In this document: piece by piece, positions 1 through 64,000 of the stretch
How the letters are laid out: each line of letters starts with the position of its first letter
Numbering within the stretch: the first letter of the stretch is position 1
From: Pseudomonadota bacterium
GTDB lineage: Bacteria; Pseudomonadota; Gammaproteobacteria; QQUJ01
NCBI GenBank assembly: GCA_008501635.1
Contig: QQUJ01000005.1
Span: 1-64,000 of the forward strand
DNA: 64,000 nucleotides
Reading direction: 5' to 3'
The notes under the pieces: model-generated
What the model was told of the DNA's origin: nothing
The model's database searches: none
Seen by the model: only the letters and a program-made list of their open reading frames with translations
Made by a program: the position numbers and the translations under genes

Positions 1-328
1 AGCGATGGACGCATCCGGTACAAAACTGGAATCTCACATTGTCACAGCTGGCGATTCACTTCCAGGGACGCCTAGACGACCATATGGCACTGTGAAGACT
101 GGCTGACACAGAGTTTTGAACACCCTCTCAAACGCCTTTTGAGCTGACTTTTTCGTGCTCCCTTACTGGCGTTTGATGCCTGCCTCGAGCTAGTACCATT
201 CATGTCATTGCCCTGGTGTGGACGCTTCTCATTGTAGTTATTTAAGGAACGCCTCTAGATCTTAACGAGGCTCGGACTTTCTTCAAAAGCACGAGAGATA
301 ATATACGTTATTCCTTACAGGGACAGGT
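1..328. other. Leader region without a recognisable gene
   Basis: No reading frame here gives a convincing protein: two frames checked by hand hit stops after about 25 to 35 codons and show no motif. The stretch ends with a short A/T-rich segment and a weak GGGACAG sequence just before the ATG at 329. It may hold the promoter of the downstream hydrolase, but I could not pick unambiguous -35 and -10 boxes. Confidence 0.5.
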
Positions 329-1723
329 ATGCAACTCATACACCACGGAGCGGTAGAAGGCGTAACGGGATCGTGTCATGAACTAGTCATAGACAATACG
401 AACTCAGTCTTGGTCGATTGCGGATTGTTTCAGGGCACTGAACTTTCCCCGGGCAGAGCCTCGTCACACAATCTCACGATTGATTTTCCTACCGACCGGG
501 TTCGGGCACTGTTGTTAACACACTGCCATCTCGATCACGCCGGACGGATTCCCTATCTTCTGGCCGCTGGATTTCGAGGGCCGATACTCTGCTCGGAACC
601 CACAGCGGTACTCCTTCCCCTCATGCTGGAGGATGCGCTGAAGATGGGTGTGACGCGCGATAGGAAGCTGATTGAGGGTTTTCTTGAGCTGCTGCGGATG
701 AGGCTCGTGCCGGTTCCGTACGATCGGTGGCAAGACGTGGAACTGCAAGGGGGCTGTAGTCTGGCGGTGCGCTTTCGACCGGCGGGGCATATTCTTGGAT
801 CGGCCTACATCGAATGCCGGGTGCGCGGCGAGGGAGCCGATGAACGAGTGCTTTTTTCGGGTGATCTGGGCCCACCGTACACGCCCTTGCTGCCGGCACC
901 GAAAGCTCCCTGGGGCACGGACGTGTTGGTGCTGGAAAGCACCTATGGCGACCGGCTGCACGAGCAGCGACACTCGCGGCGGCAGCGGCTGCGGCGCATC
1001 GTCGAGCACTGTCTTCGTGATCGTGGGGTGATCCTGATTCCGGCGTTCAGTATCGGTCGTACCCAGGAGTTGCTCTATGAACTGGAAGATATCATCCACC
1101 GTTATGGGTTGCGGGACGCAGCCGCTGGCGTGAAGTGGGAAGAGCTGGAGATAATTGTCGACTCGCCGTTGGCCGCCCGGCTCACTGATGGCTATCGGCA
1201 GCTGCGCGATTATTGGGATGCGGAGGCCAGGCGGCGTGCGGTACGGGGCAGGCACCCGCTTGCCTTTGATCAGATCACCACGATTCCCGACCATGCGACC
1301 CACCTCGCTGCGGTGGATTACCTGCGCCGCACCGCGCGGCCCTGTATCGTGATCGCCGGCAGCGGCATGTGCAGTGGCGGACGTATCGTCAACTATCTAA
1401 AGGCCTTGCTGGGGGATGCGCGCACGGACGTGCTGTTTGTGGGTTATCAGGCGCTGGGCACGCCAGGGCGCGATATTCAGCGCTATGGTCCCGAAGGGGG
1501 CTATGTCGAGCTTGACGGGCAACGCTATGACATTCGCGCAGGAGTGCATACGCTGCCTGGTTATTCAGCGCACGCCGATCAGAAGGATCTGGTTAATTTC
1601 GTGCGGCGCATGCGTCGTCGGCCGCGACAGATCCGCTTGGTGCACGGAGACCATCAAGCCAAAATGAGCCTCAAGAAATCGCTTGCATCGGTATGTCCGG
1701 AGAGCGAAGTGATTATCCCCTGA
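329..1723 (+). CDS. MBL-fold/beta-CASP RNA-processing-type metallo-hydrolase
   Basis: This 464-residue protein has the metallo-beta-lactamase metal motif HCHLDH at residues 65-70, a GDLG aspartate motif near residue 178, and a C-terminal SAHAD plus VHGDH pair typical of the beta-CASP/RMMBL group, whose members include CPSF73-like RNA exo/endonucleases. The length matches the usual 450-470 residues of bacterial members. It is expected to be a cytoplasmic zinc-dependent nuclease, although no bacterial substrate can be deduced from sequence. It stands alone, with a 470-base gap to the next gene. ATG 329 places the N-terminal strand directly at the MBL fold, so no upstream extension is needed. 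Family assignment is firm; the RNA substrate is inference from the family. Confidence 0.85.
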   Translation: MQLIHHGAVEGVTGSCHELVIDNTNSVLVDCGLFQGTELSPGRASSHNLTIDFPTDRVRALLLTHCHLDHAGRIPYLLAAGFRGPILCSEPTAVLLPLMLEDALKMGVTRDRKLIEGFLELLRMRLVPVPYDRWQDVELQGGCSLAVRFRPAGHILGSAYIECRVRGEGADERVLFSGDLGPPYTPLLPAPKAPWGTDVLVLESTYGDRLHEQRHSRRQRLRRIVEHCLRDRGVILIPAFSIGRTQELLYELEDIIHRYGLRDAAAGVKWEELEIIVDSPLAARLTDGYRQLRDYWDAEARRRAVRGRHPLAFDQITTIPDHATHLAAVDYLRRTARPCIVIAGSGMCSGGRIVNYLKALLGDARTDVLFVGYQALGTPGRDIQRYGPEGGYVELDGQRYDIRAGVHTLPGYSAHADQKDLVNFVRRMRRRPRQIRLVHGDHQAKMSLKKSLASVCPESEVIIP

Positions 1724-2194
1724 TTTGATCGATCGGCTTGTTCGCCCGATCGACCCGTTATCCCTGTGTCAGTCGGCGCGAGCTGGTATACAGATCGTTT
1801 TCGCGAGGCGGACGCTCGAGGGTGACACGCGGTATGCAGAGGGGTGTCAATAAAATTTACACCCCTTGGGGGTGCCGTCCCGATATCTCTTTGGATTTCT
1901 GTATTTCCGTTCTAATTGACTGTTTCTTCTGCAAACCTGTCGGTCACCCCGCGGTTTATATGGGTGCGTGAACAGGTAGCGACAGGCCCTGCGTAAGATC
2001 TGGCCATGGTTTCCGGGGAAAAAATGTCAGTTGTTTTTACAGATATTTCTTCAAAAACCTGAGGTAAATTGGATGGATTGAGCTTAAGTCACCGAAATAT
2101 AAAAGAAAATGTTTAACTGGTATTGAATATGCACATGTTTTGCTTGAGATGCGCTGGTACAACGCAAAAGAATAGCGAAAACAGGAGCAAGGTT
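1724..2194. other. Intergenic region with possible structured leader
   Basis: There is no convincing gene. A nested palindrome lies at about 1935-1985 (arms CCTGTCG and CGACAGG, with inner arms CACCC and GGGTG), which could fold in RNA upstream of the PEP-CTERM gene. It does not match a riboswitch I can identify. The 3' half is A/T-rich and carries the sigma-54-like element listed separately. Confidence 0.4.
2118..2133 (+). promoter_or_regulatory. Possible sigma-54 promoter of the VWA PEP-CTERM gene
   Basis: The sequence TGGTATTGAATATGCA has the GG-N10-GC spacing of a -24/-12 promoter and keeps the invariant GG and GC, but only about half of the remaining consensus. It lies 62 bases before the ATG at 2195. 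In XrtA systems PEP-CTERM genes are commonly controlled by the sigma-54 activator PrsR, so the site fits, but one degenerate match is weak evidence. Confidence 0.35.
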
Positions 2195-3070
2195 ATGAAT
2201 CGTATAAAGAAGCTCGTTTATGCTGCCGGTCTGGCAATGGGAATGGCTGGGGGCGCGCAGGCTGCCGATATTGTGTTCATTGTCGACGAGTCGGGCTCCA
2301 TGGGCGGTGAGCATGCTTGGCTTTCGAGCATGGTTACCAGCTTAGAAACGGAGCTGGTAGCCGCAGGTGAGACGGCTAACAACTACGGTTTGGTTGGATA
2401 TGGAGCGAGTTCTTCACATGGAATTGATGGTCACGCTCATACTGTGGGATCGGGTGATTGGGGAACTGCAGCAGCCTTAGCTTCAGCCACTAGTGGATTA
2501 TTTACATCCGGCGGTACTGAAGATGGGTGGCAAGCAATCGATTATGCCCTGAATCATTACGCTTGGTCCGGCGGTCCCATTAATTTTATTCTGGTTACGG
2601 ATGAGGACAGAGACAACAGGGATGCTTCGTTATCATACGCCAGTGTGTTGTCTGATCTGAATGGCAGAGGTGTTGTGCTGAATTCTGTGATAAATGTGTC
2701 ACTCCGTGATGGTACCGGCGCAGTCGCAGTGGGGGTTGACGGCGATAATCCCGCTAACGCCTACATTGCCGATGGCATGGGTGGCTACACATCGGCAACT
2801 GGCGGGACCGCCACTGGTGGATACGGGACCTCGGTTGCGAACTACGCAGAGTTGGCTTGGGCGACTGGCGGTGCTGCTTGGGATCTGAATCAGCTCAGAG
2901 CTGGCGGTTTGACTGCTGCCTCTTTCACCGCCGCGTTCGTTGATATCAAGGTGCAGGAGATAATCGAGCAGACCGGTTCGGTTCCCGAACCCGCTTCATT
3001 GGCGCTGATGGGAATCGGCCTGCTGGGAATGGGATTCGGTCGTAAGGTGATTAAGAGTCGAATTCGTTAA
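2195..3070 (+). CDS. VWA-domain PEP-CTERM surface protein
   Basis: Starting at ATG 2195 (AGGAG 8 bases upstream) this encodes 291 residues. A signal peptide ends near AQA (residues 21-23). A von Willebrand A domain follows at once, with an intact DESGS MIDAS motif at residues 31-35, suggesting divalent-metal-dependent ligand or protein binding. The C terminus has a VPEP motif, a hydrophobic helix and a basic tail, the PEP-CTERM sorting signal recognised by an exosortase. The protein should be exported, processed and placed on the surface or in the exopolysaccharide matrix. An upstream in-frame ATG at 2123 would put 24 polar residues before the signal peptide and is less likely. A strong terminator follows, so it is monocistronic. 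The ligand is unknown. Confidence 0.85.
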   Translation: MNRIKKLVYAAGLAMGMAGGAQAADIVFIVDESGSMGGEHAWLSSMVTSLETELVAAGETANNYGLVGYGASSSHGIDGHAHTVGSGDWGTAAALASATSGLFTSGGTEDGWQAIDYALNHYAWSGGPINFILVTDEDRDNRDASLSYASVLSDLNGRGVVLNSVINVSLRDGTGAVAVGVDGDNPANAYIADGMGGYTSATGGTATGGYGTSVANYAELAWATGGAAWDLNQLRAGGLTAASFTAAFVDIKVQEIIEQTGSVPEPASLALMGIGLLGMGFGRKVIKSRIR

Positions 3071-3098
3071 TCTCAGTTGCGATTATTCGTGTAAAAAG

Positions 3099-3127
3099 AC
3101 GGCGGCCATTGGCCGCCGTTTTTTTTA
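3099..3127 (+). terminator. Rho-independent terminator
   Basis: A perfect 9-bp GC-rich stem (ACGGCGGCC at 3099-3107 with GGCCGCCGT at 3111-3119) has a 3-base loop and is followed by a run of T. It lies 29 bases after the stop of the VWA gene and ends that transcript. Confidence 0.92.
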
Positions 3128-3148
3128 TTTATCCAAGTCAATATAGGC

Positions 3149-3211
3149 CGGGTTAGCAAAGCGTAACCCGACGAATGCAGGGTGTGTGTCGGGTTACGCT
3201 TTGCTAACCCG
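3149..3211. repeat. Perfect 24-bp inverted repeat (REP-like palindrome)
   Basis: Arms at 3149-3172 and 3188-3211 are exact reverse complements around a 15-base spacer; the arm core is GGGTTAGCAAAGCGTAACCC. Immediately downstream, about 3240-3262, a second short palindrome (CCTTCTCCC/GGGAGAAGG) is present. Arrangements like this recur as intergenic repeats in many gammaproteobacteria. It could also act as a two-way transcription barrier between the converging VWA and lamin-tail genes. Confidence 0.8.
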
Positions 3212-3303
3212 ACCTACGGGCTGATTCCCCCTCATCCTGACCTTCTCCCGGAGGGAGAAGGGACGCATAGTTCAGAGTTTTTGGGACGTCTGTGGATGTA
3301 AGT

Positions 3304-4014
3304 CTACTCTTCGACAGTGCACCGAGTCGCAAGCGGTGTTGGTTTTCGACAGAGCGTGAGGCCGATCATTCCCGCGATGAGTAAGACAAGGGTCGCAGGC
3401 TCGGGTACCGCCGTTATCGGCGACTCAATGGGTTGGGGTTCCAGCACATAGGGCATACCTGTTGCTGATGTACCTGGAGAGAACAAAGCGTCAATTGCTC
3501 CTGGAACCAGCGAATGTCTGACAAAATCGCCCGTAAAGGATGGGTAGCGCGTTAACGATTCGTTGTTGCCAGCCTCCGCACCATACGAGAGGTTGGCGAT
3601 GATGGTGGATCCGTCACGGAGGACGATGTTATCACCACCATTGTTCAAACTCAGACTACCCGTGGTGGCGGTGAATACGAGACCAGGGATATCGGTTGGT
3701 GTCCCGCCTCCATATACAACGACCGTTCCTCCGGATGGCACCAGGGTAGCTGAAGGAAAAACGTGTCGGACACTGACGCTGTCACTGAGCGTCCAGTTGC
3801 TGATATCGATTTCAATGGGGGACAGATTGATGAACTCAATGAATTCATCGTCATAGGTGTCGCGGATACCGTCACCGTTGGCGTCGCCTGCCAGGCCGGA
3901 GGCGGGATCGGCGAGTATTTCCGTGATGATCGGGACTGCCTGGGAGGGGGCGGGGAGTGCGATGATGAGAACAAAGGCCGCAAGGGCGTTCGACAGCTTC
4001 CTGCTGTGGCTCAT
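3304..4014 (-). CDS. Lamin-tail-domain PEP-CTERM protein
   Basis: From ATG 4014, preceded by AAAGGA, the product is 236 residues. It has an N-terminal signal peptide (to about residue 27, ending SQA), then a domain resembling the lamin-tail fold: an opening ITEILADP, an FIEFINL segment and a WTLSD segment, the signature seen in many secreted bacterial proteins and nucleases. The C terminus has a VPEP motif, a hydrophobic helix and an arginine/lysine tail, so it is a predicted exosortase substrate like the VWA protein. An acidic stretch with DANGDG at about residues 45-55 could bind calcium. No catalytic motif is visible. A start at 4053 would add 13 residues without a ribosome site. It is a surface or matrix protein of unknown role. 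Confidence 0.8.
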   Translation of the reverse strand: MSHSRKLSNALAAFVLIIALPAPSQAVPIITEILADPASGLAGDANGDGIRDTYDDEFIEFINLSPIEIDISNWTLSDSVSVRHVFPSATLVPSGGTVVVYGGGTPTDIPGLVFTATTGSLSLNNGGDNIVLRDGSTIIANLSYGAEAGNNESLTRYPSFTGDFVRHSLVPGAIDALFSPGTSATGMPYVLEPQPIESPITAVPEPATLVLLIAGMIGLTLCRKPTPLATRCTVEE

Positions 4015-4187
4015 GTTGGAGTCCTTTCCAAGTTGTGTGGCTGTACGGGACAAATGTTAGCCGGAATTAGTCGGGGTGCCAAGCCTGGTGTTATGTGTTT
4101 TTGGGTCAGGGTGTTGAGTTGGGCCCATCCTGCCGGGTTTGACCCAACCTATATGACAAGGGAGGGGCGTGCGCTGGGACGAAAGCA

Positions 4188-4256
4188 GTAGGAGCGGCTT
4201 CAGCCGCGATGTCGTGTTTCTCAGGTGATGCTCTTCGCGGCTGAAGCCGCTCCTAC
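4188..4256. repeat. 22-bp inverted repeat (REP-like)
   Basis: The arms at 4188-4209 and 4235-4256 are exact reverse complements (core GGAGCGGCTTCAGCCGCGA). This is the familiar REP-type palindrome dispersed in gammaproteobacterial genomes. The right arm also starts the first unit of the adjoining 94-bp tandem array. Confidence 0.85.
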
Positions 4257-4548
4257 GGGTTGAGGTTTTGGGGAGGGGTTGTGTTGAGCCCACCCTGCCT
4301 GGTTTGACTCAACCTGCGATTTGGCTGTTCGCGGCTGAAGCCGCTCCTACGGGTTGAGGTTTTGGGGTGAGGTTGTGTTGGGTTCACCCTGCCTGGTTTG
4401 ACTCAACCTGCGATTTGGCTGTTCGCGGCTGAAGCCGCTCCTACGGGTTGAGGTTTTGGGGTGGGGTTGTGTTATGCCCACCCTGCCGGGTTTGACTCAA
4501 CCTGCGATTTGGCTGTTCGCGGCTGAAGCCGCTCCTGCGGGTTGAGGT
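4234..4548. repeat. 94-bp tandem repeat array carrying REP arms
   Basis: Units begin at 4234, 4328, 4422 and 4516, an exact 94-base period with three full copies and a 33-base partial. Each unit starts with TTCGCGGCTGAAGCCGCTCC (a REP arm) and continues with a stretch containing TTTGACTCAACCTGCGATT. Copies differ by only a few bases, so the expansion is recent. The array fills the gap between the lamin-tail gene and the 3' end of the PrsT gene and has no coding potential. Confidence 0.92.
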
Positions 4549-4559
4549 GTCGGCTGGTG

Positions 4560-7340
4560 TCATTGCAATTCCTTGAGCAGCGCTGCAGCCGCAGCGCGTT
4601 CTGCAAATGGTTTGTTGTCTGCGAGCAAGGCTTGCAGGTCGTTTTTCGCCTGCTCGCGCTCGCCTGTTTGAGCGCGCGCCGCCGCGAGGTGGAATTTAAT
4701 ATCCCTGTTGTTCGGTGCGCTGAGCACGGCGGTTTTTAGAATCCGTAACCCTTGCTGGAGGTCGCCGCTCTTTATCAGCACCCAACCATAAGTATCCAGA
4801 ACGTCGGCGCTTTCCGGTGCCAGGTCGTGCGCCCTTTTGGCGAGTTCAAGCGACCGGATGTTATCTGAACCCAGATATAAACCGGAAAGATTATTGAGTG
4901 CGACAACGTTGTTTTGCTGCAACTGTAAAACGCTCTCGTACTCTCTAATGGCATCAGAGCCTTTACCGTTCTGTTGCAGGGTTTGTGCGAGCGCCAAACG
5001 TACGGCAATATCTTTAGGGTTTGTTTCGACCCAGTTGCGTAGCCTCGCGGTAGCCTGGTCGCTATCGCCGCTGGCTTCCTCGGCTTTGAAGAGCTTGATG
5101 AGTAGCGGGCGATTGGGCGACAGCTTGTAGGCTGTTTGATACGACTTTTTGGCGTCGGCGGCGCGATTGTCGCGCATCCACAGGTCACCCTGTAACACGT
5201 AACCCGCCGCGCTCTCTGGGTGCTCGCTCATCAGCAGTTTTGCAATTCGTTCCGCAGCTTTGGCATTGCCGGTTTCCAGTTCAAGATTACCCAGTGCCAC
5301 TCTCGCCGGAAGGTAGGCGCTGTCGAGGGTGATTGCTCGCTGCAAAGATGCCTTGGCACCCGCGACATCCTTGCCGGCTAGCTGGGCGATGGAGAGTTTG
5401 AAATAGGCATCGGTAGATTGCGGGTTGAGCTCCACAAGTTTCTCAAAGGTTTTTCGACCTGCCGAATGACTGCCGGTTGCGAGCTGGCTCTGGCCCAGCA
5501 GCACAAGAACACGGGGTTCATTGGGAGCAAGTTTTTCCGCTTCGGTGATCAACTCCAGTGCTTTTTTTGGATTGTTTTCTTGCAGATAGATCCCTGCCAG
5601 GATGAGGCGCGGCTGGAGTGCAGCAGGATTATGCCAACGGGCCCTGTCCAAAAGCTGTAGCGCGTCCTGATAGCGCGCCTCGTCCTTGGCAATTTTTGCG
5701 AGCCCCAGCAATGCTTGCTCATTGTTCTTGTCGAACTCCAGCACCGATTCAAAGCGTTGGCGCGCAAGTTTCCTATCGTTGGCTTGCAGATCCAGGCGTG
5801 CAAGGTTAAGCAGCGCGGGTATGTAATTTGAAGAAACAGAAAGCGCTGTTTCGTAGGTGGCACGCGCTTGTTTGATGTCTTTCTTGCCTTCGTATGCGGC
5901 TGCCATGAGATTGTAGGGGAGGGGATTCCTGGGTTTCTTCGCAACCAGTGCTCTGGCGCTCTCCAAAGTCTTGTCAAACTCACCCCTTTTGAGATGGATC
6001 AGTCCGAGCATGATCTCCGCTTGAAGAAAATCGGGATCAATTTCAATGGCGGTGTTCAATTCCGCAATGGCTTTGTCGGGGTCTCCCTTGGCCAGCTGAC
6101 CACTGGCCAGCCGCAATCGAATTTCCATGGCTTGCGGCTCGAGGTCCACAGCCCTTTCAAGATAAGACATGCCTCTGGTGTAGTTTCCGTTTGCGATATG
6201 GGCGTTACCCAGCATTGAGAGAAACTGCACATCACCAGAAAACTCTTTTTCCGCAGGTTCGAGTATTTCGATGGCGCGACCTGGCGTATTGAGTTTCAGG
6301 TAAGATGCCGCCAGAAGCTTTCGTGCGGGGAGGTGCGTTGGGTCTGAGTTCAGATATTGGGACAGTTGCTGTGTAGCCAGTTCGAATTCATTAAGCAGGT
6401 AGTGCACCGAACCAAGCAGTAGCATGCTGGGCAAGTGATCGGGTTTTACGCTGCGCACACGGTAGAGCGCGCTCTTGGCGTTTTCAAGATTGTTGCTCTG
6501 TTTGGCGGCTACGGCCGTGAGGTAGTTGACGAGCGGGTGGTCGGGTAGGCTCTTTGCCAGGAAATCAATATGCTCCTTCGTCTGGTCTGTCTTTTGTTGT
6601 TCAAGAAGCGCGCGCACCAACCCGACGCGGGCACTGAAACTGTTGTCGTCCAGGTTTACTGATTTTCTGAAATATTCCTCGGCTTTTACCGCATCCCTTT
6701 TGGAAAGTGCCACCTCTCCCTTCAACATCCAGGATTGTGCATCCTGATCAGACTGTTCCAGCGCGAGATCGAGTCGGTAATCGGCGTCGTCGAACTCCTT
6801 CTCCATAAGCGCTATTTTTGCCAGGCCCCGATGCGCCAATGGATTTGTTTTCTCTTTGCGGAGGCTTTCCAGAAATCTTTTCTTGGCATTCGACAGGTCT
6901 TGGATGCCTATCTCGGCCTCACCTCGCACCACCAGGGCGAGCGGTGAGCTCTGCTCCGTGCTGCTGCTATCAAGAGCCTCTAACGCCTCCTTGTAATTGC
7001 TTCTAAGCAGGTAGGCTTGCGCGAGGGCGAGTTTTATTTCGTCGTCCTCCTTGCCTTTGCTTTGTGCATATTTGAGCTCTTTTTCTGCACCTGCCCCGTC
7101 ACCCAACTCGAGATAGGCTTGGCCCAAAGCCCACCGTGCCGCGATGTTATCGGGCTCCTTTTGCAGAATGAGTTTGTACTCGAGCACGGCCGCCCGGTAG
7201 TCACCTTCGTTCTGGAGTACTTGTGCTCGATCGAAACGCTCTTGCGAGCTGATTTCGGCACTGCAACCAGTGGTGGCGAGAGTGGCGGCGAGAATTGCCG
7301 CGGCCAACCAGGGTTTGTGCGGGAACGGGAAGTCGTTCAT
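4560..7340 (-). CDS. prsT: PEP-CTERM system TPR lipoprotein PrsT
   Basis: ATG 7340 with AAAGGAG upstream gives 926 residues. The first 26 residues form a lipoprotein signal with the acylated cysteine at C26 (ATTGC). The rest is an almost uninterrupted solenoid of about twenty or more tetratricopeptide repeats, with recurrent A-x-Y-x2-A-L and N-P helices. Length, lipobox and TPR content match PrsT, the TPR lipoprotein in XrtA/PEP-CTERM exopolysaccharide loci. It should sit in the envelope as a scaffold for polysaccharide or PEP-CTERM protein export. The rest of the locus (exosortase, PrsK/PrsR, glycosyltransferases) is not here. An alternative start at 7397 lacks a Shine-Dalgarno sequence. The specific name relies on architecture; the TPR-lipoprotein call itself is firm. 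Confidence 0.85.
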   Translation of the reverse strand: MNDFPFPHKPWLAAAILAATLATTGCSAEISSQERFDRAQVLQNEGDYRAAVLEYKLILQKEPDNIAARWALGQAYLELGDGAGAEKELKYAQSKGKEDDEIKLALAQAYLLRSNYKEALEALDSSSTEQSSPLALVVRGEAEIGIQDLSNAKKRFLESLRKEKTNPLAHRGLAKIALMEKEFDDADYRLDLALEQSDQDAQSWMLKGEVALSKRDAVKAEEYFRKSVNLDDNSFSARVGLVRALLEQQKTDQTKEHIDFLAKSLPDHPLVNYLTAVAAKQSNNLENAKSALYRVRSVKPDHLPSMLLLGSVHYLLNEFELATQQLSQYLNSDPTHLPARKLLAASYLKLNTPGRAIEILEPAEKEFSGDVQFLSMLGNAHIANGNYTRGMSYLERAVDLEPQAMEIRLRLASGQLAKGDPDKAIAELNTAIEIDPDFLQAEIMLGLIHLKRGEFDKTLESARALVAKKPRNPLPYNLMAAAYEGKKDIKQARATYETALSVSSNYIPALLNLARLDLQANDRKLARQRFESVLEFDKNNEQALLGLAKIAKDEARYQDALQLLDRARWHNPAALQPRLILAGIYLQENNPKKALELITEAEKLAPNEPRVLVLLGQSQLATGSHSAGRKTFEKLVELNPQSTDAYFKLSIAQLAGKDVAGAKASLQRAITLDSAYLPARVALGNLELETGNAKAAERIAKLLMSEHPESAAGYVLQGDLWMRDNRAADAKKSYQTAYKLSPNRPLLIKLFKAEEASGDSDQATARLRNWVETNPKDIAVRLALAQTLQQNGKGSDAIREYESVLQLQQNNVVALNNLSGLYLGSDNIRSLELAKRAHDLAPESADVLDTYGWVLIKSGDLQQGLRILKTAVLSAPNNRDIKFHLAAARAQTGEREQAKNDLQALLADNKPFAERAAAAALLKELQ

Positions 7341-8070
7341 GGCGCAACTCCTTTTGATAAATCGATGGATTCTTATGAGGGCGAGAGAAAGATCCATCGG
7401 TCGGTTTTCTTAAAACGTCCTATTTTACATAGGTATTCCCGGTAACAGGGTAAGGCGCCCTTGGTCATACACCATAATGACCGACCCGGCACCTGGGGAA
7501 GCTCTGAATTATGTCGTGTTCAGTGATTCTGTTGCCCGGAAGCGACGATTTCGGTGTTGGAAAGCTTGGCAATAGCGGGCCATTACCTGCACTTTCCGCC
7601 CTGAACTTGCCGCTGCTGAACAACGCTCCCATCTAAACAGACTCAATCAGAGGTTCCCTGGAGTCCCCTGCATCGCAAACCGGTGAATCCTCAACAACTG
7701 TTAAACCTGGTGATTTTCAATTTCCCTGCTTTCAACAAGAAACCCTAACACTTGGAGGAAAACAAGCTGAAAGGAAGGGTCTGACACACGCCAGTAAGTA
7801 TAAGCATTAATAAAATCGATACAAATGGCGTGGAAAAATAATCATAAATCTTTTTGGGTTTAGCCGCTTACGTGATCCAGTTCTCCTATCTGATCAAAGC
7901 CAGACCGATTAGCAGGTATTTGTGAACTCCTCCGCATAACGGTGGGTACGGCACCGGTAGTCTTGCATCCGTACCAACCGGGTACAGACCCGTCGGCTCC
8001 ACACCGCAGGTGCCGCAAAGTCAGTAGCCGGGGATCATCCACCGATCAGTTGAAGCGTGAGAGCCCCAGA
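7341..8070. other. Long intergenic region
   Basis: I see no gene on either strand. The first part (to about 7480) is the promoter side of prsT. A GGAGG at about 7755 precedes no usable reading frame. The segment 7890-8050 is rich in short GC palindromes and may be a structured 5' leader of the lipoprotein gene at 8071. It contains CCGCAAAG followed by GTAGCCGGGGATC, reminiscent of pieces of the class-I c-di-GMP riboswitch, but I could not assemble the full fold. Confidence 0.35.
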
Positions 8071-8511
8071 ATGTGTCACTCAAGGATCTTCCTCGTAATG
8101 ATTGCCTCCAGTGCGCTGTTAACCGCTTGTGGTGGTGGTGGTGGCACGGGTACGACGATCGGCAGCGGCGCTGGTCAGGTGCCGGCTGGTACCGCCTCGG
8201 TGCAGGTAAGCTGGGATGCGCCCACGAATCGATCCGACGGGTCATGTTTGGGCAATGACTTGAATGGATTCGTCGTGTCGTACGGTAATTCATCCGGCCA
8301 ATATACGCAGAATGCGCAACTCTATTTGAGTTCAGGCTCCATATCCTGTCAGCAAATCGCTTACGACAATGTCTGTGGTGTCAGCGTCAATCGGTGCACC
8401 TATACGGTGGGTGGACTCGCTACCGGCGATTGGTACTTTGCGGTGCGCGCATTTGATGATGTCGGCGCCTACAGCAGCTACTCCTTTGAGGCCTCTACGC
8501 GGCTGAACTAA
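8071..8511 (+). CDS. Fibronectin type III-like lipoprotein
   Basis: From ATG 8071 this is 146 residues. The N terminus is a lipoprotein signal with cysteine C20 (LLTAC), followed by a glycine-rich linker and one beta-sandwich domain resembling fibronectin type III: ASVQVSWDAP at the first strand and a final WYFAVRAFDDVGAYS strand. Four cysteines in the domain could form disulfides. It is an exported lipid-anchored protein, possibly binding carbohydrate or a PEP-CTERM matrix component. A longer frame from 7942 has no signal before the lipobox and is rejected. No clear ribosome site precedes 8071, so the start rests on the lipobox. Confidence 0.7.
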   Translation: MCHSRIFLVMIASSALLTACGGGGGTGTTIGSGAGQVPAGTASVQVSWDAPTNRSDGSCLGNDLNGFVVSYGNSSGQYTQNAQLYLSSGSISCQQIAYDNVCGVSVNRCTYTVGGLATGDWYFAVRAFDDVGAYSSYSFEASTRLN

Positions 8512-8640
8512 CAGAACCAGGACGCCGCTGTCCCATAATCCTTAGAAATAGAGTTTTTTCAGGTATTCGTCGGGTTACGCCAGGCAATCCGACCTGCAGC
8601 TACTCGCGCGATCCCTGGCCAAATCAGGCTACCAGCGCCG

Positions 8641-9939
8641 CTAGTTCGAAGCTACGACGGTGGGGCGCGGTTTGTCGGAGGATGGTTTTTCCGAAGTACC
8701 GTTTCCTTGTGCCCCTGATGCTTTTCCTCCCTCTTCGACTTCTTGCAGATCGGCGGTTTGAGGGAGTTCGAATCGAAACTCATAGGGGGCGATTCGAAAA
8801 ACGGTCCCGTCATGAAGCTCATGACGGACGATAAGCCGATTGCCGACCTGCGTACCCGCTTCCGAGTCGAGATCGACCAGGTAATAAGCCTCGCCCGCTT
8901 TGATAACCGCGGCATGCTGTTCGCTCACCTTGGGATGCGACAGCTGCAGGTCGTTTTCGGAGGTACGCCCCAGTCGCACCAGCGGCGCAGTGATGTTATA
9001 CCGCTCTATAAACCCGTCGCTTGTACCTACCACCAAGCTTGGAATGGGCGCGGTCGAACCGGCTGAATCGATTTGAGCATAACCTTGAGTGGTTTCCGTC
9101 CTGGTTTTACGTCTGGAACCCAGCGGGGGAGCGATATCCCAATCCAACTCTTTTGCCGCGGCATCGACCAGCTTGACGCTGAGTTGATGCTCGCCTTCGA
9201 CGAAGGCGTTGAGCAGTATGCTGTCGCAGAGGATGTTGATCAGCCGCGGGACGCCCCTTGTGTAGCGGTATATCGCGTAGCAGGCGTCGGGTTCGAAGAG
9301 AGGGGGACCATCCCAGCCGGCCAGTTTCATCCGGTATTGTATGTAGAGATCGGTCTCTTCTTCGCTGAGCGGACCCAGCTTAAAGCGCAGCCGCACACGT
9401 TGATCGAGTTGCCGGAGCACGGGTTGCTTGAGTCGATGTTCCAGTTCGGGCTGGCCCACCAGGATGATACTGAGAGAGCCGCCGTTCTCGGTCTCCGAAT
9501 CGGAGAGCAGGCGGATTTCCTCGAGAACCGAGTCGTCCAGATTCTGTGCATCATCGATGAGTAGCAGTACGTTGTTCTTGCGCGTTCGCTGCAGCTCGAG
9601 CTCGCGACGGATCTCATTGTGAAGCGCCACTTTGTCGTTCGCTGGAGATTTGCTGCCCAGGCCCCGGGCAATGGTCTGCAGGAACTCGATGGCGTTGAGC
9701 AGGGACTGAGTGACGCGAACCACGGTAACACCGCGGTCCATCTCGGCAAGAAACTTCTGTACCAGCGTGGTCTTGCCGGAGCCGATCTCGCCGCTGATAA
9801 CAGCAAAACCCTCATGGTTGACCACGGTGTACTTCATGTACGCCATGGCCCGGGCGTGCTGGCGGCTCAAATAAAGAAAATGAAAATCAGGGGCTATCTG
9901 AAAGGGGTGTTGATCCAGATTGTAAAATTCGAGATACAT
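8641..9939 (-). CDS. ExeA-type AAA ATPase with C-terminal FHA domain
   Basis: The 432-residue protein begins with the ExeA/XrtA-associated ATPase signature (YNLDQHPFQIAPD). It has Walker A GEIGSGKTT at residues 50-58, a Walker B LLLIDDAQ near 127 and an arginine-finger region. After a linker, residues about 300-395 form an FHA domain (LGRTSEND, then SEQHA), which binds phosphothreonine peptides. ExeA-like ATPases energise assembly of type II secretion or PEP-CTERM/exopolysaccharide export complexes at the inner membrane; the FHA domain suggests control by a Ser/Thr kinase. No kinase is present in the window, although a PPP-type phosphatase is encoded at 53.7 kb. Start ATG 9939 fits the family N terminus. 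Confidence 0.82.
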   Translation of the reverse strand: MYLEFYNLDQHPFQIAPDFHFLYLSRQHARAMAYMKYTVVNHEGFAVISGEIGSGKTTLVQKFLAEMDRGVTVVRVTQSLLNAIEFLQTIARGLGSKSPANDKVALHNEIRRELELQRTRKNNVLLLIDDAQNLDDSVLEEIRLLSDSETENGGSLSIILVGQPELEHRLKQPVLRQLDQRVRLRFKLGPLSEEETDLYIQYRMKLAGWDGPPLFEPDACYAIYRYTRGVPRLINILCDSILLNAFVEGEHQLSVKLVDAAAKELDWDIAPPLGSRRKTRTETTQGYAQIDSAGSTAPIPSLVVGTSDGFIERYNITAPLVRLGRTSENDLQLSHPKVSEQHAAVIKAGEAYYLVDLDSEAGTQVGNRLIVRHELHDGTVFRIAPYEFRFELPQTADLQEVEEGGKASGAQGNGTSEKPSSDKPRPTVVASN

Positions 9940-10193
9940 GGTCGTTTACCCAATCCCTCGTTACGCTTTCCTGCGTGTTGACTCCCGACAACTCATTCTG
10001 GATCGATACCGTTTTGAGCCTAACAGGAGAATTACATAGGGATTTTAGACCGGAATCGGGCAAAATCGCGAATCTATTCGTGGGGCAGATCTGCTGAATG
10101 ATCGCAGAGTGCCGATTCCGGCGGGCTCAGTATAGGGTGAACACCGGCACACTGCTGAGCCAACCCCTGACGGGTTGGCTCAGCTGAATCCGG
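9940..10193. other. Short intergenic region between phasin and ATPase genes
   Basis: No gene is visible. It holds the terminator-like hairpin of the phasin gene (listed separately) and the presumed promoter of the ATPase gene on the minus strand. Confidence 0.5.
10154..10184 (-). terminator. Terminator-like hairpin after the phasin gene
   Basis: A perfect 13-bp stem (GCTGAGCCAACCC at 10154-10166 with its complement at 10172-10184) encloses a 5-base loop, 10 bases past the phasin stop codon. There is no T run on the minus-strand side, so termination may be inefficient or the hairpin may mainly protect the mRNA 3' end. Confidence 0.7.
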
Positions 10194-10664
10194 TTATTTC
10201 TTAGGTTTACCCGCTGACTGATGCAGCTCGGCCATGCTCTCCTTGAAGCGCTGACTAAGCGCTTCGAACGCCTCCTGGTTGGTTTTAGTGGTCATTTCGG
10301 CCAGTTCACGCATGGTTTCAACCGCTTTTTCAAAGGCCTGCTGCATCACCGCGGCCTGTTTCTGTGCCGCCTCCTGGGGATTACCGGCGACCGACAAATC
10401 CTTGATGACCGCGGTGGCTTCCTGCATTGCCTGCTGGAGGATCTCACGCTGACGTTCGGCGATAGCTTGCGTGCCCTGGAGTGCGAGCTGGTTGGCTTTG
10501 GTCAAAGCCTCCAGATTCTTGCGCTGGGTATCGAGCAACACGTCGAAGCTGAAACCGGGAATCTTGAAATCACCCATGTTGGCAGAGAGATCCTGCATGA
10601 GTTTGTTGGGGTCGAAATTGGAAAAATACGTCGAAAAATCAAAGGGATCGTTTGCTTTTGCCAT
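10194..10664 (-). CDS. Phasin family protein
   Basis: ATG 10664 (GAAAGGAG upstream) gives 156 residues of almost continuous amphipathic helix, rich in Ala, Gln, Glu and Lys without cysteine or signal peptide. The MAKANDPFDF start, the FDVLLDTQRKNLEALT segment and the low-complexity EALSQRFKESMAELHQ end are typical of phasins, which coat polyhydroxyalkanoate granules in the cytoplasm and control their size and number. No PHA synthase is present nearby. The longer frame to 10706 lacks a ribosome site. The gene is isolated, with its own hairpin downstream. A small fraction of phasin-like proteins have chaperone-like roles instead. Confidence 0.88.
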   Translation of the reverse strand: MAKANDPFDFSTYFSNFDPNKLMQDLSANMGDFKIPGFSFDVLLDTQRKNLEALTKANQLALQGTQAIAERQREILQQAMQEATAVIKDLSVAGNPQEAAQKQAAVMQQAFEKAVETMRELAEMTTKTNQEAFEALSQRFKESMAELHQSAGKPKK

Positions 10665-11042
10665 GGGGATGCTCCTTTCAGTCAAGGAAATGCTGCAACG
10701 CAGCAATATACTGGAAGTATGCGCGGTGTTTTGCAGTGCGTCAATAGCGCCCGCTGCGCTTCACGGGTTGTGCCGTGCCTAACCGCACTGATCCTTTCGC
10801 TCCGGTCCGTGCGTATCGATGGATTGGACATGTGCCGCTGCGGAAAGATCTTGGGCAAGGGATCCTGGATGAACTGAAAAATGAGAGGGGACCAACGGGA
10901 AAAGTGCGTGGAGGTTATTTCTTGCGCGCGCACCCCAACCGATGGGGAGTCGCGGTGGGAAGGAAAGGCCCAGGCAGGGGTAATAATTATGCGGAAAGTT
11001 CAGGCATTCACAGCATGGTTGAGCGACGTGATCCGACCTGGG
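10665..11042. other. Intergenic region between the SUF operon end and the phasin gene
   Basis: Short frames occur on both strands but none shows family resemblance or a credible ribosome site. It should contain the phasin promoter and the end of the SUF transcript. No clear terminator hairpin was found after the Rieske gene. Confidence 0.45.
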
Positions 11043-11366
11043 CTAGGAATCCAGGGTGTCGACACAGACAAATATCCGTTCTGACTCCACCTTCACCGGA
11101 AACGTTCTCAAGTCCTCATACGCCGGCGGGGCAGTGACTGTGCCATCGCGCACGCAGAATCGGGCGCCGTGATGCGCGCAGACGATTTCGTCGTCTTCAA
11201 TGGCACCGTCGTCGAGGGGGGTGTAGTCGTGAGTGCAGAGGTTTTCCAGGGCAAAGTACTCATCGTTGCTTTTCACGACGATGAGGGAAGTACCGTTATA
11301 TTCAAAGGGGTGAATGGGATTCGTGGTCAAATCACCCACGGCGGCGGCTTCGATCCAGTGATCCAT
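11043..11366 (-). CDS. Rieske-type [2Fe-2S] ferredoxin
   Basis: ATG 11366 yields 107 residues containing both Rieske binding boxes: C44-x-H46 (ENLCTHDYTP) and C63-x2-H66 (IVCAHHG). It lacks membrane segments and matches the soluble ferredoxins of ring-hydroxylating dioxygenases in size. Here it closes the SUF operon, 8 bases after sufT, an arrangement seen in other gammaproteobacteria where such proteins are annotated as non-haem iron oxygenase ferredoxin subunits. Its partner is unknown; it might carry electrons for Fe-S assembly or repair rather than serve an oxygenase, as no oxygenase gene is nearby. A frame extending to 11528 would overlap sufT and is rejected. Confidence 0.85.
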   Translation of the reverse strand: MDHWIEAAAVGDLTTNPIHPFEYNGTSLIVVKSNDEYFALENLCTHDYTPLDDGAIEDDEIVCAHHGARFCVRDGTVTAPPAYEDLRTFPVKVESERIFVCVDTLDS

Positions 11367-11374
11367 GCTCGCGG

Positions 11375-11734
11375 CTAGAACAGACCGAGCTGCAGACGCG
11401 CCACTTCCGACAGCCGATCCATCGTCCACGGGGGATCCCAGGTAAGCTCTACGGTGCAATCTGATACCCCCGGGACCGCCTTGACGTTGGCAGCGACAGT
11501 ATCCGGGAAAGTCTGCGCGACCGGGCATCCGGGTGTGGTAAGCGTCATTACGACGTGCACGAAACCGTCTTCCTTCACCTGTATCTCGTAGATCAGACCC
11601 AAGTCATAGATGTTGACCGGGATCTCCGGGTCGAAGACGTTTTTCAGTGCGTCTACGATGTAGGCTTCCAGTTGCTCAGGATTGGGTTTGGAGGCCGCGC
11701 TGCTGGATGTGGATATGGTGTTTGCGTCGCTCAT
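11375..11734 (-). CDS. sufT: SUF-associated MIP18-family protein SufT
   Basis: Starting at ATG 11734, 119 residues form a MIP18/DUF59 domain with the DPEIPVNIYDLGLIYE segment and the conserved reactive cysteine in TTPGCPVAQ. In SUF operons this protein assists maturation or transfer of Fe-S clusters to client enzymes. About 20 serine/alanine-rich residues precede the domain. It lies 20 bases after sufU and 8 bases before the Rieske gene, so it is part of the same transcript. The longer frame starting at 11827 overlaps the sufU coding region and shows no similarity there, so the internal ATG is chosen. Confidence 0.87.
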   Translation of the reverse strand: MSDANTISTSSSAASKPNPEQLEAYIVDALKNVFDPEIPVNIYDLGLIYEIQVKEDGFVHVVMTLTTPGCPVAQTFPDTVAANVKAVPGVSDCTVELTWDPPWTMDRLSEVARLQLGLF

Positions 11735-11754
11735 CGCTATTGCTACCCTCGTAG

Positions 11755-12198
11755 TTACTCGGTGGTGGCGGTCTGATGGTTGTGTTCGAGTGCGGCCAGC
11801 AGGGTGTGCCAGGCAAGCGTTGCACACTTTACTCGCGCTGGGTACTCGCGCACACCTTCCAGAACCGCCAGCTTTCCCAGGCGCTCGGAGGCGCCTGTCT
11901 CGCTTGTCGTCATTTTGTGAAAATCGCCGAACAGGGCTTCGACCTCGTCGATGCGTTTACCCTTCAGCGCTTGCGTCATGAGCGAGGCGGAGGCTGTGGA
12001 GATGGCGCAGCCATGTGCCTCGAAGCTCACATCTTCAATAACGCCCCCCTCAACCTTGAGGTAAACCGTGATCTGATCTCCGCACAACGGATTGTGTCCA
12101 TCGGCGCGATGGCTGGCGTCGGCCATGGCGCGGCTGTTTCGCGGATTGCGGTTGTGATCGAAAATCACCTCCTGATAGAGGTCACGCAGATCGCTCAT
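11755..12198 (-). CDS. sufU: Fe-S cluster scaffold/sulfur acceptor SufU
   Basis: The 147-residue protein has the IscU/SufU fold with three conserved cysteines at C39 (NPLCGD), C64 (AHGCAIS) and C125 (VKCATL). The 18-20 residue insertion between the second and third cysteines is the SufU-type feature separating it from IscU. SufU accepts persulfide sulfur from SufS, usually as a zinc protein. Its start codon overlaps the sufS stop by 4 bases (ATGA), indicating translational coupling. No sufE gene is seen, in line with SufU replacing SufE in this operon. Confidence 0.92.
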   Translation of the reverse strand: MSDLRDLYQEVIFDHNRNPRNSRAMADASHRADGHNPLCGDQITVYLKVEGGVIEDVSFEAHGCAISTASASLMTQALKGKRIDEVEALFGDFHKMTTSETGASERLGKLAVLEGVREYPARVKCATLAWHTLLAALEHNHQTATTE

Positions 12199-13457
12199 CG
12201 GCCGAACATCTCCTTGGCCTTTGCTATGGCGGCCACCAGGCGGTCGACATCGTCGTACGTGTTGTAGAAGGCGAACGAGGCGCGCGCCGTAGCCGCCACT
12301 CCAAAGTGCTGCATCACGGGCATGGTGCAGTGGTGCCCGGCACGGATCGCCACACCCTCATGATCGAGAATGGTTCCAAGGTCGTGGGCATGGATTCCGT
12401 CCACTAGAAATGCCAGGATGCTTGCCTTCTCCTCTGCGGTTCCGACGAGGGTCAGTCCCGGTGTCTGCTGTGCCGCTGCTGTCGCGTAGTCGAGCAGTTC
12501 ATGCTCATAGGCGGCGATGGCCTCCATTCCGATCGCGTCCAGGTAGTCGATCGCCGCGCCAAGGCCGATGACGCCGGCGATATGCGGTGTACCGGCCTCG
12601 AATTTGTAGGGGAGGGCATTGAACTGCGTCTTGTCGAAGCTGACGGTGCGGATCATGTCTCCGCCGCCCTGGTACGGCGGCATGGCATCCAGCAGTGCGG
12701 CTTTGCCGTAAAGCACGCCGACTCCCGTCGGGGCAAAGAGTTTGTGCCCGGAGAGAACAAAGAAGTCGCAATCCAGTGCCTGAACGTCTACGGCCATATG
12801 CGGCACAGACTGGGCGCCATCCACCAGTACGGGTGTTCCCTGGGCGTGCGCCGCGTCGATGATCTGCTTCACAGGATTGATGGTGCCCAGCGAGTTGGAA
12901 ACCTGCACTACCGCCACCAGCCTCGTTTTCGCATTGAGCAGACGATGAAACTCCTCCATCTGCAGTTCACCCCAGTCATTGAAGGGCACTACCTTGAGGA
13001 TCGCACCGGTCTGCTCGCAGAGCATCTGCCAGGGCACGATGTTGGAGTGGTGCTCCATTTCGGTGATCAGGATCTCATCACCCGTCTTGAGGTTGGAACG
13101 GCCGTAACTCTGCGCCACGAGATTGATTGCCTCGGTGGCTCCGCGCACGAAGATGATCTCCTTGCTGTCGGCCGCGTTGATAAACCGCTGCACTTTCTTG
13201 CGGGCATCCTCATAGTTCCTGGTGGCGCGTTCGCTCAACAGGTGAACACCGCGGTGGATGTTGGCGTTGTCATTCCGGTAAAAGCTGTCGACGGCCTCGA
13301 TTACCGCGCGTGGTTTCTGCGTCGTTGCGGCGTTGTCGAGGTAGACCAGCGGCTTGCCATGAACCTCTTGATTCAAGACGGGAAAGTCGCGGCGAATCTG
13401 TGCGACATCAAACGTCGACGCCACGTGAGCCGAAATGAATTCGCTGGCGGTGTTCAC
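12195..13457 (-). CDS. sufS: Cysteine desulfurase SufS
   Basis: A GTG start at 13457, preceded by GAAGGA, gives 420 residues, the usual SufS length. It is a PLP enzyme of the class V aminotransferase fold: the Schiff-base lysine is K239 in LSGHKLFAPTG, the substrate arginine is in the C-terminal half, and the persulfide-forming cysteine is C377 in RAGHHCTMP. It releases sulfur from L-cysteine and passes it to SufU for cluster assembly on SufBCD. The GTG overlaps the sufD stop codon in a GTGA arrangement, and the stop overlaps sufU. The longer frame up to 13670 lies wholly inside sufD and is not used. Confidence 0.95.
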   Translation of the reverse strand: MNTASEFISAHVASTFDVAQIRRDFPVLNQEVHGKPLVYLDNAATTQKPRAVIEAVDSFYRNDNANIHRGVHLLSERATRNYEDARKKVQRFINAADSKEIIFVRGATEAINLVAQSYGRSNLKTGDEILITEMEHHSNIVPWQMLCEQTGAILKVVPFNDWGELQMEEFHRLLNAKTRLVAVVQVSNSLGTINPVKQIIDAAHAQGTPVLVDGAQSVPHMAVDVQALDCDFFVLSGHKLFAPTGVGVLYGKAALLDAMPPYQGGGDMIRTVSFDKTQFNALPYKFEAGTPHIAGVIGLGAAIDYLDAIGMEAIAAYEHELLDYATAAAQQTPGLTLVGTAEEKASILAFLVDGIHAHDLGTILDHEGVAIRAGHHCTMPVMQHFGVAATARASFAFYNTYDDVDRLVAAIAKAKEMFGR

Positions 13458-14785
13458 AATAGATCCTTCACGGTCTCGCTGTTTGGCAGGCGGGCAATGA
13501 CGATTTCTTCGAGTCTCTTGCGCAAGGGCATCAGTTCGATGTGGCGCAACAGATCGCCGGCAAAGGCGAAAGTAAGCAGGCTGCGCGCCGCATCCTTGTC
13601 GATGCCACGGGATTGCAAATAGAAAATCGCGGTGGGATCGAGTTCGCCTACCGTTGCGCCGTGACTGCACTTGACATCATCGGCATAGATCTCGAGCTGC
13701 GGCTTGGTGTCGATTTCGGCATCGCGCGACAGCAGGAGATTGGCGTTGGATTGCATGGCTTCGGTCTGTTGCGCGTCAGGATGGACGTACACGCGCCCGT
13801 TGAAAACACCGCGGGCGTTGTCATCGAGAATTCCCTTGTAGAACGCACTGCTCGTGCATTGAGGTACCAGGTGGTCCACCCAGGTGTAGTTGTCAATGTG
13901 TTGTCGGCCTGATCCCAGAAACAGCCCATTGAGGGTGCAGCTTGCACCGCTTTGTTCGAGGCGTGCGTAGACATCGTTCCGCACGATGCGGCCGCCCAGT
14001 GCGATAGAGTGCGAATCAAACCGGCTCGCTGCAGCCTGCCGGCTGCGCATCGTGCCGATGTGGTAAGCGTTGGTGCCTTCCTGTTGGACCTTGTAGTGAT
14101 GGAGGACAGCGCCTTCGCCGGTAACGATGTCGGTTACGCTATTGGTCAGATAGCATTTCCCGCCAAGTCCTACGTAGTGTTCGACCACAGTAGCCGTGCT
14201 CTGCGCGCCCACCAGTATTAAATTGCGTGGCTGGACAGCCCGTTGCTCGCTGTTATCCGTGGCAACGAAAAGCAGGTGGATTGGCGTCTCCATGGCAGTG
14301 TTGGATGGCAGCTCCAAGTAGGCGCCGTCGATCAGCAATGCCTGGTTCAACGCAGCGAACCAGCGTGTCTCGTCGTCATGCGCCAGATGCGGGTGCAGGC
14401 GCTCTGGATTCTGTTCCAGGAGGTTGTTGATGTTGGTCAATGTCACACCGGCTGGCAAGTCACCGATGCGTGAGAGAGTCGGGGAGAAGTGCCCGTCGAC
14501 AAATACCAGGGCGTGGGTGGTCAATTCTGTCAGAAGGTACGCCTGAATATCCTCTTCGGTGACCGTGCCGGGTCGAAGTACCAGACCGGCTATTTCCTGT
14601 TCAACCGGACTGACACCGGTGTATTTCCACTCTTCATCGCGGCGCGTGGGAAATCCCGAAGCGGTGAATCGCGCTAAAGCGTTTGCGCGACTCTCCCGCA
14701 GCCAGTCCACGCCGGCGCCCGGAAGCGCTTCAGCGGCCTCGCCGAAGGCCCTTTGCCAACGTTCAGTTGCGCTTTTCTCTTTCAT
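13454..14785 (-). CDS. sufD: Fe-S assembly scaffold subunit SufD
   Basis: This 443-residue protein has the right-handed beta-helix of the SufB/SufD family with the conserved C-terminal KCSHGATVG motif, where SufD proteins contribute a histidine at the SufB-SufD interface, and an IARLPN end. With SufB and SufC it forms the SufBC2D complex on which clusters are built. The ATG at 14785 lies 10 bases after the sufC stop. The order sufB-sufC-sufD-sufS-sufU and the 4-base overlap with sufS indicate one operon. The N-terminal 130 residues are more divergent, as usual for SufD. Confidence 0.94.
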   Translation of the reverse strand: MKEKSATERWQRAFGEAAEALPGAGVDWLRESRANALARFTASGFPTRRDEEWKYTGVSPVEQEIAGLVLRPGTVTEEDIQAYLLTELTTHALVFVDGHFSPTLSRIGDLPAGVTLTNINNLLEQNPERLHPHLAHDDETRWFAALNQALLIDGAYLELPSNTAMETPIHLLFVATDNSEQRAVQPRNLILVGAQSTATVVEHYVGLGGKCYLTNSVTDIVTGEGAVLHHYKVQQEGTNAYHIGTMRSRQAAASRFDSHSIALGGRIVRNDVYARLEQSGASCTLNGLFLGSGRQHIDNYTWVDHLVPQCTSSAFYKGILDDNARGVFNGRVYVHPDAQQTEAMQSNANLLLSRDAEIDTKPQLEIYADDVKCSHGATVGELDPTAIFYLQSRGIDKDAARSLLTFAFAGDLLRHIELMPLRKRLEEIVIARLPNSETVKDLL

Positions 14786-14795
14786 CGGTTACCTC

Positions 14796-15557
14796 TCACC
14801 GCGCTGCTTGGGCCGGCTCGTCGTGCAGCCAGCTATACCCGCTCGCTTCCAGTTCCAGCGGCAGCTCGCGACCACCCGATCGGGCAACACGTCCATCGGC
14901 CAGCACATGGACGTGGTCGGGTACGATGTAATCCAGTAACCGCTGGTAATGGGTGATTACGACAAAAGCGCGATCAGCGCTGCGCAATTGATTGACGCCT
15001 TCAGCAACGATCTTGAGAGCGTCGATATCGAGACCCGAGTCGGTTTCGTCCAATACCGCCAGGTAGGGCTGCAGCATGGCCATCTGTAGAATTTCGTTGC
15101 GCTTTTTCTCACCACCGGAGAACCCTTCGTTGACCGAACGGTAGAGGAAATCTTCCTTCATCTTGAGGTTCGCCATGCGGCTTTTTACAAAGGTAAGGAA
15201 GTCCATGGCATCGAGTTCTTCTTCACCTCGATGCTTGCGTACCGCATTGACGGCGGCTTTCATCAGCAGAATGTTGCTGACGCCGGGTATTTCCACCGGA
15301 TACTGAAAAGCGAGGAAGATGCCGTCACGGGCGCGTATCTCCGCAGGGACCTCCAGTAGTGATTGCCCGCGATAGGTGATGTCGCCACCGGTTACCTCAT
15401 AACCTTCACGCCCGGCCAGAATGTGGGCGAGGGTGCTTTTCCCGGAGCCATTCGGTCCCATGATGGCGTGCACCTCACCCGCTTGTACCGAGAGACTCAG
15501 CCCCTTCAGTATCTCTTTGCCGCCCACGGCGACGTGTAGATCTTTGATTTCCAGCAT
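14796..15557 (-). CDS. sufC: SUF ATPase SufC
   Basis: SufC, 253 residues, is an ABC-type ATPase: Walker A GPNGSGKST at residues 34-42, signature FSGGEKKRNE, Walker B LAVLDETDSGLDID and H-loop ITHYQRLL, the last two being SufC-specific variants. It is cytoplasmic and hydrolyses ATP to remodel the SufB-SufD pair during cluster assembly. Family-typical length, and its gene lies between sufB and sufD. The 226-base gap from sufB carries REP-like palindromes, unlike the tight spacing elsewhere in the operon. Confidence 0.96.
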   Translation of the reverse strand: MLEIKDLHVAVGGKEILKGLSLSVQAGEVHAIMGPNGSGKSTLAHILAGREGYEVTGGDITYRGQSLLEVPAEIRARDGIFLAFQYPVEIPGVSNILLMKAAVNAVRKHRGEEELDAMDFLTFVKSRMANLKMKEDFLYRSVNEGFSGGEKKRNEILQMAMLQPYLAVLDETDSGLDIDALKIVAEGVNQLRSADRAFVVITHYQRLLDYIVPDHVHVLADGRVARSGGRELPLELEASGYSWLHDEPAQAAR

Positions 15558-15783
15558 AGTGGTTTCTCTCCGTGGGGCTCTCGACGCTGCCCCGGTTTTT
15601 CGTGTGTCGATTAGTGTTCGATTCGTCGCTGCGGGCGAATCGATTCGCGATCGTGGTCCAGATCAAGGTCATGATCGCGGTTGAAACCGCCCCTACAAAA
15701 AACACATTGTTCATGTAGGAGTGAATTCATTCGCGATCAGCGGCCTGGTTCCCGCCACCGCATTCGCGAAACCGCCCCTACAA
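15558..15783. repeat. REP-like palindromes inside the SUF operon
   Basis: This gap between sufB and sufC has no gene. It holds two copies of a GAAACCGCCCCTACAA-type segment (around 15683-15698 and 15768-15783) and an inverted GTAGGAGTGAATTCATTCGCG segment split between 15716 and 15737, plus repeated TCGCGATC blocks. They resemble the REP arms at 4.2 kb. Inside an operon such palindromes often stabilise or attenuate the upstream mRNA, so SufB may be made in excess of the later proteins; that is inference. Confidence 0.7.
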
Positions 15784-17235
15784 TTAACCCACTGCGCCTT
15801 CCAGGCTGATACCCAAAAGTTTCTGGGCCTCAACTGCGAATTCCATCGGCAGTTCTTTGAATACCTCTTTGCAGAAGCCGTTGACGATCATGGAAACAGC
15901 ATCTTCTTCAGACAGTCCGCGCTGCTTGAGGTAGAAGAGCTGATCCTCACCGATTTTCGATGTCGAGGCTTCGTGTTCCACCTGGGCGGTTGGATTCTTC
16001 ACTTCGATGTAAGGGAAGGTATGCGCGCCGCATTTGTCACCCATGAGCAGCGAATCGCACTGGGTGTAGTTGCGCGCGTTTTCCGCGTTTTTGCCGATCT
16101 TGACCAGGCCGCGATAGGCGTTTTGCCCGCGCATGGCGGAGATGCCCTTGGAGATTATCGTGCTGCTCGTGTTCTTACCGAGATGGATCATCTTGGTACC
16201 GGTGTCGGCTTGCTGCTTGAGCGAGCTCAATGCCACCGAGTAGAACTCGCCCACCGAATTGTCGCCACGCAACAAGCAGCTGGGATATTTCCAGGTGATG
16301 GCCGAACCGGTCTCCACCTGCGTCCAGGAGATCTTGGAGTTATCGCCACGGCAATCACCGCGTTTGGTGACGAAGTTGTAGATGCCACCCTGACCCGCTT
16401 CGTTACCGGGATACCAGTTCTGCACCGTGGAGTACTTGATCTGGGCATCTTTGAGCGCGATCAATTCGACGACGGCGGCGTGGAGCTGATTCTCGTCGCG
16501 CATCGGCGCGGTGCACCCCTCCAGGTAACTGACATGGCTACCTTCGTCCGCGACCAGCAGCGTGCGCTCGAACTGGCCGGTGGAGGCGGCGTTGATGCGG
16601 AAATAGGTCGACAGTTCCATGGGGCAGCGTACGCCCTTGGGGATGTAGCAGAACGAACCATCGCTGAACACCGCGGAGTTAAGTGCGGCAAAATAGTTGT
16701 CGGTATAGGGGACGACACTGCCAAGATACGCGCGGACCAGCTCCGGATGTTCCTGGACCGCCTCGGAAAAGGAGCCGAAGATGATTCCCTGCTCAGCCAG
16801 CTTGCTTTTGAAGGTTGTGGCGACCGATACACTATCGAATACCGCGTCAACGGCCACTACACCGGCCAGCACTTCCTGCTCCTTGAGGGGGATGCCGAGC
16901 TTGGCGTAGGTTTCCAGCAGATCAGGGTCAACTTCATCCAGGCTCTTCGGCCCGTCCCCTTTTTTCTTCGGGGCAGAGTAGTAGCTGACCGCCTGATAAT
17001 CGATGGGGGGATACTTGAGGTGGGCCCAGTGGTGCGGTTCGGTCATGGTGCACCAGTGCCGGAAGGCCTTGAGGCGCCACTCCAGCAGCCACTCAGGCTC
17101 GTTCTTGCGCGCCGAGATCGCACGGACGACATCTTCATTCAACCCTGGGGGGAAGGTGTCGGACTCGATATCAGTCACGAATCCGTGTTTGTATTCCTGA
17201 CTGATGAGTGTGTTGACGTCTTGTGTGGAAGTCAT
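15784..17235 (-). CDS. sufB: Fe-S assembly scaffold subunit SufB
   Basis: The 483-residue protein matches SufB over its full length, from the [15 protein letters not shown] start to the family end. Landmarks include the WRLKAFRHW segment, the CTAPM cysteine, the RGDCRG and NSVGEFYS blocks of the beta-helix and the [18 protein letters not shown]-terminal motif with the conserved acidic residue. SufB is the main scaffold on which the nascent Fe-S cluster forms within SufBC2D. It is the first enzyme gene after the regulator, 50 bases downstream of the sufR stop. Confidence 0.96.
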
Positions 17236-17285
17236 AGGTTCAAATCGCTATGTCTTTAAATGAAGGTGGATTTCACCAGTGCCCG

Positions 17286-17771
17286 CTAGCCAGCGGTCAC
17301 CGTTGTACGAACCGGAATCCCGCGAAACGACTGCAATGTTCCGTGGGGGTCGATGCTCATCCGTGGCTGTGTCGCCTGGGTCATCTCGGCAAGGGAGACA
17401 TCGTCCAGCGCCTTGTGAATCGTCCTGTTGATCCATTGCCAGTGGCTGCTCACCGAGCAGTGAGGTTCCTGATCGCAGGCTCCCTGTTCGCTGCTGCATT
17501 CGGTGATTGCGATGGGTCCCTCAAGGGCATCGATGATTTCAGCCATTGAGATGGCGTCTGCACCACGTGCCAGACGGTAGCCACCTTTGGCGCCACGATA
17601 GGAGTCGAGCAAACCCTCACGGGTCAGCAGCTTGAGAATCTTGCTAACCGTGGGCTGGTTGACCTGGGTCTCCAGCGCCAACTCCGCCGCAGTATGCGGA
17701 CGACCGGATTCGGTGGCGAGATGGCTCATCACCACGATTCCATAGTCAGTCAACTTGCTCATCCGCAGCAT
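17286..17771 (-). CDS. sufR: Rrf2-family SUF operon regulator
   Basis: This 161-residue protein is an Rrf2/IscR-type winged helix factor: the helix-turn-helix with VNQPTVSKILKLL (about residues 37-49) is followed by the wing GAKGGYRLA. Three cysteines, C92, C99 and C105, are placed like the cluster ligands of IscR, so it probably holds an Fe-S cluster and reports cluster demand. It is the first gene of the SUF operon and two palindromes overlap its promoter, indicating autorepression. AGGGA lies 6 bases before ATG 17771; an internal ATG at 17762 is possible. It corresponds to the SUF system regulator family common in gammaproteobacteria; the gene name is used by function, not by homology to cyanobacterial SufR. 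Confidence 0.9.
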   Translation of the reverse strand: MLRMSKLTDYGIVVMSHLATESGRPHTAAELALETQVNQPTVSKILKLLTREGLLDSYRGAKGGYRLARGADAISMAEIIDALEGPIAITECSSEQGACDQEPHCSVSSHWQWINRTIHKALDDVSLAEMTQATQPRMSIDPHGTLQSFRGIPVRTTVTAG

Positions 17772-17796
17772 CTTGAATCCCTAGCCGTTCATATAG

Positions 17797-17837
17797 AGGA
17801 CTAATCTAGTCCTATAATGTAGGACTAATATAGTCCT
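17797..17837. promoter_or_regulatory. Pair of Rrf2-type operators for the SUF operon
   Basis: Two near-identical 17-base palindromes, AGGACTAATCTAGTCCT (17797-17813) and AGGACTAATATAGTCCT (17821-17837), are spaced 24 bases centre to centre. Each has 7-bp arms AGGACTA/TAGTCCT. The second covers the -10 box and the first lies just past the expected start point, ideal for repression by the adjacent Rrf2 protein. Confidence 0.88.
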
Positions 17838-17855
17838 GATTGAATAGCTGATCAA
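17827..17855 (-). promoter_or_regulatory. Sigma-70 promoter of the SUF operon
   Basis: On the minus strand a -35 box TTGATC (17855-17850) is separated by exactly 17 bases from a -10 box TATATT (17832-17827). The expected start is near 17820, about 50 bases before the sufR ATG. The -10 box lies inside an operator palindrome. Confidence 0.78.
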
Positions 17856-17895
17856 CCCTGTCGGGATCAGGTTGATGTGCCGATACCGGATTCGG

Positions 17896-18012
17896 CTCGA
17901 AACCAGAGCTCGAAACCAGAGCTCGAAACCAGAGCTCGAAACCAGAGCTCGAAACCAGAGCTCGAAACCAGAGCTCGAAACCAGAGCTCGAAACCAGAGC
18001 TCGAAACCAGAG
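17896..18012. repeat. 13-bp tandem repeat, nine copies
   Basis: The unit CTCGAAACCAGAG repeats nine times without interruption, starting at 17896 and then every 13 bases to 18000, with the ninth unit ending at 18012. All full copies are identical. The array begins 41 bases upstream of the sufR -35 box. Because 13 is not a multiple of 3, frames through it show a 13-residue periodic peptide on both strands; that is an artefact. Such arrays vary in length by replication slippage. Confidence 0.95.
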
Positions 18013-18071
18013 ACCTTATCCGGCGTGAAAGGGAACAGGACGGGCATCATCGGCGTCAACCCGGCCGGAAA

Positions 18072-18083
18072 TGACAATTGTCA
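18072..18083. promoter_or_regulatory. Palindrome TGACAATTGTCA
   Basis: A perfect 12-base palindrome lies 9 bases upstream of a candidate -35 box at 18092. Its place and symmetry suit a regulator-binding site for the small transcript listed next, but no cognate factor can be named. Confidence 0.45.
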
Positions 18084-18091
18084 AAAAGCGC

Positions 18092-18205
18092 TTGCGTTAT
18101 CCTGAGTGCTTTGCTATGTTAATACCCGGTTGACACATGCTGTGTATAACCGGCTTCCGAACTTCTCCTTCCCCTCCCCCCCATTCGGAAGCCGGTTTTT
18201 TTTTT
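18092..18205 (+). ncRNA. Candidate small RNA with own promoter and terminator
   Basis: A promoter-like pair TTGCGT (18092-18097) and TATGTT (18115-18120) has a 17-base spacer and an extended -10 TG. The expected start is near 18126. A strong intrinsic terminator follows at 18148-18205, so the transcript would be about 75-80 bases. Its first 28 bases can fold into a hairpin (CCGGTT with AACCGG, inner ACACA with TGTGT) that uses the same AACCGG as the 5' arm of the terminator stem, so the two folds are mutually exclusive, as in an attenuator. No gene follows on this strand for 700 bases, which argues for a free-standing small RNA. No known family is recognised. Confidence 0.45.
18148..18205 (+). 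terminator. Strong intrinsic terminator
   Basis: Perfect 14-bp arms AACCGGCTTCCGAA (18148-18161) and its complement (18184-18197) enclose a 22-base pyrimidine-rich loop and are followed by about ten T residues. Confidence 0.88.
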
Positions 18206-18938
18206 GCCTCCCGGAACGCCTCTCGCGCTGTCCCATTCGGGTGCTTTCGATGAGTGCCGGACACCCTCCGTATCCACACTGTTTACGATTGATCGGCTGG
18301 CCAATATCGCCGGTTGGCGCACTGACAGGAGTGAATGCTGAGCGGATGCCCCGTCGAAAATTGGAATCCGGGTGCATTGGCGCGATGCGAATTCGCGGGC
18401 TATCGGAAGGACGTCCCTCATTGAACGCTCTGGTTTCGCACCCGGCATCGTGGCCTGAAATACGATTTTCGGAGGGTGCGAGCCGCTGGAATGCCTTGAT
18501 TGACGAAGGGGATACTGGAAAAAAAAAGACCGGCACCCGTATAAGGAGGGGCGGGCGCCGGTACTACCACCAAAGGAGGAGGAGGGGTAAAAACTGTATT
18601 ACGTTGGCGGGCATTATACACAAAAACTGATGCAGTGCAACAAAGAAGCGTGAATGCCCAATGGTGAATCGTTTAATCAGACCAGATGAGCTTCAGAAAT
18701 AATTGGGAATCACTTAATAACAAGAAAAACAATGAGATAAATACTGTTAAAGAGGTTAAATATGGTCTGATCAACTATCTGTTTGTCAGGCTGTCCACCT
18801 TGAATGCTGCTGTATGGGCACGCAATCAATAGATTTTGCTGCGGTAGCAAAATAATTTATGGCCCTCAGGCAGACACACCCTGCGTGGTCAACCGGAGTC
18901 TCCAGGCGTTGCGGGTGAACGGCGCTGAGAGGCTTCGC
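18206..18938. other. Intergenic region, partly A/T-rich
   Basis: Overlapping short frames on both strands show no family resemblance and unlike composition. Two imperfect palindromes are visible: ACCGGCACCC with GGGCGCCGGT around 18531-18562, flanked by an A run on the left, which reads as a terminator for minus-strand transcription; and ATCAGACCA with TGGTCTGAT around 18677-18773. The latter part is A/T-rich compared with neighbours. No terminator was found immediately after the minus-strand gene ending at 18939. Confidence 0.45.
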
Positions 18939-20549
18939 CTACACGATCTGTTGGAAGGCGATCAGGCTGTCCAGGGGGGTTGAGTTGGCAAGTGTGGTGC
19001 CGAAGAGCGATTGAAAGCTGCCTTGCTCGCCGTGAAGTGCCATGTAGTTGAGGATCACGGTCTCGACGAGGAGGTTTACATTGTTGGCCGCCGGGCTTGA
19101 GGCGGTTTCCACCGAGGCATCGCTACGCATGTAACCGATCTGCTGGTGGCGCGCTTGCGCCGCGGCGTCCGCCCCGAGCAGTTGCGGTCGTCCCAGAGGG
19201 CTATAGACCAGAAAGAAAGATGCGGCGGTGGATGAGTTGTCGCCGGTCCAGACCCCCTTGCCGCCACCGTTTGCTGAGTTGTCGAGCTGACCGTTGCTGG
19301 CGACCGAGCCGTCGCTGAGCACATACAGCATCAGCGGCCTGCCCTTTCGCGCTGCGTACTCCAGGCAGGCGCCCATGCAGCGACCGGCGCGCAGATCGCG
19401 CAGTTCGCCGGTGGCTCGGTCTCCGGTGTGGTAATCATAACCACCCATGGTGATGGTGCCTGCGCCGGCATAACCGCCGCTTGCCCCATCCAGCACCATC
19501 TTCATCACCGATGCGGTTTTACGAAACTCGCCGTCACCGTCGAACTCCACTGCCGAGAATATGCCTGCCCCGCCGCGGATATCGGTGTCGGTGGTGGGGT
19601 CAACACTGACCCCGGCAAAGCGATCCGCAATGTCAGCGGAGTTGATATATCCGCAACGCACGCGATCCTTGATCGCGGCATTCTCGGCGGCAGAGAGTCG
19701 CGGATCGACAGCGCTCAGGGCCAGTTTGCCGTCGCTGAGGCGCGTCATGGACTCCATAACGGCAACCACATCGGTGGGATCGGTAAGAATGCCGGTCAGG
19801 TTTCCCGTATCCACCATGCCGGTGACATCGGAAGGTCTGTCGACTTTGGTCGGGCGAATCTCCGGATCGATCATGGCCATCGGCGCCACCGAGTTGCCGC
19901 CCGATTCCGAGTTGCGTGATCCGACCAGCGTGACGATCTCACCGGTCGCACCGGCGCGTGCTATGCCATACATGGGATTGTGGGGATTGTTGCCGGTGTC
20001 GTTGTCCGAGCGCGCCGGGATCACCGCGCCGTTGATATTGGCGGCAGTGGCCGGGGAGATCTTCTCCAGTATTCCCCTCAGCATGGCGCTCGTGGAATGG
20101 AAGGTGAGCCCCAGGGTCGTGTCGGTGAAGTCACCGTTGCTGGTGGCGGAGGGATTGGTCTCGACCTGGCCCGGCAGCATATCGCCGGGCAAGCCGAGCT
20201 TGCTGTAGCCCGCGGTGGTCAGCAGATCCAGCTGCCCGCCCTGATTTCCGACCAACACATTGGAGCCGGCAATATTGGCACCGCCTGCCAGATCAAAGCA
20301 GATAAACGGGACCTTGGCGCCGGCGAAAGCACCCAACGGGCAACCCGCGCTGGTGGCCATGTTCTGAATATCGGTCGAGAGCAGCGCCTGGGCCATCCGG
20401 GGAAACAGACCCCAGAGTGCGCCCCCCATCACGACACCGCCGCCCGCCAGAAAGCCCTGACGGATGAAATCCCGGCGTGTCACCGGCCGGGCATGATCGG
20501 GGTGACGCAAGGGCTCGTTGGGGGTTAGCGGCCGGTGTCGTTTTGCCAT
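18939..20549 (-). CDS. Tat-exported DUF1501-like protein
   Basis: From ATG 20549 the product is 536 residues. A twin-arginine signal (TRRDFIRQGF at about residues 24-33, then a glycine/alanine-rich hydrophobic stretch) directs folded export. The mature part has the layout of DUF1501-type proteins of the alkaline-phosphatase-like superfamily: a PFICFDLAGGAN block, a central SGGNSV region, and GGYDYHTGD with YVLSDGSV near the C terminus. No haem motif is present. It is the third gene of a minus-strand set with two exported CxxCH proteins, so a periplasmic or surface role linked to them is likely. Alternative starts up to 20618 would overlap the upstream gene. The enzymatic activity is unknown. 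Confidence 0.72.
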   Translation of the reverse strand: MAKRHRPLTPNEPLRHPDHARPVTRRDFIRQGFLAGGGVVMGGALWGLFPRMAQALLSTDIQNMATSAGCPLGAFAGAKVPFICFDLAGGANIAGSNVLVGNQGGQLDLLTTAGYSKLGLPGDMLPGQVETNPSATSNGDFTDTTLGLTFHSTSAMLRGILEKISPATAANINGAVIPARSDNDTGNNPHNPMYGIARAGATGEIVTLVGSRNSESGGNSVAPMAMIDPEIRPTKVDRPSDVTGMVDTGNLTGILTDPTDVVAVMESMTRLSDGKLALSAVDPRLSAAENAAIKDRVRCGYINSADIADRFAGVSVDPTTDTDIRGGAGIFSAVEFDGDGEFRKTASVMKMVLDGASGGYAGAGTITMGGYDYHTGDRATGELRDLRAGRCMGACLEYAARKGRPLMLYVLSDGSVASNGQLDNSANGGGKGVWTGDNSSTAASFFLVYSPLGRPQLLGADAAAQARHQQIGYMRSDASVETASSPAANNVNLLVETVILNYMALHGEQGSFQSLFGTTLANSTPLDSLIAFQQIV

Positions 20550-20575
20550 GGTTGTGTCCTCGGTCTCCGCGGTCT

Positions 20576-23119
20576 CTATTGAAGCAGCATGGCGGCGCTG
20601 CCCAGTACCGCGGCGCATGTGGCCTTGACCACCTCCAGCGTCCTGGGGGTGGTCGCGCAGGTGGGGCTACCCCCGGTAGCGCATTGTGTCAGTCGGGTGA
20701 TGAGCGCCTCGAGTTCGGTGCGCACCGCCGCCTCTCCGGGTTGTGTCGCCAGATAAACCGGTACACCCAGATCGGCATTCAGCATGTTGGTCAGCAGCGG
20801 ATCGATGATCTGAGCGCGACCCGTGGCATCGAAGGCGGTATCGGCCGCGGCGCTGAAGTCGAAACCCGCGAAATAGGTGCTGCGTGCGCTGTCTCCGCGA
20901 TCCTCAACCAGGGCGCTGCAGTACTCCATGGAGAGCTGTGCTATGGCCATCTGTTGTGAGGCGAGAAATGCGTTGACGTCGTCGACCGCGGGCAGCTGCT
21001 GTTCATAGGTCGAGTAAGTGGTGCTGATGCTCGAGTTGGCGCCGGCAAATCGGTTGACCTGTGTCATTTGCGACATCGCTGCGTCGATTTCGTTGAACAT
21101 CCGCACGCCGATGTCGGAGACTGCGGGCGGGTCGGTCGGTGTGCCTGGCACAGGAGGCGACGCTTCGACAAAAACGTGAGTGTTGGCGCCCAGCTGCTCG
21201 AAAGTCAGGAAAAACTCGTCGGACTGAGGCCCGTTCTCCAGGGCGAGAATCGTGCCCAAGGAGGAGATCGGCTGTCCCTGACCGGGCGTATAGCCACTTC
21301 CATCGAGGGTGATGTCAACATTGGAGTAGGCCTGGCCCACTGTCGCTTCACGTCCGTTGATACCGATGCGCATTCCGCCCAAGGCAATGCCGCTGGGTAC
21401 CGCGGTGGGATCGAGGCTGATAAAGAACGGCTGGTTGAACAGGTAGCTGTAGCTGTCGTACTGGCTGACCTCGAAGACTATGAAACTGTCCGGCACATTG
21501 ACGAGGTGACTGACGCTGAACAGCAGAAAGAATTTTTCGCCGACACCGACATCGAAGTTCTGCGTGATCTGCTGCTGTGTCAGCGCACGATTGTGAATGC
21601 TGACCATGCGCAGAGTTCCCTGCCAGAGCCGGTCGTTGGAGACCTCGTTGCCCAGAACGAAGGCAAAGCTGTTGTCCCAATCGGCAAGATTGCCGCCGCC
21701 TGCCGCGTCGACATCGTCGGTGAAAACGCCGTTGACGTAGATCTGGCGTCCGTTGACCGGATCGTAAGTCACGACCACATGCTGGAGAGTTGCCTGCAGA
21801 TCCTCGTCGGCATCGGCCGTCGCGAGGGCTGCCTCACCGTTGGCATCGGTCGTGCTGCTGCGCCCCAGCGCCTCGTAGTTGTAGAGACGCTGTCCCAGCG
21901 TGAAGTTGCGCGCAGCGTTCGAACCCGAGTAGCCGATGATGTGCGAGTCCTCCTGGGTGACGTTGCCGGGAGCGATCCATGCCTCGATGGTGTACTCACC
22001 GGTGGCGGTGATCATGTCATGCAATTTGCGGCTCGCCGTGGTGGTGCCCTGCGCCTTGCCGTTGACGATCTGAATGCCCCAGCCGCCCACCCAGTTGACG
22101 GTGCCGCTGAACGAAAGATTGATGGCCGGGTCGACACCGCTGGTGTCGTAGGCGGTGGAGCCTTGCCCGGTTTTGAACTGCCAGAAGGCGATCTGGTTGG
22201 CCTCGTGGCGACCGCCGCTGCTGGCCACGATGCCGTCACCCGCCAGGGTGAGCGCTTTGCTGAGCACCAGTGCGGGATCCGGCTGAGTGGGCGTGACACC
22301 TGCCGCCATACTGGCGATCGCGGCCTGCATCGTTGCAGCGTTGTCCGTGCAGACGCCCCAGCAGTTGTGGAATTCATCGCGCAATCGAACCACCAGACGC
22401 GAATTGCCGGGGTTGTTGAGGTTGATCTTGGAACGTGCTGCCTCGTAAGCGGAAGCCACGTCGCTGTTGGCAAAGAAAGGTGAACGGGGCGTGCCCGCGG
22501 TTTCGGTGTGGCAGTTGGCGCAATGGCTGGTCAGCAACGGATGGACGTAGGTCTGGAACAGCGTCGGGTCGGCCGGCAGGTTGAGACTGGAGCCGGGATC
22601 CCGGATCGCCGGTGCCGTCAGCTGCACCTGAGTGCCGCTGCCGCCCACCGTTACCGCGGCCCATGCGCTGATGTAATTGGTAATGATATCGGCGCAAACC
22701 GCATCAACCGCCTCCCAGCAATTGTGTCCGCCGGCTACCTTGGTCACCATTTGCGACAGGGCGGGGGAGGTGAGATTGACCACGGTGTTGGCGGCGTTGT
22801 AGGCGAGATTGACGTCGTCTTCGCGCACGAACTGCGGCACCTGCCCGCCGCCGTTATGACAATTCCCGCACCGGTTGTCGGCTCGCAGGGGTTCCCAGAG
22901 ATTGACGCGAAAGGCCTGAATGTCCGCGGTTCCGGGCGGCGGGCCACTGTAACTGGTGCCGCCCGCGGGAGCGGAACCGGGGTTGGTCACCGTGGGGGCG
23001 CCGCCGCTGCCTCCGCCACAACCCGTTAGCAGGCCGATCAGGACCAGCGTCAGCAGCGCACCGCGTGCGGGAAGCCATACGCAGTTCCGGTAGCGGGAAG
23101 TTGGATTAAACGGAGTCAT
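20576..23119 (-). CDS. Two-haem-motif lipoprotein with LamG/concanavalin-like domain
   Basis: Starting at ATG 23119 the product is 847 residues. A lipoprotein signal ends with C34 (LLTGC), followed by a Gly/Ser linker. Two CxxCH motifs lie at residues 84-88 (CGNCH) and 200-204 (CANCH), in repeats that each include a further Cys-Trp segment (HNCWEAV, HNCWGVC), so each repeat resembles a small c-type cytochrome-like domain. The middle third is a LamG-like jellyroll (EYTIEAWIAP and a later YDPVNGRQIYVNG segment), normally a carbohydrate or ligand-binding fold. The C-terminal part is unassigned. It is probably an outer-membrane, surface-facing redox lipoprotein. A GTG at 23155 would begin earlier but puts a long polar stretch before the signal. 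Sits between the monohaem and Tat proteins in one operon. Confidence 0.75.
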   Translation of the reverse strand: MTPFNPTSRYRNCVWLPARGALLTLVLIGLLTGCGGGSGGAPTVTNPGSAPAGGTSYSGPPPGTADIQAFRVNLWEPLRADNRCGNCHNGGGQVPQFVREDDVNLAYNAANTVVNLTSPALSQMVTKVAGGHNCWEAVDAVCADIITNYISAWAAVTVGGSGTQVQLTAPAIRDPGSSLNLPADPTLFQTYVHPLLTSHCANCHTETAGTPRSPFFANSDVASAYEAARSKINLNNPGNSRLVVRLRDEFHNCWGVCTDNAATMQAAIASMAAGVTPTQPDPALVLSKALTLAGDGIVASSGGRHEANQIAFWQFKTGQGSTAYDTSGVDPAINLSFSGTVNWVGGWGIQIVNGKAQGTTTASRKLHDMITATGEYTIEAWIAPGNVTQEDSHIIGYSGSNAARNFTLGQRLYNYEALGRSSTTDANGEAALATADADEDLQATLQHVVVTYDPVNGRQIYVNGVFTDDVDAAGGGNLADWDNSFAFVLGNEVSNDRLWQGTLRMVSIHNRALTQQQITQNFDVGVGEKFFLLFSVSHLVNVPDSFIVFEVSQYDSYSYLFNQPFFISLDPTAVPSGIALGGMRIGINGREATVGQAYSNVDITLDGSGYTPGQGQPISSLGTILALENGPQSDEFFLTFEQLGANTHVFVEASPPVPGTPTDPPAVSDIGVRMFNEIDAAMSQMTQVNRFAGANSSISTTYSTYEQQLPAVDDVNAFLASQQMAIAQLSMEYCSALVEDRGDSARSTYFAGFDFSAAADTAFDATGRAQIIDPLLTNMLNADLGVPVYLATQPGEAAVRTELEALITRLTQCATGGSPTCATTPRTLEVVKATCAAVLGSAAMLLQ

Positions 23120-23147
23120 TAGCTGTGGTCTTTCCCTGGCTCGGCCA

Positions 23148-24362
23148 TCAATCACCCTGGCAATAGATTGCCGACTCGGCGAATACGCGCTTCATCTGGT
23201 AGCCGCTGGCTGCAAACGAACTGACCATCGAATCGATTTGACTTCGATCGGCGCTGTTGCCGGGTGCGCGCAGACAGACGGCTTTGAAGACCTTCTCCAC
23301 CTGACAACGGGCAAACGCGCTGCTGTGAGCGAGCTCCTGGCCCATGGATTTGGCACCGGTACCGCTCCCCGGCAACGCGGTGTCCCACCCGAGGAGCGAA
23401 TTGATCCCCTGACGCCAGTAGTTGTCCCAGCGGTCATTGGGAGTCACGTAACCGAACGGGAAGGTCTCGGCGTTCTGCAGATACTTGGGTTGGACGGTGC
23501 CGGGGGTGTAGATCAAGCGCCCGTTGTTGCCCTCCGGGTCGGTAGCGCTGTCGTACTGATACTGGTAGTAGGCGTAAGCCTGTGTCAGCGGCTCCATTCC
23601 GGTATGGCAGCCGACGCAATTGTTGAGAAAGATGCGACTGTCGCCGCCGGGGCTGCGGGTGACGTCCTGGCGGACGCGATCCGCAGCACGGGTGTTGTCC
23701 TTGATCTGTTCGAGATCCCGGCACAGGTGATTCAGCATGGTGAAGCGATACATGGCACGGTTGGTGCCGGCGTAGAAAAACGCTTTGGCAGCGGCGCGGG
23801 TCGTCATGATACCGGCGGTGGCTGAAGCGGGAAGGCCGGTGACCGCGGATTGGGGAAGCGTGCCATCCAACACGGTGCGAAGGTTAGCCCCCTGCTGCTC
23901 AAGCGCCTCGTAGTGCGCATTGCTGCTGTTGGAGTAGGCGGGTATTCCGCTGCCCGAACCGACGTAGAGAATGTCTCCGTACAGCACCTGCCGAAAATCC
24001 ACATCGTCACGCACCATGCCGACCACTGTCGCCGAGTAGTCGTTCAGCGGCGCAAAGACGGTCTGATCACGGTTGGTCCAGGGGGTTGCAAAGTTTTTCA
24101 GGGTGACGTTGTAGAAGGCGTCGTTGTCCATCGCGCGGTAGGCGGCCGTGATCTCGTCGTTGGCGACGAGGTCCGCCTCCATGGCATTCAGCACTGCGGG
24201 GCTGGGGGGTACTCCGGCGATGCGGTCGTGGATGCGTTTTGCTTGCTCGCGAGGTCCGGCATGGCCTTCGCTGGCGGCTAGAATCGACAGCAGTGACCCC
24301 AGAAAAAAAACCAGGACAGTCAATGGGGTAGGTTTGTTGCGGTGTGTGATGCGGATCGGCAT
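23148..24362 (-). CDS. Exported protein with one CxxCH haem motif
   Basis: ATG 24362 with GAAGGAG gives 404 residues. A signal peptide covers about residues 1-36. One c-type haem motif, CVGCH, is at residues 249-253 within LNNCVGCHTGMEPL. The surrounding sequence (KYLQNAETFPFGYVTPNDRWDNYW) and the cysteine-containing C terminus (KVFKAVCLRAP, AIYCQGD) do not match a family I can name with certainty. It is first in a three-gene minus-strand operon with the LamG two-haem lipoprotein and the Tat-exported protein, 28 bases before the next start, and is divergent from another haem-motif lipoprotein at 24742. A part in a periplasmic electron-transfer or substrate-oxidising complex is inferred only from this context. 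Confidence 0.72.
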   Translation of the reverse strand: MPIRITHRNKPTPLTVLVFFLGSLLSILAASEGHAGPREQAKRIHDRIAGVPPSPAVLNAMEADLVANDEITAAYRAMDNDAFYNVTLKNFATPWTNRDQTVFAPLNDYSATVVGMVRDDVDFRQVLYGDILYVGSGSGIPAYSNSSNAHYEALEQQGANLRTVLDGTLPQSAVTGLPASATAGIMTTRAAAKAFFYAGTNRAMYRFTMLNHLCRDLEQIKDNTRAADRVRQDVTRSPGGDSRIFLNNCVGCHTGMEPLTQAYAYYQYQYDSATDPEGNNGRLIYTPGTVQPKYLQNAETFPFGYVTPNDRWDNYWRQGINSLLGWDTALPGSGTGAKSMGQELAHSSAFARCQVEKVFKAVCLRAPGNSADRSQIDSMVSSFAASGYQMKRVFAESAIYCQGD

Positions 24363-24741
24363 CGGCACTCCTTCGCTGCGCTTTCGAACACCATCTGACC
24401 AGTGGTAATGGGTGCAGTGGCGCGCCTGTTTGTCGGTTGTTCTGATTCCAGGTCTGCAGTGCAGGACAGTGTCTGACGGCACGTTACCCGGGGGTTGTTA
24501 TTGACAATACGCAATATCTGCGTGGATTCTGTGACCCCATTCGCAGATCAATGGGAATAGTTCGCAATAACCTTTCAACCAAGAAGCCTAACGCGCCAAA
24601 GATTGCTGCTGGCACCCCCTTTAAGCCGGATGAGCACGGAGAGTGTTTCGCGATTTGCCCTGTGCGGAGAAACCGTAAACGACATGGCACGGAGCAGAGC
24701 GAGGCAAAGGACGACTTGGCCGGAGAACAACGCAGGGACAA
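24363..24741. other. Divergent promoter region of the haem-lipoprotein genes
   Basis: No gene is seen. The region separates the minus-strand haem set from the plus-strand envelope block and should carry promoters in both directions. A segment near 24500-24530 (TTGACA at 24501-24506, then ATACGCAATAT) may be a plus-strand promoter, though the -10 box is not clear. Confidence 0.4.
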
Positions 24742-27309
24742 ATGAGTCACGGAACCAACTCCCCGTCGCAAGGATTCTGCAGCCGCTACCGCCGGTTCTG
24801 GATCTTACCCCTGTTGTGGCTGACAGGATGCAATGGTGACGTGGGATTTGGCGGCGGACAGGCTCAGGATCCCGTCGTCGTCGATACCGCCGTTGCCTAT
24901 ATCAAACGCCCGCTGGGCCTGAACAACCAGGGCAATCCCATCCAGCCCGACGCGCGCCGCGTCATCACCTTCGAGCCCGGGGCTACGTTGTTGCTGCGCG
25001 ATAGGGCCTCGGCCGCGTCGCCCGAGCGCAGTATCACGGATCGGCTTTTTCTGCCTGGCGAACGCCATGATGTGCGCGACCTCGATGTCTCTTACGATGG
25101 CACCAAGCTGCTGTTCGCCCTGCGCGGACCGTTCGACGAGAACGGCAACGACGACGATCAACCATCATGGAACATCTGGGAGTATGACGCGGATACCGAT
25201 GCGTTGCGCCGTATCATCGCTTCCAGCATCACGGCGGAAGAGGGGCATGACCTGGCACCCCATTATCTGCCTGACGGGCGCATCCTCTTTGTCTCCACCC
25301 GCCAGCGTCAGTCGCGAGCCATCCTGCTCGATGAGGGCAAACCACAATTTCCCACGTTGGACGAAGATCGCGCAGAGCCCGCGCTGGTGCTTCATGTCAT
25401 GAATAGCGACGGCAGCGACATACATCAGATCTCTTTCAACCAGAGCCATGATCTCGCGCCCACCGTCGTCAGTGACGGACGCGTGGTGTTCAGCCGCTGG
25501 GATCATATGGGTGCGCGCAACCGCATTCATCTCTACCGCACCAATCCCGATGGCACGGAAATGGAAACGCTCTACGGCGTGAACAGTCACACCACGGGTA
25601 CCGCCGGGAGTACAGTGCAGTTTCTCCAGCCCCGCGAGATGCCCGACGGACGTCTGCTGGCCGTGCTGCGCCCCTTCACCGGGACCGACGGCGGCGGCGA
25701 TCTGGTGGCAATCGACTACGCCACCTACAGCGACAATCAACAACCCACCTGGGTCAATATCGGCCTGCTCGGGGATGGGCAGACATCGGTGGCGCCGGCT
25801 GAAGTGCGCACCGATACCGCACCCTCGCCGGGGGGGCGTTATCTATCGGCGTATCCGCTGTGGGACGGTACCACACGACTCCTGGTGAGCTGGAGTCCCT
25901 GCCGTTTGGTGGAGAACGCACTCATCGTGCCTTGCACCCCGCAGCGCCTGGCCGATCCCAACGCACAGGCCGCGGCGCCGCTCTATGGAATCTGGATCTA
26001 CGATATGAATGCCGGCACGCAAACCCCCGTGCTGCAACCGGCAGAGAGCGTGGTTTACTCGGAGGTGGTTCCCTTGCAGGCGCGCCCAGTGTTGCCGGGC
26101 GTGATCTACGACAAGGTGGCCGGCGTCGATCTGGATTCAGACCTGATCACGGAGGGAGTAGGCATTCTCCATATCCGCAGTGTCTACGATGTCGACGGAA
26201 CCGATACCGCCAACCCCGATATCGTGACCCTGCGCGATCCCGCGCAGACGTCTGCCGCGCAGCGCCCGGCGCGCTTCGTGCGTATCGTCAAGGCGGTTTC
26301 GATACCGGATGATGATGTGCGTGATTTCGATCCCAGCGCGTTTGGCGTCAGCACGCAGCAGTTGATGCGTGAGATCGTCGCATACGCACCCGTGGAACCC
26401 GATGGATCGGTCAAGATCAAGGTGCCCGCCAATGTCGCACTCGCGATCAGCGTGCTCGACGTCAACGGCAGACGCATCGGCGCACGCCATCAGAGCTGGA
26501 TACAGGTCAAACCCGGTGAGGTGCGCGAATGTGCGGGGTGCCACGCCGCCAACAGCACGATGCCGCACGGACGGCTCAGCGCTGCGCCTCCTTCGGTCAA
26601 TCCCGGGGCCCCCAACACCGGCGTGCCGTTTCCCAACACCGAAGCGGCATTGTGGGCGGATTTTGGTGAAAGCATGGCGGAGACACGCACCCGGATCAGT
26701 TGTCTGACCGACTGTGCCGCCCTCAATCCCAGCATGAATATTGTCTATGACGATGTGTGGACCGATCCGGGGGTACGCGCCAAAGATATCAGCTTCGATT
26801 ACCACTACTCCGATCTCACGACTCCTGCACCCACCACCTGCATCGATACGTGGAGCAGTACCTGCCGTACCGTCATCAACTACGAACAGCACATCCATCC
26901 GTTGTGGAGTCTGCCGCGTACCGTGGGGGCGGCGGATAGAACCTGCACCAGCTGTCATAATATTGTCGATAACATGGGTGGGGCCCGCGTTCCGGAGGCG
27001 CAGCTGGATCTGAGCGATGGGGCTTCCGATCTCAATAACGATCATTTCAAGGCTTACCGCGAGCTGTTATCGCCGGATAACGCGTTGGAGTTGATCGGTG
27101 TGACGCTGCAGGAAGAGGCGGGCCCCGTGGTGGTCAACCCTTCGCTGTCTGTGGCGGGTGCGGCGGCAAGTGCCACCTTCTTCAGCCTTTTCGATGCCGG
27201 CGGCAGCCATGAGGGCGATCTGACCGCCGCAGAGCTCAAGCTGCTTGCCGAATGGGTCGATCTTGGTGCGCAGTACTACAACAATCCCTTTGTCGCGCCA
27301 CTCAACTGA
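24742..27309 (+). CDS. HzsA-like beta-propeller lipoprotein with two haem motifs
   Basis: The 855-residue protein begins with a lipoprotein signal ending at C30 (LWLTGC). The first 450 residues contain PD40/TolB-like propeller blades (DLDVSYDGTKLLFALR, HYLPDGRILFVSTR and VVSDGRVVFSRW). Two CxxCH motifs follow at C597-H601 (CAGCH) and C735-H739 (CTSCH). This layout resembles the hydrazine synthase alpha-subunit-like family, which is widespread in non-anammox bacteria, so no hydrazine activity is implied. It is likely an exported, outer-membrane-anchored redox protein. ATG 24742 has CAGGGA upstream. It is the first gene of the plus-strand envelope block, 87 bases before the SH3/barrel gene, and faces the minus-strand haem operon. 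Confidence 0.75.
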   Translation: MSHGTNSPSQGFCSRYRRFWILPLLWLTGCNGDVGFGGGQAQDPVVVDTAVAYIKRPLGLNNQGNPIQPDARRVITFEPGATLLLRDRASAASPERSITDRLFLPGERHDVRDLDVSYDGTKLLFALRGPFDENGNDDDQPSWNIWEYDADTDALRRIIASSITAEEGHDLAPHYLPDGRILFVSTRQRQSRAILLDEGKPQFPTLDEDRAEPALVLHVMNSDGSDIHQISFNQSHDLAPTVVSDGRVVFSRWDHMGARNRIHLYRTNPDGTEMETLYGVNSHTTGTAGSTVQFLQPREMPDGRLLAVLRPFTGTDGGGDLVAIDYATYSDNQQPTWVNIGLLGDGQTSVAPAEVRTDTAPSPGGRYLSAYPLWDGTTRLLVSWSPCRLVENALIVPCTPQRLADPNAQAAAPLYGIWIYDMNAGTQTPVLQPAESVVYSEVVPLQARPVLPGVIYDKVAGVDLDSDLITEGVGILHIRSVYDVDGTDTANPDIVTLRDPAQTSAAQRPARFVRIVKAVSIPDDDVRDFDPSAFGVSTQQLMREIVAYAPVEPDGSVKIKVPANVALAISVLDVNGRRIGARHQSWIQVKPGEVRECAGCHAANSTMPHGRLSAAPPSVNPGAPNTGVPFPNTEAALWADFGESMAETRTRISCLTDCAALNPSMNIVYDDVWTDPGVRAKDISFDYHYSDLTTPAPTTCIDTWSSTCRTVINYEQHIHPLWSLPRTVGAADRTCTSCHNIVDNMGGARVPEAQLDLSDGASDLNNDHFKAYRELLSPDNALELIGVTLQEEAGPVVVNPSLSVAGAAASATFFSLFDAGGSHEGDLTAAELKLLAEWVDLGAQYYNNPFVAPLN

Positions 27310-27396
27310 AAGGATGGCGCCCATGTGGAACGAGCTGTTTCTAGTCTGTGCGCCGCCGGAAACCGATGGGGGCGCGCGCGCGGCAGATGGGAGCCT

Positions 27397-28134
27397 ATGC
27401 AATTCAGGTTAGTACTGATCCTATGTGGGTGTTTGGTCTCAGGACAGGTTGTTGGTGCGTTAGGCGAAATCGCGGTAGAGATCGCGGATCCCTACATCGA
27501 ACTCCACACGGGACCCGGTCGGGGGTATCCCGTTTTTTACGTCGTGGAGCGTGGCGAGCAGATCACGTTGCTCAAACGCAGAACCGACTGGTTTCAGGTG
27601 CGCACGGCGCGTGGCAAAGAGGGATGGGTTTATCGCGATCAACTGGCACGCACCCTCAACCCCGATGGCAGCGTGGTGGCGATCAGGGACCCGAGCTGGG
27701 AGGATTTTGAGGCGCGACGCTGGGAGATGAGTTTCTCCGGTGGTGAATTCGATGGTGCCAATGTCATCGCGCTGACCGCAGGTTACGCATTGAGCGAGAA
27801 CCTGTCGCTCGAGTTGAACTACTCGAAGGTGCTGGGGCGCTTCTCCAGTCTGGATATGACGGGGATCAGCATCCTTCATCAACCGTTTCCCGAGTGGCGT
27901 GTATCACCTTTTTTCACACTCGGAACAGGCTCCCTGAAGATCAAACCGGCGGCGACATTGGTGCAGCCGCAAGATCGTGATGAGGATTACTCGAATGTCG
28001 GTATCGGCATCAAAACCCATCTGTCACGGCGTTTTCTGATGCGCATCGAATACAAGAGTTACGTTGTGTTCACGAATCGCAACGAGAATGAGGAACCCAA
28101 AGAATGGAAAATCGGCTTCGCCTTTTTCTTTTGA
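27397..28134 (+). CDS. SH3-domain outer-membrane beta-barrel protein
   Basis: From ATG 27397 (245 residues) there is a signal peptide ending near VVGA, then a bacterial SH3-type domain (YIELHTGPGRGYPVFYVV, ending GWVYRDQLA; about residues 30-90). The remaining 150 residues alternate polar and aromatic residues in beta strands and finish with the C-terminal phenylalanine run FAFFF typical of outer-membrane barrels. SH3 domains of this kind bind peptidoglycan or periplasmic partners, so the protein could tie a small barrel to the wall. It overlaps the next barrel gene by 31 bases. The pair resembles the small GltA/GltB/GltH-type barrel proteins of myxobacterial envelope machines; that link is inference from architecture. 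Confidence 0.72.
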   Translation: MQFRLVLILCGCLVSGQVVGALGEIAVEIADPYIELHTGPGRGYPVFYVVERGEQITLLKRRTDWFQVRTARGKEGWVYRDQLARTLNPDGSVVAIRDPSWEDFEARRWEMSFSGGEFDGANVIALTAGYALSENLSLELNYSKVLGRFSSLDMTGISILHQPFPEWRVSPFFTLGTGSLKIKPAATLVQPQDRDEDYSNVGIGIKTHLSRRFLMRIEYKSYVVFTNRNENEEPKEWKIGFAFFF

Positions 28135-28766
28135 GTGCGGCGCTGTTCGGGCCAATCGCTCCACCAGGGGTCGTGCTCGCCCAGTCGCCGACACAGCTCC
28201 CCGGGGAGGAGGAGCCGTTGTTCCAACCGCAAGTGGAGCGACGCACTGTCGACATATCCGCGCTGGACACCGAAAACTTCGAAATCGGTCCGTTCCTCGG
28301 GTTTCTGAGTATCGAGGACTTTGGTGTCAATAGCGTCGCCGGGGCTCGACTTTCCTATCACATCACCGAGGATTTTTTCGTTGATGCATCGCTGGGTGTC
28401 AGCAAGGCGGACAAGACCAGTTATGAGTTGCTGAGCGGCGCCGCTCAACTGCTTACCGACGCCCAGCGCGACTATACGTACTACAACGTCTCGCTGGGTT
28501 ACAACCTCTTTGCCGGCGAATCGTTTTTCGGCGCCAGGAGGGCGTTTAATTCCGCGCTCTATCTGTTGGGCGGTATCGGCAGTACCGAATTCGGTGGTGG
28601 TGACCGATTCACCGCCAGCGTCGGTTTGGGTTATCGCTTCATCGCCACCGACTGGCTCGCGATCCATGTGATGATGCGCGATCACATATTCCAGCACGAC
28701 CTGTTCGGTGTGGACAAGACGTCACACAACTTCGAAGTACAGTCAGCGATCATGTTCTTCTTTTAG
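28104..28766 (+). CDS. Small outer-membrane beta-barrel protein
   Basis: The 220-residue product has a signal peptide ending at VLAQ, a proline/glutamate-rich linker (residues 27-45) and an eight-strand-like barrel region beginning FEIGPFLGFLSIEDFG, with later strands such as FTASVGLGYRFIATDW. It ends with AIMFFF, a classic outer-membrane terminal signature. The start overlaps the preceding barrel gene by 31 bases, implying coupled synthesis. The sequence style fits the outer-membrane beta-barrel domain family known from Myxococcota and some Gammaproteobacteria. It may be the outer-membrane component contacted by the TPR and TonB-like proteins encoded downstream. Confidence 0.75.
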   Translation: MENRLRLFLLSAALFGPIAPPGVVLAQSPTQLPGEEEPLFQPQVERRTVDISALDTENFEIGPFLGFLSIEDFGVNSVAGARLSYHITEDFFVDASLGVSKADKTSYELLSGAAQLLTDAQRDYTYYNVSLGYNLFAGESFFGARRAFNSALYLLGGIGSTEFGGGDRFTASVGLGYRFIATDWLAIHVMMRDHIFQHDLFGVDKTSHNFEVQSAIMFFF

Positions 28767-28777
28767 GAGGTGTGCAC

Positions 28778-29278
28778 ATGGACAAAATGAAGTTTCTGCT
28801 GTTGGCGTTGATTATCGCGATCGGTGCGCCGCTGGCGGCAGTCAAAGCGGCGGCAATCGATGAATCTGCGCCGGATTTTGTGCTGAAGAGTCATACGGGT
28901 AGCAACCTGCGTTTGAGTGAATTGCGTGGACAGGTGGTCATGATCAATTTCTGGGCGTCCTGGTGCGGTCCCTGTCGTCAGGAGATGCCGCTGCTGGAAA
29001 GCCTCCACAAGCGCTACCGGAAGTTGGGTTTTACCCTGCTGGGAGTCAATGTGGAAGAGGATACGCGCGCCGCGAAGGCTTTCCTGAAGGACACACCGGT
29101 GAGCTTTCCGATCCTCTACGACACGGAGAACAACGTCAGCCGGATGTACAAGGTTGCGGGGATGCCGAGCACGGTGGTGCTGGACAGGGATGGCAAGCTT
29201 CGTTTCCGACACACTGGTTATGTACCCGGTGACGAGGCCGAATACAGCAAAGTGATCAGAGCGCTGATGAAGAAATGA
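28778..29278 (+). CDS. TlpA-family periplasmic thiol-disulfide oxidoreductase
   Basis: ATG 28778, 7 bases after AGGAGG, gives 166 residues (a GTG at 28772 is too close to the ribosome site). A signal peptide or N-terminal anchor spans residues 1-26. The thioredoxin active site WCGPC is at residues 62-66, followed by the cis-proline region GMPSTVVLDRDG. TlpA/ResA proteins reduce disulfides in the periplasm, typically to keep the CxxCH cysteines of c-type cytochromes reduced for haem attachment. That fits the haem-motif lipoproteins just upstream. Its stop overlaps the DUF4266 start in ATGA. Confidence 0.9.
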   Translation: MDKMKFLLLALIIAIGAPLAAVKAAAIDESAPDFVLKSHTGSNLRLSELRGQVVMINFWASWCGPCRQEMPLLESLHKRYRKLGFTLLGVNVEEDTRAAKAFLKDTPVSFPILYDTENNVSRMYKVAGMPSTVVLDRDGKLRFRHTGYVPGDEAEYSKVIRALMKK

Positions 29279-29505
29279 ACCCGTCAATCACCAGATTGGG
29301 ATGCGTCGTTCTGGGGGCGGTGCTGCTGAGTGCCTGCAGCGTCGAGCCATGGGTGAAACCTTACGAACGCGCCAACCTTGCTGATCCGATCATGAGTTTC
29401 AGCCGTGATCCCGTCTCCTCTGCTTATATGAACCATGTACGTGAAGTGCGCGAAGGGGCACGTGGCGCCGGCAGCGCGCAGGGTGGGGGGTGCGGGTGCA
29501 ACTGA
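29275..29505 (+). CDS. DUF4266 lipoprotein
   Basis: The 76-residue precursor has a lipobox with C21 (LLSAC) and the DUF4266 core WVKPYERANLADPIM, conserved in a family almost always encoded beside DUF3570 and ApbE. The C terminus GGGCGCN has two cysteines that could hold a metal or be modified. After cleavage only about 56 residues remain. Function unknown; the tight linkage (overlap with tlpA upstream and DUF3570 downstream) points to a joint role in an outer-membrane redox unit. Confidence 0.88.
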   Translation: MNPSITRLGCVVLGAVLLSACSVEPWVKPYERANLADPIMSFSRDPVSSAYMNHVREVREGARGAGSAQGGGCGCN

Positions 29506-30662
29506 CGGGCAGGCAGGCGCACAGCAGGGATGCGCGATGGCCAGGCGTGGCCATGGTGCTGCTTGCGGTGGGGTGCGGTGCGCAGGCCGCGGTTCTGCCG
29601 GAGGAGCGCGCGGATCTGCTTTACCACTCCTACGATGGCGGCGGGGTCGAGGTTACGGGACCGTCGTTTCTGGTGCGCAAGAATGTTGGACAGAGCTGGT
29701 CGGTCTTCGGCAATCACTACGTCGACTCGGTCAGCAGCGCCTCGATCGATGTGATCACAACCGCGAGCCCGTACCAGGACGACCGCACGGAGACCAGCTT
29801 CGGCGTGGACTATCTGCGCGGCAGAACCATACTTAGTCTTGCTACCACCACCAGCGACGAGAGCGACTACTCGGCCAAATCCCTGTCATTCGGCATCAGT
29901 CAGGACATGTTCGGCGATCTCACCACGGTAACCATGGGTTACACCGCGGGAGACGATGTCGTCGGCAATGTCACCGACTCCAGTTTTTCGGCGAATATCG
30001 ATCGGCAGCAGTACCGTCTGAGCGTGACACAGGTGCTGAGCAAAAGCCTGATCGTAAGCGCCGCTCTGGAGACCATCACTGACGAAGGTTACCTGAACAA
30101 TCCCTATCGTTCGGTGCGTTATGTCGACGGTGGTAGCGCCACGGGATACAGCTACGAAGCTGAAGTCTATCCACGTACCCGGACCAGCGATGCCCTGGCA
30201 CTGCGGGCACGGTATTTTTTGCCTTACCGCGCAGCACTGTTCGGTGAGTACCGCCAGTATCGCGATACCTGGGGAATCGACGCCGATACTTATGAGATCG
30301 GTTATGTTCATCCCCTGGGCGAGCGCTGGATCATTGAGGCGCGACTGCGTCACTACAATCAGAACGCGGCCGATTTCTACAGCGATCTCTACCCGTTTCA
30401 AGGGGCGCAGAATTTTCTTGCCCGCGATAAGGAGTTAAGCACCTTCAGCAGCCGGACGTTCGGGTTGACGATCGGTTACGAATTCGCAAAAAGCGGTTGG
30501 GGTTTCATCGATCGCGCCAGTCTAAATCTGTCCTTTGACCGCATCCAGTTCAGCTACGACGACTTCCGCGACCTCACGCAGACCGGGTACGCCGTCGGTA
30601 ACGAACCTCTCTACGAATTTGACGCCGATGTCCTGCAGATTTTCATTTCCATCTGGTATTGA
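29490..30662 (+). CDS. DUF3570 outer-membrane beta-barrel protein
   Basis: About 390 residues from GTG 29490, which has GGTGGGG upstream; GTG 29496 or ATG 29553 are alternatives, so the start is uncertain. After a signal peptide ending AQAA the sequence begins LPEERADLLYHSYDGGGVEV, the DUF3570 hallmark, and continues as a series of amphipathic beta strands with a terminal IFISIWY. It is probably a 16-strand-like barrel. It overlaps DUF4266 by 16 bases and ApbE by 35 bases. The TlpA-DUF4266-DUF3570-ApbE order recurs in many Proteobacteria. The barrel may hold or expose a flavin- or thiol-carrying partner, but this is not demonstrated. Confidence 0.85.
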   Translation: MRVQLTGRQAHSRDARWPGVAMVLLAVGCGAQAAVLPEERADLLYHSYDGGGVEVTGPSFLVRKNVGQSWSVFGNHYVDSVSSASIDVITTASPYQDDRTETSFGVDYLRGRTILSLATTTSDESDYSAKSLSFGISQDMFGDLTTVTMGYTAGDDVVGNVTDSSFSANIDRQQYRLSVTQVLSKSLIVSAALETITDEGYLNNPYRSVRYVDGGSATGYSYEAEVYPRTRTSDALALRARYFLPYRAALFGEYRQYRDTWGIDADTYEIGYVHPLGERWIIEARLRHYNQNAADFYSDLYPFQGAQNFLARDKELSTFSSRTFGLTIGYEFAKSGWGFIDRASLNLSFDRIQFSYDDFRDLTQTGYAVGNEPLYEFDADVLQIFISIWY

Positions 30663-31638
30663 CCGGCGCGGATGGCTGGTGGCCATGCTGCTGTTGCCCG
30701 CGGTGGCGCAGGCCCAGTGGCATCGCGCCGACGCCACGATAATGGGCACGGCGATCCATGTCGAGGTGTGGCACGACGATGCCGAAGTCGCGCAACACGC
30801 CATCGCGGCGGTGCTTACGGAAATGCGGCGTATCGATCGGCAGATGAGTCCCTACAAACCCGACAGCGAGGTGTCGCGTATCAACCGCAGCGCGGGAGTG
30901 GAATCGGTGCCGGTGAGTGCCGAGCTGGTGGGCCTGATCCGGAAGGCCGAACGTATTTCCATACTCACCGAGGGTGCGTTCGACATCACCTTTGCCAGTG
31001 CCGGCCATCTCTACAACTATCGCGAAGGCAGGCGACCTGCGGGCAGTGATCTCGAGGCGGCCGTCGCGGCGATCGATTATCGCCAGGTAACGATAGACGA
31101 ACAGCACTCCCGCATTACGTTGAACAAGTCCGGGATGCGTGTGGATCTGGGCGGTATAGCCAAGGGTTACGCAGTGGAACGGTGCGCCGCATTGTTGCGT
31201 GCCCGGGGTATCGAACACGCGCTGATATCGGCAGGTGGGGATACGCGGGTGGTTGGCAATCGCGAAGGGCGTCCCTGGGTGGTGGGCGTACGGCACCCGC
31301 GGCAGGACCGGAATCTGATCACGCGCATTCCGTTGGAGGATGAAGCGATCTCAACTTCCGGAGACTACGAACGTTTTTTTGAAGAACAGGGAACGCGCTA
31401 TCACCACATTCTCAATCCAGCGACCGGTGACTCGGCGCGCGAGGTGATCAGCGTGACGGTTGTCGGTCCCGATGCCACATCGACGGATGCCCTATCAACC
31501 AGTGTTTTCGTCATGGGTGCCGAGCGCGGACTGGCGCTGGTCAATCGTTTGCCGGGGTACGAAGCGCTGGTGATGGATCGCGCGGGCAAGCTGCGCTATT
31601 CGGCAGGGCTGCAACCATCCCAGGCTTCATCGCAGTGA
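30628..31638 (+). CDS. apbE: FAD:protein FMN transferase (ApbE family)
   Basis: ATG 30628 gives 336 residues with a signal peptide ending AQA. Typical ApbE landmarks are MGTAIHVEVW, the GGIAKGYAVERC helix, SAGGDTRV, the HHILNPATGDSA motif and DALSTSVFVMG with the metal-binding Asp/Ser-Thr. ApbE moves FMN from FAD to a threonine or serine on exported redox proteins. No protein with an obvious acceptor motif (D-x2-[ST]-G-A-T) was seen in this window, so the client may be encoded elsewhere or use a different acceptor. Overlap with DUF3570 and the neighbouring downstream gene places it in the same operon. Confidence 0.9.
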   Translation: MSCRFSFPSGIDRRGWLVAMLLLPAVAQAQWHRADATIMGTAIHVEVWHDDAEVAQHAIAAVLTEMRRIDRQMSPYKPDSEVSRINRSAGVESVPVSAELVGLIRKAERISILTEGAFDITFASAGHLYNYREGRRPAGSDLEAAVAAIDYRQVTIDEQHSRITLNKSGMRVDLGGIAKGYAVERCAALLRARGIEHALISAGGDTRVVGNREGRPWVVGVRHPRQDRNLITRIPLEDEAISTSGDYERFFEEQGTRYHHILNPATGDSAREVISVTVVGPDATSTDALSTSVFVMGAERGLALVNRLPGYEALVMDRAGKLRYSAGLQPSQASSQ

Positions 31639-31658
31639 ACCAGATCGGGGCTCAACGC

Positions 31659-32195
31659 ATGCACAGAATCCATTTTTACATTATCGCGCTGCTGCTGAGC
31701 GCCATACTGGCGCAGAGTCCGGCGCGGGCGGCGGAAACCGCTTCAGCCGATGCCGATCTCGATCAGGCGGTGCAGGCGCTCAAGGAGGAGTTGCTGGAGC
31801 TCAATCGCGATCTGTTCATTCTTGAAGAGGAGCTGTTGGCCCCCAGCGATACGCAAGTGATGGTTTTCGTTTCTGTGGACGTCGGTAGTTTCTTCAGTCT
31901 CGATTCGGTGCAGGTCAAGATTGATGACAAGGTGGTGGCGAATTATCTTTACACGCCGCGTGAAATAGAAGCGCTGCAACGTGGTGGAGTGCATCGTATC
32001 CACCTCGGCAATCTGAAGAGCGGTGAGCATGAACTGACCGCCTTCTTTGTCGGCAAAGGACCGCGCGACAGGGACTACCGGCGGGGCGCCACGGTGCGTT
32101 TTGCAAAGAGCCTCGGCCCCAAGTACCTCGAACTCCAGATCGTCGATCTGGAGAACAAGCAGCAACCCGATTTTCGGATCAAGGAGTGGGAATGA
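31659..32195 (+). CDS. Periplasmic coiled-coil protein of unknown function
   Basis: The product (178 residues from ATG 31659) has a signal peptide ending ARAA, a short acidic coiled coil (about residues 30-65, rich in Leu/Glu) and a beta-sandwich-like C-terminal region with VFVSVDVGSFF and GEHELTAFFVG. A GTG at 31635 overlapping the apbE stop is an alternative start. Proteins of this type are found next to TPR and TolQ/TolR-like genes; I cannot assign a function. The coiled coil suggests partner binding, probably to the TPR protein encoded next, whose start overlaps this stop (ATGA). Confidence 0.65.
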   Translation: MHRIHFYIIALLLSAILAQSPARAAETASADADLDQAVQALKEELLELNRDLFILEEELLAPSDTQVMVFVSVDVGSFFSLDSVQVKIDDKVVANYLYTPREIEALQRGGVHRIHLGNLKSGEHELTAFFVGKGPRDRDYRRGATVRFAKSLGPKYLELQIVDLENKQQPDFRIKEWE

Positions 32196-34024
32196 GGCGT
32201 GTGCGCCCAACCGCGCTGCTCTACGGGTTGCTGCTGGGAATGGCTTCACAGGCCATGGCTGCTGCCCCGGCGCCGGTGCGCAGTCTCGAGTACGGTGAGG
32301 CGCTGTTCTACTTCTTTCAACAGGACTATCTGAATGCCGGTGTGCGGCTGATGGCCGCGCAGCAGCGCCGGCGACTCGGCACGCACGACCAGGATGCTGA
32401 TCTGCTGCTGGGAGGGCTGCAACTCGCCTACGGCATGCACGACGTCGCTGCGCGCACCTTTGATCGGGTGCTCGACGCCGCCGCCACCCCAGCGGCCAGG
32501 GATCGCGCCTGGCACGCCCTGGCCCGGCTGGCCTATCGCCGCGGTGACTGGCAACGCGCGAACCAAGCGCTGGGGCGTATTTCCGTGTCTGATCCGCAAC
32601 AGGCGGCGAAGACCGCCCTGCTCAGCGGATTGGTGGCGTTGGCGCAACAACAACCCGGACGCGGCGTCGCAGTCTTGCAACAGGGCTACGGGCTGCAAGC
32701 GGGCGTTCGTGATCCATACCTCGAATACAATCTGGCGATCGCGTTGATCCGCACTGGAAAATCGCAGGAAGCCGTTGCGTTACTCGACGGGTTGGGCCAA
32801 CGACAGGTTGAGTACGAGGAGGCGGCCACGATACGTGACCACGCCAATCTGGCGGCCGCGTTTGCGCTGTTGCAGTCCGGCGCACCGCAGGAAGCGCAAC
32901 GATTCTTTGGACGCGTACGCTTGACCGGCACCGTCTCCAATCTGGCGCTTTTGGGTTCGGGTTGGGCCGCGGTCGAGGCGGGGTCCTATGCGCAGGCGTT
33001 GACTCCGTGGCGGGAGCTGATGCGGCGCACGCCGCGTGATGCTCCGGTTCTCGAGGCGTTGATAGCTGTGCCCTTCGTCCATCTGCAACTCGATGAAAAT
33101 GCGCGCGCTGCGCGTGTCTACGAGCAGGCAGTCGAGATCTATCAAGAGGAACGCAACGCGCTGACCGAGGCAATCGCCGAAACGGATGATCCCGAATGGC
33201 TGCTTCAGGTCGGCCTGTTGACGCGCTCTTCGTTGAGCGGCGGTGGCGCCGGTTTCGAACACCATTGGCTGCCGCGACTCATCGCCAGCAATACCTTTCA
33301 GGAAGCCTGGAAAAACTATCGCGACCTCCTGCAACTGGAACAGAGCCTTTCGCGCTGGCAACAGAGCCTGAATGCTTACCAAACCATGTTGACAGAGCGC
33401 AAGGCGCGTTTTGATCTTGTGGTGCCGCAGATCGAAAAACGACTCGCTGGTCTGGATCCGAACGAACTGCACGAGCGTCGCAAAGCGCTGCAAACCGCGT
33501 TGCTCGACGTGATCGAAACGCGCGCAGTCTGGAGACTGGCGACCGCTGCCGAGAAAGGCATACAGCGTGAAATCGAGGCACTTGCCGCACGGGTCGAAAA
33601 GCTATCGCCCTCCAGTGAGAAAGCGGCTTTTGCTGATCGTGTTCGACGCTTACAGGGTCTGCACTACTGGCAGGTTCATGCCGCATTTCCACAGCGCCGC
33701 TGGCAGGCGACCAGGGCCGTGGATGAGTTGGATGCACCGTTGGCACAGATGGGGAAGCGAATCGGGACTCTGCGGGGTGCCCGCGCTTTCGCCCGCCTGC
33801 GAATTGGTGACCTGGAGGAACGGATCCATCGTGCGCAAACGCGCATTGTCCAATACCGACCGCGCCTCGCTCAAACGCTGGTGCGCCAGCGCGAACGGGT
33901 GAAGCAGCTGGCCCAGCGGGAGTTGACAGCGCAGCAGGCGCAGATCGACAGCTATCTGCTGCAGGCACGCTACGCGCTGGCACAACTCTACGACCGTGCG
34001 CAGGACAGAGGGGGAGCACAGTGA
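32192..34024 (+). CDS. Exported TPR protein (trans-envelope machine component)
   Basis: ATG 32192, 6 bases after AAGGAG and overlapping the previous stop, gives 610 residues. A signal peptide ends near AMAAAPA. Residues 35-320 hold loose tetratricopeptide repeats (for example YLEYNLAIALIRTGKSQEA). The C-terminal 250 residues are predicted helical, with long arginine/glutamine-rich coiled coils. It matches the size and order of GltC/GltD-like TPR proteins in Agl/Glt-type clusters. The gene is followed directly by a second, larger TPR lipoprotein. Periplasmic scaffold is the likely role. Confidence 0.72.
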   Translation: MRRVRPTALLYGLLLGMASQAMAAAPAPVRSLEYGEALFYFFQQDYLNAGVRLMAAQQRRRLGTHDQDADLLLGGLQLAYGMHDVAARTFDRVLDAAATPAARDRAWHALARLAYRRGDWQRANQALGRISVSDPQQAAKTALLSGLVALAQQQPGRGVAVLQQGYGLQAGVRDPYLEYNLAIALIRTGKSQEAVALLDGLGQRQVEYEEAATIRDHANLAAAFALLQSGAPQEAQRFFGRVRLTGTVSNLALLGSGWAAVEAGSYAQALTPWRELMRRTPRDAPVLEALIAVPFVHLQLDENARAARVYEQAVEIYQEERNALTEAIAETDDPEWLLQVGLLTRSSLSGGGAGFEHHWLPRLIASNTFQEAWKNYRDLLQLEQSLSRWQQSLNAYQTMLTERKARFDLVVPQIEKRLAGLDPNELHERRKALQTALLDVIETRAVWRLATAAEKGIQREIEALAARVEKLSPSSEKAAFADRVRRLQGLHYWQVHAAFPQRRWQATRAVDELDAPLAQMGKRIGTLRGARAFARLRIGDLEERIHRAQTRIVQYRPRLAQTLVRQRERVKQLAQRELTAQQAQIDSYLLQARYALAQLYDRAQDRGGAQ

Positions 34025-36819
34025 TCCGGCGCAAGACGCTGGCCGCCCTCAGCATGTCATTGGCGATTGCCGCTTGCGGTACCACTTCCAAGATCCCCAC
34101 CCTGGCCGATCTGGCACAGCAGAAAGAGCCGGAGGTGGAGCCTGCCGCGGAGTTGCCTGCCAGCCGTGATCGCGCCATCGATGCCTACCGGTCGTTTCTC
34201 GCCGACGCACCACAGACCTCACCGTTGCGTGCCGAGGCGATGCGACGACTTGCCGATCTGCGTCAGGAGACGCTGGACGATAGTACTTCGGCAGCGGAGG
34301 TGGAAATCAGTAATCAGGCGCTGAACAGCGAGCGCCAGGCGATCATCACCCTCTACAGCGACCTGCTGCGCCGCTATCCGGATAACCCCCGGAATCCCGA
34401 AGCGATGTATCAGCTGGGACGCGCCCTGGAGGCGGCAGGAGAGCGCGAACGCGCCCTTGAAACTCTGACGCGCTACGCACGGATTTATCCAAACGGCAGC
34501 CGCTACGATGAAGTGCAGTTCCGTCGCGGTGAGATCCTCTACGCCGAGCAACGTTACGGCGAGGCGGAGAACGCCTATCGCGCGGTCGTCAAAGCCGGTC
34601 CCGACTCCGCCTTCTACGATCAGGCGCTCTACAAAGGCGGCTGGTCGCTATTCAAACAGCGCCGCTATGACTCGGCGCTGGATCTTTTTACCCTCGTCCT
34701 GGATCGACGGGTAACCAATGACGATATCGTGCTGGCGGAACTGAGCCGGGTGGAACGTGAGCGCGTGCTCGATACGCTGCGGGTCAGTTCGCTGAGTTTC
34801 AGTTATCAGGGGGGCACGTCGAGCATGGCCGATTACTTTGGCAGTCGCGGCCCACGGCCCTATGAGCATCTGGTGTATCGAACGCTGGGCGAACAGTATC
34901 TGGAGAAAGAGCGTTTTAGCGATGCGGCGGCGGCCTTCGAGGCCTTTGTCGACCGGCATCCGCTGCACCGCGAAGCGCCGCGAATCCAGCTGCAGGTGAT
35001 CGCGGCTTTCCGGGCGGCGGGATTTCCCAGCCGCGTGCTCGATGCCAAGCGCCAGTTCGTCGCGCGCTACGGTATGGATCAGCCCTACTGGAGCCGATTC
35101 ACTCGTGAGCAGGCACCGGATATTGTTGCCGAGGTGAAGGCGCAACTGGATGAGCTATCCCGGCACTATCACGCCGAAGCCCAGAGCACGAAAACAGCGG
35201 CTGCCTACCAGGAAGCGATACGCTGGTATCGCAAACGTCTGACCTACTTTCCGGGCGAGGCGGACAGCGGCAGCGCCAATTTCCTGCTGGCCGAGCTACT
35301 GTTTGAAACCCGTCAGTACGCAGATGCGGCGCAGGAGTATGAGCGCACCGCTTACGATTACCCCGCGCACGGCAAGGCAGCCGAGGCAGGCTACGCCGCG
35401 CTGCTGGCCCACGCTGCGCACGAACAGACACTCCCTGCCGCACAGCGACGGGTGTGGCAACGGCGTACGTTGGTCAGCAGCGAACGTTTCGTGGAGCGCT
35501 TCCCCGAACACCCGGAGAGTCCCAAGGTGCTCGCCAGGATGGCTGAACAGCTGTTCGCGGCGGGCGATGGAACGGCGGCCAGCCGGGCTGCCCAGCGCCT
35601 GGTGGAGCGCTACCCGCAGACCGAACCTTCGTTGCGCCGCAGCGCCTGGCTGGTCATCGCACACACGGCCTTCGATCGCACCGATTACGGGCAGGCCGAG
35701 ACCAGCTATCAGCAGGTGCTGCGCCTGACGGCCGTGCAGGCGAAGGATCGTTCCGAATTGATCGACCGGCTCGGCGCCACGGTCTACAAACAGGCCGAAC
35801 AGCTGCGTATGGCGGGTGATCTCGCGGGGGCGGCGACGGGATTTCTGCGTGTGGCGCAGGTGGCACCGACCAGTACGATACGGCCCACTGCCGAATACGA
35901 TGCCGCGGCCGCTTATCTGGAAGCCAGGCAGTGGGTTCCCGCCGCGCAGGTGCTCGAGGCGTTCCGCCGCAACTACCCGCAGCACCCGCTCCAGGCGCAG
36001 GTCAGCGAAAAGTTGGCGGTGGCCTATCTGGAGGCAGGCAATCGCGGCGCTGCGGCCGTGGAGTTCACGCGCATCGCCGGGGAGCACAAAGACAGCGGTG
36101 TGCGACGCGAGGCGGCGTGGCAAGCGGCCGAACTCTACGAGCAGGAAGGGGCGGTGGGTAAAGCACTCGCTGCCTGGGCGCGCTATGTGACCGATCACGC
36201 GCGTCCCGTTCCTGAAGCCATCGAGGCTCGCTACCGGCAACTGCAACTTCAGCACAAGCAGGGTGACCTGCAACAGGTGCGCGCGCTGCGCAATGCCATC
36301 ATCAGGGCGGATCGTGACGCCGGAAAAGAGCGCACCGATCGCACCCGCTTTCTTGCCGCTCATGCACGCCTCGCATTGGCACGGGACGAACAGGCGGTCT
36401 ACGCATCGCTGCGCCTCACCGAACCGCTCAAGCGCAGTCTGCAACGCAAACGCCAGGCCATGAAGGGGACGCTGGCGGCACTGACTGCCGCCGCGGAATA
36501 CAACGTCGCTGCGGTGACCACCGAAGCGACCTTTCGCAGCGGCGAAGTGTATCGCCAGTTCGCCAAGGCGCTGCTTGGTTCCGAACGTCCCGGGAAACTC
36601 AATGCCGAAGAGAAAGAAGAGTACGACCTGCTGCTGGAAGAGCAGGCCTTCCCGTTCGAGGAGAAAGCGATCGAGGTTCATGCCATCAACACTCGTCGCA
36701 CCCTGGATGGGGTCTACGACGAGTGGGTACGCAACAGTTACCGACGCCTGGCCGAATTGATGCCGGTTCGCTACAAAAAGGAGGAACGCAGTGTGCAAGC
36801 CTACGTGGCGCTGGATTGA
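34021..36819 (+). CDS. Large TPR lipoprotein
   Basis: GTG 34021 overlaps the upstream stop (GTGA) and gives 932 residues. The N terminus has a lipobox at LAIAAC (about residue 19). Almost the whole chain is composed of tetratricopeptide repeats of the YbgF/BamD-like kind, with phrases such as NPEAMYQLGRALEAAGE and YPNGSRYDEVQFRRGEI. The length and character resemble GltD (AgnA)-type envelope TPR proteins. It would be anchored to the outer membrane, facing the periplasm. The last 29 bases overlap the next TPR lipoprotein gene. Role inferred from context; TPR and lipobox are seen directly. Confidence 0.8.
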   Translation: MIRRKTLAALSMSLAIAACGTTSKIPTLADLAQQKEPEVEPAAELPASRDRAIDAYRSFLADAPQTSPLRAEAMRRLADLRQETLDDSTSAAEVEISNQALNSERQAIITLYSDLLRRYPDNPRNPEAMYQLGRALEAAGERERALETLTRYARIYPNGSRYDEVQFRRGEILYAEQRYGEAENAYRAVVKAGPDSAFYDQALYKGGWSLFKQRRYDSALDLFTLVLDRRVTNDDIVLAELSRVERERVLDTLRVSSLSFSYQGGTSSMADYFGSRGPRPYEHLVYRTLGEQYLEKERFSDAAAAFEAFVDRHPLHREAPRIQLQVIAAFRAAGFPSRVLDAKRQFVARYGMDQPYWSRFTREQAPDIVAEVKAQLDELSRHYHAEAQSTKTAAAYQEAIRWYRKRLTYFPGEADSGSANFLLAELLFETRQYADAAQEYERTAYDYPAHGKAAEAGYAALLAHAAHEQTLPAAQRRVWQRRTLVSSERFVERFPEHPESPKVLARMAEQLFAAGDGTAASRAAQRLVERYPQTEPSLRRSAWLVIAHTAFDRTDYGQAETSYQQVLRLTAVQAKDRSELIDRLGATVYKQAEQLRMAGDLAGAATGFLRVAQVAPTSTIRPTAEYDAAAAYLEARQWVPAAQVLEAFRRNYPQHPLQAQVSEKLAVAYLEAGNRGAAAVEFTRIAGEHKDSGVRREAAWQAAELYEQEGAVGKALAAWARYVTDHARPVPEAIEARYRQLQLQHKQGDLQQVRALRNAIIRADRDAGKERTDRTRFLAAHARLALARDEQAVYASLRLTEPLKRSLQRKRQAMKGTLAALTAAAEYNVAAVTTEATFRSGEVYRQFAKALLGSERPGKLNAEEKEEYDLLLEEQAFPFEEKAIEVHAINTRRTLDGVYDEWVRNSYRRLAELMPVRYKKEERSVQAYVALD

Positions 36820-37390
36820 ACTGGTTTTACTGAGCCTCACGCTGGTGGCGTGTGCAAGCGCGCCACCGGCCGGCGTCGATGAACCTCAATCAAAGGTGCG
36901 CCCGGCGGCGGAACCCGCGGTAATGATGGCCCATCGGTTGGCGTTAAGTGATCTGCAGGCCGGTCGCCTCGCTGAAGCGGAACGCGGCTTCCTGCAATTG
37001 ACCCAGCAACATCCCCTGCATCGCGGACCGTGGCTCAACCTCGGCATTGCGCTGACACGTCTGGGAAAAACAGAAGAGGCGGAACACCTGTTTCAACAAG
37101 TCGTTAACCGTTTTCCGGATTTCGCTGAAGCCCACCACGAGCTGGCGCTATTGCAACGCTCGTCGGGACGCTTCGCAGAGGCGCGCCAATCCTACGCTGC
37201 AGCTATTGCAGCGCGGCCCGATTTCGCGCTTGCCTACCGCAATTTAGGTCTGTTGTGTGACCTATATCTCCATGACACCAGTTGCGCTTTGTCAAACTAT
37301 CAGAAATTTCAGCAGTTGATATTGGTCAACGACAAAGAGGTCGAGCAATGGATCGCGGATCTGCAGCGTCGCGTTGCGGCGCAACAATGA
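36791..37390 (+). CDS. Small TPR lipoprotein (AglT/GltE-like position)
   Basis: A GTG at 36791, 6 bases after GGAGG, starts a 199-residue precursor with lipobox LTLVAC (about residue 21). Three TPR units fill residues 45-165 (GPWLNLGIALTRLGKTEEAE, then AEAHHELALLQ and ALAYRNLGLL). The size and lipobox are those of the AglT/GltE family of TPR lipoproteins in myxobacterial gliding clusters. It overlaps the large TPR gene by 29 bases and the next small gene by 4 bases. Confidence 0.78.
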   Translation: MCKPTWRWIELVLLSLTLVACASAPPAGVDEPQSKVRPAAEPAVMMAHRLALSDLQAGRLAEAERGFLQLTQQHPLHRGPWLNLGIALTRLGKTEEAEHLFQQVVNRFPDFAEAHHELALLQRSSGRFAEARQSYAAAIAARPDFALAYRNLGLLCDLYLHDTSCALSNYQKFQQLILVNDKEVEQWIADLQRRVAAQQ

Positions 37391-37659
37391 CCAGATGGCT
37401 GGCGCTTCCGCTACTGATCTGTTTCGGCACCCTCAATGCAGAGGAACCCGATCGCCGGCTGGGCATGAACATCATCGGCAACAACGAAACCCCGCGCACA
37501 CTGATTATCGTGCCATGGAAGTCCGCCCAGCCGGGTGATCTGACCTTGCGTCCTCTCAATAGTTTGGTGGAGGCGGGCATCGGGCCGCTGGACCCCGACG
37601 TGGTGCGGCGTGAACTGCGTTTGCGGGCTGCGACGCAGGCGCGGGAACAGCGACCCTGA
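37387..37659 (+). CDS. Small exported protein of unknown function
   Basis: ATG 37387 overlaps the preceding stop (ATGA), giving 90 residues. A signal peptide ends near LNA (residue 18); the mature part has NETPRTLIIVPWKS and a proline-containing middle (GIGPLDPDVV) and no cysteine. I do not recognise a family. Coupling to the TPR lipoprotein implies a part in the same complex. A longer frame from 37282 would overlap the TPR gene by over 100 bases without need. Confidence 0.6.
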   Translation: MTRWLALPLLICFGTLNAEEPDRRLGMNIIGNNETPRTLIIVPWKSAQPGDLTLRPLNSLVEAGIGPLDPDVVRRELRLRAATQAREQRP

Positions 37660-37913
37660 GGGCTTTGTAATGAGCTTGGATAAATCGGGTTGGGAGTTGC
37701 GCCAGGACGCCAGGACGCAGAGTGTGCCCAGGCGATCTCATGAACGGCAGGATGCAGGGCGGAGCGGGTCGTGGGCAGCATGGTGAACAGGCTCACACTC
37801 GCTGGAATGAGGTTCTTCGATGGCAGTTTCCTTTGCGCTCCTTTGCGTCTTCGCGTCCTGGCGCGAGGCACCATTTCTTTAACAGACAACGGTTACACAG
37901 TGAGGGCACGGCA
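37660..37913. repeat. Intergenic inverted-repeat segment within the envelope operon
   Basis: This 254-base gap interrupts an otherwise tightly packed operon. It carries near-complementary segments, GCGCCAGGACGCCAGGACGC around 37697-37716 and TTTGCGTCTTCGCGTCCTGG around 37841-37863, which could form a long stem. The T/G-rich GCGTCTTCGCG motif recurs in many gammaproteobacterial intergenic regions. It may mark an inserted REP-like unit and could lower expression of the motor genes relative to the TPR genes. Confidence 0.6.
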
Positions 37914-38558
37914 ATGACGATCTACAACAACATTGTTTCCTTTTTCCAGTCTGGCGGCACCTTCATGTATCCGATCGTGGTGGTACTGGCACTGGGTATG
38001 GCCATTGCGGTCGAGCGCTATCTCTTTCTCTCGTACGCCGCGCTGAGAAACCGCAAGGCGTGGAATGACCTGATGCCACTGCTGAGTTCGGGAAAGTTCC
38101 GAGAAGCCCAGGGGATTATCGAGCAATCGGGGGCCGCTATCAGCAAGATACTCAGCTACGGGCTGGCGAGTCTGATAAAAGCGCGCCGCCGCGATGATGT
38201 GCAGATGGCGATGGAAGAGGGACTGATGGAGGTGATTCCACGGATGGAGAAACGCACCCACTATCTTGCAACGCTGGCCAACATCGCCACCTTGCTCGGT
38301 TTGTTGGGCACCATCATCGGTCTCATCCAGGCCTTTACCGCGGTGGCCAACGCCAATCCGGCGGAGAAGGCGGATATGCTCTCGGCGAGTATCTCGGTGG
38401 CGATGAACACCACCGCCTTCGGTTTGATGGTCGGTATTCCGCTGCTCCTGGTGCATGCCGTGCTGCAAACCAAGAGCACGCAGTTGATCGACAACATGGA
38501 GATGGCCACGGTAAAGGTGGTCAATCTCATCGGTGACCGTTCGCAGGCGAGTGCGTAA
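37914..38558 (+). CDS. MotA/TolQ/ExbB-family proton channel subunit
   Basis: From ATG 37914 the product is 214 residues with three membrane segments (about residues 15-37, 118-142 and 158-182). The TolQ-type core is clear: a cytoplasmic helical domain between the first two segments, then LATLANIATLLGLLGTIIGLI and MNTTAFGLMVGIPLLL. TolQ/ExbB/AglR proteins form pentameric proton channels that power TonB- or Tol-like rods through the periplasm. No tolA, tolB or pal is nearby, and two TolR-like genes follow, as with AglR-AglQ-AglS in Myxococcus. A longer frame starting at 37722 has no signal or membrane content upstream. Confidence 0.9.
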   Translation: MTIYNNIVSFFQSGGTFMYPIVVVLALGMAIAVERYLFLSYAALRNRKAWNDLMPLLSSGKFREAQGIIEQSGAAISKILSYGLASLIKARRRDDVQMAMEEGLMEVIPRMEKRTHYLATLANIATLLGLLGTIIGLIQAFTAVANANPAEKADMLSASISVAMNTTAFGLMVGIPLLLVHAVLQTKSTQLIDNMEMATVKVVNLIGDRSQASA

Positions 38559-39070
38559 TGCGCAGCTACCGGCGCATGCGCAACCGTGCCGAGGTCACGA
38601 CCGACCTCAATGTCACGGCGTTCATGAACCTGATGGTCGTGCTGGTGCCCTTTTTGCTCATCATGGCGGTGTTCTCGCGTATCACCATCCACGAGCTCAA
38701 TCTCCCTGGCGCCGGAGGCGAGGAGCAGGCGGAAAAGCCACGGTTGCAGCTGGAGGTCATCGTGCGCGCCGATCGCCTCATCCTCGGCGATCGAGCCAGC
38801 GGTGAACTGGTGACCTTGTCAAGAAAAGAGGAGGGACATGATTTGAAACAGCTCTCCGAATGGCTGCAACGCGTCAAGGTGAAATTTCCCGATGAAGTGG
38901 GCGCCAGCATCCTGGCCGAGCCTGCGATTCAGTACGACGACCTGATACAGGTGATGGACACCGTGCGTGCCTACGAAGTGCAGGAGAATGGCGAACGCAT
39001 CAAAGCGGAACTCTTCCCTGAGATCGCCCTGGGCGATGCGCCCATCGTAGCGAAGAAAAAAGGGAGTTAG
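38558..39070 (+). CDS. ExbD/TolR-family motor subunit 1
   Basis: ATG 38558 shares its A with the last base of the upstream TAA. The 170-residue product has one N-terminal membrane helix (LMVVLVPFLLIMAVFS, about residues 27-42). The aspartate usually found in this helix appears just before it, in VTTDLNVTAFMNLMVV (D18). The periplasmic part carries a VIVRADRLILGDRAS strand and ends basic. ExbD/TolR proteins form the dimeric stator-rotor peptide inside the TolQ pentamer. The shifted aspartate relative to canonical LxVxAFMDIxL is worth noting: here N23 stands at the usual D position, so proton coupling may rest on the second copy. Confidence 0.85.
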   Translation: MRSYRRMRNRAEVTTDLNVTAFMNLMVVLVPFLLIMAVFSRITIHELNLPGAGGEEQAEKPRLQLEVIVRADRLILGDRASGELVTLSRKEEGHDLKQLSEWLQRVKVKFPDEVGASILAEPAIQYDDLIQVMDTVRAYEVQENGERIKAELFPEIALGDAPIVAKKKGS

Positions 39071-39072
39071 GC

Positions 39073-39585
39073 GTGGCGATGAAACTGTCACGACGCGCGC
39101 AGCGCATGCAACGCCACCACCGGCGCCGCAAGTTCGGCGGTGGATTGAATCTCGTGGCGCTGATGGACATTTTCACCATCCTGGTCTTTTTCCTGCTGGT
39201 CAACTCGTCCGATGTGCAGGAGATGCCCGGCAGTCGCGCGGTGAAACTGCCGGAGTCCGATATCGAGGCCAAGGTACGTCAGACGATCACCGTGCTGGTC
39301 ACCAGGGAGGAAATTCTGGTGCAAGGCGAATCCGTACTTCCTATCAGCGCTGCCGTGGGCTCCAAAGAGACCATCCTGGTTGCGCTGCGCGAAGCTCTGG
39401 AACGCCACGCCCGCAACCGGTTGGTACAGATCGAAGATGGAGCGGCGGACAAGGGTGAGATCACGATACTTGGCGACCGGACGACCTCTTTCGAGGTACT
39501 GAAAAAGGTGATGGCGACCTGTACCGAAGCGGGTTATGGCACTGTCTCTCTCGCCGTACAGCAGCGCGGCGTAAAGGAGAGCTGA
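39073..39585 (+). CDS. ExbD/TolR-family motor subunit 2
   Basis: GTG 39073, 7 bases after AGGGAG, yields 170 residues. The N-terminal basic region precedes the canonical GLNLVALMDIFTILVFFLLV helix with the proton-carrying aspartate in place. A periplasmic alpha/beta domain follows (ITVLVTREEILVQGESV, then TTSFEVLKKVMATC). Two different TolR-like subunits beside one TolQ-like subunit is the AglQ/AglS arrangement. This copy keeps the catalytic aspartate that copy 1 appears to lack at this place. Confidence 0.88.
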   Translation: MAMKLSRRAQRMQRHHRRRKFGGGLNLVALMDIFTILVFFLLVNSSDVQEMPGSRAVKLPESDIEAKVRQTITVLVTREEILVQGESVLPISAAVGSKETILVALREALERHARNRLVQIEDGAADKGEITILGDRTTSFEVLKKVMATCTEAGYGTVSLAVQQRGVKES

Positions 39586-39586
39586 G

Positions 39587-40528
39587 GTGAGCGCCTACGC
39601 TCTGGAAATCGCGTGGAATGGCGGCAGCCTCGACGATCGTCGTTTCAAGCGTATTTTGCTGGTTACCGCTGCGGTATTTCTGATGATGTCGGTCGTCACG
39701 TCGATGTTGCCGGTGTTCAAGATTGATCGCCCGATTATGGATGAAGTGCCCAAACGCATCGCGCGCCTGGTGTTGGAGAAACGTCGACCGGCTCCGCCGC
39801 CACCACCACCGCCCAAGATCGAAGAGCAGCGTCCGGAACCCAAGCCGGTCGAGCAGAAGAAGCCGGAACCCAAACCCGAGCCGAAACCCAAACCCGAGCC
39901 GAAGAAGGAGGCAAAGCCTGAACCTTCGGCACGCGAACGCGCATCGCGCGCGGGGATTATGGCGTTTCAGGATACCCTGGCGGAGTTGCGGCAGGATCCC
40001 TCTGTCGCAAAACTCGAGGCTGGGCAGCGGTTGAGTTCGGCGGGTCAAACGGCACGCAAGACGGAACGCTCGCTCGTTACTTCCAAAGTCGCAACGGGCA
40101 GCGGAGGTATAAATACCGCCGCGCTCAGCCGCGACACCGGCAGCACTCGGCTCGCTGCGCGCAGTATCGAGCAGGTGAAAAGCCCGGTTAAAGCGGAATC
40201 GGCAGGGGATGCGCGCTCCGCTGCCAAGAACAAACTGGCTGGCCGTACCGACGAGGAGATCCAGCTGATCTTCGATCGTAACAAGACGGCTATCTACAAC
40301 CTTTACAATCGCGCTTTACGAACCAACCCCTCATTGCAAGGCAAGGTGGTGGTAAAACTCACCATTGCGCCGAATGGACAGGTGACCGATATCAGAGTGG
40401 TCAGCAGCGAACTGGACGACAATGATCTGGAACGCAAACTGACGCTACGTATCAAGCGGTTTGATTTTGGCGCCAAGGCGGTAGCCGGAACCACGATCAG
40501 CTATACGATGGACTTTTTCCCCTCCTGA
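39587..40528 (+). CDS. TonB-like protein with AgmX/PglI C-terminal domain
   Basis: GTG 39587 follows AAAGGAG. The 313-residue protein has a short cytoplasmic start, one membrane helix (about residues 24-46), a long Pro/Glu/Lys-rich periplasmic rod (about residues 62-112 with repeated PEPKP) and a C-terminal domain beginning DEEIQLIFDRNKTAIYNLY and containing GKVVVKLTIAPNGQVTDIRVV. This C-terminal domain is shared with AgmX and PglI of Myxococcus and with TonB-type energy transducers. It should transmit motor movement to outer-membrane or TPR lipoprotein partners. It is the last gene of the envelope operon. Confidence 0.87.
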   Translation: MSAYALEIAWNGGSLDDRRFKRILLVTAAVFLMMSVVTSMLPVFKIDRPIMDEVPKRIARLVLEKRRPAPPPPPPPKIEEQRPEPKPVEQKKPEPKPEPKPKPEPKKEAKPEPSARERASRAGIMAFQDTLAELRQDPSVAKLEAGQRLSSAGQTARKTERSLVTSKVATGSGGINTAALSRDTGSTRLAARSIEQVKSPVKAESAGDARSAAKNKLAGRTDEEIQLIFDRNKTAIYNLYNRALRTNPSLQGKVVVKLTIAPNGQVTDIRVVSSELDDNDLERKLTLRIKRFDFGAKAVAGTTISYTMDFFPS

Positions 40529-40763
40529 CGATCAAAACAAAGCGCAGCCGCGTTCAGGACGGCTACAGATCGATAATTTACCTTACGTAAAAAAAGGCTG
40601 TTCAATCCCCCTTCAGATCACCGCAGCCTGCGCTGTCCGCAGCGTTGCAGATCCCTGCCGGAGCAATCCGGATTTGTGGGCCTGGTGCTGAAAACCACGA
40701 ATAACAGAGTGTTGCAGTGGGTTTGATGAAATCGCTGCAAACGGCGCGTGACTTCTTCCCGAA

Positions 40764-40779
40764 TTTATCAAATGGTCAA
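40764..40779. promoter_or_regulatory. Candidate XylR/DmpR-type upstream activating site
   Basis: TTTATCAAATGGTCAA matches 13 of 16 positions of the palindrome TTGATCAATTGATCAA, recalled as the XylR/DmpR binding consensus. Its centre lies about 190 bases upstream of the expected start from the -24/-12 promoter, close to the usual enhancer distance. A weaker TTGATGAAATCG at 40723-40734, about 40 bases further upstream, could be a second, degenerate half-site. Confidence 0.6.
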
Positions 40780-40937
40780 TTGAGAGGGCTGGGGCCGCGG
40801 CAGCGGATACACCTCGCATGCCCCTCGGGAGATGATCCAGATGTGCGCTTGCGGGTCGATTTAGTGACGGGCAATCAGGGTGTTACAAGACCTCTCCCGC
40901 TTAAACCGGATCAGACAATAGCGCTGAGATTGCACGC

Positions 40938-40953
40938 TGGCATGCTCCTTGCC
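40938..40953 (+). promoter_or_regulatory. Sigma-54 promoter of the phenol operon
   Basis: TGGCATGCTCCTTGCC has the -24 GG (40939-40940) and -12 GC (40951-40952) exactly 10 bases apart and matches TGGCA(C)-N5-TTGC at all but one core position. The start should lie near 40964, giving a leader of about 100 bases before ppsA. A sigma-54-dependent activator is encoded at the other end of the locus. Confidence 0.88.
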
Positions 40954-41067
40954 TTCAATGACCGTACAGGCGTTTTGTAAAGTCGCTCGCTAGTAGCGGT
41001 TTGCCCTCGTCTGACAACTACATAACCAGCGTGTCTGAAAGCACGCGATTACTGGAGGAGGAGCTGT

Positions 41068-42906
41068 ATGGCAAAGGTACAATTTCCCAATCCTCACGAC
41101 GTTGAAACGATTCCGGGGACCGAGGGATGGGAGCGCATGTATCCCTATCAGTATCCGTTCGTTACCGATGATCCGGAACGCAAGGCGTACGAGGAGAACG
41201 CATTCTGGTTCTACGACGGGCTTCACTATCCGGAACCGCTCTATCCCTTCGATACGATCTGGGACGAGGCCTGGTTTCTGGCGCTGTCGCAGTACAACAC
41301 GCGTATCTTCTCTGTTCCGCCGGTGTTCGGTGTCGATCACCGCATGATCAACGGCTATCTGTACATAACGCCTGTGCCGGTCAAAGACCCGGAGGTCATA
41401 CAGTCTCGCATTGCGCATTTCATGGAGCGCGCCGGTTACTACTACGAGAACTGGAATGCGCTGGAGGCGAAGTGGGAACAGAAGATGAAGCAGACCATTG
41501 CGGATCTCGAAGCTTTGGAGATCCCCAAGCTGCCGGAAATGGAAGATTTGAGCGTCGTCAAGGAAGGCCTCGGCGAATCGACCGGGTACAAGCTGCTGAA
41601 GGCGTATGACAACGTCATCGATCTCGGTATCCGGTGCTGGCAGTACCACTTTGAGTTCCTCAACCTCGGGTACGCGGCCTACGTCACCTTCCTCGACTTC
41701 TGTCAGAAGATCTTCCCCGATATCCCGCCACAGCGCGTAACGCAGATGATCTCGGGTATCGACGTGATCATGTACCAGCCTGATGAGGAGCTGAAAAACC
41801 TCGCCCGACGCGCCGTTGATCTGGGCGTGGACGCCGAGGTGCGCAAGGGTACCGACTATGAAGCCCTGAAAGCCTCGTTGGGCGGCAGCGATGCCGGGAA
41901 ACAGTGGTTGGCTGCCTTTGAAAAGGCCCGTTATCCGTGGTTCAACGTATCGACCGGTACCGGCTGGTATCACCACGATCGTTCCTGGAACGATGACCTG
42001 TCTGTTCCGTTGTCTTCGATCGGTATCTACATCGATAAGCTGCATGAAGGCAATTCGCTGGAGCGGCCGATGGAGGCCGTGCAGCAGGAGCGTGATCGCA
42101 TCACGGCGGAGTATCGCAACCTGATCAGCACCGACGAGGATCGCGCAACGTTCGATCAGTTGCTCGGTACCGCCAAGACGGTGTTCCCCTATGTCGAAAA
42201 CCATCTCTTCTACGTCGAGCACTGGTTCCATTCGGTTTTCTGGAACAAGATTCGTGAAGTTGCAGAGATCGTCAAAGAGTTCGGGATCATCGAGGATGTC
42301 GAGGACATCTGGTACCTGAAGCGTGGCGAGATTCGCGATGTGTTGTGGGATGTGGTGACCGCATGGGCGACCAATGTCAAACCGCGCGGCACCTACACCT
42401 GGCCCAAGGAGATCGACTGGCGCCGTGGTGTGATGAAGAAGTTCCAGGAATGGAGTCCGCCTCCGGCCGTCGGACCGGCGCCCGATGTGATACAGGAGCC
42501 GTTCACGGTCGTGCTGTGGGGTGTTACCAACGAGTCGCTCAAGTCGTGGTCCGATATTCAGAATGTAGCCAACCTCGATGACATCGATTCGTTCAAGGGC
42601 TTCCCCGGCAGTCCCGGCAGCGTCGAAGGCAAGGCGCGTGTTTGCCGGACGGTTGCAGATATCGGTCAGCTCGAGGAGGGAGAGATTCTGGTTGCTCCAA
42701 CGACCTCACCGTCCTGGGCCCCGGTTTTCATCAAGATCAAGGCCTGTGTAACCGACGTGGGCGGTGTTATGAGCCATGCCGCTATCGTCTGTCGCGAGTA
42801 CGGGATGCCGGCGATTGTCGGCACCGGTCACGCCACCAAGATCATCAAGACTGGACAGATGCTCAAAGTGAACGGGACGACCGGCGAAGTGACGATCGTA
42901 AAGTAG
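41068..42906 (+). CDS. ppsA: Phenylphosphate synthase subunit PpsA
   Basis: The 612-residue protein corresponds in size and content to PpsA (70 kDa) of Thauera aromatica. The C-terminal 90 residues are the swivelling phosphohistidine domain of PEP-utilising enzymes, with the catalytic H570 in GGVMSHAAIVCRE and the GTTGEVTIV end. The N-terminal 500 residues are the phenol-accepting, PEP-synthase-unrelated part. With PpsB it converts phenol and ATP to phenylphosphate, AMP and phosphate, transferring the beta-phosphoryl group through the histidine. GGAGGAGG precedes ATG 41068. First gene after the sigma-54 promoter. Confidence 0.93.
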   Translation: MAKVQFPNPHDVETIPGTEGWERMYPYQYPFVTDDPERKAYEENAFWFYDGLHYPEPLYPFDTIWDEAWFLALSQYNTRIFSVPPVFGVDHRMINGYLYITPVPVKDPEVIQSRIAHFMERAGYYYENWNALEAKWEQKMKQTIADLEALEIPKLPEMEDLSVVKEGLGESTGYKLLKAYDNVIDLGIRCWQYHFEFLNLGYAAYVTFLDFCQKIFPDIPPQRVTQMISGIDVIMYQPDEELKNLARRAVDLGVDAEVRKGTDYEALKASLGGSDAGKQWLAAFEKARYPWFNVSTGTGWYHHDRSWNDDLSVPLSSIGIYIDKLHEGNSLERPMEAVQQERDRITAEYRNLISTDEDRATFDQLLGTAKTVFPYVENHLFYVEHWFHSVFWNKIREVAEIVKEFGIIEDVEDIWYLKRGEIRDVLWDVVTAWATNVKPRGTYTWPKEIDWRRGVMKKFQEWSPPPAVGPAPDVIQEPFTVVLWGVTNESLKSWSDIQNVANLDDIDSFKGFPGSPGSVEGKARVCRTVADIGQLEEGEILVAPTTSPSWAPVFIKIKACVTDVGGVMSHAAIVCREYGMPAIVGTGHATKIIKTGQMLKVNGTTGEVTIVK

Positions 42907-43009
42907 TGCAAGATACCCTGATACTTGCAGGTTCTTGATGTTCTCCAGTTAGGCAGGTGTTCGGCTGGCTTCGGCCAGCCGGGCTCCGGCCGCCTAGAGG
43001 AAAAGGGTT

Positions 43010-44092
43010 ATGAAGGGAAATGCACCACTGGTTTGTTGGTTTCAAGAGTGCCGAAAAGAGGATGTACCGCTGGTCGGGGGCAAGAACTCATCGTTGGGGG
43101 AACTGATTAACGCCGGTATTCGAGTACCGCCGGGATTCGCCCTGACCACCCACGCCTACCGCCAGTTTATCGAGCAGGGGAAACTCAGCGAAAAGCTGAT
43201 GGGCCTGTGTGACGGCATCGATGACACCGATATGCAGGCGCTGGAGGCCGCTTCCGTAGAAGCGCGTCGGCTTATCGAAGAGACCGATCTGACGTACGAG
43301 TTGGAAGACAGCGTCGCCGAGTACTATCGCAAACTTTCCAATTACTGCTGCATGCCGGCCACGCCTGTTGCCGTTCGTTCCAGCGCTACCGCTGAGGACT
43401 TGCCCGATGCGAGTTTTGCCGGTCAACAGGACACCTATCTCTGGATTCGAGGCGTCGACGATGTGCTGAACCGCGTCAAGACATGCATATCGAGCCTCTA
43501 CACGGCGCGTGCCATTGCGTACAGAAACAAAAACAAGTTCAAACATCATGAGGTGGCTATCAGCGTCGGGATTCAGAAGATGGCCAACTCGTGGACGGCC
43601 GGCGTGATGTTCACACTCAATCCGAGTAACGGTGACCGCTCCAGTATCGTTATCGATTCGAACTTCGGATTTGGTGAATCGGTCGTGTCGGGGGAAGTGA
43701 CACCCGACCAGTTCCTTGTGAACAAGGTGTCGGAAGAGATCATGGCGCGCACGATCTCGTGCAAAGAGGTCTGTTACACCGTCGATCCCATTACCCAAAC
43801 ATCGATACGATCCGAGGTTCCTGCTGAACGCCAGGAGGTTCAGTCATTGCTGGACCACGAAATCGAAGAGTTGGCGCGCATGGGCAAGTTGATCGAGAAG
43901 CACTATGGACGACCCATGGACGTGGAATGGGCCGTTGATAAAACAGTCCCGTCCGGTGGCAACATCTTCATCCTCCAGGCACGCCCCGAGACGGTGTGGA
44001 GTGCCCGCAAAACCGATCCGGTCAGCGGCGGCCGCAAATCGGCCCTCGAGCACATCGTCAACTCGGTGATGACGGGAAAGCGGCTGCAATGA
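43010..44092 (+). CDS. ppsB: Phenylphosphate synthase subunit PpsB
   Basis: PpsB, 360 residues, equals the N-terminal ATP-binding domain of PEP synthase: VGGKNSSLGELINAG (residues 23-37), the RSSATAEDLPDASFAGQQ ATP-grasp block (about residues 123-140) and the DVEWAVD/ILQARPETVW end. It lacks the swivelling and PEP domains, which PpsA supplies in part. It binds ATP and phosphorylates the PpsA histidine. A 103-base gap separates it from ppsA. ATG 43010 follows AGGAAAAGGG. Confidence 0.93.
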   Translation: MKGNAPLVCWFQECRKEDVPLVGGKNSSLGELINAGIRVPPGFALTTHAYRQFIEQGKLSEKLMGLCDGIDDTDMQALEAASVEARRLIEETDLTYELEDSVAEYYRKLSNYCCMPATPVAVRSSATAEDLPDASFAGQQDTYLWIRGVDDVLNRVKTCISSLYTARAIAYRNKNKFKHHEVAISVGIQKMANSWTAGVMFTLNPSNGDRSSIVIDSNFGFGESVVSGEVTPDQFLVNKVSEEIMARTISCKEVCYTVDPITQTSIRSEVPAERQEVQSLLDHEIEELARMGKLIEKHYGRPMDVEWAVDKTVPSGGNIFILQARPETVWSARKTDPVSGGRKSALEHIVNSVMTGKRLQ

Positions 44093-44169
44093 TGAGAGAC
44101 CATCGCTTGCAGGCCCTTGTCAGAAGCAGTGCGTAACAGTCACACAACATAACCAAAAGGATAGCCACC

Positions 44170-45588
44170 ATGGATCTACGAAATTTCATCGACAAATGCG
44201 AGAAAGCCGGCGAACTGGCGCGAGTCAGCGCCGAGGTCGATTGGAATCTCGAGCTTTCGCACATTTCGAAGGTGACCGAAGAGAAGAAGGGACCAGCGCT
44301 GCTGTTCGAGAATATCAAGGGGTATGACTCGCCCGTTTTTACCGGCGCGTTTGCCACCGCAAGTCGTCTGGCGATGTCGGTCAACATGCCGGGTCACTAC
44401 TCGCTTTGCGATTCCGCGCGCGAGTGGATGAACAAGACCATCGATGAACTGATTCCGGCAAAGGAAGTAAAAGAGGGTCCGATACTGGAGAACATTCACT
44501 CCGGTAAAAAAGTGGATCTGAACATGTTTCCGGTGCCGCGGTTTTTCCCCAGGGACGGCGGGCGCTACATCGGTACGGCCACCTTCCTGGCGATTCGTGA
44601 CCCCGACTCCGGGAAAGTCAATCTCGGCACCTATCGCATGCAGATGCTCGATGAAAAACGGTGCGGCGTGCAGATTCTGCCCGGCAAACGCGGCGAACGC
44701 ATCATGAACAAGTACAAGAAAATGGGCAAGAAGATGCCCGCGGCTGCAGTTATCGGTTGCGATCCGTTGATGATGATGGCCGGCGCCCTCCAGCACGAAG
44801 GTGCCCAAAGCCAGTACGACATCATCGGTTCGGTGCGCGGTGCGCCGTCGGAGTACATGCTGGCGCCGATGACGGGATTACCGATTCCGGCGGGGGCAGA
44901 GATCGTGCTCGAGGGAGAGATCGATCCGGAGAACTTCCAACCCGAAGGCCCGTTTGGCGAGTACACCGGGTATTACACCGACGAACTTTACAAGGTGATC
45001 AAAAAACCGTGTCTCGAGGTCAAGCAGATCCTGCACCGCAATAACCCGATTCTGTGGGCGACGTCGGTGGGCCGTCCGGTGACCGATGTGCATATGCTGC
45101 TTTCGTTTACCCGCACCGCGATGTTGTGGAGCGATCTGGCCAAAATGGGAATTCCCGGTATCAAGTCGGTCAATGTGATGCCGGAGTCTGCCGGCCGTTT
45201 CTGGGCGGTGGTTTCCGTAAAGACCATGTATCCCGGTCACTCTTCCCAGGTCGGCCAGGCGGTCATCTCCACCATAACCGGCAGCTACGGAATCAAGGGT
45301 GTCATCGTTGTCGACGAGGACATCGAGGCCGACGATGTGCAGCGCGTCTTCTGGGCGCTGGCGTGTCGTTACGATCCCATGCGCGGTACCGAACTCATCA
45401 AGCGCGGTCGTTCGACGCCTCTTGACCCGGCACTCGATCCCAGCGTCAGCAAACTGATCACCTCCCGGATTCTGCTCGATGCGACCATTCCCTTCGAATG
45501 GGAGGAAAAGCCCGTCGAGGTGGCCCTCGACGAGGCGACCATGGAGAAGATCAATTCGCGTTGGGACGAATACGGAATCAAGCTTTAG
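44170..45588 (+). CDS. ppcB: Phenylphosphate carboxylase UbiD-type subunit (53-kDa class, PpcB)
   Basis: This 472-residue member of the UbiD family has the conserved EGPFGEYTGYY block (about residue 259-269) with the acidic catalytic residue, and binds prenylated FMN in homologues. In Thauera, phenylphosphate carboxylase has two UbiD-type subunits of 54 and 53 kDa; this shorter one is named ppcB by size, and its pairing with ppcD next to it fits reports of ppcB-ppcD in Geobacter. It takes part in the CO2/4-hydroxybenzoate exchange core. The alpha/beta naming could be reversed. ATG 44170 has AAGGA upstream. Confidence 0.87.
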   Translation: MDLRNFIDKCEKAGELARVSAEVDWNLELSHISKVTEEKKGPALLFENIKGYDSPVFTGAFATASRLAMSVNMPGHYSLCDSAREWMNKTIDELIPAKEVKEGPILENIHSGKKVDLNMFPVPRFFPRDGGRYIGTATFLAIRDPDSGKVNLGTYRMQMLDEKRCGVQILPGKRGERIMNKYKKMGKKMPAAAVIGCDPLMMMAGALQHEGAQSQYDIIGSVRGAPSEYMLAPMTGLPIPAGAEIVLEGEIDPENFQPEGPFGEYTGYYTDELYKVIKKPCLEVKQILHRNNPILWATSVGRPVTDVHMLLSFTRTAMLWSDLAKMGIPGIKSVNVMPESAGRFWAVVSVKTMYPGHSSQVGQAVISTITGSYGIKGVIVVDEDIEADDVQRVFWALACRYDPMRGTELIKRGRSTPLDPALDPSVSKLITSRILLDATIPFEWEEKPVEVALDEATMEKINSRWDEYGIKL

Positions 45589-45600
45589 GGGGAATCGGTA

Positions 45601-46110
45601 ATGGAGCAGGCAGAGAATATCAAGCTGGTGATTCTCGATGTCGATGGCGTCATGAGCGACGGCCGCATTGTCATCGACGACAACGGTGTCGAACAGCGCA
45701 ATTTCGACATCAAGGATGGTTTTGGTGTCGTGGCCTTGCAGATGAGCGGCATCGAATGCGCCATCATCACATCAAAAAAATCGGGAGCAGTGCGCCACCG
45801 CGCGCAGGAGTTGAAGATCGCCCGCTTTTATGAAGGTATCAAAAAGAAAACCGAACCCTACGAAGAGATGCTCAAAGACAAAGGCATCGCTGATGCCGAA
45901 GTCTGCTACGTGGGCGACGATCTTGTTGATCTCAAGATGATGAAGCGCGTCGGCCTGCCCGTTGCGGTGGCTGATGCGGTCGACGAAGTGAGAGCGGCGG
46001 CGGTCTATATCACCAAAGCGCGTGGCGGCTACGGTGCCGTGCGCGAAGTGGCCGAGATGATTCTAAAGACGCAAGGTAAGTGGGAAAAGATTCTGGAAAA
46101 GGTTGGCTAA
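45601..46110 (+). CDS. ppcD: Phenylphosphate carboxylase HAD-type subunit PpcD
   Basis: The 169-residue (18-kDa) protein is a HAD hydrolase of the KdsC-like group, with the nucleophile motif LDVDGVMSDG (D13 and D15), a conserved threonine/lysine in ITSKKS and the acidic DDLVDLKMM motif. In the Thauera enzyme the 18-kDa subunit is needed for carboxylation starting from phenylphosphate but not for the exchange reaction, so it probably removes the phosphoryl group and delivers phenolate to the UbiD-type subunits. Here it lies 12 bases after ppcB. Confidence 0.9.
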   Translation: MEQAENIKLVILDVDGVMSDGRIVIDDNGVEQRNFDIKDGFGVVALQMSGIECAIITSKKSGAVRHRAQELKIARFYEGIKKKTEPYEEMLKDKGIADAEVCYVGDDLVDLKMMKRVGLPVAVADAVDEVRAAAVYITKARGGYGAVREVAEMILKTQGKWEKILEKVG

Positions 46111-46137
46111 CGGTATCAGTAACTAGAGGAATCCATT

Positions 46138-47625
46138 GTGAGCACTGTGAGAAAAGAGAAAGCAGTTGGCGCTGATTACGGCGCACCGGACAGCAATCGC
46201 GAGTTCATCGACATGTTGTTGAAGACCGGTGATGCGGTCGCCATCGAGCAGGAGGTCGATTGGGACAACGAGGCAGGGGCGATTGTGCGGCGAGCGTGCG
46301 AGCTGGGCGCGCCTGCCCCCTACATGAAAAAAATCAAGGACTATCCCGGCAACAGCTATTTCGGCGCGCCGCTGTCCACCTACCGGCGGATGGCCGTCTC
46401 ATTGGGCATGTCGCCCGATTCGACACTGCCGGAGATCTCCACGGAGTATCTGCGCCGTACCAACAGCGATCCTATCGAACCGGTGGTGATCGAACGCAGT
46501 GCCGCTCCCTGCAAAGAGAACGTGTGGATGGGCGACGATGTGGACCTCACCAAGCTGCCCGTGCCGCTGGTGCACGAAGGCGACGGTGGCCGCTACATCG
46601 GCACCTGGCATGCGGTAGTGACCAAGCACCCGATTCGCGGGGATTACAACTGGGGCATGTACCGCCAGATGATGTACGACTCGCGCACCATGTGCGGCGC
46701 GGTCTTTCCCTTTTCCGATCTGGGCAAGACGTTGAACGACTACTACCTGCCGCGCGGCGAGGCGATGCCTTTCGCCACCGCCATCGGCTTGTCGCCGCTG
46801 GCCGCCATGGCAGCCTGTGCGCCGTCACCGATTCCGGAGCCTGAGTTGACCGGCATGCTCGGTGGTAAGCCGGTGGAGCTGGTGAAGTGCGAAACCAACG
46901 ACCTGCTGGTGCCGGCCAACGCCGAAATCATTCTCGAAGGCGTGATCACGCCGGACGTGATGGTGGAGGAGGGTCCGTTCGGCGAGTACACCGGTTACCG
47001 CACCTCGCCGCGTATGCCGCGCGTTACCTTCCGCGTCAATTGTGTCACCTTCCGCAACAACGCGACCATGACCATCTCCAACATGGGCGTACCCATGGAC
47101 GAGGGGCAGTTGCTGCGCTCCTTCTCGCTGGGTCTGGAACTGGACAAGCTGCTGCGCAGTCAGGGCATTCCCATCACGGGCGTCTACATGCACCCGCGCT
47201 CCACGCATCACATGATGATCGTCGGCGTGAAGGTGACCTACGCGGGAGTCGCGCAGCAGATCGCGCAGCTCGCCTTCGGCAGCAAGCTGGGGCCGTGGTT
47301 CCACATGGTGATGGTGGTGGATGACAGCATCGATATCTACAACTGGGACGAGGTGTACCACGCCTTCTGTACCCGTTGTAATCCGGAGCGTGACATTCAC
47401 ATCTACAAGAACACCACCGGAACCTCGCTGTACCCGCATGCCAGCCCGCATGAGCGTGCCTATTCGATCGGTTCGAAAGTATCGTTCGACTGCACCTGGC
47501 CGGTGGATTGGCACAAGATCAACGACGTACCGACTACGGTCTCTTTCAAGAACGTCTACCCGCAAGAGATTCAGGATCGCGTAACCAGCAACTGGGAAGC
47601 CTACGGCTACCCACCGGTCAAGTAA
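46138..47625 (+). CDS. ppcA: Phenylphosphate carboxylase UbiD-type subunit (54-kDa class, PpcA)
   Basis: GTG 46138 with AGAGGA 7 bases upstream gives 495 residues, the larger of the two UbiD-type subunits. It has the EGPFGEYTGY block near residue 277 and the NMGVPMDEG and HHMMIVGVKVTYAG segments of the family. It is distinct in sequence from the 472-residue subunit, so the two are old paralogues, not a recent duplication. It should form the prFMN-dependent carboxylating core with PpcB and PpcC. Assignment to alpha is by length only. Confidence 0.87.
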   Translation: MSTVRKEKAVGADYGAPDSNREFIDMLLKTGDAVAIEQEVDWDNEAGAIVRRACELGAPAPYMKKIKDYPGNSYFGAPLSTYRRMAVSLGMSPDSTLPEISTEYLRRTNSDPIEPVVIERSAAPCKENVWMGDDVDLTKLPVPLVHEGDGGRYIGTWHAVVTKHPIRGDYNWGMYRQMMYDSRTMCGAVFPFSDLGKTLNDYYLPRGEAMPFATAIGLSPLAAMAACAPSPIPEPELTGMLGGKPVELVKCETNDLLVPANAEIILEGVITPDVMVEEGPFGEYTGYRTSPRMPRVTFRVNCVTFRNNATMTISNMGVPMDEGQLLRSFSLGLELDKLLRSQGIPITGVYMHPRSTHHMMIVGVKVTYAGVAQQIAQLAFGSKLGPWFHMVMVVDDSIDIYNWDEVYHAFCTRCNPERDIHIYKNTTGTSLYPHASPHERAYSIGSKVSFDCTWPVDWHKINDVPTTVSFKNVYPQEIQDRVTSNWEAYGYPPVK

Positions 47626-47640
47626 TTGAGGAGAAAGCAG

Positions 47641-47895
47641 ATGAATAAGTGGGAAACCTTTGTGATGGAGCTCGACGAACTGCCGGAGGACTGCGATCTC
47701 GAGTTGACCATACGCACGCTCAATGACGGGCTGGACAAGTACACCTATAAGCGCGTCAAGGCGCGGGTGTCGACTGATACCGCCAAGTTCGGCGATTCGC
47801 TGCAGGTTCGCTTCGGTCGCGGTCAATTGGCCAAGGAGCGTTTTTCCATCAATGTGCTGAAGGAGATTCAGCGTTTTCCTGAGAAATATCTCTGA
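47641..47895 (+). CDS. ppcC: Phenylphosphate carboxylase small subunit PpcC
   Basis: ATG 47641, after GAGGAGAAAG, gives 84 residues (about 10 kDa), the size of the gamma subunit of phenylphosphate carboxylase. Sequence includes KWETFVMELDELPEDCDLELTIRT-type acidic start (quoted in parts: KWETFVMEL, DCDLELTIRT) and a beta-rich middle; it has no relatives outside these clusters that I know. It directly follows the 495-residue subunit gene by 15 bases. A TTG at 47626 would extend it by five residues and is less likely. Confidence 0.85.
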   Translation: MNKWETFVMELDELPEDCDLELTIRTLNDGLDKYTYKRVKARVSTDTAKFGDSLQVRFGRGQLAKERFSINVLKEIQRFPEKYL

Positions 47896-47942
47896 AGGAT
47901 AGATAGCGAACAGGGTGCTGAATCCCCCGAGCGTAGACGACA

Positions 47943-49304
47943 ATGGCTTACACGGATTTGCGGCAATTCTTATCCGATCTGGGAACCGATCTGGTACGGG
48001 TGAAAGAGAGTGTCGATCCTCGCTTTGAGGTCGCCGCGGTTCTTAAGGCATTGGGGGATCAGCACCCCGCCGTCATGTTTTCGAACGTGCGGGGTTATGC
48101 GGGCGCCAGCATATGCGGCAACCTGCTGGGCAAGCGCAGTCGCCTGGCCAGAGCATTTGGTACCACGGCCGAAAAGCTTGCGGCGGTCTATCTGGAACGA
48201 AAAGGGCGCGGGATAGCGACGGTCGATTGTCATGGTAAGGCGCCGGTGAAGGAGGTGATCAAGCGGGATCCCGATGACCTTCTCGCACTGTTGCCCATTC
48301 TGACGCACTACGAGAAGGACGCGGCGCCCTTTATCACGTCGGGCGTGGTCCTGGCGAAAGATCCGGCAACCGGACGCCGTGCAATGGGGATACACCGGAT
48401 GATGGTGCACGGAGGTAATCGTCTGGGTGTATTCCTCGCCAATCCTCCCTTGTCTCAATTCCTGGAGAACGCGGAAAAAGAGGGAAAACCACTGGAAGTG
48501 GCGGTAGCCCTTGGCCTGGAGCCTGCCACGTTGGTGGCCGCTGTCGTAAAGGCGGGTTCAACAGGACCGGACAAGCTTGAGATTGCAGGTGCGCTACGCG
48601 ACGAACCTGTGGAGCTGGTGCGCGCGGAATCCGTCGAGATTGATGTTCCGGCGCACGCTGAAATCGTCATCGAGGGGAAAGTACTGCCGGGCGTACGGAT
48701 GAAAGAAGGGCCTTTCGGCGAAAATACCGGTTATTACTTTACCAACGAAAGCCCGGTTATCGAGATTTCCGCCGTCACCCACCGCGATGGTTTCGTCTAT
48801 CCGGGATTGTGTCCCTGGACAGCCGATGTAGATTCCCTGTTGTCACTGGCGGCCGGTACGGAACTGTTGTGGCAGTTGCAACGTCATGTTGGCGCCGTTG
48901 CGGATCTGGAGATGCTCGGTGGGACGATCGGTTTTTCCGCAGTCATCTCCGTGGGCCGCTGTTCAACCAGCGAAGTACGCAGACTGATTCAGTTGGCGTT
49001 GTCTCTGGATAAGCGATTGAAGTCGGTTACCGTCGTTGACGACGATGTGGATATACGTGATCCCCGAGAAGTCGCCTGGGCGATGGCGACTCGCTATCAA
49101 CCGAGCAGGGATACCCTGACAATCGACAGGACCGAACCTTACGTAATCGACCCATCAGCGGTTGCACTCGGCTGCGGTTCGAAAATCGGTTTTGACGCCA
49201 CAAAAGGGACGGGACCAGAGTACGAAAAGGTCGTCATACCCAAGGATGCAAGGTCGCGGGCGCAGACTCTGCTGGCGGGAATCGTTCAGGCGCCGACATG
49301 TTGA
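47943..49304 (+). CDS. Additional UbiD-family (de)carboxylase
   Basis: A 453-residue UbiD-like protein, third in this locus, with the EGPFGENTGYY block near residue 258 and a CSTSEVRRLIQLALSLD segment. Thauera and related phenol clusters also carry an extra UbiD-like gene beside the ppc genes, whose function is unknown. It may decarboxylate or carboxylate a related aromatic acid, or act as a second prFMN-dependent enzyme. Its last 7 bases overlap the DUF120 gene, implying coupled translation. The ribosome site is weak (GAGCG), so the ATG at 47943 is the first in-frame choice and fits the family start. Confidence 0.85.
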   Translation: MAYTDLRQFLSDLGTDLVRVKESVDPRFEVAAVLKALGDQHPAVMFSNVRGYAGASICGNLLGKRSRLARAFGTTAEKLAAVYLERKGRGIATVDCHGKAPVKEVIKRDPDDLLALLPILTHYEKDAAPFITSGVVLAKDPATGRRAMGIHRMMVHGGNRLGVFLANPPLSQFLENAEKEGKPLEVAVALGLEPATLVAAVVKAGSTGPDKLEIAGALRDEPVELVRAESVEIDVPAHAEIVIEGKVLPGVRMKEGPFGENTGYYFTNESPVIEISAVTHRDGFVYPGLCPWTADVDSLLSLAAGTELLWQLQRHVGAVADLEMLGGTIGFSAVISVGRCSTSEVRRLIQLALSLDKRLKSVTVVDDDVDIRDPREVAWAMATRYQPSRDTLTIDRTEPYVIDPSAVALGCGSKIGFDATKGTGPEYEKVVIPKDARSRAQTLLAGIVQAPTC

Positions 49305-49783
49305 CTGTAGAGACCATTCTTCAAGCCGAGACTCTGAGTTTGAGCGGAGTGGTCAGCAGTGGTCTGGGTGAGGGCTGTATGTTCACCAGTCTGCCCTGGG
49401 CGGCCAGCGAGTTCGAGAGGAAACTGGGTTTCATTCCTTACCCGGGAACATTCAACCTGACCATGACCGGCAAAAAGTGGGAACGGGGAAGGAAACGTAT
49501 GCTCACAGAACCGGGTATCGCCATTGAGCCCGCGACCGGATTCTGCGATGCGAAATGCTTTTGGGTCGTGATCGGCGAGCAGGTCGCCGGTGCTGTGGTC
49601 ATCCCGGATATCAGCGAGTATCCCAACGACAAACTGGAGATTCTTTGCCCGGTTCCGGTTCGCAGGACATTGGCCGCGAGTGACGGTCACGAGGTATCGA
49701 TAAAGGTAGCGCTCGACGTAAATCACCGGTGCGATCGGGATGTTCCCCAAGTGGCCAGTGGGGCATTGGGGGGAGGGCAATGA
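49298..49783 (+). CDS. DUF120 CTP-dependent riboflavin kinase-like protein
   Basis: The 161-residue protein matches the archaeal CTP-dependent riboflavin kinase (RibK, DUF120) from end to end: VVSSGLGEG near residue 17, the LGFIPYPGTFNL block (about residues 45-56), AGAVVIPDISEY near 108 and a final VRRTLAASDGHEVSIKV. The same segments occur in Methanocaldococcus RibK as I remember it. Bacteria normally make FMN with the unrelated bifunctional RibF, so a DUF120 gene is unusual in a gammaproteobacterium. It overlaps ubiD-like by 7 bases and nudix by 4 bases, so it belongs to the phenol operon. It probably makes FMN from riboflavin for prenylated-FMN synthesis by UbiX. Activity and nucleotide preference are inference. 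Confidence 0.8.
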   Translation: MLTVETILQAETLSLSGVVSSGLGEGCMFTSLPWAASEFERKLGFIPYPGTFNLTMTGKKWERGRKRMLTEPGIAIEPATGFCDAKCFWVVIGEQVAGAVVIPDISEYPNDKLEILCPVPVRRTLAASDGHEVSIKVALDVNHRCDRDVPQVASGALGGGQ

Positions 49784-50463
49784 GAGACCGGACATCGGAA
49801 TCGGGCGCCGCTCTTCAGACGTGTCAGAAGCCGGCGTATTACCTGAGGGGCGCTCATTTGGCCGGTGGGCCGCAATCCTTTCGCACCCGAATCCGACCCG
49901 GGGGCACCTCTAACTTTGTCGGGCCCAACCGCAAATCGGTTGTGGCGGACTATGCCTCTTGTGCCCAGTGCATGCGTTACAGAAGTGCCGCGCTGCTCGG
50001 CAGACAACCCCCTGGACGGTGCAGTGATTGCGGGTGTTCCCTGACTCGGGAATCGGTCGCCTTGGCACTCATCGAGCACCGCAAGCGATTGGTGCTTATC
50101 AAAAGAACGAAGGCACCACTGGCGGGATATTGGGCACCACCCGCAGGCCATGTGGAGATGGGAGAAACAGTGCCGCAGGCAGTGATCAGGGAAGCGCGGG
50201 AAGAGAGCGGGCTGGAGATAACACTGGATGGAATGGTGGGTATCTATACCGAGCAACGTCTGTCGGGTGCGGACTCGCACATGGTCATCACGGCCTTCAA
50301 CAGCCACTCGGTAAATGGCGATCCCGTGGCCGGAGATGATGCAGGAGACATCGCCCTTTTTGCGCGCGGCAAACTGCCTCAGCAACCGCCGCCCAGGCAG
50401 GGTACAGCAACAGATTACTGGGTCTACGGAGTCATTCAGAGATTGACCGCAAACTGGCGCTAG
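49780..50463 (+). CDS. Zinc-ribbon Nudix hydrolase
   Basis: ATG 49780 overlaps the DUF120 stop (ATGA) and follows GGAGGG. The 227-residue product has a zinc ribbon in its first half, formed by CAQC and CSDC (spacing about 20), then a Nudix box GHVEMGETVPQAVIREAREE that continues ESGLEI, matching GX5EX7REUXEEXGU. Zinc-ribbon Nudix enzymes hydrolyse dinucleotides such as NADH or FAD. The Thauera phenol cluster also includes a MutT/Nudix gene. Two uses fit the locus: splitting FAD to FMN, or converting dimethylallyl diphosphate to the monophosphate needed by UbiX. Start at 49729 would overlap DUF120 by over 50 bases and is rejected. Confidence 0.87.
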   Translation: MRDRTSESGAALQTCQKPAYYLRGAHLAGGPQSFRTRIRPGGTSNFVGPNRKSVVADYASCAQCMRYRSAALLGRQPPGRCSDCGCSLTRESVALALIEHRKRLVLIKRTKAPLAGYWAPPAGHVEMGETVPQAVIREAREESGLEITLDGMVGIYTEQRLSGADSHMVITAFNSHSVNGDPVAGDDAGDIALFARGKLPQQPPPRQGTATDYWVYGVIQRLTANWR

Positions 50464-50507
50464 TCAGCGGCGCCGCAAATTTACTCATGAGACGGAGGGT
50501 TCGAGAC

Positions 50508-50981
50508 GTGAACAATATTACGACCGCTACAGCGCATCCGATTACATCGGAACTGCCGGATGGATTGTTTGATTATCTCAGTGCGGGAGCGTTGAGCATT
50601 GTTATGACCGTTGGTGAGGATGGTTATCCGACTGACGCGTTTACCTGGGCAGCGGCTGTCGACAAAAAGCGCGTTCGGTTTGGCGCCGACCATGGCAGCA
50701 AGACGCTCAAGAATCTGGAGCGCGACGGTCGTGCAGCTGTGCAGATTATCGGACCAGACAATATGGTTTTCCTGGTCAAGGGCAAGTGCCGCCAGATCAA
50801 AGAACGCATTGACGCCGCACTCCCACTGGAGATTTCCATGTGGGAAATGGAGGTCATGGGTGCTCGTGATCAGTCGTGGCCGGGTGCTTCGCCGCTGCCG
50901 TTTGCCGTGCAATGGTCGGGAAAAGACCGTGGAAAACTGGTGCGCATGGAGCAGGACGTGTTTCAGGAGATGCGCAGCTAG
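50508..50981 (+). CDS. FMN-binding split-barrel protein (PNPOx-like)
   Basis: A GTG at 50508 has GGAGGG 8 bases upstream, giving 157 residues. The pattern ALSIVMTVGEDGYPTDAFTWA, followed by a strand ending RVRFGADHGSKTLKNL, is that of the pyridoxamine-phosphate-oxidase-like split barrel, which usually binds FMN. The ATG at 50487 is upstream of the ribosome site. In this locus it may be a flavin carrier or flavin reductase that delivers reduced FMN to UbiX; this is inference from its neighbours. No catalytic motif distinguishes oxidase from reductase. Confidence 0.75.
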   Translation: MNNITTATAHPITSELPDGLFDYLSAGALSIVMTVGEDGYPTDAFTWAAAVDKKRVRFGADHGSKTLKNLERDGRAAVQIIGPDNMVFLVKGKCRQIKERIDAALPLEISMWEMEVMGARDQSWPGASPLPFAVQWSGKDRGKLVRMEQDVFQEMRS

Positions 50982-51004
50982 CAGCGTCGCTAGGGGACAG
51001 ATCC

Positions 51005-52315
51005 GTGTCGGAAAAAACCATGATCTATTTCGATGAGCAGACAGAAACGATGCCACGCGAGCAGCTGCACGAGTTGCAGTTGCGAAAACTCCAGGCGATG
51101 CTGAATGAGTTGTGGGAGAAAAATCTATTCTATACCCGGAAATGGCGAGCCGTAGGTGTAAAGCCTGCTGATATCACATCTTTGGAGCATTTATCCAAAC
51201 TGCCGCTGACGACCAAGCACGAGTTGATGAGCGATCAGGAGCTCAATGGCCCTTTCGGGAACAACCTTACCTATCCCATCGACTCCTATTCCCGGTTCCA
51301 TCAGACATCTGGAACGACCGGTGTACCGTTGAAAGTGCCGGATACCGCTGACGGGTGGAACTGGTGGGGGCGTTGTTGGGGACATGTGCTGGCAGGTGCC
51401 GGGCTGACCTCTTCTGACCGACTCTTCATGGCCTTTTCCTTTGGGCCGTTCGTCGGGTTTTGGGCAGCGGTTGAGGGTGCAAGACAGATAGGCGCGATGA
51501 TGATACCCGGCGGTGGGAGGGATTCCCTCCAACGGCTGGAGCTGATGCGGGATGCCGGAGCGACCGCTTTGGCGTGTACGCCAACCTACGCTTTACGGCT
51601 TGCCGAGGTGGCGCGTGAAACGGGATTCGATCTGAGCAGCATTCCGATCAAAGCAACGGTGCATGCCGGTGAACCAGGTGCAAATGTGCCTTCCACGAAG
51701 CAGAGAATAGAGCAGTTGTGGAATGCCAAGTGTTTCGATCACGCCGGTGCTACCGAGGTGGGGGCGCACTCCTTTGAGTGCTACGCCCAACCGGGAGGCA
51801 CACATCTTATCGAAAGTGAATACATCGCTGAAGTTATTGATCCGGAAACCGGGGATCCCGTGGCACCCGGCGAACGTGGCGAACTGGTGATAACCAATCT
51901 TGGGCGGTTGGGTTACCCGGTCATTCGGTACAGAACGGGAGACGTGGTGCGCGTCAATCTGGATAAGTGTGTGTGCGGGAGAACTTCGCTGCGCTTCGAG
52001 GGCGGGATACTGTGCCGCGCTGATGATATGGTGACGGTACGCGGTGTGAACGTGTATCCAAGCGCCGTCGAGAACATAATCAGAAAGTTCGATGAAGTGG
52101 ATGAGTTTCGGGTGACGGTCAGCAAGCACAAACACATGGACGAGATGCAAGTGGAGATCGAGTTTATCGTGGGTGCGCAACCGGAGATTGCGGAGACTAT
52201 TGCGGAAAGGCTGAGCTCCATGCTGGCGTTTCGCCCCAAGGTGGTTTTGGTGCCGCGTAATACGCTTCCACGCTTCGAGCTGAAAGCAAAGCGTTTTTAC
52301 GTCAATGCGGCGTAA
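51005..52315 (+). CDS. PaaK-like aryl-CoA ligase
   Basis: A GTG at 51005, after AGGGGA, gives 436 residues, the length of phenylacetate-CoA ligases. The ATP-binding loop QTSGTTGVPLK lies at residues about 100-110, with the adenylate motif YRTGDVVRV and the C-terminal catalytic region ending ELKAKRF, containing a lysine. This family activates aromatic acids to CoA thioesters through adenylates in the cytoplasm. As 4-hydroxybenzoate is the product of PpcABCD, 4-hydroxybenzoate-CoA ligation is the most useful reaction here, but PaaK-like enzymes commonly use phenylacetate, so substrate is uncertain. A longer frame from 50876 overlaps the previous gene. Confidence 0.82.
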   Translation: MSEKTMIYFDEQTETMPREQLHELQLRKLQAMLNELWEKNLFYTRKWRAVGVKPADITSLEHLSKLPLTTKHELMSDQELNGPFGNNLTYPIDSYSRFHQTSGTTGVPLKVPDTADGWNWWGRCWGHVLAGAGLTSSDRLFMAFSFGPFVGFWAAVEGARQIGAMMIPGGGRDSLQRLELMRDAGATALACTPTYALRLAEVARETGFDLSSIPIKATVHAGEPGANVPSTKQRIEQLWNAKCFDHAGATEVGAHSFECYAQPGGTHLIESEYIAEVIDPETGDPVAPGERGELVITNLGRLGYPVIRYRTGDVVRVNLDKCVCGRTSLRFEGGILCRADDMVTVRGVNVYPSAVENIIRKFDEVDEFRVTVSKHKHMDEMQVEIEFIVGAQPEIAETIAERLSSMLAFRPKVVLVPRNTLPRFELKAKRFYVNAA

Positions 52316-52339
52316 CCAGAGATTACAGAGGGTATATCG

Positions 52340-53020
52340 ATGAAAGTCACCAACTGGATGCAACCAAATCCAAGAACCATCACCAGCGATGCGCTGGTCA
52401 GTGAGGCGAAACGGATTTTAAGCGAAAACAATTTGCGTGCGCTGCCAGTGGTCGACGACGGAGAACTGCGAGGTCTGATTACGCGCGCGAGCTGTTTGCG
52501 CGCGACTGAATTCGTCACCAGGACGCAGGACGTCAACGAGTTCGACTATCTGGTAAACCGGCTCAAAGTCAAAGACCTCATGGTGCGCCGTCCGGCCACC
52601 GTTAAGGCCACCGATACGATGGAGCATGTGCTGCAAAAGGGACAGACACTGAAAATAGGGCAGTTCCCGGTGCTTGAAGGAGATCAGGTGGTAGGATTGA
52701 TTTCAGCAACCGAAGTGTTCAAATTGGCTGCGATTTTCCTTGGTGTCTTTGAAAAATGGAGCGGAATCACATTGGCTCCTATAGAAATAGAGCCAGGAAC
52801 CGTTGGCCGAATTGCCGCCATCGCCGAGGGCGCTGGCGCAATCGTACACTCGATCTATCCGATTGGTCAGGAAGTTGCTGGTGGTCCGAAGCGAGTCATA
52901 CTTCGGTTTAAATGTACCGCCTGCGAGAAGGTGGATGAAGTGGTATCGGCATTCGAAGGGGCGGGGTATAAAGTACTGGAGTTCGACGCCGAGCTGCAGA
53001 AAAATATCGAGCATGGCTGA
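52340..53020 (+). CDS. ppsC: CBS-domain protein PpsC
   Basis: The 226-residue (24-kDa) product contains two CBS domains (residues about 1-60 and 75-135; landmarks VTNWMQPNPRTITSDALVSEA quoted as MQPNPRTITSDALVSEA, then LKVKDLMVRRPATVKATD) and a C-terminal ACT-like region with LRFKCTACEKVDEV. It corresponds to PpsC of Thauera, which stimulates phenylphosphate synthase several-fold. In most clusters ppsC follows ppsB directly; here it is separated by nine genes. CBS pairs commonly bind adenine nucleotides, so it may sense energy charge. Confidence 0.85.
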   Translation: MKVTNWMQPNPRTITSDALVSEAKRILSENNLRALPVVDDGELRGLITRASCLRATEFVTRTQDVNEFDYLVNRLKVKDLMVRRPATVKATDTMEHVLQKGQTLKIGQFPVLEGDQVVGLISATEVFKLAAIFLGVFEKWSGITLAPIEIEPGTVGRIAAIAEGAGAIVHSIYPIGQEVAGGPKRVILRFKCTACEKVDEVVSAFEGAGYKVLEFDAELQKNIEHG

Positions 53021-53124
53021 CACCGGGGCGAGTTGAATCCGTCTGCCTCGCAACCATAGTCAAGCGATGCGAGAGCATTGCCCGGAACTGATAGATGGAT
53101 TGAGGAGCAAGGAGAACAGCTGAT

Positions 53125-53727
53125 ATGAGTTTGCCCTTGGTCGTAGCAATTACCGGCGCAACCGGTGTCATATATGGCATTGAGGTCTTGAAGGCACTCA
53201 AGGCTGCAAATGTACCCACTCATCTCGTTCTCAGTGAATCGGCGATACGGAACATCACTTTGGAAACGGACTATTCGCTGGATACCGTGCGGTCGCTGGC
53301 AGATCGGGTTCACAACAACAAGGATATAGGCGCCGCGGTTGCCAGTGGTTCATTCCGGGCGCGTGGGATGATTGTGGCCCCCTGCAGCATCAAGACGCTT
53401 TCGGCCGTTGCCAATTCTTTTAACTACAATCTCGTGGTTCGCGCGGCAGATGTGACGCTCAAAGAACGCCGACCATTGGTGTTGATGGTGCGTGAGACTC
53501 CATTGCACAAAGGACATCTCGACCTCATGAGCAAGGTTGCGGATCTCGGCGGCATGATACTTCCGCCTATGCCGGCCTTTTATCACGCGCCTCAGACGAT
53601 CATGGATATCATTCACCAGAGCGTGGGCAAAGCACTGGATCTGGTTGGGGTGGAACATACGCTGTTCGAGCGATGGACAGGCGATATGCCAGGCAAGAAG
53701 TCCATGCCTGTGACCGGTTCCGAGTAA
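53125..53727 (+). CDS. ubiX: UbiX-like flavin prenyltransferase
   Basis: The 200-residue protein has the UbiX start VVAITGATGVIYGIEVL, the middle IVAPCSIKTLSAVANSF and the C-terminal MRETPLHKGHLDLMSKV. Flavin prenyltransferases join reduced FMN and dimethylallyl phosphate to make prenylated FMN, the cofactor of UbiD-family enzymes. Three UbiD-type proteins are encoded here, so a dedicated copy fits; Thauera has one in the same place. ATG 53125 is preceded by AGGAGAACAG. Confidence 0.93.
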   Translation: MSLPLVVAITGATGVIYGIEVLKALKAANVPTHLVLSESAIRNITLETDYSLDTVRSLADRVHNNKDIGAAVASGSFRARGMIVAPCSIKTLSAVANSFNYNLVVRAADVTLKERRPLVLMVRETPLHKGHLDLMSKVADLGGMILPPMPAFYHAPQTIMDIIHQSVGKALDLVGVEHTLFERWTGDMPGKKSMPVTGSE

Positions 53728-53735
53728 GCGCAGAG

Positions 53736-54530
53736 ATGCACCCGCCCGCTCGCGACTGGTGGGTACCCGAAGGCAGCATCATCTACGTCATCGGGGACAT
53801 TCACGGTCGGGTCGATCTGCTCGATGCGCTACTGGAGCGCATTGCTGACGACGAGGGTCAGCGTGGGACGACACAAAGATGCCTGGTGTTTCTGGGTGAC
53901 TATATTGACCGTGGCCCCGCTTCAAGAGAAGTAATTGATCGACTTCTCAATGATCCGCTACCCACCTTCCACAAAGAGTTTTTGCTGGGCAATCACGAAC
54001 AAGTCATGCTGCGCTACCTGAATGGGGATCTGCGGGTGGCGCGTCACTGGCTGCAAAAGGGCGGCTTGCAGGCTGTGAGTTCCTACGGTCTGGATGTTGC
54101 GCTGGAAAATTTGACTGATGACAAAGCTTTGGAATCACTGAGAAAGGCGATTAAACAAGCCATTCCGAATCGGCACATGGATTTTTATCAGCATCTGAAG
54201 TCCAGCCACAGAGAGGGTGATTACTATTTTGCCCATGCGGGAGTATTGCCCGGGGTGCCTTTGGAGCAGCAAACGGTACGAGATCTGGTGTGGATACGTG
54301 GGCGTTTTCATCGTTCTGTTGTCGATCACGGCGTCAGGGTCGTTCATGGTCACGAGGTGGTGCCGAGAGTGGAAGTGCGAACCAACCGGATAGGAATCGA
54401 CACGGGTGCGTATCGCACCGGGGTACTTACCTGCCTCGTGCTGAATGCGAACACGATCCGATTTCTGCAGACAGGTCAGCGGGGTGCTCCTGATTCCGAG
54501 CAAAGTCGGCTCGATCTCAGTTCAGCGTAG
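53736..54530 (+). CDS. PPP-type Ser/Thr protein phosphatase-like protein
   Basis: From ATG 53736 (264 residues) the PPP metal motifs are complete: GDIHG (residues about 22-26), GDYIDRG (about 55-61), GNHE (about 86-89) and the late histidine motifs YFAHAG and VVHGHE. Such bacterial phosphatases remove phosphate from Ser, Thr or Tyr of proteins, or hydrolyse small phosphodiesters. It sits at the end of the phenol operon, 8 bases after ubiX, and its 3' end overlaps the convergent regulator gene by 14 bases. A direct role with phenylphosphate is possible but the motifs favour a protein substrate. Confidence 0.82.
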   Translation: MHPPARDWWVPEGSIIYVIGDIHGRVDLLDALLERIADDEGQRGTTQRCLVFLGDYIDRGPASREVIDRLLNDPLPTFHKEFLLGNHEQVMLRYLNGDLRVARHWLQKGGLQAVSSYGLDVALENLTDDKALESLRKAIKQAIPNRHMDFYQHLKSSHREGDYYFAHAGVLPGVPLEQQTVRDLVWIRGRFHRSVVDHGVRVVHGHEVVPRVEVRTNRIGIDTGAYRTGVLTCLVLNANTIRFLQTGQRGAPDSEQSRLDLSSA

Positions 54531-56304
54531 ATTCCTGGTGTTTTTTCAGTCGATACGCCAGTTGCGGCCGGGTGATTCCCAGCATGCGCGCCGCTCTCGA
54601 CAATTTACCGTCGGCGAGTTCAACGGCTTTTTCCATGAGACGGTGTTCGAAGTCTTCGATTGAAATCCCATCGCTGAGCATGGTTTCCATGACCTCGCTG
54701 ATATCAGATCTGGAGGCAATGGCGGGCGACTGGCGTTGTTCGAGATTTCCGGTGCTGTTGAGTTTGAGCACCATCGAAGCCTGGAGGTCCTCCGGGGCAA
54801 ACAAGTGCGAGAGATCGATTGCCTGGCCGTCTTCAGCGAGGATTACGGCGCGCTCTATGAGATTCTCAAGCTCACGTATATTTCCCGGGAAGTTGTAGTC
54901 ATACAGCGCATCCATTGCTCTGCTGGTGAATCCGGTAACCTCTTTTCCATGGAGGGTTGAGAACTTATCCAGGAAAAAATCCATTAATGGAGGAATGTCC
55001 TCGCGGCGTTCCCGCAGCGGAGGGATTCGAACGGGAAACACATTGAGCCTGAACATCAGGTCATCACGGAATGTGCCTTGGTCGACCGCCTCTTTCAGAT
55101 CGACATTGGTGGCGGCGATGATGCGAACGTTGATCTTTCGAGTGATGGTATCGCCCACGCGCTCGATCTCTTGCTCCTGAATGGAGCGCAGCAGTTTTAT
55201 CTGGGCCGCCATCGTCAACGTTCCGACCTCGTCAAGAAACAACGTTCCGCCGTTGGCACGTTCGAAGCGCCCCGGTCGTGATTGGCTGGCGCCGGTGAAC
55301 GCGCCTTTCTCGACGCCGAAAAGTTCGGACTCGACCAGATTTTCGGGAATGGCCGCACAGTTGACGGCAATAAAAGGTTTGTCGGAGCGTTTGCCCATGC
55401 GATGCAACATCTTGGCAAACATCCCTTTGCCAACGCCTGTTTCACCAAGAAAGAGCACCGTGGCATCGGTGTTGGCCACTTTGCGCAACATTTCGCAGAC
55501 TACGACAAGCCCGGATGAATTCCCGACTATGCCATGAGAAAGCATGGCGCAATCCGCGACATCGTCTCTCGAGCCCGGCGCGGTGCGGGTTTTGGACGCT
55601 TTTCCGCGAGAGAGCGCGTGTGTGCTTCCTTTGTCGAGTCGCAATGCCACCAGTTCTTCTTCGATGTCGTCCCATAGCGGCAATGGTTTTCCGATCATCC
55701 GGCACGACTGACTTCCCGATGCGCGACACTCGATCTCCTTGAACACAACATCCCTGCCCATAAAGGTGCTGATGTAACCGCTAGCGTAACCCACCTGCAT
55801 CCAGCAACTCGGAACGTTCGACAGACCAAAATCAGCGATTTGTGCGTCCGCTTCAAACGATCCGGAAAAGGTGAATTCTCCAAAAAAGGTGCCCTTTTCG
55901 AGATCCGCTTCCAATTGCACCGGTTGCAGGGAGATGACCCCCTGGATAGCGCGGAGCTGCGGCCCGACGAGGAGCGCATCCTTCACACTGCAGTGCGGGC
56001 GGAGCTTGCGGGCCAGCGCGGCATCGCGGCAACCCGATGCGTATCCCATGCGGGCAAGACAACCACGCGCATCCTCGATGCCAAGGTTCTCGATCAATTC
56101 GCGGCGAAGAGTTGTCAGCGTGGAGAGATGGATGAGGGCCACGCGTTGCGTGTCGAGCCAGATCTGTCCATCCCGCAGCGAAAACCGCAGACGTTCGGCC
56201 AAATCACCAATATCCGGCACGTCGGTGGTTTCGAGTGTCTCTGGACCGATCAGGTGTCCGGTGACCGATTTCCAGTCTTTTTTACGTGAGACCTCATCGT
56301 TCAT
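54517..56304 (-). CDS. XylR/DmpR-family sigma-54-dependent aromatic sensor-activator
   Basis: From ATG 56304 the protein is 595 residues. The N-terminal XylR_N/V4R sensor domain covers about residues 20-210, with a zinc site C167, E190, C193, C201 matching the spacing of MopR. The AAA domain has Walker A GETGVGKG near residue 287 and the sigma-54 contact loop GAFTGA. The end carries a Fis-type helix-turn-helix (LSRAARMLGITRPQLAYRL). It should bind the enhancer upstream of ppsA and activate the -24/-12 promoter. The phenol-anchoring His and Trp of MopR/DmpR (H106 and W134) align without gaps to R118 and F146, so the effector pocket differs. Convergent with the operon. Confidence 0.9.
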   Translation of the reverse strand: MNDEVSRKKDWKSVTGHLIGPETLETTDVPDIGDLAERLRFSLRDGQIWLDTQRVALIHLSTLTTLRRELIENLGIEDARGCLARMGYASGCRDAALARKLRPHCSVKDALLVGPQLRAIQGVISLQPVQLEADLEKGTFFGEFTFSGSFEADAQIADFGLSNVPSCWMQVGYASGYISTFMGRDVVFKEIECRASGSQSCRMIGKPLPLWDDIEEELVALRLDKGSTHALSRGKASKTRTAPGSRDDVADCAMLSHGIVGNSSGLVVVCEMLRKVANTDATVLFLGETGVGKGMFAKMLHRMGKRSDKPFIAVNCAAIPENLVESELFGVEKGAFTGASQSRPGRFERANGGTLFLDEVGTLTMAAQIKLLRSIQEQEIERVGDTITRKINVRIIAATNVDLKEAVDQGTFRDDLMFRLNVFPVRIPPLRERREDIPPLMDFFLDKFSTLHGKEVTGFTSRAMDALYDYNFPGNIRELENLIERAVILAEDGQAIDLSHLFAPEDLQASMVLKLNSTGNLEQRQSPAIASRSDISEVMETMLSDGISIEDFEHRLMEKAVELADGKLSRAARMLGITRPQLAYRLKKHQESTLN

Positions 56305-56814
56305 TCGGTTTATCCCCCGCCGCTGTCGGTCCGGAACCATGGCACGGATTTCCAGTTCCCGTTTTTTCCGTTAATACCTGGGTTCACCTCGGTCGTGTCG
56401 AGAAAGGTGGACGTCAAACATTACTGGGTCGATTCTACTCTTGTTCCATTGCGAATGTCAGCGGTGTGCCATCCATTGCTGCCGGCCGGGTATGACAGGT
56501 AATGGAGGCGTGGTGGTTTAGAGGGCGATAGTCCTGCCACCGTCATGCTTCCCGACTTCGATGCCATCGACAACAGGCACCGGGTTTTGCATTTCTGAAG
56601 AACGGAGCGCCGGCGCACGGTGACGGGACGGTTCACGGACAAGCGTAAAGAGGCGATACTAGAACCTGTCTCGAAATCCCGCGACCGGTACAGCTCACAG
56701 GGGATCTTGAGACGGGTTCTACAATTCGGGGGTTGAAAAGCACTCTGCCGGTGCCAAATAAGAGAACGGAACCGTGTACCGGGCGATAACGGTACCGCTC
56801 ACTATGGAACTGCC
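56305..56814. other. Intergenic region with 21-bp inverted repeats
   Basis: No gene is supported. It holds the promoter side of the activator gene and the repeat pair listed next. I saw no clear -24/-12 element for the activator itself, so it is probably transcribed by sigma-70. Confidence 0.5.
56660..56721. repeat. 21-bp inverted repeats resembling IS ends
   Basis: TAGAACCTGTCTCGAAATCC(C) at 56660-56680 and its imperfect complement at 56701-56721 (GGGATCTTGAGACGGGTTCT and a final A) match at 18 of 21 positions. A third copy lies at 59028-59048 in the same orientation as the second. Such sequences resemble terminal inverted repeats of an IS or MITE. No transposase is present between or beside them. 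Confidence 0.75.
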
Positions 56815-57759
56815 ATGGAATTCAAAGATTACTATCAGATCATGGGCGTCAAGCGCGACGCCACCCAGGACGAGATCAAGCGTGCCTACCGCAAGCTGGC
56901 GCGCAAGTTCCATCCGGACGTCAGCAAGGAGCCGGACGCCGAAGCGCGCTTCAAGGAGATCGGTGAGGCCAACGAGGTGCTCAAAGACCCGGAGAAACGG
57001 GCCGCCTACGATCAGTTGGGCGCCAACTGGAAAGCCGGGCAGGAGTTCCGGCCGCCGCCGGAGTGGGATCAGGGTTTCGAGTTCCACGGTGGTGGTTTCA
57101 CCGAGGCCGATGCGTCTCAGTTCAGCGATTTCTTCGAAAGCCTGTTTGGCCGCGGATTCGACCACGGCGAAGCCCGCCACGCCGGATTCAATGCGCGGGG
57201 TGAAGATACCCATACCAAGGTGATGATCGACCTCGAAGACGCCTATCAGGGTGCCAGCCGTACGCTGACACTGAGGCAGACCGAACTGGGCCGTGACGGG
57301 CGCCCCGCCATGAAGGAGCGCACGCTCAACGTGCGTATCCCCAAGGGTGTGCGCCAGGGGCAGCATATCCGTTTGGCCCGGCAGGGCGGCGCGGGAATCG
57401 GCAAGGGTGGACCGGGCGACCTCTATCTCGAGGTCGAATTTCGTCCCCACCCCTTTTATCACGTTGAAGGCCGGGACGTGTTCCTGGATCTGCCCGTAGC
57501 ACCCTGGGAAGCGGCGCTCGGTGCGACGGTCAAGGCGCCCACGCCCACCGGTGTTGTGGATCTGAAGATACCGGCGGGATCCGCCACTGGCCGTAATCTG
57601 CGGCTCAAAGAGCGGGGCATCCCCGGGCAGCCACCCGGGGATCTCTACGTCGTGGTGCAGATTGTCCTGCCACCCGCCGATTCAGAGGCCGCCAAGGCTG
57701 CCTATCGCCATCTGCAAGAGGCGCTGCCCTTCAACCCACGCTCACGTCTGGGGGTTTGA
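56815..57759 (+). CDS. cbpA: Curved DNA-binding DnaJ-like co-chaperone CbpA
   Basis: The 314-residue protein starts with a J domain (residues 5-70) bearing the HPD motif at 33-35, then a Gly/Phe-containing linker (about residues 70-120) and the two beta-sandwich C-terminal domains of type II DnaJ proteins, without the zinc finger of DnaJ. CbpA is a DnaK co-chaperone and nucleoid-associated protein; its activity is controlled by CbpM, encoded 6 bases downstream. Length is close to E. coli CbpA (306). Confidence 0.94.
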   Translation: MEFKDYYQIMGVKRDATQDEIKRAYRKLARKFHPDVSKEPDAEARFKEIGEANEVLKDPEKRAAYDQLGANWKAGQEFRPPPEWDQGFEFHGGGFTEADASQFSDFFESLFGRGFDHGEARHAGFNARGEDTHTKVMIDLEDAYQGASRTLTLRQTELGRDGRPAMKERTLNVRIPKGVRQGQHIRLARQGGAGIGKGGPGDLYLEVEFRPHPFYHVEGRDVFLDLPVAPWEAALGATVKAPTPTGVVDLKIPAGSATGRNLRLKERGIPGQPPGDLYVVVQIVLPPADSEAAKAAYRHLQEALPFNPRSRLGV

Positions 57760-57765
57760 TCCGAC

Positions 57766-58080
57766 ATGAAAAAGCAAACAGTATCGCTGTTGACCGGAGA
57801 GGTGTTGGAAGAGGAGGTGGAGTTGACCCTGGGCGAACTGTGCCGCATCTGCCAGGTGCCCGCCGAGCAGGTGTTTGCGCTCGTGGAGGAGGGCGTTGCC
57901 GAACCCCTGGGTCGCGATCCAGCGCGCTGGCGGTTCCGCGGGATCACGGTGCGCCGGGTGCGCTGCGCGATACACCTGCAGCGCGATCTGGGGGTCAATG
58001 TGGCCGGCGCCGCGCTGGCGCTCGATCTGCTGGAAGAGCTCGAAGCGATGCGCGCCCGCCTGCGGCGCTTTGATGTCTGA
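57766..58080 (+). CDS. cbpM: CbpA modulator CbpM
   Basis: The 104-residue protein resembles CbpM: an N-terminal strand-rich start (VSLLTGEVLEEEVELTL), a MerR-like winged helix region (LCRICQVPAEQVFALVEEG) and a C-terminal helix (AGAALALDLLEELEAM). CbpM binds the CbpA J domain and blocks its interaction with DnaK. Immediately downstream of cbpA, as in other gammaproteobacteria. ATG 57766 follows the cbpA stop by 6 bases. Confidence 0.9.
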   Translation: MKKQTVSLLTGEVLEEEVELTLGELCRICQVPAEQVFALVEEGVAEPLGRDPARWRFRGITVRRVRCAIHLQRDLGVNVAGAALALDLLEELEAMRARLRRFDV

Positions 58081-58127
58081 GGAGCCAAATACATGTACGG
58101 TAAAGCAGTGACAGAGGGGGGACGACC

Positions 58128-58568
58128 ATGGGTGACGTAGTGCATATCGTCTGCCCCGCCTGCGATGCGGTAAACCGGATCCCCATGGCCCGCCTCACAG
58201 AAGGTCCGAAATGCGGCAAATGCCACCGGCCATTGTTCAGCGGTCAACCGCTGGCCTTGACGGGGGCCAATTTCCAGAAACACATCACCTGTAGCGACAT
58301 TCCGTTACTGGTCGATTTTTGGGCGCCCTGGTGCGGCCCCTGCAAGATGATGGCTCCGGCCTTCGAACAAGCCGCCCGCCAGCTCGAGCCGCGGGTACGA
58401 CTGGCCAAGGTGAACACCGAGGATGAGCAGACGCTGGGTTCACAGTTCGGTATCCGTTCGATCCCGACACTGGTGCTGTTCCAGGACGGGCGAGAATCTG
58501 CACGACAGGCCGGAGCGATGGGCTTACCCGAGATCGTACGTTGGGTGGAGGGCAAACTGCCCGCGTGA
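58128..58568 (+). CDS. trxC: Thioredoxin 2 (TrxC-like)
   Basis: The 146-residue protein has an N-terminal zinc-binding region with C9, C12, C29 and C32, and a thioredoxin domain with active site WCGPC (C69, C72), followed by the cis-proline loop RSIPTLVLF. This is the Trx2 layout, a cytoplasmic disulfide reductase linked to oxidative and heat stress. E. coli Trx2 is 139 residues. It is 48 bases after cbpM with GAGGGGGGAC upstream of ATG 58128, so it is probably cotranscribed with cbpA-cbpM. Confidence 0.93.
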   Translation: MGDVVHIVCPACDAVNRIPMARLTEGPKCGKCHRPLFSGQPLALTGANFQKHITCSDIPLLVDFWAPWCGPCKMMAPAFEQAARQLEPRVRLAKVNTEDEQTLGSQFGIRSIPTLVLFQDGRESARQAGAMGLPEIVRWVEGKLPA

Positions 58569-59518
58569 TCCTGCGCAACGCCACAAAACGATTGCCGGCG
58601 ATCGCGCAGCTGGCTTTTAAGGTTATCCCACAAGATCCGGCAAGACCGGAATGTCGGCAGGGCAACACCCTGGGTGATGACAACGAGCACCTGTTCCGTG
58701 CCAGTTTCTTTCAGCAGTTCCGGCTATGCTTCCGCTACCATGCCCCAAGCAAGGTGATTGCTTATGCCTGGGTGCTGATGTGGGCACCAAGCGGGCATAT
58801 GAGGGCAGTGACGATACCTGCCGGGTTTTCCGCAAGATGCTGGAGTGTGGTCATCGGCCCGACGATTGGCATCAGTTGCTTTCTGAGGCACGGAAAGAGT
58901 CGAAGCAGATTCTGGCGCCGTTTACAGATGCGGTAGCGCAGTCATGGGCGTGCTGGGGTACCGTGCGGGGAATGGCGTGGCTTGACGCTGGAATAGCACT
59001 CCCATGGATTTCCGGCACAGCTCGCGGGGGATTTTGAGATGGGTTCTAGTTTGATCCTTGCGCGATGGGGTGGTCGGAAGACCGGAAAGTCAGGTGCTGG
59101 CGTCAATGTACTCGAGGCTGATCCGAGGTTCGTGGACAGATACCTGGATGCCCATGACTATACTTGCAAGGTTCGGCTCGGAGCGTTGAAAAGTTGATCA
59201 GGCCCTGGTGGTATTTCTCCTTCCCCTGATCGGCCTTGTGATCTGGTACGTTACGGAACGAGGTAAACAACCGTTCTGAATTTATTCCCGGAGGACCGCA
59301 GTGGTGCCTTTTATCGCGGGCAGCCGCGCGCCAGAGACGAGGCTCTGGTCGAATCGATCTCCGGCTTCGCATCATCGGTTGGTCTGCTGCAGGTCATCGC
59401 AGCTATCGTTTGCCGCGACGCCCATCGTCGCCAATCCATTCAGCGGCCAATCCCCTTGCTGTCCAGCGACCCCGGTAAGCCGTTCGGGAAAGTTTCGTTC
59501 CCTCAATCAGGAAACATC
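58569..59518. other. Long intergenic region before transaldolase
   Basis: No frame here has family support. A 104-codon frame at 58726-59037 ends in the IS-like repeat and may be decayed sequence. The repeat at 59028-59048 and the transaldolase promoter region fall within it. A purine-rich AGGAAACATC precedes the transaldolase start. Confidence 0.5.
59028..59048. repeat. Third copy of the 21-bp IS-end-like repeat
   Basis: GGGATTTTGAGATGGGTTCT plus a final A matches the right-hand copy at 56701-56721 at 18 of 21 positions, including an extended upstream context CACAGCTC(G/A)C. Relative to the left copy at 56660 it is inverted, so 56660-59048 is a segment of about 2.4 kb with inverted ends containing cbpA, cbpM and trxC. 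Confidence 0.75.
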
Positions 59519-60622
59519 ATGAATGCTACACAACAACTACACGACCTTGGCCAAAGGCTATGGCTCGACAACATCACGCGCGGGCTGATGACCGGCGGCA
59601 CACTGAACCGCTATATCCGCGAGCTGTCAGTGACGGGGTTGACGTCCAATCCCACGATCTTCAATCAGGCTATCGGGAACGCTGACTTCTATGATGCGGC
59701 CATCCGGCAGAAAGCGCGGGCCGGCAAATCCGCCGAGACTCTGTTCTTTGAGCTGGCGTTGGAGGATTTGACCCGGGCCGCGGATCTTTTCCGTCCGATC
59801 CACGCAGCGACCGGCGGGGTTGACGGTTGGGTTTCGCTGGAGGTGTCGCCCTTGCTCGCAGACGATGCCGCCGGCACCATCAAGGCGGCGGCACAACTGT
59901 ATGCGCAGGCACAACGAGCCAATATCTTTATAAAGATTCCGGGGACCCGTGCCGGTATTGGGGCGATCGAGGAGACGATCTTTGCCGGCATACCGGTGAA
60001 TGTGACCTTGCTTTTCTCCCGCGAGCACTACCTTGCAGCGGCCGAAGCGTATATGCGCGGCATCGAGCGGCGCCTCGCCGCCGGCCTCGATCCGGCGGTC
60101 GGTTCCGTGGCATCGATTTTCGTCAGCCGCTGGGATGTCGCGATCAAGGAAAAGGTTCCTGCGGCGCTTCGCAACCGGCTCGGCATCGCTATAGCCAAAC
60201 AAACCTACAAGGCTTACTGTGAACTGCGCAAATCAGAGCGCTGGCAGACACTGGCCGCCGCAGGTGCCCGACCGCAGCGCCTGCTCTGGGCCAGCACCGG
60301 GACCAAAGATCCTGATGCCCCGGATACCCTGTACATTGAGTCGCTCGCCGCGCCGGATACCATCAATACCATGCCGGAGAAAACGCTGCTCGCCTTTGCC
60401 GAGCATGGTCAAATACATGGTGCGTTACCCGCCGACGGCGGCGATGCCGAAGCCATGGTCGCCGAGTTTGCCCGTGCTGACGTTGACTATAGGGCGCTTG
60501 CGGCGCACTTGCAGCGCGAGGGCGTGCAATCTTTCGCTGAGTCCTGGAACGAACTGATCGAGCGTATAACGTCCAAGAGCGCTGCACTGACGCAGAGTCA
60601 GCCAGGGGGCACCACGCCATGA
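59519..60622 (+). CDS. tal: Transaldolase
   Basis: ATG 59519 (AGGAAACATC upstream) gives 367 residues, the size of the long single-domain transaldolases often found with pentose-phosphate operons. The Schiff-base lysine is K139 in ANIFIKIPGT, and the family start LWLDNITRGLM with SNPTIFNQAI is clear. It exchanges a dihydroxyacetone unit between sedoheptulose-7-phosphate and glyceraldehyde-3-phosphate. Here it precedes acetate kinase and phosphoketolase by about 0.7 kb, so it can supply pentose phosphates to that pathway. A start at 59456 would add 21 residues without a ribosome site. Confidence 0.93.
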   Translation: MNATQQLHDLGQRLWLDNITRGLMTGGTLNRYIRELSVTGLTSNPTIFNQAIGNADFYDAAIRQKARAGKSAETLFFELALEDLTRAADLFRPIHAATGGVDGWVSLEVSPLLADDAAGTIKAAAQLYAQAQRANIFIKIPGTRAGIGAIEETIFAGIPVNVTLLFSREHYLAAAEAYMRGIERRLAAGLDPAVGSVASIFVSRWDVAIKEKVPAALRNRLGIAIAKQTYKAYCELRKSERWQTLAAAGARPQRLLWASTGTKDPDAPDTLYIESLAAPDTINTMPEKTLLAFAEHGQIHGALPADGGDAEAMVAEFARADVDYRALAAHLQREGVQSFAESWNELIERITSKSAALTQSQPGGTTP

Positions 60623-61285
60623 CAGTCATAACGCACTCGATCAATCTGGTGTGAAACGCCAAACCATCCTCATCCACGCGCCGGGCAACGTTGTGCTTGG
60701 TGGCGATTCAAGGGGGATTGCCAGGAGCAGATGGGTTGCAGCGAGCCCGTCCGGCGACGGACTACACGCCGCGTCTCATACCGCAGCGCGGTGGCGTCGC
60801 GATCCCATTGGCAGACGCACGAATCCTTTGGCAGCAGTGATGATTGGATGCCCGCATGAATACGTGGTAGAGGTATCGGAACGTACCAGGGTTCGGAGTG
60901 GTGTTCCGTTACCCATGGGCGCCCATGAGATAGGGCAAAGCGTGAATATCGCCTTTGCTGATATTCAACGCCGGCGCCGTGCGGTCGGGTTCGCTTTGCC
61001 CCGGCGCCGCCGGGTGATCGGTGGCATCTGACCGCCAAAATCGCTCGCGAAACGCCACAGAGCTGCATGCTGCCGGCCTGAAACCGCGTTGCGATGATTC
61101 ACAAACTTACCACCTGCGCCCGCGATCCAGTGCCATACTACTGGCTCGGTGAAGGAACGATCATAAGGTGGCAGACGGTGGCGACAGAGTCACAATGAGA
61201 TGAGCAATCCCGATTTCCGCGTGGTTTCCGGGTTCATTGGGGCAACCGGTCCCGTTCGGATTGCAGAAAGTCAAAGGAGTTATCC
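60623..61285. other. Intergenic region with a weak frame
   Basis: A 126-codon frame (60651-61031) is present, with an arginine-rich, low-complexity product and no family I recognise; it may be a decayed gene. A GC-rich palindrome (CGGCGCC) lies around 60971-61008. The last 15 bases contain the ribosome site of acetate kinase. Confidence 0.45.
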
Positions 61286-62521
61286 CTGAATCCCGCTAAC
61301 CCCCGCATCCTGACGATCAATGGTGGATCGTCGAGCATCAAGTTCGCGCTGTTCGAAGCCGGCGACACGCTCCGACGGATACTGGAGGGCGGAATCGAGC
61401 GGATTGGGCTGCCACAGGCCCACTTTCGGGTGCAGGAATCGAGTCCGGCAAACAATCTTTCTCGTCCGATCACGGCGCCGGATCATGCGGAGGCGGCGAG
61501 TGTGCTGATGGATTGGATCGAGGAGCGTAGCGGGCGTGATGCATTGACCGTCGTGGGGCACCGCGTGGTGCATGGTGGACCGATGTACTGCGAACCACAA
61601 CGCATCACGACGCAAATGATCGAGCAACTGCGCCACCTCAGTCCATTCGCTCCGGAGCACCTGCCTCAGGAGATCCTGCTTACCGAAGCAATTCGACACC
61701 GATTCCCGGACCTTCCTCAGGTGGCGTGCTTCGACACGGCTTTTCATCATGATCTGCCGCGCGTTGCGCGCCTGTTGCCACTCCCGCGCCGCTATGAAGA
61801 GCAGGGGGTGCGACGCTATGGCTTTCACGGGTTGTCCTACGCCTTTCTGATGGAGGAACTGGGCCGCCTGGCCGGCGCGGAGGCGGCACATGGCCGGGTG
61901 ATCCTCGCCCACCTCGGCAATGGTGCGAGCCTGGCGGCGGTACAGGGCGGCAAGAGCATCGACACCAGCATGGGCTTCACCCCCGCAGCAGGCGTCCCGA
62001 TGAGTACCCGCTCGGGTGATCTTGACCCCGGACTTCCCGGGTATCTGGCGCGCGCGGAAAACATGAAGGCGGAGCAATTCAACGAGATGATCAATTCCCG
62101 GTCCGGGCTGCTCGGCATGTCGGAAACCAGCTCCGACATGCGTGACCTGCTTGACCGTGAAACGCGGGACGTGCGGGCGGCCGAGGCGGTTGCCCTGTTT
62201 TGCTATCAGATCAAGAAAAGGATCGGTGCCTACGCGGCGGCGTTGGGCGGACTGGACGCGCTGGTATTCGCGGGTGGTATCGGTGAACACGCACCCACGG
62301 TCCGCGCACGGATCTGTGACGGTCTGGGATTTCTAGGTATTGAGCTCGATGAACGGTGTAACACCGCAAATGAGGCTGTGATTTCCAAGGAAAAGACGCC
62401 AGTCGCTGTCCGCGTCATACATACGGATGAGGAAGTCATGATCGCGAAGTCGGTCTGTCGCGTTCTAAAAATCCCAATGGAAAAGGAATACGAACATGGT
62501 CAGCAAGAAACAAACGCCTAA
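61286..62521 (+). CDS. ackA: Acetate kinase, apparent CTG start
   Basis: The frame runs open from 61199, and family similarity begins with [20 protein letters not shown], the acetate kinase opening, at codons just after 61286. The only suitable start is CTG at 61286, 6-7 bases after AAAGGAG. No ATG or GTG start is in frame upstream of the conserved region, and the first ATG (61430) would remove the ATP-fold strand. From CTG the product is 411 residues, normal for the family. Later motifs include HRVVHGG, the catalytic arginine/histidine regions and [16 protein letters not shown]. It converts acetyl phosphate and ADP to acetate and ATP and overlaps the phosphoketolase gene by 26 bases. Confidence 0.9.
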
Positions 62522-64000
62522 GCACGCGAATAAGCCACTTTCGGCGGATCTTCTGCATAAGATGGACGCTTATTGGCGCGCCGCCAACTATCTATCGGTT
62601 GGCCAGATTTACCTGTACGACAATCCGCTGCTCAAGGAGCCCTTGCGGCTGGAGCATGTGAAGCCGCGCCTGCTGGGGCACTGGGGTACGGTGCCGGGCC
62701 TGAATTTTGTTTATGTCCACCTCAACCGGATCATCCGGCAATACGATTTGAACGTGATCAACGTCACCGGCCCTGGGCACGGTGGGCCGGCTCTGGTGGC
62801 CAATACCTATCTGGAGGGGACGTACAGCGAGTTTTATCCGAACGTCTCCCAGGATGAGCAGGGGATGAAGAGGCTGTTCACCCAGTTTTCCTTTCCCGGC
62901 GGCATCCCCAGCCACGTCGCACCGGAAACCCCCGGTTCCATCAACGAAGGCGGTGAACTCGGCTATGCCCTGTCGCATGCCTATGGCGCCGCGTTCGACA
63001 ATCCCGACCTGCTGGTGGCCTGCGTGGTGGGCGATGGCGAGGCGGAAACCGGCCCGATGGCTACCAGTTGGCACTCCAACAAATTCCTCAACCCGGTTCG
63101 TGACGGTGCCGTTCTGCCGATTCTGCACCTGAACGGCCACAAGATAGCCGGCCCCACCGTGCTGGCGCGCATTCCCCACGACGAACTGGACGCGCTGTTT
63201 CGCGGTTATGGATACACGCCTTATTTTGTCGAGGGCGACAACCCCGAGGCGATGCACCAGCTTATGGCGGCCACCCTCGATACCGTGGTGGCTGAGATTC
63301 GGCACCACCAGCAAGAAGCGCGCGTCAAAGGGTTTGGCGAGCGCCCGCGCTGGCCCATGATTATCCTGCGCTCGCCGAAGGGCTGGACCGGACCCGAATC
63401 CGTTGGTGGCAAGCGGATCGAGGGAACCTTTCGTGCGCACCAGGTTCCGGTGACCAATTTCGTCAAGGATCCCAAGCATCTAAAGATCCTTGAGCAGTGG
63501 ATGAAAAGTTACCGGCCCGAAGAGCTGTTTGATGAGCAGGGCAGGCTGATTCCGGAACTGGCCGAACTGGCGCCGAAAGGCCAGTGGCGCATGGGCGCCA
63601 ACCCGCATGCCAATGGCGGCAAGCTGCTGCGCGATCTGAAAATGCCGGACTTCCGCGACTTCGCGGTCAAGGTCCCAAAACCCGGGAAGGTGGTAGCCGA
63701 AGCGACACGCGCGCAGGGTGAGCTCATGCGCGACGTGATGAAGCTTAACGCCGAGGCACGCAACTTCCGTATTTTCAGCCCGGATGAAACCACGTCGAAT
63801 CGCTGGGATGCACTGTTCGAAGTGACCGACCGTTGTTCGACGGCTGACATTCTTCCCGACGACGAGCATGTCGCGCCCGATGGCCGGGTGATGGAGATGT
63901 TGAGTGAGCATCAATGCCAAGGCTGGCTCGAAGGCTATCTGTTGACCGGGCGACATGGTTTTTTCTCATGTTATGAGGCCTTCATTCACATTGTCGATTC
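62496..64000 (+). CDS. xfp: Phosphoketolase, 5' part (truncated by the window end)
   Basis: From ATG 62496 about 501 codons are visible before the window ends; full enzymes are about 790-800 residues. Sequence starts [20 protein letters not shown] and soon shows the phosphoketolase thiamine-diphosphate features: [40 protein letters not shown] and [11 protein letters not shown]. It splits xylulose-5-phosphate (or fructose-6-phosphate) with phosphate to acetyl phosphate and an aldose phosphate. Its start lies inside the last 26 bases of ackA, so the acetyl phosphate can be converted to ATP by the neighbour. The 3' end cannot be judged. Confidence 0.95.

Follow-up and report, generated by a model that had tools for sequence, protein, structure and literature searches.

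The window analysed here, a stretch of 64,000 nucleotides from a gammaproteobacterial contig, holds an Agl/Glt-like trans-envelope core (genes G–O) directly downstream of an outer-membrane barrel and flavinylation block (genes A–F). The genes present and their domains, together with their conserved linkage and their co-occurrence across genomes, as observed in this work, establish that the link between the core and the barrel/DUF3570 block is real, and they strongly support a partnership between the core and the redox block. As the most probable reading, with a probability of about 50%, we propose that a proton-powered trans-envelope motor assembles or drives a flavin/heme redox complex in the outer membrane. 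The genes between positions 27397 and 40528 lie on a single strand, mostly overlapping or almost abutting, and this run is not the product of chance, since the gene order is repeated in dozens of divergent genomes.

Gene content of the core and the redox block

The core begins with G (31635–32195; like all genes from A to O, on the + strand), an exported protein modelled as a coiled-coil helix followed by an eight-stranded beta-sandwich (alignment A1; model pLDDT 82). No family was found for G, and a fold search gave weak transthyretin/HIUase-like or Ig-like matches, none of them with E < 0.001. It is followed by H (32186–34024), an exported TPR/coiled-coil protein with a signal peptide, by I (34021–36819), a large TPR lipoprotein with the lipobox IAAC and a conserved gene order (TIGR02795, 9.3e-38), and by J (36791–37390), a GltE-like TPR lipoprotein with the lipobox LVAC. 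The NCBIfam models for GltC and GltD gave no match; the two large exported TPR proteins sit at the expected place in the operon, H being a candidate equivalent of GltC from its position and architecture, and I a candidate equivalent of GltD. The match of J to GltE (NF033758; 2.4e-13, 49.8 bits) is below the cut-off of 225 bits and is of a size that TPR repeats alone can give. K (37387–37659), an exported protein of 90 aa with a conserved VPWK motif, is kept between J and L. The motor trio consists of L (37911–38558), a TolQ/ExbB/MotA-type, AglR-like subunit (PF01618, 7.8e-29; alignment A2), and two ExbD/TolR-like subunits, M (38558–39070; PF02472, 6.2e-13), without the transmembrane Asp, and N (39073–39585; PF02472, 2.2e-15), in which this residue is present. 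Finally, O (39587–40528) is a TonB/GltG-like protein with a proline-rich linker and an AgmX/PglI C-terminal domain, which scored above the cut-off of NF033768 (3.3e-18; 65.6 bits, cut-off 40) and below that of the GltG equivalog NF033760 (4.3e-10; 38.8 bits, cut-off 650). When the cluster was scanned for GltF, GltH, GltI, GltJ, GltK and the regulators, the only match was a weak one to GltJ, due to the C-terminal domain that these proteins share.

The preliminary description of this region had called it Agl/Glt-like, a label that fits the core (motor trio, TonB-like AgmX protein, GltE-like protein and large TPR proteins) and is not supported for a full Glt/Nfs machine, as the NCBIfam matches to GltG and GltJ are weak and due to the shared C-terminal domain and GltE is below its cut-off. 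Its parts list was accurate as far as it went: the two small barrels (A and B), the three exported TPR proteins, two of them with lipoboxes, and the TolQ/ExbB-like, ExbD/TolR-like (two) and TonB-like AgmX/PglI proteins are all where it had placed them. The TlpA, DUF4266, DUF3570 and ApbE genes, as well as G and K, had been left out of this list, despite lying inside the interval.

Upstream of the core, A (27397–28134) combines an SH3 domain (PF08239, 3.6e-10) with a small outer-membrane barrel (TIGR04565, 3.5e-08, below cut-off), and B (28104–28766) is a small outer-membrane barrel of the OMP_myx_plus type (TIGR04565, 4.7e-45, over cut-off). C (28772–29278) is an exported TlpA/ResA-like thioredoxin with the sequence WCGPC (PF08534, 2.2e-31), the WCxPC pattern being conserved among its relatives, and D (29275–29505) is a DUF4266 lipoprotein (lipobox LSAC; PF14086, 1.4e-22) that ends in CGCN, within a C-terminal GGGCGCN also conserved among relatives. 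E (29490–30662) belongs to a divergent branch of DUF3570 (PF12094, 9e-39), and F (30628–31638) is an exported ApbE, FAD:protein FMN transferase (PF02424, 5.6e-88). Genes C to F together correspond to the TlpA, DUF4266, DUF3570 and ApbE flavinylation module (PMC8238504).

A 16-strand outer-membrane barrel is predicted for E (AlphaFold2, pLDDT 85), for which sequence searches found no solved relative. The protein carries two candidate flavinylation motifs in tandem, DSVSSAS-I-DVITTAS, and at both sites the Asp and the putative acceptor Ser are invariant in 18 sequences. In terms of the [S/T]GA[S/T] motif, the window protein has SSAS and TTAS, with the Gly replaced; the exact motif is found at the first site in 10 of 41 relatives, and elsewhere Ser or another residue takes the place of the Gly, so flavinylation of E is uncertain. 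The model places the candidate sites in loop 3-4, predicted to be extracellular from the strand count. A conserved loop motif, ARDKELS, is also present in E.

Further genes, among them three for heme proteins, lie beside the run and are likewise missing from the preliminary list. X (24742–27309, + strand) is a lipoprotein (LTGC) with a beta-propeller and two CxxCH heme sites (PF18582, 8.6e-16), both sites being found in most orthologues; it is similar to hydrazine synthase alpha over its whole length and collinear with chain A of PDB 5c2v. P, Q and R form an operon divergent from the main run, on the − strand. P (23148–24362) is exported and has one CxxCH heme site and a DUF1585/PSD2-like C-terminus below the Pfam cut-off, and Q (20576–23119) is a lipoprotein (LTGC) with a LamG-type lectin domain (PF13385, 3.8e-20) and two CxxCH heme sites. 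R (18939–20549) is a protein of 535 aa exported with a Tat signal (VTRRDF), whose RR motif is present in 31/31 in-cluster orthologues; it matched no Pfam family and no PDB relative was found, and by eye it is possibly DUF1501-like. Redox proteins had been listed among the possible cargoes in the preliminary description, and this is the best supported of its guesses, because the flavinylation module and the heme proteins are in the same cluster.

Co-occurrence and linkage across Gammaproteobacteria

The survey covered 229 gammaproteobacterial genomes, most of the named ones being metagenome assemblies, with the barrel block scored by B over its cut-off and gene G standing for the core. B was detected in 36 genomes spanning about 25 families, and all 36 also encode DUF3570 (Fisher P = 1e-26) and gene G (P = 8e-30; 1e-20 at family level), so the co-occurrence of barrels and motor genes in relatives, on which the earlier reading had been made to depend, is borne out. 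E and G are adjacent in 22 of these genomes, and a further 7 have them on one contig, no more than 29 kb apart, their order and strand varying from genome to genome; in the other 7, the barrel block and the core are on different contigs. R follows the same distribution, as it is present in 28/36 barrel-block genomes versus 4/193 of the others. ApbE is in or at the cluster in 17/36 and unlinked in the remaining half or so, and none of the genomes lacks an ApbE gene altogether. In a separate species-level collection, 47 loci had at least 8 kb upstream of G, and this region contained X, A or E in 42 of them and ApbE or TlpA in 43. Moreover, in many genomes P-Q-R-(ApbE/TlpA)-G-H-I-...-O form a single run, with X-A-B-... 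divergent from it.

Relatives of G number at least 448 in one species-level scan. Sixteen further genomes of the 229 have G without the barrel block, and the DUF3570 module is also found without the core. Loci L131–L150 likewise contain the core and lack the barrel block, which indicates that the core can act alone. No common partner of such stand-alone cores was found among the scanned neighbours, which were mostly housekeeping genes. A division into redox-linked and stand-alone types as clean clades was rejected, since the tree of protein I does not part them neatly and requires between 2 and 7 type changes; we therefore do not claim a single origin.

Proposed mechanism and alternatives

In the proposed mechanism, the partners would be the core G–O, the outer-membrane redox set X-A-B-C-D-E, ApbE and usually P-Q-R. 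The L, M and N trio would admit protons and move the TonB-like O, a proton-driven force transfer assumed from knowledge of the family. O would transmit this work over the periplasm to the outer membrane together with G and the three TPR proteins (H, I and J). The target there would be a complex comprising E as its DUF3570 barrel, the small barrels A and B, and two heme lipoproteins, X and Q; that this complex is assembled, exposed or cycled by the motor is a mechanical role that we infer. ApbE may act in the periplasm, modifying E with FMN, and TlpA and DUF4266 may be a source of thiol electrons or maintain cysteines in the reduced state. The complete complex, presumably flavinylated and surface-exposed, would pass electrons to or from a substrate at the surface of the cell, the direction of the electrons and the substrate also being presumptive. 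The replacement of the motif Gly in most E sequences, the unlinked ApbE in about half of the genomes, the capacity of the core to exist alone, the lack of a neat separation of the two core types in the tree of protein I and the predominance of metagenome assemblies among the named genomes weigh against this reading.

An unlikely, though still credible, alternative is that the motor serves for secretion or surface display, exporting or flipping the large lipoproteins X and Q, as well as P and R, to the surface in the way of proton-driven type IX secretion or of Nfs spore-coat assembly, with redox chemistry being the business of the cargo. In many genomes, the exported, cargo-like P, Q and R belong to the operon that holds the core, the Nfs core is a precedent for moving a surface polymer (PMC3858216), and I and A have weak matches to PorW/SprE (34.8 bits, cut-off 250) and PorG (14.1 bits, cut-off 130), respectively. 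Nevertheless, a T9SS translocon was not found, these matches amount to TPR and barrel resemblance, and R is missing in 8/36 genomes that keep the barrel block. Somewhat less credit is due to a surface enzyme complex for a specific substrate, for example a polymer bound by LamG, in which X would be a hydrazine-synthase-like heme enzyme and not a general conduit. The LamG lectin of Q, the collinearity of X with an enzyme subunit and the conserved ARDKELS loop motif, which suggests a specific site, would fit such a complex, but the similarity of X to hydrazine synthase alpha is low (54 bits against the equivalog cut-off of 800).

It is rather improbable that the two sets of genes have no functional relation, the core being a generic Agl/Glt one with a non-redox envelope role that happens to lie beside a respiratory/flavin module, and the linkage reflecting only inheritance of a large block. 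Each does occur without the other, but both are kept in all 36 barrel-block genomes, and passive inheritance is unlikely because a single block could hardly survive the rearranged order or strand of many of them and the separate contigs seen in 7. A gliding machine as in Myxococcus, with which core parts are shared, is very improbable, as no gliding-specific Glt parts were recognised in the cluster.

In any case, two orphan systems that had been described independently of each other, the Glt core of non-gliding bacteria (2011) and the DUF3570/DUF4266 flavinylation cluster (2021), are partners in 36/229 gammaproteobacterial genomes, and the redox-motor reading provides a concrete hypothesis for the role of the core outside Myxococcus. 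We suggest, at somewhat less than even odds, that an Agl/Glt-class motor energises extracellular redox chemistry from the inner membrane in hundreds of gammaproteobacterial species, and that this is the role of the stand-alone core. If true, a proton motor would have been put to use for surface redox chemistry, and the question of what the stand-alone core complex does, which dates from 2011, would be answered.

Comparison with known systems

The core itself is not new, since a stand-alone core complex (aglRQS plus gltC, D, E and G) of unknown function was reported in 2011 in Gammaproteobacteria that are not known to glide (Luciano et al. 2011, PMC3169522). The two cores have in common a TolQ/ExbB-like protein, two ExbD/TolR-like proteins, a TonB-like protein with a PglI/AgmX C-terminus, a lipoprotein resembling GltE, a pair of larger TPR proteins and one additional gene, all in one region. 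The accessible text of that paper makes no mention of the barrels, the flavinylation module and the heme proteins that are linked to the core here and that a second type of core in the same class lacks. The Agl motors of Myxococcus are proton-driven (PMC3169522, PMC3858216). In the Nfs spore-coat machine of Myxococcus, an Agl-type motor drives a trans-envelope complex acting on surface material, much as is proposed for the cluster here; the Nfs core moves a surface carbohydrate polymer and is without redox proteins (PMC3858216). With type IX/GldLM systems, the cluster shares the architecture of a proton motor, a TPR lipoprotein and barrels.

The collinearity of X and hydrazine synthase alpha (PDB 5c2v) extends over the propeller, the middle heme domain and the C-terminal region, but X differs in being a lipoprotein of low similarity, and no beta/gamma partners were seen. 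No published link of ApbE/flavinylation or heme genes to Agl/Glt genes was found in a search of a literature collection with few subscription journals, and the words ExbD and TPR are absent from the main text of PMC8238504. Clusters of DUF3570, DUF4266, thioredoxin and ApbE are known, and in another species DUF3570 has been proven to be the substrate of ApbE (Meheust et al. 2021, PMC8238504). The same four genes are together in the window, where DUF4266 also ends in CxC; in contrast to the published clusters, the DUF3570 protein belongs to a divergent subfamily in which the motif Gly is usually replaced, and genes for a proton motor and for heme lipoproteins are linked to the cluster.

Gene content of the cluster

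Genes A to O form a single co-directional run (27397-40528), and domain scans of the window proteins identified A as an SH3 domain with a small barrel, B as an OMP_myx_plus barrel, H, I and J as TPR proteins, L as TolQ/ExbB-like, M and N as two ExbD-like proteins and O as TonB-like with an AgmX/PglI domain; G matched no family, and K encodes 90 aa. The parts named for this run in the preliminary description, which saw an Agl/Glt-like trans-envelope machine, were all recovered by the scans, but its list had left out four mid-run genes: C (TlpA-like thioredoxin), D (DUF4266), E (DUF3570) and F (ApbE). Hereafter, G to O are termed the core, and A to F with X, and usually P, Q and R, the redox partners. 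Upstream on the same strand, the lipoprotein X (24742-27309) carries two heme sites and is related over its full length to hydrazine synthase alpha. P, Q and R form a divergent operon upstream of the run (18939-24362, minus strand), encoding the Tat-exported R, the LamG diheme lipoprotein Q and the one-heme, DUF1585-like P. R matched no family in the Pfam scan, which gave no support to a DUF1501-like resemblance noted by eye. Immediately downstream of the cluster, a PEP-utiliser/PPDK_N pair (41068-42906 and 43010-44092, plus strand), suggestive of phenylphosphate synthase subunits, showed no conservation with the cluster in the loci of relatives. A putative SufB-like ORF (15784-17235, minus strand) is apparently unrelated to it.

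The ExbD-like proteins M (38558-39070) and N (39073-39585) are unequal in the transmembrane Asp that serves as proton carrier in TolR/ExbD: 90% or more of N orthologues retain it (ALMDIF), whereas M has Asn at this position, in a column that is not conserved. Among relatives, WCxPC is conserved in C and a C-terminal CGCN in D. The predicted model of G comprises a signal peptide, a long helix and a beta-sandwich, with no clear fold match in the structure search.

E is predicted to be a 16-strand barrel (pLDDT 85) resembling outer-membrane barrels such as PelB, OmpG and AlgE. In this model its candidate flavin sites (residues 79-93), a double motif ending in Ser85 and Ser93, occupy the end of strand 3 and loop 3-4. 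We read this loop from the strand list as probably outward-facing, because both termini would be periplasmic and the long loops fall at odd positions. Asp79, Ser85, Asp87 and Ser93 are invariant across 18 sequences, but where the published motif [S/T]GA[S/T] has Gly, relatives of E usually have Ser; flavinylation of E is therefore plausible but unproven.

Co-occurrence and linkage of core and redox partners

We surveyed 229 sampled gammaproteobacterial genomes with DUF3570, OMP_myx_plus and models of G and R. B exceeded the cut-off in 36 of the 229, and every one of these 36 carried both DUF3570 and G, the marker of the core, so that the association of barrels with motor genes expected from the preliminary description was borne out in relatives. 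G was present without B in 16 further genomes. In Fisher's exact tests over the 229 genomes, the pairing of B with G had P = 8e-30, that with any DUF3570 1e-26 and that with R 1e-24. These values are too small because the genomes are related, although the association still extends widely, over about 25 families. Counted by us from the listed family codes, the 25 B families all fell within the 37 G families of 161 (P about 1e-20). A strong R homologue was also detected in a one-contig genome (G033, C1:2004207-2005796) without match to B, G or DUF3570.

Distances between E and G in the 36 B genomes, read off the listed coordinates, placed them adjacent (within about 4 kb) in 22, 11-29 kb apart on one contig in 7 and on separate contigs in 7. 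In 17 of the 36, ApbE belonged to the cluster or lay no more than about 5 kb from it, at varying positions. The window has R-Q-P in one direction and X-A-B-C-D-E-F-G-...-O in the other; many genomes carry a single run P-Q-R-(ApbE or TlpA)-G-...-O, with X-A-B-... divergent from it. When the G model was run against a further, species-level collection of genomes, at least 448 relatives of G were found. Among the matches listed (80 loci), 47 extended 8 kb or more upstream of G, and in this sample, biased towards redox-linked cores because the query was built from them, X, A or E lay upstream in 42 and ApbE or TlpA in 43. Two cluster members (L086 and L107) have a low-scoring DUF3570, and in L086 the flavin motif itself is apparently lost.

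As a control, we took low-scoring G loci (L131-L150) from genomes of the same 229-genome survey. Core genes were present in order, complete in most, and X, A, B, D, E, P, Q and R were not found at these loci; scanned neighbours were mostly housekeeping genes. There are therefore two core types, stand-alone and redox-linked. The tree of protein I did not split them cleanly, and the partner module may thus have been gained or lost more than once.

Proposed mechanism and comparison with known systems

By homology with the Tol, Ton and Agl systems, L, M and N would form a proton-driven motor with O as its arm, and H, I, J and G would bridge to the outer membrane. There, barrels A, B and E with lipoproteins X and Q would make an outward-facing complex carrying hemes and perhaps flavins, which the motor may assemble, expose or cycle. 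To this general reading we assign a probability of about 0.5; it overlaps with three others, and the figures are not to be added to one. A role in secretion or display is a tentative second choice, and a substrate-specific surface enzyme seems somewhat less likely still. As the partners are retained despite changing order, strand and distance, shared function best explains their linkage to the core, and it is improbable that core and redox module are mere neighbours.

The proposed motor-driven redox complex would join two published sets of genes. Luciano et al. (2011; PMC3169522) described a core of AglRQS with GltC, D, E, G and one more gene, grouped at a single place in gammaproteobacterial genomes, insufficient for motility and with its function given as unknown; Wartel et al. 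(2013; PMC3858216) restated that many gammaproteobacteria have this stand-alone core. The Agl/Glt label was right for the core, though the core had already been published. Flavinylation of DUF3570 by ApbE was demonstrated by Meheust et al. (2021; PMC8238504), who also placed ApbE, DUF3570, thioredoxin-like and DUF4266 proteins in clusters of uncertain function; the words ExbD and TPR do not occur in the main text of that paper. Our search of the literature accessible to us found no paper linking the Agl/Glt core to the DUF3570/ApbE flavinylation cluster. Relative to these systems, what is new is that the core has a flavin/heme outer-membrane module as a conserved partner.

Follow-up and report, generated by a model that had tools for sequence, protein, structure and literature searches.

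A predicted archaeal-type riboflavin kinase recurs beside UbiX in phenol carboxylation operons and probably contributes to a local supply of prenylated FMN

The tail of the phenol carboxylation operon described here probably serves to supply prenylated FMN (prFMN) locally, and the core of this reading, namely that an extra riboflavin kinase feeds FMN to the flavin prenyltransferase UbiX, is well supported. We infer the individual catalytic steps and the flow between the enzymes as follows: a DUF120 protein would convert riboflavin into FMN, probably with CTP and alongside the housekeeping enzyme RibF, FMN would be reduced to FMNH2 by a reductase (the split-barrel protein may have this role in operons that encode it), UbiX would prenylate FMNH2, probably using DMAPP directly, and the resulting prFMN would be taken up by the UbiD-type subunits PpcA, PpcB and UbiD3. 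The Nudix hydrolase encoded in the same region is most likely an optional extra source of FMN via cleavage of FAD.

The window, i.e., the complete stretch of 64,000 nucleotides that was analyzed, carries the operon on its forward strand. Subunits of phenylphosphate synthase are encoded by ppsA (41068..42906; PEP-utilising domain, NF006152), whose orthologue adjoins ppsB in Azoarcus sp. KH32C, and by ppsB itself (43010..44092; PPDK_N). The genes for the phenylphosphate carboxylase subunits follow in a single cluster, all four above curated cut-offs: ppcB (beta, UbiD family, 44170..45588; TIGR02724, 831 bits), ppcD (delta, HAD, 45601..46110; TIGR02726), ppcA (alpha, UbiD family, 46138..47625; TIGR02723, 968 bits; 80% identity to KH32C PpcA) and ppcC (gamma, 47641..47895; PF09662, 4.3e-37). 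Next to them lies ubiD3 (47943..49304; TIGR00148, 299 bits, above the cut-off; 66% identity to its KH32C orthologue), which encodes a third UbiD-family protein whose conserved residues R152, E255 and E260 are assumed to correspond to the active-site R and E-E of UbiD. It is followed by the DUF120 gene for the predicted archaeal-type CTP-dependent riboflavin kinase (49298..49783), a gene for a zinc-ribbon Nudix hydrolase (49780..50463), a gene for a PNPOx-like flavin split-barrel protein (50487..50981; TIGR03618, 5e-8; PF01243, 5e-6, just below the Pfam cut-off), a gene for a PaaK-like AMP-dependent aryl-CoA ligase with an orthologue in the KH32C phenol operon (51020..52315), ppsC for a CBS-domain protein (52340..53020; PF00571), which judging from gene order is displaced from its usual site after ppsB, and ubiX (53125..53727). 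A gene for a calcineurin-like phosphoesterase (53736..54530; PF00149), by gene order often the last one in related operons, comes next, and a PheR-like sigma-54 activator orthologous to the KH32C regulator is encoded convergently on the reverse strand (54517..56340). Near ppsA, no match to the sigma-54 -24/-12 consensus was detected, and the single match within the window is no more than expected by chance.

Profile searches recovered all families named at this locus by the first-pass annotation, and the overlaps of 7 bases between ubiD3 and the DUF120 gene (49298-49304) and of 4 bases, ATGA, between the DUF120 and Nudix genes (49780-49783) were confirmed. Its gene list for the interval from ppcC to ppsC was correct for the genes named and omitted the PaaK-like ligase gene between the PNPOx-like gene and ppsC. 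The gene order in the window departs from that of nearly all related operons, in which ubiX is located directly 5' of the DUF120 gene and ppsC follows ppsB.

The assignment of the DUF120 protein is based on a match to PF01982 (2.7e-29; 102 bits versus a cut-off of 25) that covers positions 1-121 of 121, on PDB matches to MJ0056, and on the nucleotide/Mg motif GxGE...PGTxN, represented by G22, G24, E25 and P49-G50-T51-x-N53. The GTxN element, whose Thr and Asn presumably have a role in MJ0056, is kept in every DUF120 orthologue compared. A structure model (pLDDT 83.7) aligned with 5TRD (RbkR) at Z 18.0 and with 2VBV (MJ0056) at Z 16.1 (rmsd 2.4, 127 residues), the next unrelated match reaching Z 6.2, and the protein is thus predicted to have the cradle-loop barrel fold of MJ0056. 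Operon-borne DUF120 genes are under purifying selection (dN/dS 0.15-0.33). A separate housekeeping RibF is present in 11/11 DUF120 genomes tested, and an additional source of FMN is therefore not strictly needed. The proposal that DUF120 is a second, operon-borne predicted FMN-forming kinase is supported by this finding, by the MJ0056 fold together with GTxN, and by linkage in two phyla. An apparent DUF120-Nudix fusion in one related locus (L018) was rejected, as a TGA separates the two genes.

The linkage proved to be strongly conserved in relatives, so this check did not refute the proposed reading. Among 200 genomes of one Rhodocyclaceae family, DUF120 is present in all 17 that encode PpcC, at a distance of 0.9-2.3 kb (Fisher p = 3e-21), and a genome from a second draw (G932) likewise has the linkage. 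The usual order across Rhodocyclales operons is ubiD3-ubiX-DUF120-Nudix, with frequent 4-base overlaps. Otherwise, DUF120 is seldom encountered (7/369 in the class, 2/299 in the phylum). None of the four DUF120-HAD fusions from Rhodocyclaceae shows the linkage. In a second bacterial phylum, DUF120 adjoins ubiX, ubiD or pps genes in 11 of 16 DUF120 genomes, the linkage being missing in the other five, and at seven loci ubiX lies 8-147 bases from DUF120 on the same strand. The linked DUF120s are distributed over several separate branches of the tree, which forces at least four changes. The operon DUF120 clade forms a separate branch (support 100/98) apart from archaeal sequences, and neither ubiX nor ubiD was found near DUF120 at the 39 archaeal loci examined.

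For the reduction of FMN, the split-barrel protein is a candidate. Its Foldseek matches are split-barrel FMN/F420/heme proteins (2q9k, 7.7e-7), obtained with a weak model (pLDDT 63), and its gene is missing from half of the Rhodocyclales operons. Those of Aromatoleum evansii and Azoarcus sp. KH32C are among the operons without it, and that of A. anaerobium contains it. A Flavin_Reduct gene (PF01613) adjoins a DUF120-HAD fusion and ppsB at locus L178, and the slot that it holds there is occupied by a PNPOx gene at locus L167. The presence of a true flavin reductase gene in the same slot of one relative hints that the split-barrel protein may act as an FMN reductase.

The role of the Nudix hydrolase is the point at which a variant of the same supply line has to be weighed, in which this enzyme hydrolyses DMAPP to DMAP for UbiX. 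Such a role, also the first option of the first-pass annotation, appears rather unlikely to us, although it is not without precedent: according to a passage in PMC12359138, citing Wang 2018, E. coli NudB, NudF, NudI and NudJ convert DMAPP to DMAP in vitro and have been proposed to feed prFMN formation, and the Nudix gene adjoins DUF120 in 29/31 Rhodocyclales operons. The window protein has a zinc ribbon (C61, C64, C81, C84) and a complete Nudix box, GHVEMGETVPQAVIREAREESGL (PF00293, 2.8e-16); its start is uncertain because nothing in the orthologues corresponds to the first ~55 residues, and a GGGAGG motif is located just 5' of the ATG. PF14803 was matched by 11 of 12 Nudix sequences, the window protein itself falling below the threshold, and among solved structures the orthologues resemble NADH pyrophosphatases, which speaks against DMAP formation, as does the precedent of AtNUDX23, a Nudix protein that acts as FAD pyrophosphatase (PMC9678776). 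The proposal is further weakened by UbiX. With Gln (or His) in place of Phe at PaUbiX position 181 as the criterion for a DMAPP-type enzyme, all 31 UbiX proteins from Rhodocyclales-type operons, including that of the window with Gln165, carry Gln like the DMAPP-specific fungal AnUbiX (Q203), whereas the DMAP-specific PaUbiX has Phe; of the UbiX paralogues, the two most distant ones compared have Phe and the others His or Gln. The operon UbiX is thus apparently a DMAPP-type enzyme, an argument that is suggestive only, because PaUbiX F181Q gained no DMAPP use and the residue alone does not set specificity (PMC6541611). Formation of FMN from FAD, the second option in the first-pass annotation, appears to fit better. 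The Nudix hydrolase is dispensable to the cassette: its gene is missing from three related loci (L117, L129 and L138), and the linked loci of the second phylum likewise lack it. The description of the whole module as dedicated was too strong with regard to UbiX, since the ubiX gene in the window is the only one found in this genome.

A role of DUF120 and Nudix in overall flavin homeostasis, or in flavin-dependent regulation of the operon, in place of prFMN supply is unlikely. The closest structural match, RbkR (5TRD), is both a riboflavin kinase and a DNA-binding regulator, and many DUF120s of bacteria occur as HAD fusions, reminiscent of AtFMN/FHy of plants, in which an FMN hydrolase is joined to a riboflavin kinase (PMC9678776), but the window DUF120 protein (161 aa, one Pfam domain) has no DNA-binding domain, and the genes are placed in ubiX-ubiD clusters of two phyla. 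Even less probable is a switch of DUF120 to another substrate, e.g., from riboflavin to prenol, yielding DMAP, or to an aromatic alcohol. Sequence does not reveal the substrate and the operon clade is separate and well supported, yet the known riboflavin kinase motifs are kept, divergent DUF120s on other branches are equally linked, Pps already phosphorylates phenol, and UbiX is apparently of the DMAPP type. That the genes drift along as passengers or are linked by chance, as variable gene order and gain and loss of Nudix and PNPOx might suggest, is largely refuted and scarcely credible in view of the 17/17 co-occurrence, dN/dS well below 1 and recurrence in a second phylum.

Beyond the window, we see about even chances that local prFMN supply represents an undescribed cassette, recurrently assembled in at least two phyla, in which a riboflavin kinase of the archaeal type, either as a separate protein or fused to HAD, is attached to UbiX, sometimes together with a reductase or split-barrel protein and an FAD-cleaving Nudix hydrolase, such that prFMN for anaerobic aromatic carboxylases would be made from riboflavin (and FAD) where it is used. 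UbiD enzymes are difficult to obtain in active form, and unlocking the family takes more than co-expression of UbiX (PMC10865409). DUF120 beside UbiX, probably raising FMN, is an immediate co-expression candidate wherever phenylphosphate carboxylase or related CO2-fixing enzymes are to be produced in active form. The pairing in anaerobic phenol degraders of a predicted FMN-maker with the adjoining prFMN-maker in a carboxylase cluster offers a testable answer to the questions of where UbiX obtains its FMN and why a riboflavin kinase of the archaeal type is retained in bacteria with RibF.

The statement that no such operon had been described holds in part. The functional meaning seems to be undescribed, and the literature searched yielded no description linking riboflavin kinase or MutT with phenylphosphate carboxylase or UbiX/prFMN; DUF120 came up there in a single paper, on T4-like phages. 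The gene set itself is known from earlier sequencing. The phenol operon on plasmid pAZKH of Azoarcus sp. KH32C contains the same genes in the order ubiD3-ubiX-DUF120-NUDIX-AMP ligase, and its annotation names DUF120 and NUDIX and assigns no role to them; in the window, unlike KH32C, ubiX and ppsC have moved to the distal end, with a PNPOx gene inside the operon. The window DUF120 shares fold, GxGE and GTxN motifs and a full-length domain match with archaeal MJ0056 and RbkR and differs from them in being bacterial, encoded alongside RibF and in a ubiX/ubiD operon, and without a DNA-binding domain. The kinase of AtFMN/FHy is presumably of the RibF rather than the DUF120 type. Together with AtNUDX23, this plant protein provides the same reaction types, i.e., a kinase with HAD and FAD cleavage by Nudix (PMC9678776), and unlike the window genes the plant pair is not linked to UbiX. 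For the phenol operon (pps/ppc) of Thauera aromatica, likened to the window by its published description only, ORFs 7-14 have been mentioned, with matches of ORF8 to a UbiX and of ORF14 to a phenylacetate-CoA ligase (PMC6114531). UbiX-UbiD systems with helpers such as LpdD likewise comprise an accessory gene for supply or maturation of the UbiD cofactor; LpdD binds prFMNH2 (PMC10865409), whereas the extra gene in the window encodes a predicted FMN-forming kinase that would act before UbiX.

The phenol-carboxylation operon of the window is an unbroken series of same-strand genes (41068-54530) that runs from ppsA through a phosphoesterase gene (ppsA-ppsB-ppcB-ppcD-ppcA-ppcC-ubiD3-DUF120-Nudix-PNPOx-like-PaaK-like AMP ligase-ppsC (CBS)-ubiX-phosphoesterase), with no intergenic gap above about 105 bases downstream from ppcC and with a convergent gene for a PheR-like activator. 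The carboxylase subunits score above curated cut-offs (TIGR02723, TIGR02724, TIGR02726, PF09662). Gene calls and domain matches uphold the gene set named in the first-pass annotation, and both overlaps that it reported, of 7 and 4 bases, are present; its list lacked the PaaK-like AMP ligase. The start of the window Nudix is uncertain, since the protein as called carries about 55 N-terminal residues more than its orthologues. The window genome appears to represent a deep-branching lineage, because it is the sole member of its family in the genome set examined and no genome in the class sample was flagged with the same order.

The same operon, with ppcC-ubiD3-ubiX-DUF120-NUDIX-AMP ligase, lies on plasmid pAZKH of Azoarcus sp. 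KH32C. A scan of named genome contigs carrying DUF120 yielded 20 Rhodocyclales loci and, wherever the flank sufficed, DUF120 was situated within the ppc operon or within a ubiD3-ubiX-DUF120-Nudix block. In a set of 31 loci we found DUF120 in 31/31, ubiX in 30/31, ubiD3 and Nudix each in 29/31 and PNPOx in 15/31; the single locus without ubiX is a contig that ends there, and one locus (L117) has kept ubiX and DUF120 without ubiD3 or Nudix. The invariant pair of these operons is therefore ubiX and DUF120. In Aromatoleum buckelii DUF120 is present twice: one copy separates ppcC from the AMP ligase gene, and the other is in a separate ubiD3-ubiX-DUF120-Nudix-transporter block close to a PheR-like regulator, so the block is able to move as one unit.

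DUF120 is found in 7/369 genomes of the window's class and 2/299 of its phylum. A sample of 200 genomes from the GTDB family that includes Aromatoleum evansii contains 17 with PpcC and 21 with DUF120; all 17 have both, at a distance of 0.9-2.3 kb between the two genes (Fisher 3e-21, genomes counted as independent although related). The remaining four of the 21 encode DUF120-HAD fusions, with UbiD absent nearby. Because these genomes are not independent and the stand-alone DUF120s of the operons group in a single clade (support 100/98), the linkage within this family may trace to few events.

Linkage also reaches the phylum, probably Desulfobacterota, of the metagenome-assembled genome (MAG) behind locus L051. 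There, 16 of 178 genomes carry DUF120, which adjoins ubiX, ubiD or pps genes in 11 of the 16 (L164, L166-L172, L175/L176, L177, L178). By our own rough estimate, a gene picked at random would have a chance of a few percent to fall within 3 kb of ubiX, ubiD or pps. In seven loci (L164, L166, L168, L169, L170, L172, L177) ubiX lies 8-147 bases from DUF120 on the same strand. No operon-type Nudix was found at the linked loci of this phylum. As the linked DUF120s are divergent (about 28-40% identity to that of the window) and spread over several branches, with well-supported forks forcing at least four changes, the linkage has either arisen several times or is old and frequently lost, and either case points to function. 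The proposal that a riboflavin kinase is tied to the synthesis of prenylated FMN has strong comparative support and reaches beyond the window's lineage.

The structure model of the window DUF120 (pLDDT 83.7) matches RbkR (5TRD, Z 18.0) and MJ0056 in complex with CDP and FMN (2VBV, Z 16.1), compared with Z 6.2 for the best unrelated structure; the PGTxN motif and the GxGE loop are retained, and pairwise dN/dS is about 0.15-0.33. Kinase activity and use of CTP are inferred from family membership. RibF is also present in 11/11 DUF120-bearing genomes tested, so DUF120 would add a further kinase to the cell instead of being its lone source of FMN.

The window ubiX (53125-53727) has been relocated downstream of ppsC. 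That of L124 likewise lies farther down and shares a similar motif. Identity of the window ubiX to the usual ubiX of these operons is only about 60%, against 69% to a second ubiX of genome G372, which adjoins another UbiD gene (L146), as if the original had been replaced. A search of the window genome at E 1e-10 found no further ubiX, so this copy would have to serve other UbiD enzymes too, should any exist.

Phe181 of PaUbiX appears to obstruct the beta-phosphate of DMAPP; at that position the residue is Gln in AnUbiX, which is specific for DMAPP, and His in O157 UbiX, which accepts both substrates (Marshall et al., PMC6541611). The window alignment, gap-free here against fungal PAD1 (6QLG) and 1SBZ, places Gln165 at this position. 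Gln occurs in 31/31 Rhodocyclales-type operon UbiX proteins, the window's included; among the other UbiX copies of such genomes, the two least similar carry Phe and the rest His or Gln, and nine UbiX proteins read from the second phylum have Gln (five) or His (four) and never Phe. This argues that operon UbiX could use DMAPP, tempered by the finding that the F181Q substitution did not enable PaUbiX to use DMAPP (PMC6541611).

For the Nudix protein, the first-pass annotation had offered formation of FMN from FAD or of DMAP from DMAPP. Eleven of 12 orthologues match the zinc-ribbon Nudix family (pairwise dN/dS 0.07-0.36); they are nearest to 3CNG, to which no function is assigned (PMC5389931), and also match NADH pyrophosphatases across ribbon and Nudix domains. 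With AtNUDX23 as a precedent for a Nudix enzyme yielding FMN from FAD (PMC9678776), FAD cleavage is our best guess, held with moderate confidence. Supply of DMAP to UbiX remains a rival because E. coli has Nudix enzymes that make it (PMC12359138), but the Gln of operon UbiX suggests that DMAPP is usable and that no such enzyme is required. The Nudix step is probably FAD to FMN rather than DMAPP to DMAP.

The split-barrel protein (window structure model weak; pairwise dN/dS 0.12-0.35) may be a flavin reductase. This is suggested by two second-phylum loci: in L167, ppsB is directly followed by PNPOx and DUF120-HAD, and in L178 a Flavin_Reduct gene (PF01613, 4.8e-21) takes the PNPOx slot before DUF120-HAD. 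KH32C has a different PNPOx-family gene (L015:1883-2347; 27% identity to the window's) behind the phenol regulator, on the opposite side of the operon.

The operon genes had been sequenced earlier; a literature search, mostly outside subscription journals, found no paper giving them this reading. One DUF120 (L037:698-1102), on a contig of a 'Deltaproteobacteria' MAG with archaeal-looking neighbours, groups near a Bathyarchaeota sequence, and the contig may be misbinned archaeal DNA. Fusion to a HAD phosphatase is frequent in bacterial DUF120 (L009, L010, L011, L012, L118, L119, L121, L123, L167, L173, L174, L177, L178), in the order DUF120-HAD or, in L010-L012, HAD-DUF120. In the gammaproteobacterial locus L010 (9377-12092), HAD-DUF120 follows a UbiD-family gene after 31 bases on the same strand, with no phenol operon there. 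The fusions are of a similar kind to the plant protein that joins an FMN hydrolase to a riboflavin kinase, except that the kinase part in bacteria is archaeal-type.

Follow-up and report, generated by a model that had tools for sequence, protein, structure and literature searches.

The window analysed here, a stretch of 64,000 nucleotides (positions 1 to 64,000 of contig QQUJ01000005.1, assembly GCA_008501635.1), contains an anaerobic phenol (phenylphosphate) operon that carries a gene for a RibK/DUF120 riboflavin kinase homologue. The features of the locus are listed in Table 1. A catabolic operon had been proposed as the setting of this gene in the initial annotation, and this was borne out by matches to TIGR02723, TIGR02724 and TIGR02726 above cut-off, which identify the pathway as anaerobic phenol degradation. 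The sigma-54-type motif TGGCAYN5TTGC upstream of the operon was matched once in the window against 0.41 matches expected by chance and is weak by itself; it is consistent with the sigma-54 activator gene at 54517-56340, the product of which scored 566 bits against the MobR model NF041906 (cut-off 999). The aryl-CoA ligase scored far under the cut-offs of PaaK-family models and is probably a 4-hydroxybenzoate-CoA ligase.

Table 1. Features of the anaerobic phenol operon and its flanks (window coordinates)
Feature	Position	Strand	Evidence and remarks
Sigma-54-type -24/-12 promoter-like site TGGCATGCTCCTTGC	40938..40952	+	Upstream of operon; motif TGGCAYN5TTGC
Phenylphosphate synthase, PEP-utiliser/mobile-domain subunit (PpsA-like)	41068..42906	+	PF00391, NF006152; 71% to Azoarcus KH32C
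Phenylphosphate synthase, ATP-binding subunit (PpsB-like)	43010..44092	+	PF01326, E 5.5e-116; 66% to Azoarcus KH32C
Phenylphosphate carboxylase beta (UbiD-type)	44170..45588	+	TIGR02724, 831 bits (cut-off 469)
Phenylphosphate carboxylase delta (HAD phosphatase)	45601..46110	+	TIGR02726, 288 bits (cut-off 282)
Phenylphosphate carboxylase alpha (UbiD-type)	46138..47625	+	TIGR02723, 968 bits (cut-off 565)
Phenylphosphate carboxylase gamma, 84 aa	47641..47895	+	TIGR02725, E 4e-36, 122.8 bits, slightly below cut-off (135.6); 63% to Azoarcus ppcG
Extra UbiD-family decarboxylase	47943..49304	+	TIGR00148, 299 bits (cut-off 245)
RibK/DUF120 riboflavin kinase homologue, 161 aa	49298..49783	+	PF01982; MJ0056 fold
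Nudix hydrolase, cysteine-rich N-terminal part	49780..50463	+	PF00293, E 2.8e-16; full Nudix box GHVEMGETVPQAVIREAREESG
PNPOx-like split-barrel, candidate FMN-binding protein	50487..50981	+	PF01243, E 5e-6, slightly below Pfam cut-off
Aryl-CoA ligase, phenylacetate-CoA-ligase family	51017..52315	+	PF14535/PF00501; 73% to Azoarcus gene
CBS-domain subunit of phenylphosphate synthase	52340..53020	+	PF00571, E 1.5e-21; 57% to Azoarcus CBS gene
UbiX flavin prenyltransferase	53125..53727	+	NF004685, 250 bits (cut-off 188); TIGR00421, 232 bits (cut-off 109)
Metallophosphoesterase, 3' end of operon	53673..54530	+	PF00149, E 2.8e-11
XylR/MobR-type sigma-54 activator, XylR_N and V4R domains (aromatic sensor)	54517..56340	-	PF06505, PF02830, PF00158

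The RibK gene shares 7 bases with the preceding UbiD gene and 4 bases (ATGA) with the following Nudix gene, overlaps that point to translational coupling. The PNPOx-like protein adjoining the RibK and Nudix genes is a candidate flavin reductase or oxygen-independent maturation factor for prenylated FMN (prFMN). The genes for the CBS subunit and UbiX (52340-53727) lie at the 3' end of the operon; most relatives have the CBS subunit before ppcB and UbiX between the extra UbiD and RibK. The metallophosphoesterase frame, which overlaps UbiX by 55 bases, is represented in 29 of 45 related phenol clusters.

The RibK frame was translated from its ATG start, and all three landmarks described in the initial annotation were located in the 161-residue product: SGLGEG at residues 21-26, LGFIPYPGTFNL at 43-54 and GAVVIP at 98-103. 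Its assignment to DUF120/RibK was upheld by a full-length match to the Pfam profile PF01982 (positions 1-121 of 121, E 2.7e-29, 102 bits with a cut-off of 25). The archaeal enzyme MJ0056 was matched by phmmer at 7e-12. An AlphaFold model of the protein (pLDDT 89) was found to match the archaeal RibK/RbkR structures 2vbu, 2vbv and 5trd, with Foldseek values for 2vbu of E 1.1e-10, TM 0.66 (query) and 0.80 (target) and probability 1.0. All structure matches at E < 0.001 were to archaeal RibK/RbkR, with ligands that include CTP, CDP, and CDP together with FMN. A chance or misannotated reading frame was ruled out by the profile, phmmer and predicted-fold matches. Scores against the archaeal RibK equivalog models NF040694 (61 bits, cut-off 168) and NF010762 (92 bits, cut-off 279) fell below cut-off, so the protein is a divergent member of the RibK family and no equivalog by these two models. 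The winged-helix domain is absent and PRK14165 was matched at positions 83-219 only; a DNA-binding regulator of the RbkR type was rejected because the winged-helix part is missing.

The distribution of the family was surveyed at several depths. Among 14 control genomes RibK was restricted to archaea, and among 398 genomes sampled evenly from the phylum strong matches to RibK and to PpcA (the carboxylase alpha subunit) were each found in the genome of the window only; none of 93 class relatives carried RibK. The family is thus very rare in proteobacteria outside phenol operons. Since UbiX-UbiD systems occur widely among microbes, the near-absence of RibK from the proteobacteria sampled at large indicates that prFMN synthesis in general does without it. 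The family to which Uliginosibacterium belongs was sampled with 395 genomes, of which 53 had RibK, 48 had PpcA and 47 had both (Fisher's exact p 4e-53, uncorrected for shared ancestry). In the sole PpcA genome lacking RibK, the contig stops 44 bases beyond ppcG. The six RibK genomes without PpcA comprise a fragmentary assembly (L089) in which UbiD-UbiX-RibK-Nudix is nevertheless visible, four genomes in which RibK is fused to HAD, and a single match that is marginal and partial. A genome from the wider order that was located by RibK alone proved to contain the whole phenol cluster. No RibK linked to UbiD or UbiX outside phenol operons was found in the sampled genomes, and two weak matches (G223 and G936, E about 1e-4) had no operon gene nearby. 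The RibK gene travels with the anaerobic phenol operon, of which it is a constant accessory.

A second bacterial type of RibK was encountered in four genomes (L118, L119, L121 at 8053-9177 on the minus strand, and L123), fused N-terminally to a HAD-family phosphatase in frames of about 350-390 residues. The fetched flanks of these four genes held no phenol genes.

Gene order around RibK was examined in the 51 fetched cases, where the preceding gene was UbiX in 47 and the following gene Nudix in 48, the commonest order in relatives being UbiX-RibK-Nudix. In 45 clusters with both the alpha and gamma subunits, UbiX was present in 44, the extra UbiD in 43, Nudix in 41 and the PNPOx-like gene in 26. 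These clusters were gathered via RibK, so its own presence in 45 of 45 is no evidence, and the unbiased figure for the pairing is the 47 of 48 PpcA genomes given above. RibK thus regularly adjoins UbiX, UbiD and Nudix genes, as would be expected of a proposed prFMN supply cassette. The phenol operon of Azoarcus sp. KH32C reads ppcBDAG-UbiD-UbiX-DUF120-Nudix-AMP ligase, and in Uliginosibacterium the DUF120 gene sits between the extra UbiD and Nudix. One phenol cluster (L126) has kept RibK and lacks UbiX, the extra UbiD and Nudix; the other cluster in the same genome is complete. That genome (G761) has three RibK genes (L126, L103 and L115), and the glycine loop of the L126 copy is altered to SGLDKAAGF, with Asp-Lys-Ala in place of Gly-Glu-Gly.

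A tree of 84 RibK sequences (unrooted) separated all 55 bacterial members from the 29 archaeal ones with a support of 100/100. The protein from the window fell within a set of 38 phenol-operon members (96/92), on a long branch whose exact placement is weakly defined, and almost all members of the bacterial clade are in phenol operons. This position indicates that the gene arrived with the operon, and on phylogenetic grounds we regard it as an inherited operon part and not as a fresh archaeal acquisition. The initial annotation had suggested transfer from archaea; as an event specific to this organism, recent transfer was ruled out by the tree. The broader proposal of a recent acquisition from an archaeon that plays no special part in the operon could draw on the confinement of the family to archaea in the control genomes, but the single bacterial clade, the constancy of the gene's operon position in dozens of genomes and a GC content near that of the neighbours (0.568; the window as a whole has 0.58) make it highly improbable. 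An ancient origin of the bacterial clade from archaea and an ancient exchange in the other direction would both fit the unrooted tree.

The housekeeping flavokinase was sought in the same genomes. One bacterial RibF was found in the genome of the window, on a separate contig (C18, E 1.2e-43), so that RibK is a second, unrelated riboflavin kinase homologue, as the initial annotation had supposed, and the case in which it would be the sole housekeeping kinase of a genome without RibF was ruled out. The annotation therefore stands on both the PF01982 match and the presence of RibF. RibF with its FAD-synthetase domain was detected in 51 of 53 relatives carrying RibK or PpcA, and the remaining two are small assemblies of 2.0 and 2.3 Mb.

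UbiX attaches a dimethylallyl group to FMN (PMC6541611) and has been assayed with FMN and dimethylallyl phosphate (PMC10865409). With these activities and the gene context in mind, we think it reasonably likely that the bacterial RibK subfamily phosphorylates riboflavin to FMN and feeds the synthesis of prFMN by UbiX for the carboxylases of the phenol operon. RibK would produce FMN locally, next to UbiX, presumably with CTP as the phosphate donor, and its FMN would not be passed on to FAD as by the bifunctional RibF, a possible advantage over that enzyme. UbiX would then add the prenyl group of dimethylallyl phosphate to reduced FMN. The resulting prFMN is the expected cofactor of PpcA, PpcB and the extra UbiD, the three UbiD-type proteins of the operon that would carboxylate phenylphosphate. 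From gene order and the chemistry of its family, the Nudix hydrolase may perhaps supply dimethylallyl phosphate from dimethylallyl diphosphate. The demand for FMN beyond the capacity of the housekeeping enzyme that was raised in the initial annotation is plausible, and the gene context would make it specific as FMN for prFMN.

A two-subunit UbiD-like enzyme, the phenylphosphoamidate carboxylase of D. anilini (Desulfatiglans), depended in vitro on FMN, Mn2+ and K+ (PMC7500099), which establishes a demand for flavin though not necessarily for a prenylated one. Its in vitro activity with FMN alone fits an alternative in which RibK makes FMN for the carboxylase or the PNPOx-like flavoprotein and the operon needs FMN itself, not prFMN. 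The same could be said of the L126 cluster, where RibK persists without UbiX, and of the candidate FMN-binding PNPOx-like protein in 26 of 45 clusters; the presence of UbiX in 44 of 45, mostly directly before RibK, and the lack of the PNPOx-like gene in 19 of 45 nevertheless render this alternative unlikely.

Residues of the active site were compared in an alignment of 84 sequences (29 archaeal, 51 from phenol operons and 4 fused to HAD). No variation was seen, in archaea or in bacteria, at the columns of MJ0056 Gly14, Thr43, Asn45, Glu107 and Arg115; the last four correspond to Thr51, Asn53, Glu114 and Arg122 in the window protein. In the MJ0056 structures the GTxN motif is reported to bind metal through its Thr and Asn, and the Glu in the C-terminal half is reported as an FMN ligand. 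The flavin-side loop differs: MJ0056 position 98 is basic (R/K) in 29 of 29 archaeal sequences and position 99 is Thr or Ser in 28 of 29, whereas nearly all bacterial members have V/M/I at the former and mostly P/A/G at the latter. In the window protein Ile105 stands where archaea have the basic residue, and Ser106 is retained. A Lys at MJ0056 position 105 has been gained in 50 of 51 phenol-operon sequences. From these replacements and the gained Lys, the substrate or phosphate donor of bacterial RibK may have changed with respect to archaea. Purifying selection was evident from dN/dS values of 0.02-0.33 in the 7 usable close pairs, after pairs of about 20-30% identity (wrong-strand extractions) had been left out, so the gene is maintained.

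The altered loop, in which nearly all bacterial members depart from archaeal RibK, could also mean that the protein phosphorylates another small molecule of the pathway, such as a modified flavin, or dimethylallyl alcohol to give the dimethylallyl phosphate for which UbiX requires a source. As the best fold match is a flavin- and CDP-bound RibK, the presumed FMN-ligating Glu is invariant and dimethylallyl phosphate would more simply come from the Nudix hydrolase, we rate this as very unlikely. Loss of the archaeal R/K98-T99 pair, the variable glycine loop (Asp-Lys-Ala in L126) and the faster change of RibK than of PpcA (48% against 79% identity to the Azoarcus counterparts) would likewise be compatible with a protein no longer active as a kinase that serves as a carrier of flavin or prFMN, a chaperone or a loose carboxylase subunit. 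Such a role would resemble that of LpdD, one of the helper proteins that UbiD enzymes can require (PMC10865409). All 55 bacterial sequences retain the Thr/Asn pair, the Glu and the Arg, which goes beyond the needs of a carrier, and we consider a non-catalytic role quite unlikely.

We thus retain the reading in which RibK supplies FMN for prFMN synthesis. A fuller version, tentative but possible, is that anaerobic phenol degraders have a self-contained pathway to the prFMN precursors, with RibK and Nudix both feeding UbiX and with RibK changed in its flavin or nucleotide specificity.

The protein shares with archaeal RibK (MJ0056) and RbkR the full-length PF01982 match, the fold, the Gly-rich loop, the Thr/Asn of PxxGTxNL, the Glu and the Arg. 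It differs from them in lacking the winged-helix domain, in the replaced R/K98 and T99 and the Lys at 105, in its location in a catabolic operon of a genome that also has ribF, and in scoring below the equivalog cut-offs. RibF makes the same product, FMN, as is expected of RibK, but belongs to another Pfam family (PF01687/PF06574), is encoded at a separate locus and converts FMN on to FAD. The phenol operon of Azoarcus sp. KH32C (plasmid pAZKH; Thauera/Aromatoleum type) has the same genes, including DUF120 and Nudix, at 48-79% identity. In the window, by comparison, UbiX and the CBS subunit are shifted to the 3' end, so that RibK directly follows the extra UbiD, and two genes are added, one for a PNPOx-like protein and, at the operon end, one for a phosphoesterase. 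UbiX-UbiD systems with LpdD resemble the locus in having UbiD-type carboxylases, their own UbiX and an extra small gene; the accessory in the window is a RibK homologue and thus a putative precursor-supply enzyme, not a known prFMN chaperone. A full-text search of openly licensed papers returned none linking RibK with prFMN, UbiX/UbiD or phenylphosphate carboxylase. The RibK family and the phenol operon are already known; their regular pairing and the proposed role seem undescribed.

Enzymes that depend on prFMN are widespread and are used in biocatalysis, and to our knowledge the cellular supply of FMN, and especially of dimethylallyl phosphate, to UbiX is not settled. The presence of UbiX, a riboflavin kinase homologue and a Nudix hydrolase in one operon yields concrete gene candidates for the supply of both prFMN precursors, and may help to obtain phenylphosphate carboxylase in active form from a heterologous host. 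If the proposal is true, this would be the first case known to us in which enzymes for cofactor precursors are encoded together with a UbiD carboxylase. The anaerobic phenol operon is also shown to be a regular bacterial location for an 'archaeal' enzyme whose annotation, for example in Azoarcus KH32C, goes no further than DUF120.
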